Source: Tachypleus tridentatus
Lineage: Eukaryota; Arthropoda; Merostomata; Xiphosura; Limulidae
Direction: 5' to 3'
Assembly: GCF_004210375.1 (NCBI RefSeq)
Contig: NC_134830.1
Span: forward strand, 4,340,001-4,404,000
Length of the DNA stretch: 64,000 nucleotides
Under the pieces are notes generated by a model. That model saw nothing but the letters and a program-made list of their open reading frames with translations. It was not told the origin of the DNA and did not search any database. This document shows positions 1 to 64,000 of the stretch, piece by piece. Within the stretch, counting starts at the first letter, position 1, and each line of letters starts with the position of its first letter. A program made the translations under genes and the position numbers.

Positions 1-540
1 ACTTCGCTAGATAGGGTACTACAACCCCTATCATCCCCACTTGTAAGTGTTTAATAAACTATGTATACATTAAGTTTTATTAGATTCGTTCGTGTTTTCA
101 AAACGATTTTCACTTAAATGGATCTATTTGAATAATAAGTTATAAAGTAAATAGCCCTCGTGAGACCGTTTCCTCGAGTTTACTGATTAATGTTGATCTG
201 ACTACAAAACTGGATGTTATTATTTGTTGATATTTTACTGAAGAATGTTACAAAGTAAAACCAGTTTAGTTAAAACAAAAAACCTTTTTTGTTTCAGAAT
301 TAGAAAATAGAGTTTAAATTGTGTGAAACGACTGTACAAACACTTTTGGTTCACCCTGTATTTTACGAACACAAGATACGTAACCGATGGGTTACATTTC
401 AAGTTTTAATACGAAGTCCATGAACAGCAAGACGCTAATAGTAAATATTAAAAGTTGTTTTCTGATAAAAAAAAAAAACAATCAATCTGAAATTCGACTT
501 GGTTATTAAAGTGTTTCTTGTTGATTGATAAAAATTTATA
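1..540. other. Unassigned AT-rich sequence
   Basis: No coding frame, RNA or repeat recognised; a poly-A run near 468-479. Confidence 0.5.
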
Positions 541-656
541 TTCCTATGATCCACATATGTGTTATCCAGCATGTGATATATTCCTATGATCCAGATATGT
601 GTTATCCAGCATGTGATATATTCCTATGATCCAGATATGTGTTATCCAGTATGTGA
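541..656. repeat. 40 bp tandem repeat, ~3 copies
   Basis: Units start at 541, 581 and 621 with TTCCTATGATCCAGATATGT. Confidence 0.9.
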
Positions 657-672
657 AATAAAGGGAAGAGAT

Positions 673-835
673 TCTTTTTGAATTTCACGGATTATTCAAG
701 GGCTATCTGTACTAACTGTTCCTAATTTAGCAGTGTCGGCAAGAGGAAACAACTGGTCAACAGAACCCACCGCCATACTCTTAAGCTACTGTTTTATTAT
801 CAGGGAGTAGGATTAACCATCACATTATAATGCCC
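673..835 (-). mobile_element. Degenerate tRNA-derived SINE (family 1), minus strand
   Basis: Read on the plus strand it contains diverged forms of the family's reverse-complement landmarks in order: GAATTTCACGG, GGGCTATCTG, CCTAATTTAGCAGTGT, CACCGCCA, ATTATAATGCCC. These match the copy at 2532-2812 when reversed. Old copy with many substitutions. Confidence 0.6.
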
Positions 836-1529
836 TACCATCAACAAAAGGTAAAGGGAAGGAAGTTGGTCAACATAACCATAAGAACGGATGTCCAAAA
901 CAAAACATCAGGAAAAATGTAAATTACATCATAACAATTTCTTGACGTATTAAAACATCTCAACCCCAAACCTCTTGTCAACTAACAATCAAACAAAACA
1001 GCTGTAAATCTAAAAATCAGGTAACATAATTTTACCCTAACATTAGATGTGGGAAGATTCCTAACGGTCGAAACTCACACTAATACATTCCTTTTAAGAT
1101 TCTTATATCACTTGTGTAATAAGACAACAGTCCTTCAGTAAACATAAGTATATGTGATAAAGAGAAGACCAAACAGAACTTTCAGTCGTGAAACACACTA
1201 AACGTGCTGGTTGGATCATTTATGATCTAGTCTGAGTAAAGACATACCTGTACATCATCTGTGTCTCAGATATCAGCAACACTTTGTAAAGTTGTGGTCC
1301 TGACTATTTTTTGCCGAGGGCTGTTAAATTATGGCCAAAAGCCATAGAATAGGTCAGCATGTTTAATGACCATAAACAAAAATGTCATCTCCAGAAAGGA
1401 AATGAAGTTGTGCTGTTACGAAGTTAAATATAAAAAAACTAAGAATTGAACTTTCATTAGACGTTTTGTCTTTAATAGGTATAATGACAAGAAAACCTCG
1501 ATCTGAATATAGTGTTGCTCTCTCATGTC
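836..1529. other. Unassigned sequence between SINE fragments
   Basis: Nothing recognised on either strand. Confidence 0.5.
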
Positions 1530-1625
1530 GCCCCGATGTGGCTCAACGGTAAAAATCAGGTTTCGATACCAGCGATAAGCAAAACACAGGAAGCCTACCG
1601 TGCAATTTGTGCTAAAGAACAACCA
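1530..1625 (+). mobile_element. tRNA-derived SINE (family 2), internally deleted
   Basis: Starts GCCCCGATGTGGCTCAACGG (tRNA-like A box) and has GGTTTCGATACC (B-box-like). A related minus-strand copy lies at 27035-27135. The short distance between the boxes indicates an internal deletion. Family assignment is from memory of horseshoe crab repeats. Confidence 0.5.
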
Positions 1626-1734
1626 AATCAGTCACTGAAACTCACATGAACCCTTGGTCACTTTCCTTAAAGTTTCTTGTCTCAAGTTCAAACTATAATG
1701 TTTTATTGTGTTTGTTTCAGAATACACCAAAAGC

Positions 1735-1895
1735 TACACAAGGACGTCTGTCGTCCCTAATTTTAGACTAATAGACCAAAGGGGAAAATAGTCAGTTTGA
1801 TCAAATACTGAGTGTCAACCTTCGCTGTTACAGCGCATCCGTAACCACAAACTACAGGGTGCATCTACGTCCAATGGGTGCTTACCAACAGTACT
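1735..1895 (-). mobile_element. Possible SINE fragment
   Basis: Contains GTCGTCCCTAATTTTAGACT, resembling the reverse complement of the family 1 body, but the rest does not follow the other copies. Weak. Confidence 0.25.
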
Positions 1896-2210
1896 GTCAC
1901 TTTTTATTAAATGTTTCACTGACCTTTCTGTACACTGCACATCCCTCCTACACCTGGTGTAGAAAGCATGTTTTTAATATTATATGCTCTCAAAGTGACC
2001 ATTGGTAGCCCATCGTGTAGCTCTTAACTGCAAAAGAACAAAATAAGTGTATTCACTTCGTTTTCTATTACAGTTATGAGTCTCTCTGGTTATTGTCTCG
2101 GATATGTTTTTGTAGACAATTAACCTGTTAAGAAAATGTCTTTTTAGGAAGTTAACCTGTCGAGAAGATGTTCTCGTTGACAATTAAACAATTCGCAGTT
2201 AACCGATGTT

Positions 2211-2455
2211 ATACTAACAAGTGAAACACACCTCACTAGGGGTTCTTTTTATACTAACAAGTGAAATACACCTGACTAGAGGTTGTTTTTATACTAACAA
2301 GTGAAACACACCTGACTAGGGGTTGTTTTTATACTAACAAGTGAAACACACCTGACTAGGGGTTGTATTTATACTAACAAGTGAAACACACCTGACTAGA
2401 GGTTTTTATACTAACAAGTGAAACACACCTGACTAGGGGTTGTTTTTATACGAAC
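2211..2455. repeat. 40 bp tandem repeat, ~6 copies
   Basis: Unit begins ATACTAACAAGTGAAACACA; one copy has a short deletion near 2400. Confidence 0.9.
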
Positions 2456-2531
2456 AAGACAGTTTCTGTTGTGTTCTGACAGCCCAAGAAACTAATCCAT
2501 ATTTTCTACAGTTTTTATTCCTTGCCAGTTA

Positions 2532-2812
2532 GGCCCGGCACGGCCAGATGGTTAAGGAACTCCACTCGTAATCCGAGGGTATCGCAGGTCCGAATCCCTG
2601 TCACACCAAACATCTTCGCCCTTTCAGCCGTAGGGGTGTTATAATTTCCAGTCAATCCCACTGTTCGTTGATAAAAGAGTAGCCCAAGAGTTGGCGATGG
2701 GTGTTGATGACTGGCTGTTTTCCCTCTAGTCTTGCACTACGAAATTAGAGACGGATAGCACAGATAGCCCTCGTGTAGCTTTGCACGAAATTCAAAACAA
2801 ACAAACAAACAA
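2532..2812 (+). mobile_element. Near full-length tRNA-derived SINE (family 1)
   Basis: Head GGCCCGGCACGGCCAGATGG with a following TCCGAATCCC box is tRNA-like. The body includes CACACCAAACATCTTCGCCC, AGTAGCCCAAGAGTTGGCG, GATGACTGGCTG, AAATTAGAGACGG and CAGATAGCCCTCGTGTAGC. The tail is (AAAC)n. This is the best copy in the window and the reference for the others. No clear target-site duplication was found. Confidence 0.8.
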
Positions 2813-3513
2813 CTTAAACTATTTTCTGGTGTTATTTTCAGTGTTACATGGGATATGGTATCAGTGACTATTTTATAACTCAGACCGCTTCTTCCCTAAA
2901 CTATATTTATTCATTTTCATAGGTATAAACATACATAATAAACACTTGGACGTTTCTATGATACCTGTAACTGATGTGTACTTCTAGTATTGATTTCGCT
3001 GTAGTTATACTCATGTGTGACACAATAATTGATATGACGAAACGGTCGCCCGTTCTTATTACACAGATATCTGCTAGATACGTACGTTACATGTCATGGA
3101 TTAGTCACTAAATAATGAATCAGTAAGACCTGCATATACAACCAAGAAACTGTGAAACTATGCGTGTATTAAGACGGAACAGAAGAGTGAACGCCCTCTA
3201 TCGTGGGATAAACGTCCTGATCGATGCTATAGTTATAGCATATCCAGGCACTACTTGACGTGATAGTCAGTCACTGTTTAGTCCTGATATAGATTAGAGT
3301 ATGGTGTTCACGTGGACTGGAGGACAATAACCAGCACCATGAGAGAACTGAGTAAGTATTGACGAGATTTTGTTCTTAGTAAACAGCTTATAAAATCATG
3401 AAACCAAGTTACGTCGCTATTACACAAACAACTGACGAAACACATGAACGTGGTATAAAAGATAGAGAAATACAGTTAAAAGTACAGTACTGGAGATGAA
3501 TGTTTGGACAATG
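2813..3513. other. Unassigned sequence
   Basis: No gene or repeat recognised before the 47 bp array. Confidence 0.5.
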
Positions 3514-4845
3514 TACAGGAGACGGTCACGTTGTTTATAGTAAACAATGATATTCGACCACACAGGAGATGGTCAAGTTGTTTATAATAAACAATGATAT
3601 TCGACCATATAGTAGACGGTCAAGTTGTTTATAATAAACAATGATATTCGACCATATAGGAGACGGTCAAGCTGTTTACAGTAAACAATGATATTCGACC
3701 ATATAGTAGATGGTCAAGTTGTTTATAATAAACAATGATATTCGACCATATAGGAGACGGTCAAGCTGTTTACAATAAACAATGATATTCGACCATATAG
3801 TAGACGGTCAAGTTGTTTATAATAAACAATGATATTCGACCATATAGGAGACGGTCAAGCTGTTTAGAGTAAACAATGATATTCGACCATATAGTAGACG
3901 GTCAAGTTGTTTATAATAAACAATGATATTCGACCATATAGGAGACGGTCAAGCTGTTTAGAGTAAACAATGATATTCGACCATATAGTAGACGGTCAAG
4001 TTGTTTATAATAAACAATGATATTCGACCATATAGGAGACGGTCAAGCTGTTTACAGTAAACAATGATAATCGACCATATAGTAGACGGTTAAGATGTTT
4101 ATAATAAACAATGATATTCGACCATATAGGAGACGGTCAAGCTGTTTACAGTAAACAATGATATTCGACCATATAGGAGACGGTCAAGCTGTTTACAGTA
4201 AACAATGATATTCGACCATATAGTAGACGGTCAACTTGTTTATAATAAACAATGACATTTAACAATATAGTATACGGTCTGGTTATTTATAGTAGATAAT
4301 GACATTCGACCATATAGTAGACTGTCAGGTTGTTTACAGTAAACAATAACATTTACCATATAGTAGACGGTTAAGATGTTTATAATAAACAATGATATTC
4401 GACCATATAGGAGACGGTCAAGCTGTTTACAGTAAACAATGATATTCGACCATATAGGAGACGGTCAAGCTGTTTACAGTAAACAATGATATTCGACCAT
4501 ATAGTAGACGGTCAACTTGTTTATAATAAACAATGACATTTAACAATATAGTATACGGTCTGGTTGTTTATAGTAGATAATGACATTCGACCATATAGTA
4601 GACTGTCAGGTTGTTTACAGTAAACAATAACATTTACCATATAGTAGACCGTCAAGTTGTTTATAATAAACAATGACATTCAACCATATTGGAGACGGTC
4701 AAGTTGTTTATAATAAACAATGACATTCGACCATATAGGAGACGGTCAAGCTGTATATAATAAACAATGACATTCGATCACATATTAGACGGTCAGGTTG
4801 TTTATAGTAAACAAACACAGTCAAACGATATTCAACCATACAGTA
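3514..4845. repeat. 47 bp minisatellite with 94 bp alternating dimers
   Basis: About 28 units. Two variants alternate, TAGTAGACGGTCAAGTTG and TAGGAGACGGTCAAGCTG, so the effective period is 94 bp through much of the array. Each unit has an imperfect palindrome GTTTACAGTAAAC or GTTTATAATAAAC. A block of roughly 280 bp near 4080-4360 is repeated near 4360-4640. Confidence 0.92.
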
Positions 4846-4953
4846 AGCAGTTAAGTTGTGGCGTACCAATGGTTTTGGATATTCAGATGTTGTTGAAAAT
4901 TTAAAATAAAAGTAATATAAAACCGATCTATCTTAAACTTTCTAGCATGTTTG

Positions 4954-4978
4954 TAACCCTAACCTAACCCTAACCCTA
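4954..4978. repeat. Short interstitial telomere-like tract
   Basis: Four CCCTAA/CCTAA-type units. Mixed TTAGG (arthropod) and TTAGGG spacing; only ~25 bp, probably incidental. Confidence 0.5.
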
Positions 4979-5261
4979 CAATATTGCATCACGGAGATCG
5001 TATATCAGAAGGCGAAGTTTTAGAAATTATTGAATCACCAAAAGAAAACCAGATATGCACATAGCACCCCCCCCCCCCATTTACATAAATAGTATAAAAT
5101 CCTAGGTTCGTTAACAAATTACATCTTATTACGATGTCAAATTACAACTTTCAGAATAAACAATGTTTTTTTTCACCGCTTCAAATCATTGTGTTGGAAC
5201 TACTTACAACCAAAGTTGATTGTACAGTTATTATAGAGCCCCAAATAACAAACAATTTAGG

Positions 5262-5445
5262 GTCACACCAAACACGCTCGCCCATTCATCCTAGGGATCA
5301 CTGTAATATGACGGTCAATCCAATTCTTCGTTGGTAAAAGAGTAGTCCAAAAGTTGCCTTCCCTGTAGTCTTACACTGCAAAATTAGGGACGGCTAGCAC
5401 AGATAGCCCTCATGTAGCTTTGCGCGAAATTCAATACAGACCAAA
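5262..5445 (+). mobile_element. 5'-truncated SINE (family 1)
   Basis: Begins at GGGTCACACCAAACACGCTC, lacking the tRNA-like head, then carries AGTAGTCCAAAAGTTG, AAATTAGGGACGGCTAGC and CAGATAGCCCTCATGTAGC. Confidence 0.75.
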
Positions 5446-5991
5446 CTTATGTTAAGCCTTGTTTCACATTATTATACGTGCGACTCCTTAACGTGCGACG
5501 AAGTTTCGAGAAATTCAATATAGGTTTATTGCATCATTTTTCTCAGAAACCACTCAACTGAAAGGATATTCTAAGGAACCAGAACCTCACGTACCTTAAG
5601 TTGCCATATCTGTGTAAAACAAACTCTAGTCACGTGCCCTAATTGTCAAACCGCAACATTTTTACAGTTCAGTGAGAATGTATCTAACTTTTATGTGTCC
5701 TCGAGTTTTCGTAATTAACCGTATTTGTCAGTTTAAAACACTTTTTACATATGTACTATCACGTGAATTTATTTCTCCACACATAAGTTACATATCACGA
5801 TTTTTGCGTCTCTTAAATGAGGGTCTACTCGTTTATAGTCAAAAGGGGTTTCCATATATTCACAAACATCGAAAACACATTTAAACGGTGACAGACAGCT
5901 GCTAAAGCATTTTAACAATATTTTCAACCATAAAGAGCAAATAGCAAAGAGAAATAACTAACACGACACAGTTGGTACAGTATTAATACCA
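5446..5991. other. Unassigned sequence
   Basis: A 70-codon plus-strand frame (5672-5884) has no recognisable features and AT-rich codon content; taken as chance. Confidence 0.45.
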
Positions 5992-7110
5992 ACAAGAACT
6001 GTACTGTAACTATTACCTTATACAATAAATGTACTGTAACTATTACATTATACAAGAACTGTACTGTAACTATTACCTTATACAAGAACTGTACTGTAAC
6101 TATTACATTATCATAGGACTGTACTGAAACTATTACCTTATACAAGAACTGTGCTGTAACTATTACCTTACACAAGAAATGTACTGTAACTATTACCTTA
6201 TACGAGAACTATACTGTAACTATTACATTATACAAGAACTGTACTGTAACTATTACATTATACAAGAACTGTACTGTAACTATTACCTTACACAAGAAAT
6301 GTACTGTAACTATTACCTTATACGAGAACTATACTGTAACTATTACGTTATACAAGAACTGTACTGTAACTATTACATTATACAAAAACTGTACTGTAAC
6401 TATTACCGTATACAAGAACTGTACTGTAACTATTACATTATACAAGAACTGTACTGTAACTATTACCTTATACAAGAACTGTACTGTAATTATTACATTA
6501 TACAAGAAATGTACTGTCACTATTACATTATACAAGAACTGTACTGTAACTATTACTTTATACAAGAACTGTACTGTAACTATTACCGTATACAAGAACT
6601 GTACTGTAACTATTACATTATACAAGAACTGTACTGTAACTATTACCTTATACAAGAACTGTACTGTAATTATTACATTATACAAGAAATGTACTGTAAC
6701 TATTACGTTATACAAGAACTGTACTGTAACTATTACGTTATACAAGAACTGTACTGTAACTATTACATTATACAAAAACTGTACTGTAACTATTACCTTA
6801 TACAAGAACTGTACTGTAACTATTACATTATACAAGAACTGTACTGTAACTATTACCTTATACAAGAACTGTACTGTAACTATTACCTTATACAAGAACT
6901 GTACTGTAACTATTACATTATACAAGAACTGTACTGTAACTATTATCTTATACAAGTACTGTACTGTAACTATTACTTTATACAAGAACTGTACTGTAAC
7001 TATTACATTATACAAGAACTGTACTGTAACTGTTACCTTATAATAGGACTGTACTGTAACTATTACCATATACAAGAACTGTACTGTAACTATTATTTTT
7101 TACAAAGACT
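5992..7110. repeat. 30 bp minisatellite, ~37 copies
   Basis: Core TGTACTGTAACTATTACCTT. The 30 bp period leaves long frames open on both strands (319 codons plus, 248 codons minus); these are periodic and carry no protein signal. Blocks such as 6421-6540 recur at 6601-6720, so a 180 bp higher-order unit is present. Confidence 0.95.
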
Positions 7111-7170
7111 GCACAGTAACTATTGTGACATTGTTTAATATGTTTGATATTTTGGCACAACTGGTAGATA

Positions 7171-7335
7171 AGTGTGTTTACAATTTGTAGGTGAGTCTGT
7201 GTAAACAGTTTTATATAGATGGTTTAGTGTGTTTACAATTTGTAGGTGAGTCTGTGTAAACAGTTTTATATAGATGGTTTAGTGTGTTTACAATTTGTAG
7301 GTGAGCCTGTGTAAACAGTTTTATATTGATGGTTA
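7171..7335. repeat. 55 bp tandem repeat, 3 copies, each with a donor-like site
   Basis: Units start at 7171, 7226 and 7281. The first two contain TTTGTAGGTGAGTCTG, a strong match to the 5' splice-site consensus (AG|GTGAGT); the third reads GTGAGC. The array lies 85 bp before the XKR exon 1 acceptor. Confidence 0.9.
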
Positions 7336-7407
7336 TTTTTAAAGTAAATGTTTTTAAATGCGTTTTGACAAAGTAATTCATTGGCTCAAAATTACGAAAA
7401 CCTGACA

Positions 7408-7420
7408 TTTCTTTTCACAG
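7408..7420 (+). promoter_or_regulatory. 3' splice site before XKR exon 1
   Basis: Pyrimidine tract TTTCTTTTCACAG directly before the exon that holds the first in-frame ATG (7435). It implies at least one exon further upstream, which I could not identify. Confidence 0.55.
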
Positions 7421-7434
7421 TGGAGAGACATCCA

Positions 7435-7949
7435 ATGGTTGCTGTTAATGAAGGTGACCAGTTAGCTGACCTCCATTATGTCAGACGTGGCCAGTCAGAC
7501 AAAGGACAACACGACAGACGGGACTCTAACTTGTCCAATGATCCCGAGGGAGTCCAGATTGAGACCATCATGCTGGACCATGAAAATCCTGAAGAGATGT
7601 TCTCTCTTCAGTCTGTGTACCCCACCACGTGGAACGAGAAAGACCACTTCACAGTCTTCAGCGCCATAGCTACTTTCGTGTGTATTGTATCGTACGTTAT
7701 TAATATTGGAACTGATGTGGCAGTCTGTTATCTGCTCTTCATGGAAAACAACCTTTGGTGGTTTGGTTTCACAGCAACAACCACAGTAGTTCCTGTTTTA
7801 ACGGTCAATGTCTTTAGCATCCGGTGGTATTTGCAAGATGCCCAGGAGAAGAAGCTGACGTCGCGGACGTTGTCTAAGCCTAATTTGTCGAAACTAGACT
7901 GGACGGTTCGAATTTTCTTCCACGTCCTCCTGTTGGGACCAGTGATAAG
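7435..7949 (+). CDS. XKR-like gene, coding exon 1 (N-terminal part)
   Basis: Encodes residues 1-171 plus two bases of codon 172. A pyrimidine tract ending CTTTTCACAG at 7420 is a good 3' splice site, so the exon probably starts at 7421 and the first in-frame ATG is at 7435; the true start could lie in an upstream exon. The N-terminal 70 residues are polar and probably cytosolic. Hydrophobic segments lie at about 73-102 (containing INIGTDVAVCYLL), 108-128 (WWFGFTATTTVVPVLTV) and 156-172 (FFHVLLLGPVIR), matching the XKR N-terminal half. The 5' splice site is taken as AAG|GTACTG (GT at 7950-7951), giving a phase 2 end that joins exon 2 as GPVI-R-YVDLLKYG. The reading frame stays open into the following repeat array to 9036, because that array has a 30 bp unit. 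The +4/+5 bases of the donor are weak. Confidence 0.85.
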
Positions 7950-10900
7950 GTACTGTGTTTGTTTGGAACAAATGATAAGGTACTGTGTTTGTTTGGGACC
8001 AGTGATAAGGTACTGTGTTTGTTTGGAACAAATGATAAGGTACTGTGTTTGTTTGGGACCAGTGATAAGGTACTGTGTTTGTTTGGAACAATTGATAAGG
8101 TACTGTGTTTGTTTGGGACCAGTGATAAGGTACTGTGTTTGTTTGGAACAAATGATAAGGTACTGTGTTTGTTTGGGACCAGTGATAAGGTACTGTGTTT
8201 GTTTGGGACCAGTGATAAGGTACTGTGTTTGTTTGGGACCAGTGATAAGGTACTGTGTTTGTTTGGGACCAGTGATAAGGTACTGTGTTTGTTTGGGACC
8301 AGTAATAAGGTACTGTGTTTGTTTGGGACCAGTGATAAGGTACTGTGTTTGTTTGGGACCAGTGATAAGGCACTGTGTTTGTTTGGGACTAGTGATAAGG
8401 TACTGTGTTTGTTTGGGACCAGTGATAAGGTACTGTGTTTGTTTGGGACCAGTGATAAGGCACTGTGTTTGTTTGGGACTAGTGATAAGGCACTGTGTTT
8501 GTTTGGTACTAGTGATAAGGTACTGTGTTTGTTTGGGACCAGTGATAAGGTACTGTGTTTGTTTGGGACCAGTGATAAGGTACTGTGTTTGTTTGGGACC
8601 AGTGATAAGGTACTGTATTGGTTTGGGACCAGTAATAAGGCACTGTGTTTGTTTGGGACCAGTGATAAGGTACTGTGTTTGTTTGGGACCAGTGATAAGG
8701 TACTGTGTTTGTTTGGGACCAGTAATAAGGCACTGTGTTTGTTTGGGACCAGTGATAAGGCACTGTGTTTGTTTGGGACCAGTGATAAGGCACTGTGTTT
8801 GTTTGGGACTAGTGATAAGGTACTGTGTTTGTTTGGGACCAGTGATAAGGTACTGTGTTTGTTTGGGACCAGTGATAAGGTACTGTGTTTGTTTGGGACC
8901 AGTGATAAGGTACTGTGTTTGTTTGGGACCAGTGATAAGGTACTGTGTTTGTTTGGTTTCTCACACACGTAATTTGCCAAACGTCACACTAGTAACACAC
9001 TGGCTGTTGCTGGGTCATGTATTATATAAAACATGATAAAGATATTTTCAAAGAACATAATAAAAACTGAGAACTAGTTTTCACAGTCATGTCAAATATT
9101 CATGTCAAAGTAAGAACAAGGTGTTTCTCTCCATACTGAGAAATTTGTACATTTGTACGTGTACTTCCCGTATACAGTGTACTAGCATCTGAGTTAGCAA
9201 TAAGAAGACTGGAACAATATGAGGACTTGAATCATGTCAGTACGGTTAACTTCAGACCAATCGTGTCAGTACGGCTAACTTCAGACCAATCGTGTCAGTA
9301 CGACTAACTTCAGACCAATCGTATCAGTACGGCTAACTTGACACCAATCGTGTCAGTACGGCTCAATTGAGACCAATCGTATCAGTACGGCTAACATGAG
9401 ACCAATCGGGTCAGTACGGCTAATATCAATCCAATCGTGTCAGTACGGTTAACTTCAGACCAATCGTGTCAGTACGGCTATCTTCAGACTAGTCCTATTA
9501 GTACGGTGATTATCTTCAGACTGATCCTGTCAGCATGGGTAACTTCAGACAGCAACAGTATCAATACACTTTTAAACAGCAATCTGCAATGGTGTAGAAA
9601 CAGTATCAATACACTTTTAAACAGCACTCAGCAATGGTATAGAAACAGTATCAATACACTTTTAAACAGAACTCAGCAATGGTACAGACACAGTATCAAT
9701 ACACTTTTAAACAGCACTCAGCAATGGTACAGCAACAGTATCAATACACTTTTAAACAAAACTCAACAATGGTATAAAAACAGTATTATTACACTTTTAA
9801 ACTGAACTCAGCAATAGAATAAAAACAGTATCAATACACTTTTAAAAAGAACTCAGCAATGGTATAAATACAGTATCAATAGACTTTTAAACAGCAATCA
9901 GCAATGGTATAGAAACAGTATCAATAGACTTTTAAACAGCAATCAGCAATGGTATAGAAACAGTATCAATACACTTTTAAACAGAATTCAGCAATGGTAT
10001 AGAAACAGTATCAATACACATTTAAACAGAACTCAGCAATGGTATAGAAACAGTGTCAATACACTTTTAAACAAAACTCAGCAATGGTATAGAAACAGTA
10101 TCAATACACTTTTAAACAGAACTCAGCAATGATACAGCAACAGTATCAATACACTTTTAAACAGAACTCAACAATGGTATAAAAACAGTATTATCACACT
10201 TTTAAACTGAACTCAGCAATAGAATAAAAACAGTATCAATACACTTTTAAAAAGAACTCAGCAATGGTATAAAAACAGTATCAATACACTTTTCAACAGC
10301 ACTCAGCAATGGTACAGCAACAATATCAGTACACTCTTAAACAGCACTCAGCAATGGTACAGCAACAGTATCAATACACTTTTAAACAGAACTCTGCAAT
10401 GGTACAGCAACAGTATCAATACACTTTTAAACAGAACTCAGCAACGGTATAGAAACAGTATCAATACACGTTTAAACAGAACTTAGCAATGGTATAGAAA
10501 CAATATCAATACACTTTTAAACAGAACTCAGCAATGGTACAGCAACAGTGTCAACACACTTTTAAACAGAACTCAGCAATGGTACAGCAACAGTGTCAAC
10601 ACACTTTTAAACAGAACTCAGCAATGATACAGCAACAGTATCAATACACTTTTAAACAGTACTCAGCAATGGTACAGCAACAGTATCAATACACTTTTCA
10701 ACAGCACTCAGCAATGGTACAGCAACAATATCAGTACACTCTTAAACAGCACTCAGCAATGGTACAGCAACAGTATCAATACACTTTTAAACAGAACTCA
10801 GCAATGGTACAGCACCAGTATCAATACACTTTTAAACAGTACTCAGCAATGGTACAGCAACAGTATCAATACACTTTTAAACAGAACTCAGCAACGGTAT

Positions 10901-13900
10901 AGAAACAGTATCAATACACGTTTAAACAGAACTTAGCAATGGTATAGAAACAATATCAATACACTTTTAAACAGAACTCAGCAATGGTACAGCAACAGTG
11001 TCAACACACTTTTAAACAGAATTCAGCAATGATATAGAAACAATATCAATACACTTTTAAACAGAACTCAGCAATGGTACAGCAACAGTATCAATACACT
11101 TTTAAACAGTACTCAGCAACGGTATAGAAACAGTATCAATACACGTTTAAACAGAACTTAGCAATGGTATAGAAACAATATCAAAACACTTTTAAACAGA
11201 ACTCAGCAATGGTACAGCAACAGTGTCAATACACTTTTAAACAGAATTCAGCAATGGTATAGAAACAGTATCAATACACTTTTAAACAGAACTTAGCAAT
11301 GGTATAGAAACAGTATCAATACACTTTTAAACAGAATTCAGCAATGGTATCGAAACAGTATCATTACACTTTTAAACAGAACTCAGCAATAGAATAAAAA
11401 CAGTATCAATACACTTTTAAAGAGAACTCAGCAATGGTATACAAACAGTATCATTACACTTTTAAACAGAACTCAGCAATAGAATAAAAACAGTATCAAT
11501 ACACTTTTAAAGAGAACTCAGCAATGGTATACAAACAGTATCAATACACTTTTAAACAGCAATCAGCAATGGTATAGAAACAGTATCAATACACTTTTAA
11601 ACAGCAATCAGCAATGGTATAGAAACAGTATCAATACACGTTTAAACAAAACTCAGCAATGGTATAGAAACAGTATCAATATACTTTTAAACAGAACTTA
11701 GCAGTGGTATAAAAACAGTATCGATACACTTTTAAACAGAACTCAGCAATGGTACAGCAACAGTATCAATACACTTTTAAACAGAATTCAGCAATGGTAT
11801 AGAAACAGTATCAATACACTTTTAAACAGAACTCAGCAATGGTACAGCAACAGTATCAATACACTTTTAAACAGTACTCAGCAACGGTATAGAAACAGTA
11901 TCAATACACGTTTAAACAGAACTTAGCAATGGTATAGAAACAATATCAATACACTTTTAAACAGAACTCAGCAATGGTACAGCAACAGTGTCAACACACT
12001 TTTAAACAGAATTCAGCAATGATATAGAAACAGTATCAATACACTTTTAAACAGAACTCAGCAATGGTACAGCAACAGTATCAATACACTTTTAAACAGT
12101 ACTCAGCAACGGTATAGAAACAGTATCAATACACGTTTAAACAGAACATAGCAATGGTATAGAAACAATATCAATACACTTTTAAACAGAACTCAGCAAT
12201 GGTACAGCAACAGTGTCAATACACTTTTAAACAGAATTCAGCAATGGTATAGAAACAGTATCAATACACTTTTAAACAGAACTTAGCAATGGTATAGAAA
12301 CAGTATCAATACACTTTTAAACACAACTCAGCAATGGTATAGAAACAGTATCAATAGACTTTTAAACAGCAATCAGCAATGGTATAGAAACAGTATCAAT
12401 ACACGTTTAAACAAAACTCAGCAATGGTATAGAAACAGTATCAATACACTTTTAAACAAAACTCAGCAATAGAATAAAAAGAGTATCAATACACTTTTAA
12501 AGAGAACTCAGCAATGGTATACAAACAGTATCAATACACTTTTAAACAGCAATCAGCAATGGTATAGAAACAGTATCAATACACTTTTAAACAGAACTCA
12601 GCAATGGTATAGAAACATTATCGATACACTTTTAAACAGAATTCAGCAATGATACAGCAACAGTATCAATACACTTTTAAACAGCACTCAGCAATGGTAC
12701 AGCAACAGTATCAATACACTTTTAAACAGAACTCAGCAATGGTATAGAAACAGTATCAATACACTTTTAAACAAAACTCAGCAATGGTATAGAAACAGTA
12801 TCAATATACTTTTAAACAGAACTCAGCAATGGAATAAAAACAGTATCAATACACTTTTAAAGAGAACTCAGCAATGGTATACAAACGGTATCAATACACT
12901 TTTAAACAGCAATCAGCAATGGTATAGAAACAGTATCAATACACTTTTAAACAGAACTCAGCAATGGTATAGAATCAGTATCAATACACTTTTAAACAGA
13001 ACTCAGCAATGATACAGCAACAGTATCAATACACTTTTAAACAGCACTCAGCAATGGTATACAAACAGTATCAATACACTTTTAAACAGCAATCAGCAAT
13101 GGTATAGAAACAGTATCAATACACTTTTAAACAGAACTCAGCAATGGTATAGAAACAGTATCGATACACTTTTAAACAGAATTCAGCAATGATACAGCAA
13201 CAGTATCAATACACTTTTAAACAGCACTCAGCAATGGTACAGCAACAGTATCAATACACTTTTAAACAGAACTCAGCAATGGTATAGAAACAGTATCAAT
13301 ACACTTTTAAACAAAACTCAGCAATGGTATAGAAACAGTATCAATATACTTTTAAACAGAACTTAGCAGTGGTATAAAAACAGTATCGATACACTTTTAA
13401 ACAGAATTCAGCAATGGTATAGAAACAGTATCAATACACGTTTAAACAAAACTCAGCAATGGTATAGAAACAGTATCAATACACTTTTAAACAGAACTCA
13501 GCAATGGTATAGAAACAGTATCGATACACTTTTAAACAGAATTCAGCAATGATACAGCAACAATATCAATACACTTTTAAACAGAACTCAGCAATGGTAC
13601 AGCAACAGTATCAATACACTTTTAAACAGAATTCAGCAATGGTATAGAAACAGTATCAATACACTTTTAAACAGAACTCAGCAATGGTACAGCAACAGTA
13701 TCAATACACTTTTAAACAGTACTCAGCAATGGTACAGCAACAATATCAGTACACTCTTAAACAGCACTCAGCAATGGTACAGCAACAGTATCAATACACT
13801 TTTAAACAGAACTCAGCAATGGTACAGCAACAGTATCAATACACTTTTAAACAGAACTCAGCAATGGTACAGCAACAGTGTCAATACACTTTTAAACAGA

Positions 13901-16900
13901 ATTCAGCAATGGTATAGAAACAGTATCAATACACTTTTAAACAGAACTTAGCAATGGTATAGAAACAGTATCAATACACTTTTAAACAGAATTCAGCAAT
14001 GGTATCGAAACAGTATCAATACACTTTTAAACACAACTCAGCAATGGTATAGAAACAGTATCAATAGACTTTTAAACAGCAATCAGCAATGGTATAGAAA
14101 CAGTATCAATACACGTTTAAACAAAACTCAGCAATGGTATAGAAACAGTATCAATACACTTTTAAACAGAACTCAGCAATGGTATAGAAACAGTATCGAT
14201 ACACTTTTAAACAGAATTCAGCAATGATACAGCAACAGTATCAATACACTTTTAAACAGAACTCAGCAATAGAATAAAAAGAGTATCAATACACTTTTAA
14301 AGAGAACTCAGCAATGGTATACAAACAGTATGAATACACTTTTAAACAGCAATCAGCAATGGTATAGAAACAGTATCAATACACTTTTAAACAGAACTCA
14401 GCAATGGTATAGAAACATTATAGATACACTTTTGAACAGAATTCAGCAATGATACAGCAACAGTATCAATACAGTTTTAAACAGCACTCAGCAATGGTAC
14501 AGCAACAGTATCAATACACTTTTAAACAGAACTCAGCAATGGTATAGAAACAGTATCAATACACTTTTAAACAAAACTCAGCAATGGTATAGAAATAGTA
14601 TCAATATACTTTTAAACAGAACTCAGCAATAGAATAAAAACAGTATCAATACACTTTTAAAGAGAACTCGGCAATGGTATACAAACGGTATCAATACACT
14701 TTTAAACAGCAATCAGCAATGGTATAGAAACAGTATCAATACACTTTTAAACAGAACTCAGCAATGGTATAGAATCAGTATCAATAGACTTTTAAACAGC
14801 AATCAGCAATGGTATAGAAACAGTATCAATACACGTTTAAACAAAACTCAGCAATGGTATAGAAACAGTATCAATACACTTTTAAACAGAACTCAGCAAT
14901 GGTATAGAAACAGTATCGATACACTTTTAAACAGAATTCAGCAATGATACAGCAACAGTATCAACACACTTTTAAACAGCACTCAGCAATGGTACAGCAA
15001 CAGTATCAATACACTTTTAAACAGAACTCAGCAATGGTATAGAAACAGTATCAATACATTTTTAAACAAAACTCAGCAATGGTATAGAAACAGTATCAAT
15101 ATACTTTTAAACAGAACTTAGCATTGGTATAGAAACAGTATCGATACACTTTTAAACAGATTTCAGCAATGGTATAGAAACAGTATCAATACACTTTTAA
15201 ACAAAACTCAGCAATGGCATAGAAACAGTGTCAATACACTTGTAAACAAAACTCAGCAATGGTATAGAAACAGTATCATTACACTTTTAAACAGAACTCA
15301 GCAATGGTATAAAAACAGTATCAACACACTTTTAAACAGCACTCAGAAATGGTACAGCAACAGTATCAATACACTCTTAAACAGAACTCAGCAATAGAAT
15401 AAAAACAGTATCAATACACTTTTAAAGAGAACTCAGCAATGGTATACAAACAGTATCATTACACTTTTAAACAGAACTCAGCAATAGAATAAAAACAGTA
15501 TCAATACACTTTTAAAGAGAACTCAGCAATGGTATACAAACAGTATCAATACACTTTTAAACAGCAATCAGCAATGGTATAGAAACAGTATCAATACACT
15601 TTTAAACAGAACTCAGCAATGGTATAGAAACAGTATCGATACACTTTTAAACAGAATTCAGCAATGATACAGCAACAGTATCAATACACTTTTAAACAGC
15701 ACTCAGCAATGGTACAGCAACAGTATCAATACACTTTTAAACAGAACTCAGCAATGGTATAGAAACAGTATCAATACACTTTTAAACAAAACTCAGCAAT
15801 GGTATAGAAACAGTATCAATATACTTTTAAATAGAACTTAGCAGTGGTATAGAAACAGTATCGATACACTTTTAAACAGAATTCAGCAATGGTATAGAAA
15901 CAGTATCAATACACTTTTAAACAAAACTCAGCAATGGCATAGAAACAGTATCAATACACTTGTAAACAAAACTCAGCAATGGTATAGAAACTGTATCATT
16001 ACACTTTTAAACAGAACTCAGCAATGGTATAAAAACAGTATCAATACACTTTTAAACAGCACTCAGAAATGGTACAGCAACAGTATCAATACACTTTTAA
16101 ACAGAACTCAGCAATAGAATAAAAACAGTATCAATACACTTTTAAACAGAACTCAGCAATGGTATAGAAACAGTATCAATACACTTTTAAACAGCACTCA
16201 GGAATAGTACAGCAACAGTATCAATACAGTTTTAAACAGAACTCAGCAATGGTATAGAAACAGTATCAATACACTTTTAAACAGAACTCAGCAATGGTGC
16301 AGCAACAGTATCAATACACTTTTAAACAGAACTCAGCAATGGTATAGAAACAGTATCAATACACTTTTAAACAGAACTCAGCAATGGTACAGCAACAATA
16401 TCAATACACTTTTAAACAGTACTCAGCAATGGTATAGAAACAGTATCAATACACTTTTAAACAGAACTCAACAATGGTATAAAACAGTATCATTACACTT
16501 TTAAACAGCAAACTGTAAACAGTAAGTATCTGGTTACCTATGTTTGCAATACTTTTTATAACGAAGGTTTACCCTGTTGGATGTCCTGTACTGAATATGA
16601 TATTTAGACATTCAGATATTAGAAACATTCCTCGTTCGTTCTTCGGAACAATACCATAAAATTCGTTATAAAGACCTGATAATAACAATCCACAATATCA
16701 GTAATAAGACCAGGTAATGACACCTCGGTGGCTTTTCTAAATAAACCACACCCACACTCCTTTAAAAGTGCTTACTTGTTTAAATGTAATCGCGTATAAT
16801 GAGTTTGATGAATTCCACTAAAAGCTGCTCGAGGATTTAATGAACCATTCATAAAGCCAAGAGAAGAGGTAAAAAATAATCATTAGCTTTTAATCTACTT

Positions 16901-19900
16901 CAATCGATTTGACTGTCATTTTTATTACTCGCCAACGGCCTTAAATTCCAGTTTGCGATTTTGTGGCAACTAAGTGAAACTTATATAGCGTGGCTTCTCT
17001 TCATGTGATTAAACAGATATGTGAAACTTACATAGCGTGGCTTCTCTTCATGTGATTAAACAGATATGTGAAACTTACATAGCGTGGCTTCTCTTCATGT
17101 GATTAAACAGATATGTGAAACTTACATAGCGTGGCTTCTCTTCATGTGATTAAACAGATATGTGAAACTTACATAGCGTGGCTTCTCTTCATGTGATTAA
17201 ACAGATATGTGAAACTTACATAGCGTGGCTTCTCTTCATGTGATTAAACAGATATGTGAAACTTACATAGCGTAGCTTCTCTTCATGTGATTAAACAGAT
17301 ATGTGAAACTTACATAGCGTGGCTTCTCTTCATGTGATTAAACAGATATGTGAAACTTACATAGCGTGGATTCTCTTCATGTGATTAAACAGATATGTGA
17401 AACTTACATAGCGTGGCTTCTCTTCATGTGATTAAACAGATATGTGAAACTTACATAGCGTGGCTTCTCTTCATGTGATTAAACAGATATGTGAAACTTA
17501 CATAGCGTGGCTTCTCTTCATGTGATTAAACAGATATGTGAAACTTACATAGCGTGGCTTCTCTTGATGTGATTAAACAGATATGTGAAACTTACATAGC
17601 GTGGCTTCTCTTCATGTGATTATGTGGTTGAATGGGATACAAGGTGTTTGGTTTCGTTATCTAGATTCTTGTAACCTGTTCGCTTTTAACCTTCGATTGC
17701 ACGGTCTAAACTATAATTCTGACATTACCAAATAGAAAATTGTAGTTATTTTATCTGAACTTGACAGGTGAAATGTTGTACGGTCTACAATATAATTCTG
17801 ACGTTACCAAATAGAAAATTGTAGTTATTTTATCTGAACTTGACAGGTGAAATGTTGTACGGTCTACAATATAATTCTGACGTTACCAAATAGAAAATTG
17901 TAGTTATTTTATCTGAACTTGACAGGTGAAATGTTGTACGGTCTACAATATAATTCTGACGTTACCAAATAGAAAATTGTAGTTATTTTATCTGAACTTG
18001 ACAGGTGAAATGTTGTACGGTCTACAATATAATTCTGACGTTACCAAATAGAAAATTGTAGTTATTTTATCTGAACTTGACAGGTGAAATGTTGTACGGT
18101 CTACAATATAATTCTGACGTTACCAAATAGAAAATTGTAGTTATTTTATCTGAACTTGACAGGTGAAATGTTGTACGGTCTACAATATAATTCTGACGTT
18201 ACCAAATAGAAAATTGTAGTTATTTTATCTGAACTTGACAGGTGAAATGTTGTACGGTCTACAATATAATTCTGACGTTACCAAATAGAAAATTGTAGTT
18301 ATTTTATCTGAACTTGACAGGTGAAATGTTGTACGGTCTACAATATAATTCTGACGTTACCAAATAGAAAATTGTAGTTATTTTATCTGAACTTGACAGG
18401 TGAAATGTTGTACGGTCTACAATATAATTCTGACGTTACCAAATAGAAAATTGTAGTTATTTTATCTGAACTTGACAGGTGAAATGTTGTACGGTCTAAA
18501 TATAATTCTGACGTTACCAAATAGAAAATTGTAGTTATTTTATCTGAACTTGACAGGTGAAATGTTGTACGGTCTAAATATAATTCTGACGTTACCAAAT
18601 AGAAAATTGTAGTTATTTTATCTGAACTTGACAGGTGAAATGTTGTACGGTCTACAATATAATTCTGACGTTACCAAATAGAAAATTGTAGTTATTTTAT
18701 CTGAACTTGACAGGTGAAATGTTGTACGGTCTAAATATAATTCTGACGTTACCAAATAGAAAATTGTAGTTATTTTATCTGAACTTGACAGGTGAAATGT
18801 TGTACGGTCTACAATATAATTCTGACGTTACCAAATAGAAAATTGTAGTTATTTTATCTGAACTTGACAGGTGGAATGTTGTACGGTCTACAATATAATT
18901 CTGACGTTACCAAATAGAAAATTGTAGTTATTTTATCTGAACTTGACAGGTGAAATGTTGTACGGTCTACAATATAATTCTGACGTTACCAAATAGAAAA
19001 TTGTAGTTATTTTATCTGAACTTGACATGTGAAATGTTCTACGGTCTAAACTATAATTCTGACATTACCAAATAGAAAATTGTAGTTATTTTATCTGAAC
19101 TTGACATGTGAAATGTTGTACGGTCTAAACTATAATTCTGACATTACCAAATAGAAAATTGTAGTTATTTTATCTGAACTTGACAGGTGAAGTGTTGTAC
19201 GGTCTAAACTATAATTCTGACATTACCAAATAGAAAATTGTAGTTATCTTATCTGAACTTGACAGGTGAAGTGTTGTACGGTCTAAACTATAATTCGTTT
19301 ATCCAAGGATAAACAAGTTTTTTACAATTAAACCTATATTAAACCTACATGTTGTTGTCTACATGTTTCGTTTTATTCAAAAATCTGCATTTGTTTCTTT
19401 GTGCTCACGCATTTTTATTTTTATTTTAATATCCGAAATTATGTATGGATCACACGTATCAGTTATTATATTATGTATGGATCACACGTATCAGTTATTA
19501 TATTATGTATGGATCACACGTATCAGTTATTATATTTCATTGTATGAAAAGCTCTCTCGTGTCCCATAATACGAACTCATCGGAGAATACCAAAAGCTCA
19601 CTTCATTTACACTAAACAAACAACAGCTTTGTTTATACGCTGATCTTTCACACCAGATGGCAGTCAATCTGACAATACACCTACATAACGTTTTACTATT
19701 AAACTCTAAACATTACTAAGATTGTATCATGCTTGTATTACATTTATTTCTCTATTACAACATAAAAATGTTACAGATTATTTTATGAGTAATTTCAGGA
19801 AAACACAAATATTACAATACTTTGTGTGGCACGCTGATGAAAGTTGTTTATTGTGCAACAAAGAGCGACACAACGAGCTAAATGTACTGTGTCCATTAAA

Positions 19901-22900
19901 GTTATTTTAGTTTCTAACTTATCGCTGAACCACCAGGGGAGAGGGCATTTTATGAGGTTATAAAGCAAATATTTTCAACACAATGTAACCATTATAGTAT
20001 TATTTTAATATAATGGGTCTTTCATTATGAATTTTTTTTTATAGAAATACTACATTGAATTGTATGGAACTCCAATTCCAGGTATGTATTTCACGTGTTA
20101 GAACACGGTCTATACCTTTCTTACTATAATTATTTTGTATCTTTCTGCATGTAGATACGTTGACTTACTTAAATACGGGCTCAGAAGTCGACAGTTCAAC
20201 AAACAAAAGCAGCGAAGGAAGTTTGAGTGGCACTTCAACGTTGGACACAAACCACCAATCAGAGTAGAGCAATTGAATGACGTCAATTATCATCACCTGA
20301 TGATTGAAGAAGACCGAGACACCGCCTTTCTTGCTTTGTTGGAAAGTTTTATGGAATCAGCACCTCAACTTGTGTTACAGATCTATATTTTAGCTGAACG
20401 AGAATCGCCTGCTTCGTTTCTTACAGGTAACCTTGACTGCTAAGTTTCTTACAGGTAACCTTGACTGCTTCGTTTCTTACAGGTAACCTTGACTGCTTCG
20501 TTTCTTACAGGTAACCTTGACTGCTTCGTTTCTTCACGTGACCTTTACTGCTTCGTTTCTTACAGGTAACCTTGACTGCTAAGTTTCCTTAACAAGTTTT
20601 ACATTGTTCTCATAAAGTCTCTGTTGGATGTTTTTCAGATTCGTATAAGAAAATTTTGTATTTATGTTGTTTCATAAAAAATAAACTATCTGACCCGTGT
20701 TTACTCCCATTAGGTTCATTTTAGTAACTGTTAGTTTTATCAGTTGGTACTAGGTTTACCAGTTCCTGTTAGTAGTTGTCGCAACTACTTAGTTTTGTCA
20801 GTTACTCTTGATATTATAAGTTACTGGTTCCTTTTCTCAGTTATTATTGATTTTATCAGCTCCTGCTGACTTTATCAGTTACTGTTGATTTTCTCAACTC
20901 CTGTTAACTTTATCAGTTACTGTTGGTTTTGTCTGTTACTTTATCAGTTACTGTTGATTTTCTCAGCTCCTGTTGACTTTATCAGTTACTGTTGGTTTTG
21001 TCTGTTACTTTATCAGTTACTGTTGATTTTCTCAACTCCTGTTCACTTTATCAGTTACTGTTGATTTTGTCTGTTACTTTATCAGTTACTGTTGATTTTC
21101 TCAACTCCTGTTCACTTTATCAGTTACTGTTGATTTTGTCTGTTACTTTATCAGTTACTGTTGATTTTGTCTGTTACTTTATCAGTTACTGTTGATTTTC
21201 TCAACTCCTGTTCACTTTATCAGTTACTGTTGGTTTTATCTGTTACTTTATCAGTTACTGTTGGTTTTATCTGTTACTTTATCAGTTACTGTTGATTTTG
21301 TCTGTTACTTTATCACTTACTGTTGATTTTCTCAACTCCTGTTCACTTTATCAGTTACTGTTGGTTTTATCTGTTACTTTATCAGTTACTGTTGATTTTC
21401 TCAACTCCTGTTCACTTTATCAGTTACTGTTGGTTTTATCATACCTAAGTATATCAAAATATTTTCTTGTATGTTATTAAGGAAAACTACTCAAACTGCG
21501 ATACGTTAATTAATTCTGTCTAATTACTGACTGAATCAAGTGCTTCATGTGTGCTGAATATTTATTCATATTTTAACAATAAAAACTGAATCATGGTGTA
21601 ATATAACAGTATCACAAGATCTTATTTCCATAAAAACTGGGTCATGTAATAATATAACAGTATCACAAGATCTTATTTCCATAAAAACTGAGTCATGTAA
21701 TAATATAACAGTATCACAAGACCTTATTTCCATATAAACTGGGTCATGTAATAATATAACAGTATCACAAGATCTTATTTCCATATAAACTGGGTCATGT
21801 AATGATATAACAGTATCACAAAACCTTATTTCCATATAAACTGGGTCATGTAATAATATAACAGTATCACAAGACCTTATTTCCATATAAACTGGGTCAT
21901 GTAATAATATAACAGTATCACAAGACCTTATTTCCATATAAACTGAGTCATGTAATAATATAACAGTATCACAAGACCTTATTTCCATATAAACTGGGTC
22001 ATGTAATAATATAACAGTATCACAAGACCTTATTTCCATATAAACTGGGTCATGTAATAATATAACAGTATCACAAGACCTTATTTCTATATAAACTGAG
22101 TCATGTAATAATATAACAGTGTCACAAAACCTTATTTCCATATAAACTAGGTCATGTAATAATATAACAGTATCACAAGATCTTATTTCCATATCAACTG
22201 AGTCATGTAATAATATAACAGTATCACGAGACCTTATTTCCATATAAACTGGGTCATGTAATAATATAACAGTATCACAAGATCTTATTTCCATATAAAC
22301 TAGGTCATGTAATAATATAACAGTATCACAAGATCTTATTTCCATATACACTGGGTCATGTAATAATATAACAGTATCACAAGACCTTATTTCTATATAA
22401 ACTGAGTCATGTAATAATATAACAGTATCACAAGACCTTATTTCCATATAAACTAGGTCATGTAATAATATAACAGTATCACAAGATCTTATTTCTATAT
22501 AAACTGAGTCATGTAATAATATAACAGTATCACAAAACCTTATTTCCATATAAACTGGGTCATGTAATAATATAACAGTATCACGAGACCATATTTCTAT
22601 ATAAACTGGGTCATGTAATAATATAACAGTATCACAAGACCTTATTTCTATATAAACTGAGTCATGTAATGATATAACAGTATCACAAAACCTTATTTCC
22701 ATATAAACTGGGTCATGTAATAATATAACAGTATCACAAGACCTTATTTCCATATAAACTGAGTCATGTAATAATATAACAGTATCACAAGACCTTATTT
22801 CCATATAAACTGGGTCATGTAATAATATAACAGTATCACAAGACCTTATTTCCATATAAACTGGGTCATGTAATAATATAACAGTGTCACAAAACCTTAT

Positions 22901-25900
22901 TTCCATATAAACTGGGTCATGTAATAATATAACAGTATCACGAGACCTTATTTCCATATAAACTGGGTCATGTAATAATATAACAGTATCACAAGATCTT
23001 ATTTCCATATAAACTAGGTCATGTAATAATATAACAGTATCACAAGATCTTATTTCCATATACACTGGGTCATGTAATAATATAACAGTATCACAAGACC
23101 TTATTTCTATATAAACTGAGTCATGTAATAATATAACAGTATCACAAGACCTTATTTCCATATAAACTAGGTCATGTAATAATATAACAGTATCACAAGA
23201 TCTTATTTCTATATAAACTGAGTCATGTAATAATATAACAGTGTCACAAAACCTTATTTCCATATAAACTGGGTCATGTAATAATATAACAGTATCACAA
23301 GACCTTATTTCCATATCAACTGAGTCATGTAATAATATAACAGTATCACGAAACCTTATTTCCATATAAACTGGGTCATGTAATAATATAACAGTATCAC
23401 AAGATCTTATTTCCATATAAACTAGGTCATGTAATAATATAACAGTATCACAAGATCTTATTTCCATATACACTGGGTCATGTAATAATATAACAGTATC
23501 ACAAGACCTTATTTCTATATAAACTGAGTCATGTAATAATATAACAGTATCACAAGACCTTATTTCTATATAAACTGAGTCATGTAATAATATAACAGTA
23601 TCACAAGACCTTATTTATATATAAACTGTGTCATGTAATAATGTAACAGTATCACAAAACCTTATTTCCATATAAACTGGGTCATGTAATAATATAACAG
23701 TATCACAAGACCTTATTTCCATATAAACTGGGTCATGTAATAATATAACAGTATCACGAGACCTTATTTCCAAATAAACTGAGTCATGTAATAATATAAC
23801 AGTATCACAAGATCTTATTTCCATATAAACTAGCTAATTTAGGATGTTTCTTTTTTATTATTTATTCTAAATATTCTTTAAAACATTAGTCTTAGAGAGT
23901 GACTGTGTATTTTGTTCATGATAAACCTATATTTTCAAGGTTAGTTGGGTTCATAATATTTTGTGTTAACTTCAAAAAATGTGCTATTTGTTCTCTGCCC
24001 ACCAAGGGTATCGAGTTGGGTTCATAAGCTTAAACTGGTTAGCCCACTACTTCGTTTAATCTTATCTGCTGCATGTAAAGTTATTTTCTCGGAGCTGCTA
24101 GAATATGTTAAAGCTGTTAATTTCAGGAGTGGAAAGTATCTATTTCAGATGTCAATGTGGTATCCAGTTACAGAGAACTGGAAAATAATATTGTTTTAAA
24201 TTGATAAAAGTATTCGGTTATCAAATTCTGGCATGAAAACGTTACTGATTTTATTGGTCTATTTTTTCATTCCTGGCATTTTAACTTTTCTCAAAATTTC
24301 ACTCTCAATCATCTTAACAAACGAACATGGCAGGGGTTTAGTTTAGAGAAATCTGAAGAATCTCTCTCCAACTGGGATAGTCAGGAACCTTGTGGTTCCT
24401 CTTCGTCCTCTTTCGTGAAAGATTATTGAAATTAGCAGGGGGTTTTGTTTTTCTTTTATCTTGACTCTGTTTTGGGTGTAGGAGTGAGGTTGGTCATAAT
24501 ATTGATGAGCGAGACAAAGGTAGCACCGGAGAAACCAGCCAGACCAGATACCGAAAAGCAGATGTCATAAGGTTGGTCATAATATTGATGAGCGAGACAA
24601 AGGTAGCACCGGAGAAACCAGCCAGACCAGATACCGAAAAGCAGATGTCATGAGGTTGGTCATAATATTGATGAGCGAGACAAAGGTAGCACCGGAGAAA
24701 CCAGCCAGACCAGATACCGAAAAGCAGATGTCATAAGGTTGGTCATAATATTGATGAGCGAGACAAAGGTAGCACCGGAGAAACCAGCCAGACCAGATAC
24801 CGAAAAGCAGATGTCATGAGGTTGGTCATAATATTGATGAGCGAGACAAAGGTAGCACCGGAGAAACCAGCCAGACCAGATACCGAAAAGCAGATGTCAT
24901 GAGGTTGGTCATAATATTGATGAGCGAGACAAAGGTAGCACCGGAGAAACCAGCCAGACCAGATACCGAAAAGCAGATGTCAAAGTAAATATGAACATAT
25001 ACGCGAAACGACCCGATTCAGGGCTGGGCAATATGATGCCTTGGCTGGGATCTAAAGATCCAATGCCTGAGATTTGGATGTGGAGGGAAACAAGAGTGTT
25101 CCGAGAAAACCCACTTTCACAGGACAGGCGCCGAAAGATTTACCTGTCCTGTGCCCGAGACCTGAAAAAGAAATACATATTATATACGTAAGGTTTGTCC
25201 TTTATATACTTTGTTGTGTGATTTGAGATTGCTGAAATATGTTGTATGTTGAAATATATTTTGTTGGTGCACTGGCTAATTTACATAGTGATGCAGTTTG
25301 TTTGTTTCTGTGTTCTGCTTTTAAATAATATTTGTATGACATTTCTATTAGTCTGTTTCCAAGAGTTGGTAAGTTACTGATTTGGTGTAAGTTTACTGGT
25401 GTGTATGATGCTCTTAGTATTTTATTTTGTTGTACTTGGATTTTTCTGTAGTGTGTTATTTGACATATTATATGTGACTTGACATCCATACTCTATTAAC
25501 GGACGGATGTGAACGTTGTATATCTTAACATAATCCTACCTCTATTGGTTTTATAGTTTGCCTGCAGGTGGCGTCAGTGGCGTCGTCACTCTTTGAGCTG
25601 TCTTGGGCCTTAGCATTCTACCAACGCGCTCTGCGCCGATCAGTTCTAGACAAAAAGAACATGACTCGAACTGGAACTGCTATTCAATTCCTGTGGCGTT
25701 TTTGTACCATCGGGGCCCGTGTGTTTGCCCTGGCATTGTTTGCATCAGAGTACAAACTGTGGACGATACCAGTGTGTGTAGGTCATTGGGGCGTTATGAC
25801 CGTATGGATAATGCACCAACGTACTCACTTCTGTGATGACGAGACAGGAAAGAGGGGTCATTGTGAAGAGTACTTGTTCAACATGGTCATTGGTGTGGTT

Positions 25901-26164
25901 TACATCTTCTGCTTCTTGAACGTGAAGGATGGACCCACGCGCTACAAAGTCACTCTATATTATACCATCGTTTTTATGGAGAATTTTATTCTGATAGTAC
26001 TGTGGTACGTACACACAGATCCAACTTTATGGTATCACCTACCTGCCTTTATTGGCATTTTTACAAGCTCACTAATGGGTGTAAGTATCATGGCGATCTA
26101 TTATTGTTTCTGTCATCCCAATGGAAAACTTCCACAAAAAGACCGTCAGGCACGTTGCTGTTAA
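7435..26164 (+). CDS. XK-related (XKR) family membrane protein, whole spliced gene
   Basis: The span covers three coding exons (7435-7949, 20155-20426, 25557-26164) separated by repeat-filled introns. Exon phases agree: 515 + 272 + 608 nt = 1395 nt, i.e. 464 codons plus stop. The joined protein has about nine or ten hydrophobic segments, the family motif ESAPQLVLQ (residues 239-247) and HPNG (449-452) just after the last membrane segment, as in XKR4/6/7-type proteins. Known of the family: multipass plasma-membrane proteins; some members (Xkr8, Xkr4, Xkr9, worm CED-8) are caspase-activated phospholipid scramblases. Scrambling by this protein is inference. The C-terminal tail after HPNG is only about 12 residues, much shorter than vertebrate XKR4. 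The paralogue is not assigned. An upstream 5' exon is likely because exon 1 is preceded by a 3' splice site. Confidence 0.85.
7935..8956 (+). repeat. 30 bp minisatellite made of the XKR exon 1 / intron 1 junction
   Basis: About 34 copies of a 30 bp unit whose core is GGACCAGTGATAAGGTACTG, identical to the last coding bases of XKR exon 1 plus the first intron bases. The dinucleotide after AAG occurs at 7950 and every 30 bp to 8940. By eye 27 of 34 copies keep GT and 7 read GC (before 8371, 8461, 8491, 8641, 8731, 8761, 8791). The first copies alternate two variants (GGAACAAATG and GGGACCAGTG), a 60 bp higher-order unit. Because 30 is a multiple of 3, translation adds a ten-residue motif (YCVCLGPVIR) per unit. 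Long open frames on both strands here are consequences of the repeat. Confidence 0.93.
9234..9548. repeat. 29 bp minisatellite, ~11 copies (intron 1)
   Basis: Core CAGTACGGCTAACTTCAGAC with gradual divergence towards the right end. Confidence 0.9.
9549..16510. repeat. 45 bp minisatellite, ~155 copies (intron 1)
   Basis: Core CAGTATCAATACACTTTTAA joined to CAGCAATGGTATAGAAA or the variant CAGCAATGGTACAGCAA. At 45 bp per unit, short frames such as MVQQQYQYTFKQ open where the TAG-containing variant is absent. Variant blocks recur; for example the GCAACGGTATAG block at 10441 recurs at 10891, 450 bp (10 units) later. Sequence near 16480 loses one base and the array ends. Confidence 0.95.
16511..16973. 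other. Single-copy intron 1 island between arrays
   Basis: No coding or repeat signal seen. Confidence 0.5.
16974..17622. repeat. 47 bp minisatellite, ~14 near-identical copies (intron 1)
   Basis: Core CTTACATAGCGTGGCTTCTC. Very few substitutions between copies (e.g. 17275, 17370, 17565), so it is young or actively homogenised. Unrelated to the 47 bp array at 3.5-4.8 kb. Confidence 0.95.
17700..19297. repeat. 79 bp minisatellite, ~20 copies (intron 1)
   Basis: Landmarks ATAATTCTGACGTTACC and GAACTTGACAGGTGAAATG. The centre is nearly uniform; both edges carry older variants (ACATTACC, GGTCTAAACTATAATTC), the usual edge-decay pattern. Most units contain a CAG|GTGAAA donor-like string. Confidence 0.95.
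19441..19535. repeat. 32 bp tandem repeat, 3 copies
   Basis: Units start at 19441, 19473 and 19505 with ATGTATGGATCACACGTATC. Confidence 0.88.
19536..20140. other. Single-copy end of intron 1
   Basis: AT-rich; leads into the exon 2 acceptor at 20154. A short frame at 19722-19910 is not recognised. Confidence 0.5.
20155..20426 (+). CDS. XKR-like gene, coding exon 2
   Basis: Encodes residues 172 (split codon) to 262 plus one base. The 3' splice site is TTTCTGCATGTAG at 20142-20154 and the 5' splice site is TTACAG|GTAACC (GT at 20427-20428). A basic cytosolic stretch (RSRQFNKQKQRRKFEW) is followed by the family hallmark LLESFMESAPQLVLQIYIL in a membrane segment at about residues 227-253. Reading through the donor meets TAA at 20441. 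The donor lies in the first copy of a 28 bp tandem repeat that continues into the intron. The exon is flanked on both sides by minisatellite-rich introns. Confidence 0.87.
20411..20590 (+). repeat. 28 bp tandem repeat of the XKR exon 2 / intron 2 junction
   Basis: Six copies plus a partial, starting at 20411, 20439, 20467, 20495, 20523 (27 bp, degenerate) and 20550. Each full copy carries TTTCTTACAGGTAACC, i.e. the real exon 2 donor with a short pyrimidine tract and AG before it. Five copies keep an intact CAG|GTAACC. The unit is not a multiple of 3, and the second copy brings an in-frame TAA. Confidence 0.9.
20780..21440. repeat. Compound T-rich tandem repeat (intron 2)
   Basis: Interleaved units built from TTTATCAGTTACTGTTGATT, TCTCAACTCCTGTTCAC and TTGTCTGTTAC. 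Strongly pyrimidine-rich on the plus strand. Small frames (e.g. LSVTLSVTVDFLNSC) are translations of the repeat. Confidence 0.85.
21580..23832. repeat. 51 bp minisatellite, ~44 copies (intron 2)
   Basis: Core GGTCATGTAATAATATAACA plus GTATCACAAGACCTTATTTCC. The 51 bp unit keeps a 635-codon minus-strand frame open (17-residue repeat with SCDTVILLHD); there is no initiation context or domain, so it is treated as spurious. Variant order repeats at 714 bp (14 units): the variants at 22226 and 22345 recur at 22940 and 23059. Confidence 0.95.
23833..24486. other. Single-copy part of intron 2
   Basis: Contains CTGCCCACCAAGGGTATCGA near 23995, faintly like a reversed SINE family 2 B box, too short to call. 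Ends in a pyrimidine tract (TTTGTTTTTCTTTTATCTTG) before 24480. Confidence 0.4.
24487..24984. repeat. 83 bp tandem repeat, 6 near-identical copies (intron 2)
   Basis: Unit starts AGGTTGGTCATAATATTGAT and ends AAAAGCAGATGTCAT with A or G following. Markedly more GC-rich than its surroundings. It is preceded by a pyrimidine tract ending in TGTAG (24480) and followed by a GC-rich single-copy stretch. Confidence 0.93.
24985..25190. other. GC-rich segment with hairpin, possible interspersed repeat
   Basis: About 50% GC in an AT-rich intron. Plus strand stays open for 66 codons (MNIYAKRPDSGLGNMMPW...), with no family recognised. It contains GGAGGGAAACAAGAG and CCGAGAAAACCCAC, resembling a motif common to many metazoan interspersed repeats (GGAAACC...CCGGAGAAAACCCAC). 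A perfect 11 bp inverted repeat, CACAGGACAGG (25118-25128) with its complement (25143-25153), forms a hairpin with a 14 nt loop. A repeat origin seems likelier than an exon. Confidence 0.4.
25200..25535 (-). mobile_element. Jockey-like non-LTR retrotransposon 3' remnant
   Basis: Minus-strand frames read IYNVHIRPLIEYG and then, after a frameshift, HYRKIQVQQNKILRA ... NLPTLGNRLIEMSYKYYLKAE. These match the C-terminal region of jockey-type reverse transcriptases (RP..EYG, then Q.K.LR, then LP.L...I..L). Truncated, frame-broken and sitting antisense in XKR intron 2. Confidence 0.65.
25557..26164 (+). CDS. XKR-like gene, coding exon 3 (C-terminal part, stop)
   Basis: Encodes residues 263-464 and the TAA stop at 26162. 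Two 3' splice sites are possible. TTTTATAG|TTTGCC (exon from 25557) keeps the frame with exon 2 and places LQVASVASSLFELSWAL against the XKR family's LQ...AAASLVSLAWAL region. CCTGCAG|GTGGCG (exon from 25568) would shift the frame. I prefer 25557. Membrane segments are at about 267-285, 305-327, 330-348, 368-385, 394-414 and 420-446, then HPNG (449-452) and a short basic tail ending CC. The last ~60 coding bases and the stop form the first copy of a ~111 bp tandem repeat running into the 3' UTR. Confidence 0.85.
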
Positions 26165-26498
26165 TATTAAAAACCAAAAGAAGCCAGACAACAATCACAT
26201 GATGACAGTCTGTAACTGCTTCTGTCATCGTAATGGAAACCTTCCAGAAAAGACCGTCAGGCACGTTGCTGTTAATATTAAAAACCAAAAGAAGCCAGAC
26301 AACAATCACATGATGACAGTCTGTAACTGCTTCTGTCATCGTAATGGAAACCTTCCAGAAAAGACCGTCAGGCACGTTGCTGTTAATATTAAAAACCAAA
26401 AGAAGCCAGACAACAATCACACGATAACAGTCTACAATGCTTCTGTCATCACAGTGGAAACCTTCCATAATAAAGACCGTGAGGCACGTTACTACTGA
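26105..26498 (+). repeat. ~111 bp tandem repeat of the XKR stop-codon region
   Basis: About 3.6 copies with units starting near 26105, 26217, 26328 and 26438 (landmark TTCTGTCATC). The first copy is the coding end of exon 3 (FCHPNGKLPQKDRQARCC and stop). Later copies lie in the 3' UTR and carry small indels, so they would not encode the same tail in the same frame. Confidence 0.9.
26469..26474 (+). promoter_or_regulatory. Candidate polyadenylation signal AATAAA for the XKR gene
   Basis: AATAAA is present only in the last copy of the 111 bp repeat; the equivalent place in other copies lacks it. A second AATAAA is at 26885-26890. Which one is used cannot be told from sequence. Confidence 0.35.
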
Positions 26499-26499
26499 T

Positions 26500-27034
26500 A
26501 TAATCAACCATCTCTCAAGTACTGCTGAGTTCGACCCAATCTAAAGTCATGAAATGACTGTGATAATCTGTATTGTCTTAATCTACTTTCTTTAATATTT
26601 TTCTATCAAGTGATGGACAGTTCGAAAGACGTTGTATTTATATCTTTTTTTTCTAGACATTCGTACCGGTTTGTATTGATAAGTGTATACAGTTCTATGT
26701 TTGGTGTTGTAATGAGGAAGATAACAAGAGAAATACGAAATCATCACTTGTCCAGCTAGTGTTCGTTAAAACTGTAATTTCAAACCAACAACTACAAAGT
26801 TATTAAGTTTCCTCTGATATGTATATGTCCAACTAAACATTTACCACTAAAATTTCAATCGTTTTAGTCCCTAAATAGGTTATAAATAAAATCGGATCGA
26901 GTTCTGCTCTTCGTACAAAAAAATTAGCATAAGAACTGTATTATGAAGCCAAAACAAAAAGACAACACACCATCATCAGTGGAGATGATTTGGATAATTA
27001 TGCAAATAAGATGAATAAAACGACTCAGATTTGT
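26500..27034. other. Sequence after the XKR gene
   Basis: Probably 3' UTR or flank; AATAAA at 26885-26890; otherwise nothing recognised. Confidence 0.45.
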
Positions 27035-27135
27035 TCTTTTCTTATGGAATTAAGCACAGAGCTACATATTGAGTTATGCGTGCTCTAACCACCACAGGTA
27101 TCGAAATCAAAATTCTAGCGGTGCCACTGAGAGGA
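27035..27135 (-). mobile_element. SINE (family 2), minus strand
   Basis: Plus-strand reading AAGCACAGAGCTACA ... CACCACAGGTATCGAAAT is the diverged reverse complement of the family 2 layout seen at 1530-1625 (B-box-like GGTTTCGATACC). Confidence 0.5.
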
Positions 27136-27942
27136 ACTGTAGAAATTCAAGACAATGAAAAATATATTTATAAAAATGTACGTAAGCTTCGTTACGATGA
27201 AATACACACATCAACGTGTTAGCAGAGATATGAAGTCGTGAGGGAAATTAATACATTGAAGAAAGAGAGTTTCATTTATCTTATGTTACAAATATTTGGC
27301 ACAAACATTAGAGGCAAACACTTTTATATTATTCTCTTCAAACCAGATATTATATGTATGTATGTATATGAAGCTTACTGTGTAGGAAAAACAATATTAA
27401 ATTACAATTTAAAAGACGAAAATATTTTGTACTAATGATTAAAACTGTACAAAATTTAGAACTATTTTAAAACCCACCACACTTTGACGGGAAATATTTA
27501 CAGCAAACAATAAATGAAACTCTATTTCTTCAATGTATCAATTTCCCTCATGGCATCATAATTTTGATAACACGTTTATGTGTGCGTGTGTTTCATCTTA
27601 ACCAAGTTTATGCACGCTTTTGGAAATATATTTTCGTCTTGAATCTCCACCTGATTCTGAAGTCTTTAGCGCTATCTCTCGACCATTTTCCGAATTATTA
27701 CTGAAAAACATTTGTATGAATTCAATTATCACAAAAATAATACAGTGATATATATTTATTGCATTGCGTTCTCTATGTTGGAACAGGCCAATATCCACAG
27801 AACTTCAACTAATTAAGTTTCAAGTTCACAGAAACATTATGTACATTTCTTATGGTATAATCTGTCGTGTAAGTGACAGGTGTTATGATGTCATAGAAAT
27901 TATTCTCAAAGAATGTGAAGAAAGGTAACTGTTTATTAGTAA
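27136..27942. other. Unassigned AT-rich sequence
   Basis: No gene supported; small frames on both strands look random. Confidence 0.5.
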
Positions 27943-28218
27943 CACAAAGAAGTAATCCATAAAGTAAGACAAAGAAGTAATCCATAAAGTAACACAAGGA
28001 AGTAATCCATAAAGTAACACAAAGAAGTAATCCATAAAGTAAGACAATGAAGTAATCCATAAAGTAAGACAGTGAAGTAATCCATAAAGTAAGACAGTGA
28101 AGTAATCCATAAAGTAAAACAAAGAAGTAATCCATAAAGTAAGACAATGAAGTAATCCATAAAGTAAGACAGTGAAGTAATCCATAAAGTAAGACAATGA
28201 AGTAATCCATAAAGTAAA
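27943..28218. repeat. 25 bp minisatellite, ~11 copies
   Basis: Core AAGTAATCCATAAAGTAAGA. Three units make 75 bp, so all three minus-strand frames stay open as the same 25-residue pattern; spurious. Confidence 0.92.
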
Positions 28219-28296
28219 ACAATGTTAATGTCCGTCTTCTTTTTCGTTGTTAATCAGTAGGTCAGTGATACTTCGAAGTTATCTAACAAATTATGT

Positions 28297-28962
28297 AAAT
28301 GTATCATAAATACTTAAATTATCCCACTAATCCTGTACGTGCATCATAAATACTTAAATTATCCCACCAATCCCGCACATGCATCATAAATATTTAAGTT
28401 ATCCCACCAATCCCGTACGTGCATCATAAATATTTAAGTTATCCCACCAATCCCGTGCGTGCATCATAAATATTTAAGTTATCCCACCAATCCCGTGCGT
28501 GCATCATAAATATTTAAGTTATCCCACCAATTCCGTGCGTGCATCATAAATATTTAAGTTATCCCACCAATCCCGTACGTGCATCATAAATATTTAAGTT
28601 ATCCCACCAATCCCGTGCGTGCATCATAAATATTTAAGTTATCCCACCAATCCGTGCGTGCATAATAAATATTTAAGTTATCCCACCAATCCCGTGCGTG
28701 CATAATAAATATTTAAGTTATCCCACCAATCCCGCACGTGCACCATAAATATTTAAATTATCCCACCAATCCTGCACGTGCACCATAAATATTTAAGTTA
28801 TCCCACCAATCCCGTGCGTGCATCATAAATATTTAAGTTATCCCACCAATCCGTGCGTGCATAATAAATATTTAAGTTATCCCACCAATCCCGCACGTGC
28901 ACCATAAATATTTAAATTATCCCACCAATCCTGCACGTGCACCATAAATATTTAAGTCATCG
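28297..28962. repeat. 40 bp minisatellite, ~16 copies
   Basis: Core CATAAATATTTAAGTTATCC with CACCAATCCCGTGCGTG. A pair of variant units near 28715-28800 recurs near 28880-28960, so block duplication has occurred. Confidence 0.93.
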
Positions 28963-29722
28963 CACCAATTATATAAATATATAAATAACTACAATATTCC
29001 TATGTCTGCGCTCCAGATAAGGAGGAGAGCAGTTTACGGAGGACTTGGAATCTGACTCCATGTATTCTGCTAACCTGCTTGAGGTCCTGCCCAGATACAA
29101 GATCCTTCTTATTTTCTCAATTAATAATACGTGTCTCTTCTAACCAAATGTTAGAGCAATTATTACAACTATCACTAGAGAAACCACACAAAATAAATTA
29201 TTATAAATCTGGTCAGTAGTAAATGTGGCCAATGGAATTTGAATTGAACTTCATTATACCAAAGCAAAACTCACAGATAACAATCAATTGATTTCCCATC
29301 GTTAAACTTTCTCTATCAATAACTCTCTTTTTCAGACTGGATATAGAAACATAGCTTTTAAAGTTGTGCCTGTGTCTCTTCAAAATTAAACTGTTTGATT
29401 GTTTGTCCAGGTTTATCAGTATACAAAGTAGTGTCAGTACATTATATTACAATACAAATCACCAAGCCAAGTGAAAACCACAGCCGATATAAAGTCGCAA
29501 TGTAACGGCATGTATCAGAAGTATATTTTAACATTGTTTCGCATTCGTAAGCAGTGTGATGTCATCGAAGAGTTACTGCTTTTGAGAAGAGTATGTAACA
29601 GTCCTTTCCAACGTAAAATATATACACACTCAAATCAAAGATTTATAATTTCCAAGACAATCCCTGTACTTGATAATATTAGAAAGCATAAGAATGTAGA
29701 TTAACTTGGTGAATCAGGACCA
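28963..29722. other. Unassigned sequence
   Basis: A 77-codon plus-strand frame (29471-29704) has no recognisable motif. Confidence 0.45.
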
Positions 29723-29938
29723 TTCAGAATGAGACCTGCAGAAAGTCGTCTCCCATCAGTGACAAGGAAACTGTGGCGTTTTCTAACAGGTTAGGATCCA
29801 GGAACACAAAGGCCTCGGGAAACAGTAACCAGTAAAATGAAGAAGAATCCCGGTCTGGAAAAGTGACATAAGTCACTTGTACATAAGTGTCTTCCACAAT
29901 ATGTATCATATCTGCCCTCACATACCTCCAGCAGCTGG
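29723..29938 (-). CDS. Possible coding exon or gene remnant, unrecognised
   Basis: The minus strand from an acceptor-like TTTGATTCTCCAG (29939 and upstream) reads WRYVRADMIHIVEDTYVQV, then TYVTFPDRDSSSFYWLLF and PEAFVFLDPNLLENATVSLS, ending ...DDFLQVSF with a TGA at 29724. Base composition and residue content look like a beta-rich extracellular protein more than random AT-rich DNA. No ATG in a good context, no confident family and no matching neighbouring exon. It could be a terminal exon, a pseudogene piece or part of an old transposon. Confidence 0.3.
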
Positions 29939-30185
29939 AGAATCAAACCGGTAATCCTGCTATTCCATATAAAGACTTATCGGTCAAGTTGCTTAAATCA
30001 GTGGTTATGGACCTATGGTGAAACTGACGCTTGGTCACCACTGCTCTCGTAAACTAGACAGAATATGGAAATTACAGGGGAGGAAGAACGGGCTTTGTGG
30101 TTGACAGCCTTAGGACTGAGGGTTTTCACTAAGACGAACAAGGCTCATTTCTTCGGTTTTGTTTCCTGAGGTTTATAACAAATAT

Positions 30186-30456
30186 GAGATTTATACATGT
30201 AAAAACGGCTCGTTTGGGTTGAGAAAATATTTTACGTTGCGGAGCGAACAACGTTTCGACCTTCTTCGGTCATCGTCAGGTTCTCGACATCACTAACTAT
30301 GAGATTACTCACGGTGCTCGCTTCGAAACATGTGGTCAGCTTCGGGTCAGTTTCTTTGTGAACCTGACGATGACCGAAGAATGTCGAAACATTGTTCGCT
30401 CTTCTATGTAAAATATTTCTCAACCCAAACGAGCCGTTTTTGCATATAAATTTCTC
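30186..30456. mobile_element. Foldback (long inverted repeat) element
   Basis: The left arm contains AAAAACGGCTCGTTTGGGTT, GAGCGAACAA and TCGGTCATCGTCAGGTTC. The right arm (from about 30359) holds the reverse complement: GAACCTGACGATGACCGAAG, TTGTTCGCTC and AACCCAAACGAGCCGTTTTT. Arms are about 100 bp with a central stretch of about 75 bp. The arms differ at several positions. A non-autonomous DNA element (MITE/foldback) is the likely class; no transposase seen. Confidence 0.75.
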
Positions 30457-30690
30457 TACAAGTGGGTTTTCTGCATCACTGAAATGACAAATGTTTTAGT
30501 ACAGTAGTGCCATCTTCTGGTTTAAAACAGTACTGTGTTTATAGCATTAACATTTAAGACAATAAAGAAATTTAAGAATAAACAGATGTTAAATGTGTAG
30601 AAACATTAAATAAAAACCAGAATATCAAAATCTCATATAAACGTTACAACACATTCCTGGATATTTCACAAGTCTTCTGATTTTAAACAC

Positions 30691-33600
30691 TATAATTCTA
30701 TGTTTGTGTCTCTTTTCAAAACCACACAAACCGCTATTGTACAATCAGAATTACACTTTATAATTCTATCTTTGTGTCTATTTTTAAAACCTTACAAACC
30801 GCTACTGTACAATCAGAATTACTTTATAATTCTATGTTTGTGTCTATTTTAAACCCTTACAAACCGCTATTGTACAATCAGAATTACACTTTATAATTCT
30901 ATGTTTGTGTCTATTTTTAAACCCTTACAAACCGCTATTGTACAATCAGAATTACACTTTATAATTCTATGTTTGTGTCTATTTTTAAACCTTACAAACC
31001 GCTATTGTACAATCAGAATTACACTTTATAATTCTATGTTTGTGTCTATTTTTAAACCCTTACAAACCGCTATTGTACAATCAGAATTACACTTTATAAT
31101 TCTATGTTTGTGTCTATTTTTAAAACCTTACAAACCGCTATTGTACAATCAGAATTACACTTTATAATTCTATGTTTGTGTCTATTTTAAAACCTTACAA
31201 ACCGCTATTGTACAATCAGAATTACACTTTATAATTCTATGTTTGTGTCTATTTTTAAACCGTTACAAACCGCTATTGTACAATCAGAATTACTTTATAA
31301 TTCTATGTTTGTGTCTATTTTAAAACCTTACAAACTATTGTACAATCAGAATTACACTTTATAATTCTATGTTTGTGTCTATTTTTAAAACCTTACAAAC
31401 CGCTATTGTACAATCAGAATTACACTTTATAATTCTATGTTTGTGTCTATTTTTAAAACCTTACAAACCGCTATTGTACAATCAGAATTACACTTTATAA
31501 TTCTATGTTTGTGTCTATTTTAAAACCTTACAAACCGCTATTGTACAATCAGAATTACACTTTATAATTCTATGTTTGTGTCTATTTTAAAACCTTACAA
31601 ACCGCTATTGTACAATCAGAATTACACTTTATAATTCTATGTTTGTGTCTATTTTTAAAACCTTACAAACCGCTATTGTACAATCAGAATTACACTTTAT
31701 AATTCTATGTTTGTGTCTATTTTTAAAACCTTACAAACCGCTATTGTACAATCAGAATTACACTTTATAATTCTATGTTTGTGTCTATTTTTAAAACCTT
31801 ACAAACCGCTATTGTACAATCAGAATTACACTTTATAATTCTATGTTTGTGTCTATTTTAAAACCTTACAAACCGCTATTGTACAATCAGAATTACACTT
31901 TATAATTCTATGTTTGTGTCTATTTTAAAACCTTACAAACCGCTATTGTACAATCAGAATTACACTTTATAATTCTATGTTTGTGTCTATTTTATTGTAC
32001 AATCAGAATTACACTTTATAATTCTATGTTTGTGTCTATTTTTAAAACCTTACAAACCGCTATTGTACAATCAGAATTACACTTTATAATTCTATGTTTG
32101 TGTCTATTTTTAAAACCTTACAAACCGCTATTGTACAATCAGAATTACACTTTATAATTCTATGTTTGTGTCTATGTTTGTGTCTATTTTAAACCTTACA
32201 AACCGCTATTGTATCAGAATTACACTTTATAATTCTATGTTTGTGTCTATTTTAAACCCTTACAAACCGCTATTGTTGTACAATCAGAATTACACTTTAT
32301 AATTCTATGTTTGTGTCTATTTTTAAAACCTTACAAACCGCTATTGTACAATCAGAATTACACTTTATAATTCTATGTTTGTGTCTATTTTAAACCCTTA
32401 CAAACCGCTATTGTACAATCAGAATTACACTTTATAATTCTATGTTTGTGTCTATTTTTAAAACCTTACAAACCGCTATTGTACAATCAGAATTACACTT
32501 TATAATTCTATGTTTGTGTCTATTTTAAATTCTATGTTTGTGTCTATTTTACAAACCGCTATTGTACAATCAGAATTACACTTTATAATTCTATGTTTGT
32601 GTCTATTTTTAAAACCTTACAAACCGCTATTGTACAATCAGAATTACACTTTATAATTCTATGTTTGTGTCTATTTTAAAACCTTACAAACCGCTATTGT
32701 ACAATCAGAATTACACTTTATAATTCTATGTTTGTGTCTATTTTTAAAACCTTACAAACCGCTATTGTACAATCAGAATTACACTTTATAATTCTATGTT
32801 TGTGTCTATTTTAAAACCTTACAAACCGCTATTGTACAATCAGAATTACACTTTATAATTCTATGTTTGTGTCTATTTTTAAAACCTTACAAACCGCTAT
32901 TGTACAATCAGAATTACACTTTATAATTCTATGTTTGTGTCTATTTTTAAAACCCTTACAAACCGCTATTGTACAATCAGAATTACACTTTATAATATGT
33001 TTGTGTCTATTTTATGCTATTGTACAATCAGAATTACACTTTATAATTCTATGTTTGTGTCTATTTTTAAAACCTTACAAACCGCTATTGTACAATCAGA
33101 ATTACACTTTATAATTCTATGTTTGTGTCTATTTTTAAAACCTTACAAACCGCTATTGTACAATCAGAATTACACTTTATAATTCTATGTTTGTGTCTAT
33201 TTTTAAAACCCTTACAAACCGCTATTGTACAATCAGAATTACACTTTATAATTCTATGTTTGTGTCTATTTTTAAAATTCCTTACAAACCGCTATTGTAC
33301 AATCAGAATTACACTTTATAATTCTATGTTTGTGTCTATTTTAAAACCTTACAAACCGCTATTGTACAATCAGAATTACACTTTATAATTCTATGTTTGT
33401 GTCTATTTTTAAAACCTTACAAACCGCTATTGTACAATCAGAATTACACTTTATAATTCTATGTTTGTGTCTATTTTAAAACCTTACAAACCGCTATTGT
33501 ACAATCAGAATTACACTTTATAATTCTATGTTTGTGTCTATTTTTAAACCCTTACAAACCGCTATTGTACAATCAGCTAATGTTTGTGTCTATTTTTTAT

Positions 33601-36600
33601 TGTACAATCAGAATTACACTTTATAATTCTATGTTTGTGTCTATTTTTAAAACCTTACAAACCGCTATTGTACAATCAGAATTACACTTTATAATTCTAT
33701 GTTTGTGTCTATTTTTAAAACCTTACAAACCGCTATTGTACAATCAGAATTACACTTTATAATTCTATGTTTGTGTCTATTTTTAAACCTTACAAACCGC
33801 TATTGTACAATCAGAATTACACTTTATAATTCTATGTTTGTGTCTATTTTTAAACCCTTACAAACCGCTATTGTACAATCAGAATTACACTTTATAATTC
33901 TATGTTTGTGTCTATTTTTAAACCTTACAAACCGCTATTGTACAATCAGAATTACACTTTATAATTCTATGTTTGTGTCTATTTTTAAAACCTTACAAAC
34001 CGCTATTGTACAATCAGAATTACACTTTATAATTCTATGTTTGTGTCTATTTTTAAAACCTTACAAACCGCTATTGTACAATCAGAATTACACTTTATAA
34101 TTCTATGTTTGTGTCTATTTTATTGTAAATCAGAATTACACTTTATAATTCTATGTTTGTGTCTATTTTTAAAACCTTACAAACCGCTATTGTACAATCA
34201 GAATTACACTTTATAATTCTATGTTTGTGTCTATTTTAAAAACCTTACAAACCGCTATTGTACAATCAGAATTACACTTTATAATTCTATGTTTGTGTCT
34301 ATTTTTAAAACCTTACAAACCGCTATTGTACAATCAGAATTACACTTTATAATTCTATGTTTGTGTCTATTTTTAAAACCTTACAAACCGCTATTGTACA
34401 ATCAGAATTACACTTTATAATTCTATGTTTGTGTCTATTTTTAAACCCTTACAAACCGCTATTGTACAATCAGAATTACACTTTATAATTCTATGTTTGT
34501 GTCTATTTTTAAAACCTTACAAACCGCTATTGTACAATCAGAATTACACTTATAATATGTTTGTGTCTTTTTAAAACCTTACAAACCGCTATTGTACAAT
34601 CAGAATTACACTTTATAATTCTATGTCTATTTTGTGTCTATTTTTAATTCTACCTTACAAACCGCTATTGTACAATCAGAATTACACTTTATAATTCTAT
34701 GTTTGTGTCTATTTTTAAAACCTTACAAACCGCTATTGTACAATCAGAATTACACTTTATAATTCTATGTTTGTGTCTATTTTCAAAACCTTTATAATTC
34801 TACAAACCGCTATTGTACAATCAGAATTACACTTTATAATTCTATGTTTGTGTCTATTTTTAAAACCTTACAAACCGCTATTGTACAATCAGAATTACAC
34901 TTTATAATTCTATGTTTGTGTCTATTTTTAAAACCTTACAAACCGCTATTGTACAATCAGAATTACACTTTATAATTCTATGTTTGTGTCTATTTTTAAA
35001 ACCTTACAAACCGCTATTGTACAATCAGAATTACACTTTATAATTCTATGTTTGTGTCTATTTTTAAACCCTTACAAACCGCTATTGTACAATCAGAATT
35101 ACACTTTATAATTCTATGTTTGTGTCTATTTTAAAACCTTACAAACCGCTATTGTACAATCAGAATTACACTTTATAATTCTATGTTTGTGTCTATTTTA
35201 ACACCTTACAAACCGCTATTGTACAATCAGAATTACACTTTATAATTCTATGTTTGTGTCTATTTTTAAAACCTTACAAACCGCTATTGTACAATCAGAA
35301 TTACACTTTATAATTCTATGTTTGTGTCTATTTTAAACCTTACAAACCGCTATTGTACAATCAGAATTACACTTTATAATTCTATGTTTGTGTCTATTTT
35401 AAAACCTTACAAACCGCTATTGTACAATCAGAATTACACTTTATAATTCTATGTTTGTGTCTATTTTTAAAACCTTACAAACCGCTATTGTACAATCAGA
35501 ATTACACTTTATAATTCTATGTTTGTGTCTATTTTTAAAACCCTTACAAACCGCTATTGTACAATCAGAATTACACTTTATAATTCTATGTTTGTGTCTA
35601 TTTTTTAAAACCTTACAAACTTTATAATTCGCTATTGTACAATCAGAATTACACTTTATAATTCTATGTTTGTGTCTATTTTAAAACCCTTACAAACCGC
35701 TATTGTACAATCAGAATTACACTTTATAATTCTATGTTTGTGTCTATTTTTAAAACCTTACAAACCGCTATTGTACAATCAGAATTACACTTTATAATTC
35801 TATGTTTGTGTCTATTTTACAAACCTGCTGTACAATCAGAAAACCGCTATTGTACAATCAGAATTACACTTTATAATTCTATGTTTGTGTCTATATTTTA
35901 AACACCTTACAAACCGCTATTGTACAATCAGAATTACACTTTATAATTCTATGTTTGTGTCTATTTTAAAACCTTACAAACCGCTATTGTACAATCAGAA
36001 TTACACTTTATAATTCTATGTTTGTGTCTATTTTTAAAACCTTACAAACCGCTATTGTACAATCAGAATTACACTTTATAATTCTATGTTTGTGTCTATT
36101 TTTAAAACCTTACAAACCGCTATTGTACAATCAGAATTACACTTTATAATTCTATGTTTGTGTCTATTTTTTAAAACCGCTGTTGTACAATACAAACTTT
36201 ATAATTCTATGTTTGTGCTATTGTACAATCAGAATTACACTTTATAATTCTATGTTTGTGTCTATTTTTTAAAATTCTATGTTTGTGTCTATTTTACAAA
36301 CCGCTATTGTACAATCAGAATTACACTTTATAATTCTATGTTTGTGTCTATTTTAAAACCTTACAAACCGCTATTGTACAATCAGAATTACACTTTTATA
36401 ATTCTATGTTTGTGTCTATTTTTAAAACCCTACAAACCGCTATTGTACAATCAGAATTACACTTTATAATTCTATGTTTGTGTCTATTTTAAAACCTTAC
36501 AAACCGCTATTGTACAATCAGAATTACACTTTATAATTCTATGTTTGTGTCTATTTTAAAACCTTACAAACCGCTATTGTACAATCAGAATTACACTTTA

Positions 36601-39600
36601 TAATTCTATGTTTGTGTCTATTTTTAAAACCTTACAAACCGCTATTGTACAATCAGAATTACACTTTATAATTCTATGTTTGTGTCTATTTTTAAAACCT
36701 TACAAACCGTATATTGTACAATCAGAATTACACTTTATAATTCTATGTTTGTGTCTATTTTTAAAACCTTACAAACCGCTATTGTACAATCAGAATTACA
36801 CTTTATAATTCTATGTTTGTGTCTATTTTTAAACCCTTACAAACCGCTATTGTACAATCAGAATTACACTTTATAATTCTATGTTTGTGTCTATTTTAAA
36901 ACCTTACAAACCGCTATTGTACAATCAGAATTACACTTTATAATTCTATGTTTGTGTCTATTTTTAAAACCTTACAAACCGCTATTGTACAATCAGAATT
37001 ACACTTTATAATTCTATGTTTGTGTCTATTTTTAAAACCTTACAAACCGCTATTGTACAATCAGAATTACACTTTATAATTCTATGTTTGTGTCTATGTT
37101 TTTTAAAACCTTACAAACCGCTATTGTACAATCAGAATTACACTTTATAATGTCTATGTTTGTGTCTATGTTTGTTTATTTTTAAACCTTACAAACCGCT
37201 ATTGTACAATCAGAATTACACTTTATAATTCTATGTTTGTGTCTATTTTTAAACCTTTATTACAAACCTGCTATTGTACAATCAGAATTACACTTTATAA
37301 TTCTATGTTTGTGTCTATTTTTAAAACCTTACAAACCGCTATTGTACAATCAGAATTACACTTTATAATTCTATGTTTGTCTATTTTAAAACCCACAAAC
37401 CGCTATTGTCTATTTTATAAATGTTTGTGTCTATTTTTAAACCTTACAAACCGCTATTGTACAATCAGAATTACACTTTATAATTCTATGTTTGTGTCTA
37501 TTTTTAACCTTACAAACCGCTATTGTACAATCAGAATTACACATTATAATTCTATGTTTGTGTCTATTTTAAACCTTACAAACCGCTATTGTACAATCAG
37601 AATTACACTTTATAATTCTATGTTTGTGTCTATTTTACAACAGAATTACACTTTATAATTCTATGTTTGTGTCTATTTTTAAAACTTGCTGCTATTGTAC
37701 AATCAGAATTACACTTTATAATTCTATGTTTGTGTCTATTTTTAAAACCTTACAAACCGCTATTGTACAATCAGAATTACACTTTATAATTCTATGTTTG
37801 TGTCTATTTTAAAACCTTACAAACTGCTATTGTACAATCAGAATTACACATTATAATTCTATGTTTGTGTCTATTTTAAAACCTTACAAAACGCTATTGC
37901 AATCAGAATTACACTTTATAATTCTATGTTTGTGTCTATTTTTAAAACTTACAAACCGCTATTGTACAATCAGAATTACACTTTATAATTCTATGTTTGT
38001 GTCTATTTTTAAACCCTTACAAACCGCTATTGTACAATCAGAATTACACTTTATAATTCTATGTTTGTGTCTATTTTAAAACCTTACAAACCGCTATTGT
38101 ACAATCAGAATTACACTTTATAATTCTATGTTTGTGTCTATTTTTAAAACCTTACAAACTATGCTGTTGTACAATCAGAATTACACTTTATAATTCTATG
38201 TTTGTGTCTATTTTAAAACCTTACAAACCGCTATTGTACAATCAGAATTACACTTTATAATTCTATGTTTGTGTCTATTTTTAAAACCTTACAAACCGCT
38301 ATTGTACAATCAGAATTACACTTTATAATTTTATGTTTGTGTCTATTTTTAAACCCTTACAAACCGCTATTGTACAATCAGAATTACACTTTATAATTCT
38401 ATGTTTGTGTCTATGTTTGTGTCTATTTTAAAACCTTACAAACCGCTATTGTACAATCAGAATTACACTTTATAATTCTATGTTTGTGTCTATTTTTAAA
38501 CAATCTGAAATTACACAAACCGCTAAAACCTTTATTGTACAATCAGAATTACACTTTATAATTCTATGTTTGTGTCTATTTTAAAACCTTACAAACCGCT
38601 ATTGTACAATCAGAATTACACTTTATAATTCTATGTTTGTGTCTATTTTTAAAACCTTACAAACCGCTATTGTACAATCAGAATTACACTTTATAATTCT
38701 ATGTTTGTGTCTATTTTTTAAAACCGCTTACAAACCGCATTTAAAACCTTACAAACGCTATTGTACAATCAGAATTACACTTTATAATTCTATGTTTGTG
38801 TCTATTTTAAAACCTTACAAACCGCTATTGTACAATCAGAATTACACTTTATAATTCTATGTTTGTGTCTATTTTTAAAACCTTACAAACCGCTATTGTA
38901 CAATAATCAGAATTACACTTTATAATTCTATGTTTGTGTCTATTTTTAAAACCTTACAAACCGCTATTGTACAATCAGAATTACACTTTATAATTCTATG
39001 TTTGTGTCTATTTTAAAACCTTACAAACTGCTATTGTACAATCAGAATTACACTTTATAATTCTATGTTTGTGTCTATTTTAAAACCTACAAACTGCTAT
39101 TGTACCATCAGAATTACACTTTATAATTCTATGTTTGTGTTATTTTTAAACCCTTACAAACTGCTATTGTACAATCAGAATTACACTTTATAATTCTATG
39201 TTTGTGTCTATTTTTAAAACCTTACAAACCGCTATTGTACAATCAGAATTACACTTTATAATTCTATGTTTGTGTCTATTTTAAACCCTTACAAACCGCT
39301 ATTGTACAATCAGAATTACACTTTATAATTCTATGTTTGTGTCTATTTTTAAACCCTTACAAACCGCTATTGTACAATCAGAATTACACTTTATAATTCT
39401 ATGTTTGTGTCATTTTTTTAAACTCCTTACAAACCGCTATTGTACAATCAGAATTACACTTTATAATTCTATGTTTGTGTCTATTTTAAAACCTTACAAA
39501 CCGCTATTGTACAATCAGAATTACACTTTATAATTCTATGTTTGTGTCTATGTTTTTTATTTTAAAACCTTACAAACCGCTATTGTACAATCAGAATTAC

Positions 39601-41632
39601 ACTTTATAATTCTATGTTTGTGTCTATTTTTAAACCTTACAAACCGCTATTGTACAATCAGAATTACACTTTATAATTCTATGTTTGTGTCTATTTTCAG
39701 AATTACACTTTATAATTCTATGTTTGTGTCTATTTTAAACCCTTACAAACCTATTGTACAATCAGAATTACACTTTATAATTCTATTTTTTTGTCTATTT
39801 TAAAACCTTACAAACCGCTATTGTACAATCAGAATTACACTTTATAATTCTATGTTTGTGTCTATTTTTAAAACCTTACAAACTGCTATTGTACAATCAG
39901 AACTGCACATTACACTTCTATGTTTGTTCTATTTTAAACCTTACAAACCTATATTGTACAATCAGAATTACACTTTATAATTCTATCTTTTGTGTCTATT
40001 TTTAAAACCTTAAACCGCTATTGTACAATCAGAATTACACTTTATAATTCTATGTTTGTGTTCATTTTTAAAACCTTACAAACCGCTATTGTACAATCAG
40101 AATTACACTTTATAATTCTATGTTTGTGTCATTTTAAAACTATACAAACCGCTATTGTACAATCAGAATTACACTTTATAATTCTATGTTTGTGTCTATT
40201 TTAAACCCATACAAACCGCTATTGTACAATCAGAATTACATTTTATAATTCTATGTTTGTGTCTATTTTAAAACCCTTACAAACCGCTATTGTACAATCA
40301 GAATTACACTTTATAATTCTATGTTTGTGTCTATTTTAAAACCCTTACAAAACCGCTATATTGTACAATCAGAATTACACTTTATAATTATATGTTTGTG
40401 TCTATTTTAAAACCTTACAAACTGCTACCGTACAATGGCAGAATTACACTTTATAATTCTATGTTTGTGTCTATTTTAAAACCCTTACAAACTGCTATTG
40501 TACAATCAGAATTACACTTTATAATTCTATGTTTGTGTCTATTTTTAAACCTTACAAACGCTATTGTACAATCAGAATTACACTTTATAATTCTATGTTT
40601 GTGTCTATTTTAAACCTTACAAACCGCTATTGTACAATCAGAATTACACTTTATAATTCTATGTTTGTGTCTATTTTAAACCCTTACAAACCGCTATTAC
40701 AATCATCAATTCACTTTATAATTCTATGTTTGTGTCTATTTTAAACCCCTTACAAACTGCTATTGTGGCAATCAGAATTACACTTTTTTATAATTATGTT
40801 TGTGTCTATTTTAAACCTTACAAACCTGCTATTGTACAATCAGAATTACACTTTATAATTCTATGTTTGTGTCTATTTTAAAACCTTACAAACCGCTATT
40901 GTACAATCAGAATTACACTTTATAATTCTATGTTTGTGTCTATTTTAAAACCCTTACAAAACCGCTATTGTACAATCAGAATTACACTTTATAATTCTAT
41001 GTTTGTGTCTATTTTTAAACCCTTACAAACCGCTATTGTACAATCAGAATTACACTTTATAATTCTATGTTTGTGTCTATTTTAAAACCATACAAACTGC
41101 TATTGTACAATCAGAATTACACTTTATAATTCTATGTTTGTGTCTATTTTAAAACCTTACAAACCGCTATTGTACAATCAGAATTACACTTTATAATTCT
41201 ATGTTTGTGTCTATTTTTTAAATTACCTTACAAACCGCTATTGTACAATCAGAATTACACTTTATAATTCTATGTTTGTGTCTATTTTAAAACCTTACAA
41301 ACCGCTATTGTACAATCAGAATTACACTTTATAATTCTATGTTTGTGTCTATTTTTAAATGTTTGTGTCTATTTTAAACCTTACAAACCGCTATTGTACA
41401 ATCAGAATTACACTTTATAATTCTATGTTTGTGTCTATTTTTAAACCCCACAAACCCTTACAAACCGCTATTGTACAATCAGAATTACACTTTATAATTC
41501 TATGTTTGTGTCTATTTTAAAACCTTACAAACCGCTATTGTACAATCAGAATTACACTTTATAATTCTATGTTTGTGTCTATTTTAAACCCTTACAAACC
41601 GCTATTGTACAATCAGAATTACACTTTATAAT
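30691..41632. repeat. 68 bp minisatellite, ~160 copies, ends at assembly gap
   Basis: Unit landmarks: ATAATTCTATGTTTGTGTCT, ACCTTACAAACCGCTATTG and ACAATCAGAATTACACTTT. Length variation is concentrated in the T/A run after GTCTATTTT. Up to about 32 kb units are regular. Beyond that, truncated and fused units become frequent, especially after ~34.5 kb and near the gap. Short frames (MFVSIFKTLQTAIVQ...) are translations of the repeat. Copy number is a minimum because the array runs into the N run. Confidence 0.95.
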
Positions 41633-42132
41633 NNNNNNNNNNNNNNNNNNNNNNNNNNNNNNNNNNNNNNNNNNNNNNNNNNNNNNNNNNNNNNNNNNNN
41701 NNNNNNNNNNNNNNNNNNNNNNNNNNNNNNNNNNNNNNNNNNNNNNNNNNNNNNNNNNNNNNNNNNNNNNNNNNNNNNNNNNNNNNNNNNNNNNNNNNNN
41801 NNNNNNNNNNNNNNNNNNNNNNNNNNNNNNNNNNNNNNNNNNNNNNNNNNNNNNNNNNNNNNNNNNNNNNNNNNNNNNNNNNNNNNNNNNNNNNNNNNNN
41901 NNNNNNNNNNNNNNNNNNNNNNNNNNNNNNNNNNNNNNNNNNNNNNNNNNNNNNNNNNNNNNNNNNNNNNNNNNNNNNNNNNNNNNNNNNNNNNNNNNNN
42001 NNNNNNNNNNNNNNNNNNNNNNNNNNNNNNNNNNNNNNNNNNNNNNNNNNNNNNNNNNNNNNNNNNNNNNNNNNNNNNNNNNNNNNNNNNNNNNNNNNNN
42101 NNNNNNNNNNNNNNNNNNNNNNNNNNNNNNNN
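41633..42132. other. Assembly gap, 500 N
   Basis: Exactly 500 N, a conventional placeholder length. The left side is mid-array (68 bp unit), the right side is unrelated single-copy sequence, so the true array end and gap size are unknown. Confidence 0.98.
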
Positions 42133-42298
42133 TTGTTAGTCCAGCTAACTCCCATTTCCAAACGTCTGGTTAGCCCTATTCCTTCCATCTGATTGAGGAC
42201 GCATCCCTGGGTATTTCATCTTTCGTATCTTAACAGGTGTTGAGTCTCCAAAGCCTCGATTTGCAACAGTTCTCCACTTTGAAATTAGATTTTAGTTC

Positions 42299-42910
42299 CT
42301 ATAAGCTATGTTTGGTATGAGGTTTCTGTATCGGCTGTTGTTCAAATGAGCACCTAAACTCTACAACTAGATTTGGTAATGTCATGGCTGGAGTTGTCCA
42401 GAAAGTTCCTTCAGTAACAGGAGACACGAAAGTAGTGGTAATTATCCCACATGGTGTTTCAGGTTGAAACACCCGAGCCAATGCAGAAAGAGGTAAGTCT
42501 GGTTTAATCTTTGCATTTAACAATTCCTTTCCCATACGTTTTATTCTCTTACAATGTTCTTGGCAACCACAATGGGGTTCTTTACTTCAGTTGTATCTTT
42601 TCAAACATCTTCAGCCTTTCAATGCTTCTTTGATGTCCTTCTTCAAACGTGTTTGTAATCCTTCTGTATGTCCCCTATAACTTCGTTAAACTTGTGTCTT
42701 ATCACGTTTATTTTGTTTTTTATTCAATAGTTCTAACTTTTAGTCTCCTGTTTCAGCTCTTCTTTAAATCTTATATCTCGTTCATCCTCACTTGCCTTAA
42801 CCATTTATTCTAAAGAAACGTTTAAATCTCACTACTTGTCATGTTCAACAGTCGAGTTACTGAATTTCTGCTTTAACTGCATTCAAACTTCTATTTGATT
42901 TTCACCAAAT
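42299..42910 (-). pseudogene. Possible degraded coding remnant, unrecognised
   Basis: Minus strand, from right to left: a charged segment (MVKASEDERDIRFKEELKQE), then FNEVIGDIQKDY, RSIERLKMFEKIQ, DTTEVKNPIVVAKNIVRE and a 78-codon frame (MGKELLNAKIKPDLPLSALA ... TKHSL). The segments sit in different frames separated by stops and shifts. The early part looks coiled-coil-like. The order of fragments suggests one decayed coding sequence or old element; the family is unknown. Confidence 0.3.
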
Positions 42911-44225
42911 TAATATACCTCTTGTGTGTGACACGTCTTATTCTACAAACTCGTACACTACATTAATTAAAACTTGCTGTACAATACGCTATAAATAATG
43001 TTAATTAACGTAAAACAAATACATTTATTCATACTAAGTAACTGCAACACTCTCTAAACTGTTCGTTAGAGAAGGCTGCATCAACGTTTATTGTCGTGAT
43101 CATAAGACAGGCCTATATAGAACACCTGGGACTTTCTAAGGATGTAAGTAAAGTTCCAGTATATTCTAAAGTAGATAATAATCGTAAGGTGGGCTATCTC
43201 ATTAAACATTTTGATTTGAACATTATCATTAAAATCTGCAGCTCTTTCCAGTTAACATTTAAAATTATAGATTATGATATTGCAATGCTTACAAGTACTC
43301 AATTTCAACTAATGCTTAGGTATTTCCCGATTACAGACAAGTAAATGTGGGACGACGTCCAAACATCCACGTGACCCAAATTAGTTTCAACTCATAAAAA
43401 ATCACTTAAAAGATAAATTAACACCTTTCGTGTCCAGGGACCTATATGATGATACTCAAACTCAATTCAGATAGGAAGACAAAGAAAACAACACTTTTGT
43501 GAAAAGATATAATATTCAGTTACAAGAAAAGGGCCAACACATCAAACTTAGAGGCCTTTAAAATTACACATCTACATTATTTTACTTGTTATGATAATGT
43601 ATAGTTGGGAGTGGGGCAAAATATTCTCGTTCCAAGTCTCATTAATTTATAGGCCTACGAAATCATATATTAGTAAAACATAACTTTAAAACACTTTAGC
43701 TTTCAAGTGTATTTACTAAATTATAGCTTTAGTTTTCCTTCTTGTGAACATTATACCCAATATGCTACCTTTAAACTCATAATTAATTAAAAAAAAAGAT
43801 TAATTTCTACAAAACCAAGTACGTTAACGCAATCCTTCTCGACAATGAAGGCTGACATATTTTATGTATAACAGTTTGTTTAGTGCCTTTAAACAATAAA
43901 ACAAATTTCAACCTCGTATGGTTTTTATTTTCACTCCTTCTGCTGACGAAATTAATAAAATTTGTCAATGATGTAAATATAAATGTAATTAATACCATAA
44001 CTTCAACCTGTTCTCTTACAATATAATTTTGAGTTAGTTACTCATATCGCCATAAGAGGGCAATACCATATTTGGACTTTAATAACAAACCTGGGAAAAG
44101 TTACAGAATTGGCTTCACATAATTTTGTGTACTTATCATTTACTTTAGTCTTTATGAAATAACCAATGTACAAAACGTTTAATTACATAACTATTTGATT
44201 GCAGTAAAATTAAAATAATTATTAC
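42911..44225. other. Unassigned AT-rich sequence
   Basis: An 82-codon plus frame (43096-43344, MIIRQAYIEHLGLSKDVSKV...) is not recognised and has no splice support. Confidence 0.45.
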
Positions 44226-44560
44226 CTGACTATGAGAACTTTCTTCAATCTTCCATCTTTCACTATCCATGTTTTTTCTTGTTTCTTTTGATTTCATCCC
44301 TTGTTTCTTTTCTTTCTTTTAAATTTTTATCGGAGGAGTGAGACACGGGAGCTTCTGATGTACTATTTACTTCACCCTTCGGCTTATGTTTTGTACATTG
44401 TTCTTTATCGTCATTATGGCTCCAAGAATTGATATTGAGAGAACTCTGGTGGCTGAAATATGAACTAACTGAACAATTATTTTGGCTATCGCAGTATCCT
44501 GGTGATTTGGGAGTTGGAGTGCAATTCCACATAATATCCACTTCCTTTTTTCTCCGTTTT
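44226..44560 (-). CDS. Probable internal exon, minus-strand nuclear-type protein
   Basis: The 3' splice site is TTTTTGCATTTCCAG (minus), exon from 44560. The frame reads KRRKKEVDIMWNCTPTPKSP and continues Ser/Asn/Lys-rich to KRNKKKHG and a stop at 44263. A good donor CAG|GTAATA follows at 44225. After an A6 run the reading continues open in another frame (MDSERWKIEESSHSQ) up to that donor, so a one-base indel in the A run is suspected. Entry phase (codon position 3) matches the phase in which the 55370-56838 exon ends (GG|A), so both may belong to one gene with a ~10.8 kb intron. Function not recognised; the DI-W...TPTPKSP segment only loosely recalls replication-stress proteins such as ETAA1, which is speculation. 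Confidence 0.5.
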
Positions 44561-44699
44561 CTGGAAATGCAAAAATATGAAGATAGTGACAGAAATAAAT
44601 ATATACGTTATATTATTTAAAAGGTTTGGGTTCTAATTCATGTTACTAGAGTTCATTGCACTATTAAGTTTAGGATTTTACTACATGTAGAATTGAAGA

Positions 44700-47010
44700 A
44701 GAATGGTTTCCTGATTCCAAATTTCAGGAATTTGATGGAAGTAAGCATGATCTGGGTTCTAAAGATTGGACTAAAGAGTTGGGAGGTGATCCTGAACAGA
44801 TGTGGAAAGCATTTAGGGGAAGATTTATATGCATACAGAACATAAATATTCCCTACAGAATAAAAACAGGCAAAAAAGAGGAATACACTAGTATGGTTTA
44901 GTAAATGTGTAAGAAATCATATAAGGGATAAACATATTCAATAAGTTTAAACTAACTGAAAATAATAAGGGTTATAGGAGATCAAAGTAGGTGGTTAAAC
45001 TTGAAGTTAACAGGGCAAGACTGTAGATGAAAGAGGATTAGCTGGGAGAGTTAAACAAAAAATAATTCTTTATGTATATGATGGGTAGACAAAATGTTAG
45101 GGTGGGGAATGAGGTTCTTGAAAATGATAATGGTCTTGTAAGAGTTTGAAATGGTAAACTTCTTAAATTACATCTTTTGTTCAGTGTTTTACAAATAAAG
45201 ACATAAGTATTATGCCTCAGCCAGAGCACTTAATGTATGGGGAAAATACTGATGTACAATACATTAAGTTTTGAAACTGTAAGAGAAATGTTGGAAAATC
45301 TAAACATTGATAAATTCCCTGGACAGACAACTTATAAGTTTTAAATAAACTTAAAGAATTTATTTGTGAATCTATAGCTAATAGTTTTATAGGTCATCAT
45401 GTAGTGGAAGACCTATATACTGAAGTTGTTCAATGTTAGTCCAATATCTAAACATTGTCCAAGTAACTATAGTCCAGTTAGTTTTACATCAGTAGTTGGA
45501 AAGTGTGATTAAAGATGTATTGCAGTCACTTAAAGCAGTTTGATGTACTGTCAAAGAACCAGCATGGTTTTAGTCACTTAAAGCAGTTTGATGTACTGTC
45601 AAAGAACCAGCATGGTTTTAGTCACTTAAAGCAGTTTGATGTACTGTCAAAGAACCAGCATGGTTTTAGTCACTTAAAGCAGTTTGATGTACTGTCAAAG
45701 AACCAGCATGGTTTCATTAACAAATATCTGTCAGAGAACCAGCATGGTTTCATTAACAAATATCTGTCAGAGAACCAGCATGGTTTCATTAACAAATATC
45801 TGTCAAAGAACCAGCATGGTTTCATTAACAAATATCTGTCAGAGAACCAGCATGGTTTCATTAACAAATATCTGTCAGAGAACCAGCATGGTTTCATTAA
45901 CAAATATCTGTCAGAGAACCAGCATGGTTTCATTAACAAATATCTGTCAGAGAACCAGCATGGTTTCATTAACAAATATGATATTTTTTGAGGATGTTAC
46001 TGCAAGAATCGATGAAGGAAATCTTGTGGATTTGGTCTATTTTAATTTACAGATAAGATATCTAACTTGTTACAGAAATTAATTTGTGGATCTGATTGAA
46101 AAGTTATTAAATTAAATAGAAAACTGGCTGGAGAGTAGAAAGCAGTAATAAATGGAGTTGGATCTGACTGGATCAATAGTAACAAGTGGTGTACCTCAAG
46201 GTTCTATGCAGGGTCCTCTGCTGTTTGTAATTTATAATAATGATAATGGCTCTGGAATGACTAACAATATTTTGAAGTTTATAAATGACAGTAAGATTTT
46301 TGGATTGTATCAGAAATGTTGCAGGCTTACATGGAGGTTTTAGATCATTTGATGGAGTGGACCAATACGTGGCAGATGAAGTTTAACTATCCAAAATGTA
46401 CGGTGATGGATGTAGGTTTTGGATATAGGCAATAGATGTATGTTTTCACAAACCAAATTATTGTTATGGTTTAAATGTAAATACATTAAGTACTGTGGTT
46501 GAAAAAAAATATGCTAATGTTTCACATGTATTGTAGCTAGCAGTAGGTCTAATAGGGTTTTGGGAAGCATCTGAAGAAATACTAAATAGAAGGCAAAGGA
46601 TATTTTCATTTCATTGTTTAGGTCACTTGTAAAATGTAGAATATTGTGTATCGTTTTGGGCTCCATCCCTCAAGAATGACATTGAATTATTGAAGAAGGT
46701 TCAGAGAAGAGCCACCAGGATGACACTTGAGATGATGTTTTATGAGAAGTGACTAAATCTCTAAGTTTGTTTTCTCTGGAGAAGAGTTAGAGGTGATTTT
46801 ATTGAGTTGTTTAAAATTATTAAGGTACAGATAGACTGAAACACATGTGTTTATCAGTGACATTTTGACAGCACAGGAGTTGTCTGCAGTCTAGACAGTA
46901 TTACTTTTCAAACAGGGTGACTGGAATGAGTTGCCTTCAAGGACAGTGGAGGCAGAAAGGTTGACCGAGTTCAAGGAAAGATTGGATGAATACACAATTA
47001 GTAAAGGGTG
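44700..47010 (+). mobile_element. Decayed non-LTR (LINE) retrotransposon, reverse transcriptase region
   Basis: Frame-broken but ordered pieces of a LINE ORF2: WFSKCVRNHIRDK (linker after the endonuclease), LAGRVKQ, FCSVFTNKD, the QHGF motif (amplified, see the 45.5 kb array), FFEDVTARIDEGNLVDLVYF, SGVPQGSMQGPLLFVIYNND, ILKFINDSKIFG (the YADD-type box, here IND), MEWTNTWQMKFNYPKCTVM, SNRVLGSI, then VTGMWNELPSRTVEAE-type residues across frames and FKERLDEY. Many frameshifts, stops and a changed catalytic box mark it as dead. Exact clade is not assigned. Confidence 0.8.
45515..45985. repeat. Minisatellite inside LINE reverse transcriptase: 48 bp x4 then 36 bp x8
   Basis: Four 48 bp units contain CACTTAAAGCAGTTTGATGT; about eight 36 bp units contain AACAAATATCTGTCAGAGAA. 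Both share AACCAGCATGGTTT, which encodes the reverse transcriptase NQHGF motif. The two unit types are nested derivatives of the same LINE segment. Both periods are multiples of 3, giving long frames. Confidence 0.92.
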
Positions 47011-47235
47011 GTTAGAGTTTGGATGAATACACAATTAGTAAAGGGTGGTTATAGTTTGGATGAATACACAATTAGTAAGGGGTGGTTAGAGTTTGGATGA
47101 ATACACAATTAGTAAAGGGTGGTTACAGTTTGGATGAATACACAATTAGTAAAGGGTGGTTACAGTTTGGATGAATACACAATTAGTAAGGGGTGGCTAC
47201 AGTTTGAATGAATACATAAGTAGTAAGGGGTGATT
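46980..47235. repeat. ~37 bp tandem repeat at LINE 3' end, ~6 copies
   Basis: Units with TTGGATGAATACACAATTAG and TAAAGGGTGGTTA continue from the LINE's coding end (ERLDEY), so the array was seeded from the element itself. Confidence 0.88.
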
Positions 47236-47523
47236 ACAGTTGAGATCTGAAAACGACATGTTTTTTGTCTCTTTAAAAGTTTATGAATTTTTGTGAACTG
47301 TTAGGAGGTGATTTTTGGAATTTTCATTTGAGTTGATGAAAACTATTGAACTTTTCTAAAAATAAAGCCAATACATTTAAAACTGAATGGACAATAATAC
47401 TGTGATGCTGCTGTTAAAATTAGTCTAGTAAAAATATATACTTTTATATCAGGAAGATGCAACAGCTCTGTTGAAGAACAGGGAATATGGTTATTCAAAA
47501 ATCTGACATTGCAAAAATATTTG

Positions 47524-47897
47524 ATACAACATTCTGTATTACTCTGAAACATACTTCCAAATTAATATACAACATTCTGTATTACTCTGAAACATACTTC
47601 CAAATTAATATACAACATTCTGTATTACTCTGAAACATACTTCCAAATTAATATACAACATTCTGTATTACTCTGAAACATACTTCCAAATTAATATACA
47701 ACATTTTGTATTACTCTGAAACATACTTCCAAATTAATATACAACATTCTGTATTACTCTGAAACATACTTCCAAATTAATATACAACATTTTGTATTAC
47801 TCTGAAACATACTTCCAAATTAATATACAACATTTTGTATTACTCTGAAACATACTTCCAAATTAATATACAACATTCTGTATTACTCTGAAACATC
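47524..47897. repeat. 43 bp minisatellite, ~8 copies
   Basis: Core TATACAACATTCTGTATTAC with TCTGAAACATACTTCCAAAT; copies nearly identical. Confidence 0.93.
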
Positions 47898-50234
47898 CAA
47901 ATTAATAATAATATTGAGAATATTGTTTATATTATATAATAACACAACTATTCAGTTCACTGCACACACATTTTTCTATTTTTTTTGTGTTTATAGAAGG
48001 TGCTCAAACAGAATTCAATACTGTGTCCACCATCTACAAAGTGGCTATTTATTTGGAAACACTATTTTTACACTTAAGTTTTTAACATGATTTTATTTAG
48101 TTAATAAAGTAAGTTAAGTGTTAATAGAGTAATTTATATGTTAATACTTTATGTAATTTATAGTCTCTGCTTGATGAATACTGTGCTATATGTAAATATT
48201 CACATCATCAAAGTACTTGCAAGCGTAATGTTAGAATAACCCAGTAGGTAGCGAATATTTGGTCACATACTTATGTGTGTTACACCATTTTTACAATATA
48301 TTAACAGTGCTCGATCTCTCCTTGAAGAGCATTTGTTGTTTTTAAATTACATATAGGTTTGTAAACACTTGACAACACCAAGAATAATATATCATGACCA
48401 CCAACATATGTTTGTTTGTTCTTAGCACCATGGCTACCATTGAGTTACTGTGGAGAGGAGATATAGGCATATGAAATGAGTATTACAGTTAAAGATCCTT
48501 CTATCTAACTTTAGAGAAATATATGGTCTAGAGAGATAGATATTATAGATCTAAAATTTCAGTTAAAGATACTAGATTTCAGCTTTGAAACAAGAAAAGG
48601 AAATATAGCAATTTGTCATTCATATATCTACAAGCTGAGGTGTCCATCCTTTGTCTGGGGGATATGAACTTTAAAAATCATATGGGTGGAAGCTATGAAA
48701 ATAACACAAAAATCCTAACTTTCACACAATTTATATAAAACATAATTCAATGTGTATACTTAAACATTGGTATACTTTGTGTGATGGTCAGAGTGACTTT
48801 GTATGAAGTGGTAGTGGCCAAAGTAGTGGCAGTGGGGGTGCTTTCTTCTACCTGCTTTCAACACACAGTTCCTGATGCCCTTTCACAGTGTCTTACGTGA
48901 TTAATTAAACTATGTTTATTGGCTACAGAAATGTCTAACAGGTCAAAGTTAGAAGGTCACAGATAGAGGTATGGAATGAGTATAACTCGAGGAACAACTT
49001 TTCATATCAACATTAGGGTGGCTGTTGGGTACAATAAACTTCAGTTAACTTTAACTAGTACTGAAATAATGTTAGCCATTATTTTCACTGTATTTCTCTA
49101 TAGAAAGTGCCAGATATATAGCACATTTATGTGGCTTCCTCCCACACTGTATGTATGTTGTTTTATAGAATTTTAAAGGTTTTGTTTATTTTTAAGTGTA
49201 AGGCAATTTCTATTAATGTAGTTAATGTCAACTGAAGTCAAATATAACAAATAATCAATAACAGCAAGAAGGGGTGAAGAGTGTTAGCCCCCAGTAACAT
49301 GCCCCTTCTTTCAAACTATCGCCCAACAAAGTTTACTTGTTATAGATCCAGCGATCTAGTAATAGTTAGATAACGGACAAACAGACATACACACAGATTT
49401 TCATATTCTACTATATAATCTTGATTATGAAGTATATACGTTTTATTTTAACCATAGACAAACAATCACACAGGAATTTCTTACTACACATGAAATGGTC
49501 CTTGTCAATTTAAACACCTAAAGCTTACTTAAACCATAGAGTTACTTTGACAAATCGATTTAATGTAATGCTTCCATCGCCACGATCTGTAGCCTAAAGT
49601 TAATATCTAATTAATTAACTAACTTCCTTACTTCCAATTTTAATGTGATATAATAGTATTAGCTTGTGAAGATTATAAGAAATGGACTCTGAAAATTATA
49701 TTTTCCTACTCAATATTTCTTCTCTTCAGTGGAGTATTTAACAATAACAAAAATGCTTGATTGGATAATATAATCTGTTGTTTGACGTGGACGATGTTTC
49801 ATGCTAGCGTGTAAAGACATTTTTATCATTTACTTTTATAAGGAAATAACAACTGTAAGTCAACTTTCAGTACTTGTACCCCAACTAGAACTGGAATAGT
49901 TGCGTAAGAGACAAACGTCATAGTATTACGTAACATATAAGGATGTTTCACAACGAAACAAACACATCAAATATTGCTTATTTGATTCTACAATGTCTAC
50001 GACATGTGTTACTAAATCAAAGAGCTTTAATAAATAACAATTTTGTCTCATTATCTTCCCATTTTGGTGTCTCCTGTTTAGTTTACTGCCAGTTAAATCA
50101 AGTGTGGAGGAATGTTTCACGATATATTTCTAGCGAAAATTTCCCTAAACATAACTTTCAAGTTATCGGTTATAGACATAAGACAGCTGTTCACAAAATG
50201 CGGAAATTCAAAACCACTCTAAAAGTACCAAATG
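47898..50234. other. Unassigned intergenic or intronic sequence
   Basis: Near 49360-49400 a string ACGGACAAACAGACATACAC resembles the tail of some arthropod retroelements. A 101-codon frame at 49943-50248 is not recognised. Confidence 0.4.
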
Positions 50235-51803
50235 TTAACATCAAATAAACAAATCAATAATCATTAACAAATGTTAGTATTAAATACACAAATCAATAAT
50301 CATTAACAAATGTTAATATTATACAAACAAATCAATAATCATTAAGAAATGTTAGTAATAAATAAACAAATCAATAATCATTAAGAAATGTTAATATTAT
50401 ATAAACAAATCAATGATCATTAACAAATGTTAGTATTAAATACACAAATCAATAATCATTAACAAATGTTAGTATTAAATACACAAATCAATAATCATTA
50501 ACAAATGTTAGTATTAAATAAACAAATCAATAATCATTAACAAATGTTAGTATTAAATACACAAATCAATAATCATTAACAAATGTTAATATTATACAAA
50601 CAAATCAATAATCATTAACAAATGTTAATATTATACAAACAAATCAATAATTATTAACAAATGTTAGTAATAAATAAACAAATCAATAATCATTAACAAA
50701 TGTTAATAATAAATAAACAAATCAATAATCATTAACAAATGTTAGTAATAAATAAACAAATCAATAATCATAAACAAATGTTAATATTATATAAACAAAT
50801 CAATAATCATTAACAAATGTTAGTAATAAATAAACAAATCAATAATCATTAACAAATGTTAGTATTAAATAAACAAATCAATAATTATTAGCAAATGTTA
50901 GTATTAAATAAACAAATCAATAATCATTAACAAATGTTAATATTAAATAAACAAATCAATAATCATAAACAAATGTTAGTCTTAAATACACAAATCAATA
51001 ATCATTAACAAATGTTAGTATTAAATAAACAAATCAATAATCATTAACAAATGTTAGTATTAAATAAACAAATCAATAATCAATAACAAATGTTAGTATT
51101 AAATAAACAAATCAATAATCAATAACAAATGTTAGTATTAAATAAACAAATCAATAATCAGTAACAAATGTTAGTATTAAATAAACAAATCAATAATCAT
51201 TAACAAATGTTACTATTAAATAAACAAATCAATAATCATTAACAAATGTTAGTATTAAATAAACGAATCAATAATCATTAACAAATGTTAGTATTAAATA
51301 AACAAATCAATAATCAGTAACAAATGTTAGTATGAAATAAACAAATCAATAATCAATAACAAATGTTAGTATTAAATAAACAAATCAATAATCAGTAACA
51401 AATGTTAGTATTAAATAAACAAATCAATAATCATTAACAAATGTTAGTATTATATAAACAAATCAATAATCAGTAACAAATGTTAGTATTAAATAAACAA
51501 ATCAATAATCATTAACAAATGTTAGTATTATATAAACAAATCAATAATCATTAACAAATGTTAGTATTAAATAAACAAATCAATAATCATTAACAAATGT
51601 TAGTATTAAATAAACAAATCAAGAATCATTAACAAATGTTAGTATCAAATACACAAATCAAGAATCATTAACAAATGTTAGTATTATATAAACAAATCAA
51701 TAATCATTAACAAATTTTAGTATTAAATGAACAAATCAATAATCATTAACAAATGTTAGTATTAAATAAACAAATCAATAATCATTAACAAATGTTAGTA
51801 TTC
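50235..51803. repeat. 39 bp minisatellite, ~40 copies
   Basis: Core AAACAAATCAATAATCATTA followed by ACAAATGTTAGTATT; very AT-rich. Variant runs (GTAAC, CAATAAC, ATTATA) cluster, indicating local block duplication. Ends exactly at a truncated SINE. Confidence 0.94.
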
Positions 51804-51990
51804 AGCCATGAGGGTGTTATAATGTCACGATCAATCCCCCTGTTCGTTGGTAAAAGTTGCCCAAGAGTTGGCGGTGAGTGGTGATGACTAGCTGCCTTCC
51901 ATCTCGTCTTACACTGCTAAATTAGGAACGGCTGGCGCAGATAGCCCTAGCGTAACTTTACGTGAACTTCAAAAAACAAACAAACTAAAA
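51804..51990 (+). mobile_element. 5'-truncated SINE (family 1) joined to the 39 bp array
   Basis: Starts inside the body at CAGCCATGAGGGTGTTATAA immediately after the last 39 bp unit, then GTTGCCCAAGAGTTGGCGG, GATGACTAGCTGCCTTCC, ACACTGCTAAATTAGG, CAGATAGCCCTAGCG and an (AAAC)-type tail. Confidence 0.8.
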
Positions 51991-52313
51991 CCGTGATAAA
52001 GCTTTAATATGTTATTATCATGAATATCTACTAAATCATATCTGCACACGCCATTTGTTCACATCCCTTGAAAAGAGTGCGTGCGCATGCGCATTTGGAT
52101 AGAAAGATGGGCGCGCATTTTCAGGACAGGGAAAAACTGAGTTTTATTACAAAAGATGATTGATGCGTATCTTGTAACGACAATTATGAATATGACGTAG
52201 TTTCTTTAATCTTTTAAAAATTAATATTTTCTGTTGATTAACTTGAAGTCTTGGTTCTGTAACACCAGGGGCACAGAGACACTGGAGTCGTTCCAGCTTC
52301 TGAAACCAGAGCA

Positions 52314-52435
52314 TGTGTGTGTTTTTCTTATAGTAAAGCCATAACGAGCTATCTGCTGAGTCCTCCGAGGGGAATCGAACCCCTGAGTTTAGCGTTGTAA
52401 ATCCGTAGCCTTACTGCTGTGCTAGCGGCGGACTC
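52314..52435 (-). mobile_element. tRNA-derived SINE (family 3) with target-site duplication
   Basis: On the minus strand it opens GAGTCCGCCGCTAGCACAGC, has a tRNA-like head with possible anticodon loop TTTACAA and T-arm GGGGTTCGATTCCCC, then a short body with GCAGATAGCTCG and a tail ending in ACACACA. The element is flanked by the direct repeat AAACCAGAGCA at 52303-52313 and 52436-52446, a clear 11 bp target-site duplication. It is a tRNA pseudogene-type SINE and unlikely to be a working tRNA gene. Confidence 0.8.
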
Positions 52436-52493
52436 AAACCAGAGCAATGTCTAACACTTCAAAACTTAAAACGACACTTCCCCTGTTAAACAG

Positions 52494-52665
52494 CCTCAAA
52501 CCTAGATTCCATTATGGTTACTTTCTATCTCACACCTAGATGCAATAACGGTTACTTTCTATCTCAAACGTAGATTCAATAACGGTTACTTTCTATCTCA
52601 AACGTAGATTGAATAACGGTTACTTTCTATCTCAAACCTACATTCCATAACGGTACTTTCTGTCT
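52494..52665. repeat. 34 bp tandem repeat, ~5 copies
   Basis: Core AACGGTTACTTTCTATCTCA with AACGTAGATT. Confidence 0.85.
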
Positions 52666-52979
52666 CCAACAATCTCAGGCCTTGGTTCTATAACAGAGGG
52701 AACGTGTAATTATTACTAAAAATGAAACCTGAAAGCTACTAATGTGTACGTATAATAAAACTTGTATAATTTAAAACAATAACCACAGTGCACATGATTA
52801 AGTCTTGACAAAAGATAAACATCATCACCAGTAAGACCTCATTATCACTTTATACGACTTCATTTCACAAAGAGAAGCAGGGTTGATGGACTAGGCTTAC
52901 TGACATTTTTAAGCATTATAATTGTTTTACATTATAATAGTTTTCCCCGAAATGTCTAGACGTGGAGACTAGATCGAGA

Positions 52980-53090
52980 ATTCGGCGGTGGGTACTGATG
53001 ACTAGCCGTGTTCCGTCTAATATATTAGTTTAAAATTATGGCCCGCATCACCGAAATAGTCTTCGTGTAGCTTTGAATCTCAAAAACGTT
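52980..53090 (+). mobile_element. Degenerate SINE (family 1) fragment
   Basis: Contains GGCGGTGGGTACTGATGACT and GTCTTCGTGTAGCTTTG, diverged forms of the family 1 body; both ends are eroded. Confidence 0.55.
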
Positions 53091-53175
53091 ATAACGAAGC
53101 AGCGTCTTTTGTTTGTTTTACCTTTTAATCAAAGTAAGAAACCATTTTTTGTTCCTTAGAAAAATGATATGATGA

Positions 53176-53608
53176 GAAGTGTAAGACCTCACTCATAATT
53201 TGTTAATAAGTGTTTGACCTCACTCACAATTTGTTAATAAGTGTAAGACCTCACTCATAATTTGTTAATAAGTGTAAGATCTCACTCATAATTTGTTAAT
53301 AAGTGTTTGACCTCACTCACAATTTGTTAATAAGTGTAAGACCTCACTCACAATTTGTTAATAAGTGTAAGACCTCACTCATAATTTGTTAATAAGTGTA
53401 AGACCTCACTCACAATTTGTTAATAAGTGTAAGACCTCACTCACAATTTGTTAATAAGTGTAAGACCTCACTCACAATTTGTTAATAAGTGTAGGACCTC
53501 ACTCACAATTTGTTAAGAAGTGTAAGACCTCACTCACAATTTGTTAAGAAGTGTTTGACCTCACTCACAATTTGTTGACAAGTGTAGGACGTCACTCACA
53601 ATTTGTTA
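53176..53608. repeat. 31 bp minisatellite, ~14 copies
   Basis: Core AAGTGTAAGACCTCACTCAC with AATTTGTTAAT; a GTTTGACC variant recurs. Confidence 0.93.
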
Positions 53609-54109
53609 ATTTTCCTTCTTCCTATTCATGTTTTCTAGGTGACTCAAACCTAATTACCGTCTAGACCAATCAAATCGTTTTATGCGTTTCAGTTCTTTCT
53701 TTGTTTTTCTCAGAAGAAATTTGAAAACGGAAATTACTGATAGATATAAATTCAGCTTAACATCATCTGTTTTGTGTTAGTGGTAAGTCGTTTTAGAGTT
53801 CGACAACATGCTCATCATAGTCACCATCACCTACCGCCAACTCTTTCACCATGACATCACGTGAAAAGGTCATTACTGAAAATCCCTAGTCTGTGACACT
53901 GTCAAATCGCGTTTTGAAGTGAACATGTGACATAACGTTCCATTTTTTTAAATTTTTCACCTTTTCTCGTATTTCGTAAAAGTATTAAAGTATCGGCGCT
54001 AATGATTCATCGGTTAATAAAGTTACAGTAAATATCACATGATCAAAATAGGAATTAATGAATAAGAAATAAATATATCCTAACATGAGGCCTATTATTA
54101 TTAAATACA
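53609..54109. other. Unassigned sequence
   Basis: Nothing recognised. Confidence 0.5.
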
Positions 54110-54490
54110 ATATTTGAAATAATTTTAATTGTGTGTTTTATCTTGACAAGCTCAATCTATATTAGTGAAAGGGTGTTCACAATGTTCGTTACTTTCAGGG
54201 GTACATAATGTACAATTTTAATTGTGTGTCTTGACAAGCTCAATCTATATTAGTGAAAGGGTGTTCACAATGTTCGTTACTTTCAGGGGTACATAATGTA
54301 CAATTTTAATTGTGTGTTTTATCTTGACAAGCTCAATCTATATTAGTGAAAGGGTGTTCACAATGTTCGTTACTTTCAGGGGTACATAATGTACAATTTT
54401 AATTGTGTGCTTTATCTTGACAAGCTCAATCTATATTAGTGAAAGGATGTTCACAATGTTCGTTACTTTCACGTGTACATAATGTACAAT
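54110..54490. repeat. 93 bp tandem repeat, ~4 copies
   Basis: Landmarks TTGACAAGCTCAATCTATAT and GTTCGTTACTTTCAGGGGTA; the second unit lacks a few bases (TTTTATC). Confidence 0.92.
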
Positions 54491-55363
54491 TTTTTTGTAA
54501 AAAAGGTTTTTCTTTCTCAAAGATGTATTACTGTAAATTAGTTTAAATGTGGAGATCAAAATCAATGAGTTTGTATTTATAACATATTATGTCCTTTTGA
54601 TATAGTTTCAAAAAGGTAATAAGCTTCTCTATACCTCAATCTTTATTTCACCAATGTTTCTTACTCTTATTTTGGTGAAATTTGTGGACGACCCCTAAAG
54701 TCACGCTGGTTTTGGCGGTTTACTGACATTCCGACTAGGTGGAGCTTATACATGACTTCTGACAGTCAATCACTTACGATTTTGACTCCATTTTCAGGAA
54801 TGGACAAACAATTCTGGTTCCAGCTTTTCTTAAGTGGAACAGGAATGGGGTGGGAGGTGGCAAAAAGGCACATGATTGGTCAAAATCTCACAGTAGATTA
54901 ATGGACAGAATTACTTAATAAATCGGTTATGATATTAGAAGGTATTTTTACAGTTGAATTTTGGATCTTCTATAATAATATTAACCATGTTCAACTTGTG
55001 ATTCGGCGCTACAGTTGAACATTTCTGGATGAAATGTTTTCTACAAGTTTTCTGAAATAGAAACTTCGAATGTACCAGTGTAATTATACTGAAGAACCTA
55101 ATCTCTTAACGAAATAAATACCTAAAGATCTTGACTTTTGACAGACTAACGTATAATAAACTTACCAAAACAAGTTTTTATTGACAGAATAAAATATTTA
55201 GTTGATAAAATGATTTCAAATTGATGCGAGGTGTTCGTCAACCATAAGTAACATGAATTAGGGACGTATCAGCTAAATTATCGTGGATAGTAAAACAACA
55301 GCAGAAATGAAGTTTAAAACGATAGAAATTGAGAAAGCAAGAAGATGAAATACATATAGACAT
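54491..55363. other. Intron-like sequence downstream of the minus-strand exon donor
   Basis: No further exon seen before the next repeats. Confidence 0.45.
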
Positions 55364-55369
55364 ACTTAC

Positions 55370-56838
55370 CCAGTAGCACCAGACCCTGCAGGAGACAACA
55401 CCATCCGCCTTTCTCCTCTGTTCTCTTCAGCTTTTCGTTTACATGGTAGTTGCCTCAAACTGTTTGTTATCTTTCTCTTCACTGATGATAAAGTGTCGCA
55501 AGTTGGATTTAAAGAGTCATTACTCCTGTTGGAGTCCTGTTTGATTTCTTTTAAATGGATCCTTGGAGAATCCCTGACAGAATCCTGTTGGATAAACTTA
55601 CCTGGAGGATGAGCAGGAACTCTGGTAATAAGAGCTAAGCCTATACTAACAAATATACAAGGTTTAGCATTTTCTTTTACCTCATTACAAGCTTCAAACG
55701 TATCTTTAATACACAGAAGTTTGGGTGAATCCATTTTAACAGTCGTCTTATTATCAAATTCCACAAGACTAGATGTTGTTTCATCAGACCTTCTTCGTGT
55801 TATACTGTTTGAGCAAATGTTACTACAAGATAAGTCCCCTTTGGCAACTGTATTGATAACACTGGTTACATGAGGAAAACATGGAGGCTTCACTGGGCGA
55901 TTGGTTTCTCTAATCTTTTGAGGCTGTTTCTTGGATATACTTACAGACTTAGATGATGATGTGTTCTTTGCTGAGAATAAATCAGATTTTCCTTTTAAAG
56001 TATTATTTTCTTTCCTTTTGGATGAAAAACTCATTTGAAATGTGTGCAACCCCTTTCTCTCCAAGATTGATGTATCAGACACAAGTTCTTTAGGTTTAGT
56101 TTTTGAGCCACTCTTTTTTGACAACATCATTTTTTACACTGTGTTTCTTCACTGTTGGGCTTTACTTCTAAATTACTAGTTTTATTTTTACCCTTGTAAC
56201 GTTTACACTCTGTTTCTTCATTATCAGAAAAACATAATACACTTTGATAATAACTGTTATATTTCTTTGAAGTTTCTTTGTTTTCCGCAGGTTTTTTGTC
56301 TCCATGTCCTTTTCTGACTTCTTCATTTGATTTTGGTGAGGTTGAACATTTAATATTACAGGAAATTGTGCTGTTTTCTAAAGTGTAACATGGTTGGATA
56401 CAATTAGTCCCTAATGGTCCACAATCAGCCCTGGGGACAAATGATCTGGACACCTCAGGACAAGAATAAAAACTGGTACTAAATTCATCATGGACTATTT
56501 GTGGAGCTTCTATTTCTGGACCTTCTTCAAGTCTTGTGGCATCACAGTTCTCTTCTATGTCTAATTTTACATTCACCTGTTGCTGTTTAGGAACATCGTT
56601 GTCTATTAGCCTGTCTTTATCATTATTACCTGACCATTGAAACCTTTGACCTAAGCTCATTTCATTTTGTCCAGAAACTTTCAGATGTATTTCAGTAATT
56701 TGTTCTACATCCGATGAACCATACTTTGGATTAAACTGCTCTTCTTGTGCAGGAGAAGAAACATGGGAGAGCAGAACTTGAATCTCACGATTCATGGGTA
56801 GGTTTCCAGCATCAAAGTCAAGAAATTGAGGGCTTGGA
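55370..56838 (-). CDS. Long internal exon of unrecognised Ser/Lys-rich protein, with frameshift
   Basis: The 3' splice site is CACAATTTTAG (minus), exon from 56838; the 5' splice site is a consensus GTAAGT at 55369-55364. The first frame reads PSPQFLDFDAGNLPMNREIQ and runs to QCKK-stop at 56127. The second runs from MMLSKKSGSKTKPK (56130) to the donor (SPAGSGATG). The two overlap at ATGA right after an A6 run. The exon is 1469 nt, one base short of a phase-preserving 1470, so a lost A in the homopolymer is the simplest explanation. Content is low in hydrophobics, rich in S/K/E/N, with a bipartite nuclear-signal-like KRK...PCKRK near the end. No domain recognised. Probably nuclear and largely disordered (inference). 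Confidence 0.6.
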
Positions 56839-57059
56839 CTAAAATTGTGGACAGAATAAATGAAAACAAAAATAAATCAACATTTATCTCTATGTACTAA
56901 AAATATAATTAATACTGAGTTAAATGATTTGACAATATAATTAATTAACAAATGATTGCATTTCTTGTTATTTCTAATAAAAGTAAAACCGATTAAACAA
57001 TAAAAATTGATGCTGTTATTTGTCTTCATCACAGACGTTTAGGAATATGACTTGACAAA

Positions 57060-60000
57060 ATACATATAGTGAGTTGTAGGCTTTGAGAATATTAGAAAAT
57101 ACATAATAAAGTTTTAATATCAGTAAAACCTTAGTGGAACAAGTATCAATGTCATGAGGACCTGTTAAAAATACATAGTAAAGTTTTAATATCAGTAAAA
57201 CCTTAGTGGTATAAGTATCAATGTCATGAAGACCTGTTAGAAAATACATATAAAGTTTTAATATCAGTAAAACTTTAGTGGAACAAGTATCAATGTCATG
57301 AGGACCTGTTAAAAATACATAGTAAAGTTTTAATATCAGTAAAACCTTAGTGGAACAAGTATCAATGTCATGAGGACCTGTTAAAAATACATAGTAAAGT
57401 TTTAATATCAGTAAAACTTTAGTGGAACAAGTATCAATGTCATGAGAACCTGTTAGAAAATACATATAAAGTTTTAATATCAGTAAAACCTTAGTGGAAC
57501 AAGTATCAATGTCATGAGGACCTGTTAGAAAATACACAATAATGTTTTAATATCAGAAAAACCTTAGTGGAATAAGTATCAATGTCATGAGGACCTGTTA
57601 GAAAATACATAAGAAAGTTTTAATATCAGTAAAACCTTAGTGGAATAAGTATCAACGTCATGAGGACCTGTTAAAAATACGTAATAAAATTTAAATATCA
57701 GTAAAACCTTAGTGGAATAAGTATCAATGTCATAAGGACCTGTTAGAAAATACATATAAAGTTTTAATATCAGTAAAACCTTAGTGGAATAAGTATCAAT
57801 GTCATGAACACCTGTTAGAAAATACATAATAATGTTTTAATATCAGTAAAACCTTAGTGAAATAAGTATCAACGTCATGAGGACCTGTTAGAAAATACAC
57901 AATAAAGTTTTATTATCAGAAAAACCTTAGTGGAATAAGTATCAACGTCATGAGGACATGTTAAAAATACGTAAAAAAGTTTTAATATCAGAAAAACTGT
58001 AGTGGAATAAGTATCAACGTCATGAGGACCTGTTAGAAAATACATAATAAAATTTTAATACCAGTAAAACCTTAGTGGAACAAGTATCAATGTCATGAGG
58101 ACCTGTTAAAAATACATAGTAAAGTTTTAATATCAGTAAAACCTTAGTGGTATAAGTATCAATGTCATGAAGACCTGTTAGAAAATACATATAAAGTTTT
58201 AATATCAGTAAAACTTTAGTGGAACAAGTATCAATGTCATGAGGACCTGTTAAAAATACATAGTAAAGTTTTAATATCAGTAAAACCTTAGTGGAACAAG
58301 TATCAATGTCATGAGGACCTGTTAAAAATACATAGTAAAGTTTTAATATCAGTAAAACTTTAGTGGAACAAGTATCAATGTCATGAGGACCTGTTAGAAA
58401 ATACATATAAAGTTTTAATATCAGTAAAACCTTAGTGGAACAAGTATCAATGTCATGAGGACCTGTTAGAAAATACACAATAAAGTTTTAATATCAGAAA
58501 AACCTTAGTGGAATAAGTATCAATGTCATGAGGACCTGTTAGAAAATACATAAGAAAGTTTTAATATCAGTAAAACCTTAGTGGAATAAGTATCAACGTC
58601 ATGAGGACCTGTTAAAAATACGTAATAAAATTTAAATATCAGTAAAACCTTAGTGGAATAAGTATCAATGTCATAAGGACCTGTTAGAAAATACATATAA
58701 AGTTTTAATATCAGTAAAACCTTAGTGGAATAAGTATCAATGTCATGAACACCTGTTAGAAAATACATAATAATGTTTTAATATCAGTAAAACCTTAGTG
58801 AAATAAGTATCAACGTCATGAGGACCTGTTAGAAAATACACAATAAAGTTTTATTATCAGAAAAACCTTAGTGGAATAAGTATCAACGTCATGAGGACAT
58901 GTTAAAAATACGTAAAAAAGTTTTAATATCAGAAAAACTGTAGTGGAATAAGTATCAATGTCATGAGGACCTGTTAAAAATACATAATAAAGTTTTAATA
59001 TCAGTAAAACCTTAGTGGAATAAGTATCAACGTCATGAGGACCTGTTAAAATACATAATAAAGTTTAAATATCAGTAAAACCTTAGTGGAATAAGTATCA
59101 ATGTCATAAGGACCTGTTAGAAAATACATATAAAGTGTTAATATCAGTAAAACCTTAGTGGAATAAGTATCAACATCATGAGGACCTGTTAAAAATATAC
59201 AATAAATTTTAATATCAGTAAAACCTTAGTGGAATAAGTATCAACGTCATGAGGACCTGTTAGAAAATACATAATAAAATTTTAATACCAGTAAAACCTC
59301 AGTAGAATAAGTATCAACGTCATGAGAACCTGTTAGAAAATACATAATAAAGTTTTAATATCAGTAAAACCTTAGTAGAATAAGTATCAATGTCATAAGG
59401 ACCTGTTAAAAATACATCGTAAAGTTTTAATATCAGTAAAGCCTCAGTGTAATATGTATCAACGTCATGAGGACCTGTTAAAAATACATAGTAAAGTTCT
59501 AATATCAGTAAAACCTTAGTGGAATAAGTATCAATGTCATGAGAACCTGTTAAAAATACATAGTAAAGTTTTAATATCAGTAAAACCTTAGTGGAACAAG
59601 TATCAATGTCATGAGGACCTGTTAAAAATACATAGTAAAGTTTTAATATCAGAAAACCTTAGTGGAACAAGTATCAATGTCATGAGGACCTGTTAAAAAT
59701 ACATAGTAAAGTTTTAATATCAGTAAAACTTTAGTGGAACAAGTATCAATGTCATGAGGACCTGTTAGAAAATACATATGAAGTTTTAATATCAGTAAAA
59801 CCTTAGTGGAACAAGTATCAATGTCATGAGGACCTGTTAGAAAATACACAATAAAGTTTTAATATCAGAAAAACCTTAGTGGAATAAGTATCAATGTCAT
59901 GAGGACCTGTTAGAAAATACATAAGAAAGTTTTAATATCAGTAAAACCTTAGTGGAATAAGTATCAACGTCATGAGGACCTGTTAAAATACGTAATAAAA

Positions 60001-63000
60001 TTTAAATATCAGTAAAACCTTAGTGGAATAAGTATCAATGTCATAAGGACCTGTTAGAAAATACATATAAAGTTTTAATATCAGTAAAACCTTAGTGGAA
60101 TAAGTATCAATGTCATGAACACCTGTTAGAAAATACATAATAATGTTTTAATATCAGTAAAACCTTAGTGAAATAAGTATCAACGTCATGAGGACCTGTT
60201 AGAAAATACACAATAAAGTTTTATTATCAGAAAAACCTTAGTGGAATAAGTATCAACGTCATGAGGACATGTTAAAAATACGTAAAAAAGTTTTAATATC
60301 AGAAAAACTGTAGTGGAATAAGTATCAATGTCATGAGGACCTGTTAAAAATACATAATAAAGTTTTAATATCAGTAAAACCTTAGTGGAATAAGTATCAA
60401 CGTCATGAGGACCTGTTAAAAATACGTAATAAAGTTTAAATATCAGTAAAACCTTAGTGGAATAAGTATCAATGTCATAAGGACCTGTTAGAAAATACAT
60501 ATAAAGTTTTAATATCAGTAAAACCTTAGTGGAATAAGTATCAATGTCATGAACACCTGTTAGAAAATACATAATAATGTTTTAATATCAGTAAAACCTT
60601 AGTGAAATAAGTATCAATGTCATGAGGACCTGTTAGAAAATACACAATAAAGTTTTATTATCAGAAAAACCTTAGTGGAATAAGTATCAACATCATGAGG
60701 ACCTGTTAAAAATATACAATAAATTTTAATATCAGTAAAACCTTAGTGGAATAAGTATCAACGTCATGAGGACCTGTTAGAAAATACATAATAAAATTTT
60801 AATACCAGTAAAACCTTAGTGGAACAAGTATCAATGTCATGAGGACCTGTTAAAAATACATAGTAAAGTTTTAATATCAGTAAAACCTTAGTGGTATAAG
60901 TATCAATGTCATGAAGACCTGTTAGAAAATACATATAAAGTTTTAATATCAGTAAAACTTTAGTGGAACAAGTATCAATGTCATGAGGACCTGTTAAAAA
61001 TACATAGTAAAGTTTTAATATCAGTAAAACCTTAGTGGAACAAGTATCAATGTCATGAGGACCTGTTAAAAATACATAGTAAAGTTTTAATATCAGTAAA
61101 ACTTTAGTGGAACAAGTATCAATGTCATGAGGACCTGTTAGAAAATACATATAAAGTTTTAATATCAGTAAAACCTTAGTGGAACAAGTATCAATGTCAT
61201 GAGGACCTGTTAGAAAATACACAATAAAGTTTTAATATCAGAAAAACCTTAGTGGAATAAGTATCAATGTCATGAGGACCTGTTAGAAAATACATAAGAA
61301 AGTTTTAATATCAGTAAAACCTTAGTGGAATAAGTATCAACGTCATGAGGACCTGTTAAAAATACGTAATAAAATTTAAATATCAGTAAAACCTTAGTGG
61401 AATAAGTATCAATGTCATAAGGACCTGTTAGAAAATACATAATAAAGTTTTAATATCAGTAAAACCTTAGTGGAATAAGTATCAATGTCATAAGGACCTG
61501 TTAGAAAATACATATAAAGTTTTAATATCAGTAAAACCTTAGTGGAATAAGTATCAATGTCATGAACACCTGTTAGAAAATACATAATAATGTTTTAATA
61601 TCAGTAAAACCTTAGTGAAATAAGTATCAACGTCATGAGGACCTGTTAGAAAATACACAATAAAGTTTTATTATCAGAAAAACCTTAGTGGAATAAGTAT
61701 CAACATCATGAGGACCTGTTAAAAATATACAATAAATTTTAATATCAGTAAAACCTTAGTGGAATAAGTATCAACGTCATGAGGACCTGTTAGAAAATAC
61801 ATAATAAAATTTTAATACCAGTAAAACCTCAGTAGAATAAGTATCAACGTCATGAGAACCTGTTAGAAAATACATAATAAAGTTTTAATATCAGTAAAAC
61901 CTTAGTAGAATAAGTATCAATGCCATGAGGACCTGTTAGAAAATACATAATAAAGTTTTAATATCAGTAAAACCTCAGTAGAATAAGTATCAATGTCATG
62001 AGGACCTGTTAGAAAATACATAATAAAGTTTTAATATCAGTAAAACCTTAGTGGAATAAGTATCAACGTCCTGAGGACCTGTTAAAAATACGTAATAAAG
62101 TTTATTATCAGTAAAACCTTAGTGGAATAAGTATCAACGTCATGAGGACCTGTAAGAAAATACATAATAAAATTTTAATACCAGTAAAACCTCAGTAGAA
62201 CAAGTATCAACGTCATGAGAACCTGTTAGAAAATACATAATAAAGTTTTAATATCAGTAAAACCTTAGTAGAATAAGTATCAATGTCATAAGGACCTGTT
62301 AAAAATACATCGTAAAGTTTTAATATCAGTAAAGCCTCAGTGTAATATGTATCAACGTCATGAGGACCTGTTAAAAATACATAGTAAAGTTCTAATATCA
62401 GTAAAACCTTAGTGGAATAAGTATCAATGTCATGAGAACCTGTTAAAAATACATAGTAAAGTTTTAATATCAGTAAAACCTTAGTGGAACAAGTATCAAT
62501 GTCATGAGGACCTGTTAAAAATACACAGTAAAGTTTTAATATCGGTAAAACTTTAGTGGAACAAGTATCAATGTCATGAGGACCTGTTAGAAAATACACA
62601 ATAAAGTTTTAATAGCAGTAAAACCTTAGTGGAATAAGTATCAATGTCATGAGGACCTGTTAGAAAATACATAATAAAGTTTTAATATCAGTAAAACCTC
62701 AGTAGAATAAGTATCAATGTCATGAGGACCTGTTAGAAAATACATAATAAAGTTTTAATATCAGTAAAACCTTAGTGGAATAAGTATCAACGTCCTGAGG
62801 ACCTGTTAAAAATACGTAATAAAGTTTATTATCAGTGAAACCTTAGTGGAATAAGTATCAACGTCATGAGGACCTGTTAAAAATACATAGTAAAGTTTTA
62901 ATATCAGTAAAGCCTGAGTGGAATACGTATCAACGTCATGAGGACCTGTTAAAAATACATAATAAAGTTTTAATATCAGTAAAACCTCAGTAGAATAAGT

Positions 63001-63265
63001 ATCAACGTCATGAGAACCTGTTAGAAAATACATAATAAAGTTTTAATATCAGTAAAACCTTAGTAGAATAAGTATCAATGTCATGAGGACCTGATAAAAA
63101 TACATCGTAAAGTTTTAATATCAGTAAAGCCTGAGTGGAATATGTATCAACGTCATGAGGACCTGTTAAAAATACATAATAAAGTTCTAATATCAGTAAA
63201 ACCTTAATGGAATAAGTATCAATGTCATGAGGACCTGTAAGAAGATATATAATAAAGTTTTAATA
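57060..63265. repeat. 72 bp minisatellite, ~86 copies, with higher-order blocks
   Basis: Core GTAAAACCTTAGTGGAATAA, GTATCAATGTCATGAGGACC and TGTTAAAAATACATA. A marker variant (CCTTAGTGGTATAAG) occurs at 57201, 58142 and 60886, i.e. 941 and 2744 bp apart, and the surrounding multi-unit blocks recur in the same order. Minus-strand frames (MYFLTGPHDIDTCSTKV...) are translations of the repeat; two identical 152-codon frames at 58020 and 60764 simply reflect the block copy. It lies upstream, in the sense of the minus-strand gene, of the 55370-56838 exon, probably in its intron. Confidence 0.95.
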
Positions 63266-63267
63266 TC

Positions 63268-63640
63268 AGCACCTAGTATTGTTATAAAATGTGAAACAAA
63301 ACTAAATACACACAGATACAGATGTTCTACTTATGAGTAGCACGTAGTATTGGTATAAAATGTGAAACAAAACTAAACACACACAGATACAGATGTTCTA
63401 CTTATGAGTAGCACCTAGTATTGTTATAAAATGTGAAACAAAACTAAACACACACAGATACAGATGTTCTACTTATGAGTAGCACCTAGTATTGGTATAA
63501 AATGTGAAACAAAACTAAACACACACAGATACAGATGTTCTACTTATGAGTAGCACCTAGTATTGTTATAAAATGTGAAACAAAACTAAACACACACAGA
63601 TACAGATGTTCTACTTATGAGAAGCACCTAGTATTGGTAT
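63268..63640. repeat. 71 bp tandem repeat, ~5 copies
   Basis: Core AGCACCTAGTATTGTTATAA and CACACACAGATACAGATGTT; begins directly where the 72 bp array stops. Confidence 0.93.
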
Positions 63641-64000
63641 AAAAGACATTTTCCTTTCCTAAATTTCCAGACTAGTTGGGTATTTAAAAACACAAGATAC
63701 TTAAATTTATCTTCCATAGACTGGTTTAACTTGATGAGTGTACACTGATGAAGGAACCATGTTAACTATCCACCAATTTTAAAATTCTATACAGACCCTA
63801 TTAATATTACTCCATTTTATAAACTCTCTATAAGCAGTCTCTCTTACTTGTATGTCACAATGATGCATTTCTCTTCATAATATAATAATGCGTTACGTTT
63901 TGCAGTTTTCCTCTAATCTCGATTAATATATGAATGGTAAGGCCTGGATTTAAATTTTGTTTAAATTTATTTTAGTTTTTGTTTAGTTAAGAGGATAAGA
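63641..64000. other. Unassigned AT-rich window end
   Basis: Nothing recognised. Confidence 0.5.

Follow-up and report, generated by a model that had tools for sequence, protein, structure and literature searches.

A 30-bp minisatellite across the first coding exon-intron boundary of a horseshoe crab XK-related gene, read as a probable mirage-type array

In a 64-kb stretch of Tachypleus tridentatus DNA, analysed at its full length of 64,000 nucleotides and called the window below, the first coding exon of an XK-related (XKR) gene runs directly into a minisatellite whose unit carries the exon's own 5' splice site. The gene thus presents a train of near-identical donors, raising the question of which donor is used and what the repetition means for the protein. 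An earlier note on this DNA had left two options side by side, a generator of length-variable proteins and a splicing burden that is handled by using one donor.

The array and its host gene

On the forward strand, the array occupies 7933-8956 with a period of 30 bp, 34.1 copies, 94% matches and 0% indels according to TRF. A pattern count of the donor-like sites ATAAG/GTACTG and ATAAG/GCACTG (here and below, a slash marks the splice site) found 34 of them from 7950 to 8940, with every step exactly 30 bases. Their GT or GC starts fall at 7950 + 30n (n = 0 to 33), 27 being GT and seven GC. The two methods agree on an exon/intron junction amplified 34 times at 30 bp, as the earlier note had described it, and the direct count gives the same donor numbers that had been obtained there by eye. 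The seed joins 17 exonic bases (7933-7949) to 13 intronic ones and includes the 5' splice site; all 27 GT units contain AGGT. The units differ among themselves: 7 of the 30 columns are variable in the 33 complete units on the intron side, the GC donors sit in units 15, 18, 19, 24 and 27-29, and two types alternate in units 1-8, a sign that copying next to the exon probably went by blocks of two. The lack of indels is ordinary in this DNA, because 17 of the 30 large TRF rows (at least 5 copies and a score of at least 200, overlapping rows counted separately) are equally indel-free, and we rejected the indel-free register as a sign of selection on the frame.

The host gene lies on the forward strand. 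Its first coding exon (7421-7949) has the ATG at 7435 and ends in phase 2 at AAG/GTACTG, and the open reading frame at 7369-7951 matches Pfam PF09815 at 3.2e-18. Exon 2 (20155-20426; phase 2 in, phase 1 out) matches at 1.7e-15 and was checked in the spliced frame, and the terminal coding exon (25557-26164; 6.1e-65) reaches the last profile position and ends with the stop codon TAA at 26162-26164. The joins of 7949 to 20155 (phase 2) and of 20426 to 25557 (phase 1) were placed by sequence reading and homology. Spliced from the first donor, and therefore with zero added units, the protein has 464 residues and scores 363.5 bits against PF09815 (cut-off 24.8) over profile positions 3-337 of 337, a full-length match that places it among the XK-related proteins. 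The XKR proteins have a scramblase role. An acceptor-like CTTTTCACAG ends at 7420, before the first coding exon, and suggests a further, probably non-coding exon upstream of 7421. The assignment of the locus to an XKR gene is thus borne out by PF09815, whereas the exon that the earlier note had called exon 1 is strictly the first coding exon; we keep the shorter name.

Two further arrays lie at exon ends of the same gene. The first (20409-20587, forward strand; TRF and pattern count) has a 28-bp unit in 6.4 copies and takes in the last 18 bases of exon 2 and the first 10 of the following intron. Exon 2 ends as CTGCTTCGTTTCTTACAG/GTAACCTTGA, and that 28-base string is itself tandemly repeated. 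Its donor, ACAG/GTAACC, is intact in five copies, with exon ends at 20426, 20454, 20482, 20510 and 20565, and broken in one. By eye, the unit GTAACCTTGACTGCTTCGTTTCTTACAG resembles a complete mini-intron, with a donor, a branch-like CTTGAC, a pyrimidine tract and ACAG, and the end of exon 2 is itself acceptor-like as part of this unit. At the exon 2/exon 3 junction (20426 to 25557), which the array adjoins, the host protein is about 5 residues longer than XKR4, within ESPASFLTV, and gaps occur there also in alignments to XKR8 and to 7p14, which we take to be rat XKR9. The second array (26108-26490, forward strand; TRF) has a 111-bp unit in 3.4 copies that includes the stop codon region. It begins within the terminal exon and covers the last 57 coding bases including the stop, so what it repeats is a coding end with no splice site. 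In addition, 7171-7334 holds three copies of a 55-bp unit with a strong donor-like TAG/GTGAGT (-10.6 kcal/mol with U1). This array lies about 90 bases 5' of the first coding exon and could be the end of an upstream exon, amplified likewise.

Donor choice and the fate of the copies

Pairing energies were computed against the U1 5' end. The GT donors of the exon 1 array (AAG/GTACTG) pair at -6.2 kcal/mol in 26 of 27 cases and at -6.5 kcal/mol in the other, and the seven GC donors at -3.0 kcal/mol. Elsewhere, the exon 2 donor reaches -8.0 kcal/mol and the donor of a putative minus-strand gene -12.2 kcal/mol. An identical 30-base context is common to 18 of the 27 GT donors. Because the native donor is weak and near-identical to its copies, no local feature singles it out, and position or exon definition would have to select it. 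A stronger donor past the array, CGG/GTCAGT at 9409 (-8.7 kcal/mol), was excluded for the coding exon since it lies 3' of the stop at 9036 that ends the frame.

We read the exon 1 feature as a mirage-type minisatellite of an exon-intron boundary, tolerated as one donor, probably the first, is used; we put the probability of this reading at roughly 0.83. Anatomy, copy counts, frames, family fit and lack of coding constraint are results of the analysis; we infer single-donor usage, neutrality of the copies and the following route of birth. Tandem duplication between two short direct repeats, a TTGG at the end of the exon and another 30 bases away in the intron, would have copied the 17 + 13 bases, and unequal exchange or slippage would later have expanded the duplication to 34 copies, the original exon end and donor staying 5' of all of them. 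The spliceosome would take one donor, most likely the first (7949/7950), and leave the remainder as intron. The gene would tolerate the array because the native donor precedes the copies and only one donor is used. The same process would have hit exon 2 and the stop-codon end of the terminal exon. Set in register, the exon edge and the far edge of the exon 1 array have TTGG in common; at the exon 2 array the two edges have CTGCT in common, followed after two bases by GTTTC. Such shared edge words are the expected trace of tandem duplication between short direct repeats followed by growth.

A process that may coexist with the mirage-type reading, quite unlikely in our view, is that the array repairs itself: each GT unit being bounded by GT and AG, a transcript spliced at a later donor would be spliced again, from the first donor to the AG of the unit in use, and whole units would be lost as mini-introns. 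The exon 2 unit would suit it best, having a donor, a branch-like motif, a pyrimidine tract and, by eye, an ACAG that resembles an acceptor, but the exon 1 unit has no pyrimidine tract just 5' of AAG. The minimum intron length in animals probably exceeds 28 or 30 bases, and a single unit would then be too short, so that only the removal of several units at once could work. As a precedent, PMC4974935 cites fission yeast introns that lie across 24-bp duplicates carrying AGGT, but AGGT is not enriched among the array units of this window (5 of 31 on the forward strand against 4.16 expected).

The length-variable protein generator, in which alternative donors would add n copies of the ten-residue segment YCVCLGPVIR to the XKR protein, fares worse still, and we regard it as very unlikely. 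Its appeal lies in the reading frame, and both claims that had been made for the frame stand. The exon 1 frame passes all units without a stop and ends at the stop at 9036, and every donor is in frame with exon 2: donors n = 0, 1, 2 and 33, joined to exon 2 (20155) and exon 3 (25557) and translated through both, give proteins of 464, 474, 484 and 794 residues, and for the remaining donors the 30-base step and the open frame imply the same. The equal pairing of 26 of the 27 GT donors with U1 also suits a generator. The open frame is weak evidence, because four of the six frames are stop-free across 7950-8939 (the other two have 4 and 70 stops), and a period divisible by 3 is a one-in-three chance; together the two properties carry little weight.

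Coding constraint among the units would be a better sign of protein variants. The exon 1 units show 10 distinct base changes, 9 nonsynonymous and 1 synonymous, against 69 nonsynonymous and 21 synonymous among all possible changes in the unit, and the distinct variants fall on codon positions 1, 2 and 3 in the numbers 5, 4 and 1. These numbers are small, but they hold no bias towards synonymous change. Compared with a protein-length VNTR, the array keeps the frame and lacks a signature of coding constraint among its units; its variants are few and are without such constraint.

The fit to the protein family also argues against added units. Against PF09815, the protein scores 363.5 bits with zero units. 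One extra unit lowers this to 353.6, and three give 356.7 with the match split into two stretches, so that the zero-unit form scores best among the 0, 1 and 3 units tried. The alignment of the host protein with the solved XKR4 (9boj) is gapless across the exon 1/exon 2 junction, which lies at the slash in LLLGPVIR/YVDLLKYGLRSRQ of the query and LQLGQIWR/YFHTIYLGIRSRQ of XKR4, the segment alone reaching only 11.2 bits; extra units break this gapless match. From the gapless alignment and the PF09815 scores, it is therefore the product of the first donor that the family conserves. The array is no feature of the XKR family, XKR4 having no insertion at this junction.

The strongest argument on exon 1, as we read the gene, comes from the array at exon 2. 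Its 28-base step shifts the frame, the first added unit brings a TAA after FLTGNLDC, and with any donor after the first the protein ends after 267 residues. Only the first exon 2 donor gives the full protein, because later donors include the stop codon. The exon 2 array is thus incapable of generating protein variants, yet one donor, the first of several, must already be chosen there, with nothing to win in protein variety. As between the two options of the earlier note, the family fit, the exon 2 array, the lack of constraint and the analogy with amphioxus favour the burden handled by one donor and leave the protein generator unlikely. The in-frame property of the exon 1 array is incidental.

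It is highly improbable that the donors form a functional decoy that recruits U1 snRNP at the start of the 12-kb intron, regulating splicing or suppressing premature polyadenylation. There are 27 GT donors at the intron start, an AATAAA/ATTAAA hexamer lies at 9059, about 100 bases 3' of the 34-copy array, and 30 such hexamers occur in intron 1 on the forward strand, but the exon 1 donors are weak at -6.2 kcal/mol, and the hexamer figure is a raw count in AT-rich sequence, 11 of the 12 positions listed falling in the array with the 45-bp unit. Copy number in assembled tandem arrays is often unreliable and a 500-N run at 41633-42132 marks the assembly as gapped, but an assembly artefact is hardly credible for a 1-kb array that is short beside the 7-kb array assembled next to it and whose units vary in an ordered pattern, with alternation in units 1-8 and placed GC units.

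Minisatellites of the window and exon ends

Given that three arrays of one gene reach into its exons, we wondered how arrays are distributed over the window as a whole. The window has a G+C content of 31.5% and contains 31 merged arrays, which cover 62% of its non-N sequence; among them are 45 bp x 154 (9554-16508), 135/68 bp (30691-37409) and 72 bp x 85 (57092-63269). In the parts of the genome reports drawn on here, the G+C content of T. tridentatus is 32.03% and simple repeats make up only 0.77% by RepeatMasker (PMC7011531), and repeats amount to about one third of the genome, with DNA elements first and LINEs second (PMC7815833). The G+C contents are compatible, which proves nothing about the source; the repeat figures do not resemble a window that is 62% minisatellite, but one window is no genome. 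The 500-N run probably reflects scaffolding of a draft assembly, or else masking of that stretch. The Rfam scan of the window gave no match at the gathering score, and the tRNA search of the window gave none. Relatives of the terminal exon protein were sought in viral and prokaryote contigs, where pattern searches gave 7 and 18 candidates that all failed tblastn.

Because arrays cover 62% of the window, their overlap with exons says little by itself, and it is the array edges just inside exons that matter. Arrays enter three of the four exon 3' ends (two donors and one stop) and none of the four 5' ends, and the 3' end that is free of an array is the donor of the putative minus-strand gene. 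With an inner edge of at most 60 bases and 30 of the 31 arrays, 17 of 63,999 circular shifts reach three entered 3' ends (P 2.7e-4), and none of 20,000 gap and length shuffles does so. With an inner edge of at most 30 bases, two of the four exon 3' ends are entered (P 0.0021, again with 30 of the 31 arrays), and among donors alone two of three are (P 0.0025, all 31 arrays). These tests and their thresholds are post hoc, the eight boundaries include two from the putative gene, and adjacent shifts depend on one another. Part of the edge effect would also follow from selection that removes arrays elsewhere in exons. The putative gene is a pair of long open frames that adjoin each other at 55366-56876 on the minus strand (255 and 249 codons, stop to stop), with acceptor-like and donor-like ends and a change of frame beside an A run near 56130; a search of these frames against Pfam gave no match, and the stretch is a pseudogene or else a gene that carries a sequence error.

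In a BLAST comparison of the 31 merged consensus units of this window (E up to 0.01), the exon arrays match no other array, and the only links are those of 30691 with 37520 and of 45524 with 50229, the latter by 12 bases. The exon 1 and exon 2 units thus share two properties with mirages, in that they span an exon-intron boundary with its splice site and, within this window, derive from their own locus; the family fit of the zero-unit product agrees with a further one, regular splicing. A general seeding of arrays at AGGT was considered and found unsupported, the forward-strand count of 5 of 31 standing against 4.16 expected from unit shuffles; on the minus strand, AGGT occurs in 11 of 31 array units, the shuffle null covering the forward strand only.

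These observations allow a broader proposal, which we hold to be unlikely: that in this genome minisatellites arise preferentially at downstream exon ends, that position alone makes the first donor win, and that re-splicing can prune GT-to-AG units, most plainly those at exon 2, after use of a later donor. If births at exon ends were indeed preferred, the donor trains that follow the internal coding exons would amount to a natural experiment on spliceosome choice, possibly outside amphioxus. One natural transcript carries 27 GT donors, and 18 of these share the same 30-base context, which largely removes the local cue. Since the local sequence is largely equal among donors, the array puts directly the question of how position or exon definition picks a 5' splice site, and the exon 2 array, where a wrong donor truncates the protein, provides a built-in control.

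Comparison with known systems

The comparison draws on parts of the papers cited. Introns can be gained by tandem duplication of AGGT, as in the Rogers model and the 24-bp case of fission yeast (both cited in PMC4974935). The present array is similar in that AG/GT copies leave units bounded by GT and AG, and different in that the duplicated segment already spans an existing intron boundary. In C. elegans, an intronic minisatellite has been linked to alternative splicing (PMC4039745). Human internal tandem repeats in segmental duplications have units of about 30 bp in an average of 4 copies, some of them over exon-intron boundaries, and RNA evidence ties them to changed transcripts and to the gain of introns (PMC2812944). 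Their unit size is like that of the exon 1 array, whereas the average of 4 copies and the RNA-backed splice changes set them apart from the 34 copies here. Because these human boundary repeats are tied to altered splicing, normal splicing over the exon 1 array is not to be assumed.

The closest relatives are the "mirages" of amphioxus, tandem repeats over exon-intron boundaries that were named in Adh3 and also occur in globin genes (PMC3087553); details for Adh3 come to us through later papers (PMC3087553, PMC3902484). Data on Adh3 and RT-PCR of the globins suggest that regular splicing is undisturbed even though many repeats hold AG/GT, and amphioxus mirages show length instability (PMC3087553). 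Further cases are the PGBD5 and troponin C genes, and the troponin C mirage, too, is described as leaving splicing undisturbed; for PGBD5, a gene prediction took two repeats as an exon, which the authors discount, inferring normal splicing without transcript proof (PMC3902484). Searches of the open-licence literature found mirages in amphioxus only; those for horseshoe crab and minisatellite, covering titles and the starts of abstracts, found none on such arrays, and those for minisatellite and splice terms found no mention of Limulus among the matches listed.

Like the amphioxus mirages of Adh3, BflGb6, BflGb9, troponin C and PGBD5, the exon 1 array consists of minisatellite-like copies of a boundary with AG/GT in many units. 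The mirage units are 10-72 bp in Adh3, 150-160 bp in the globins and 60 and 108 bp in PGBD5, compared with 34 copies of 30 bp here, and in amphioxus they strike 5' and 3' boundaries, whereas here they lie at two donors and the stop end of one gene. This kind of array is already known; what stands out is the copy number, the near-identity of the donors and the fact that one gene has three such arrays. If the horseshoe crab array is indeed of this kind, a host other than amphioxus would give mirage minisatellites a wider range.
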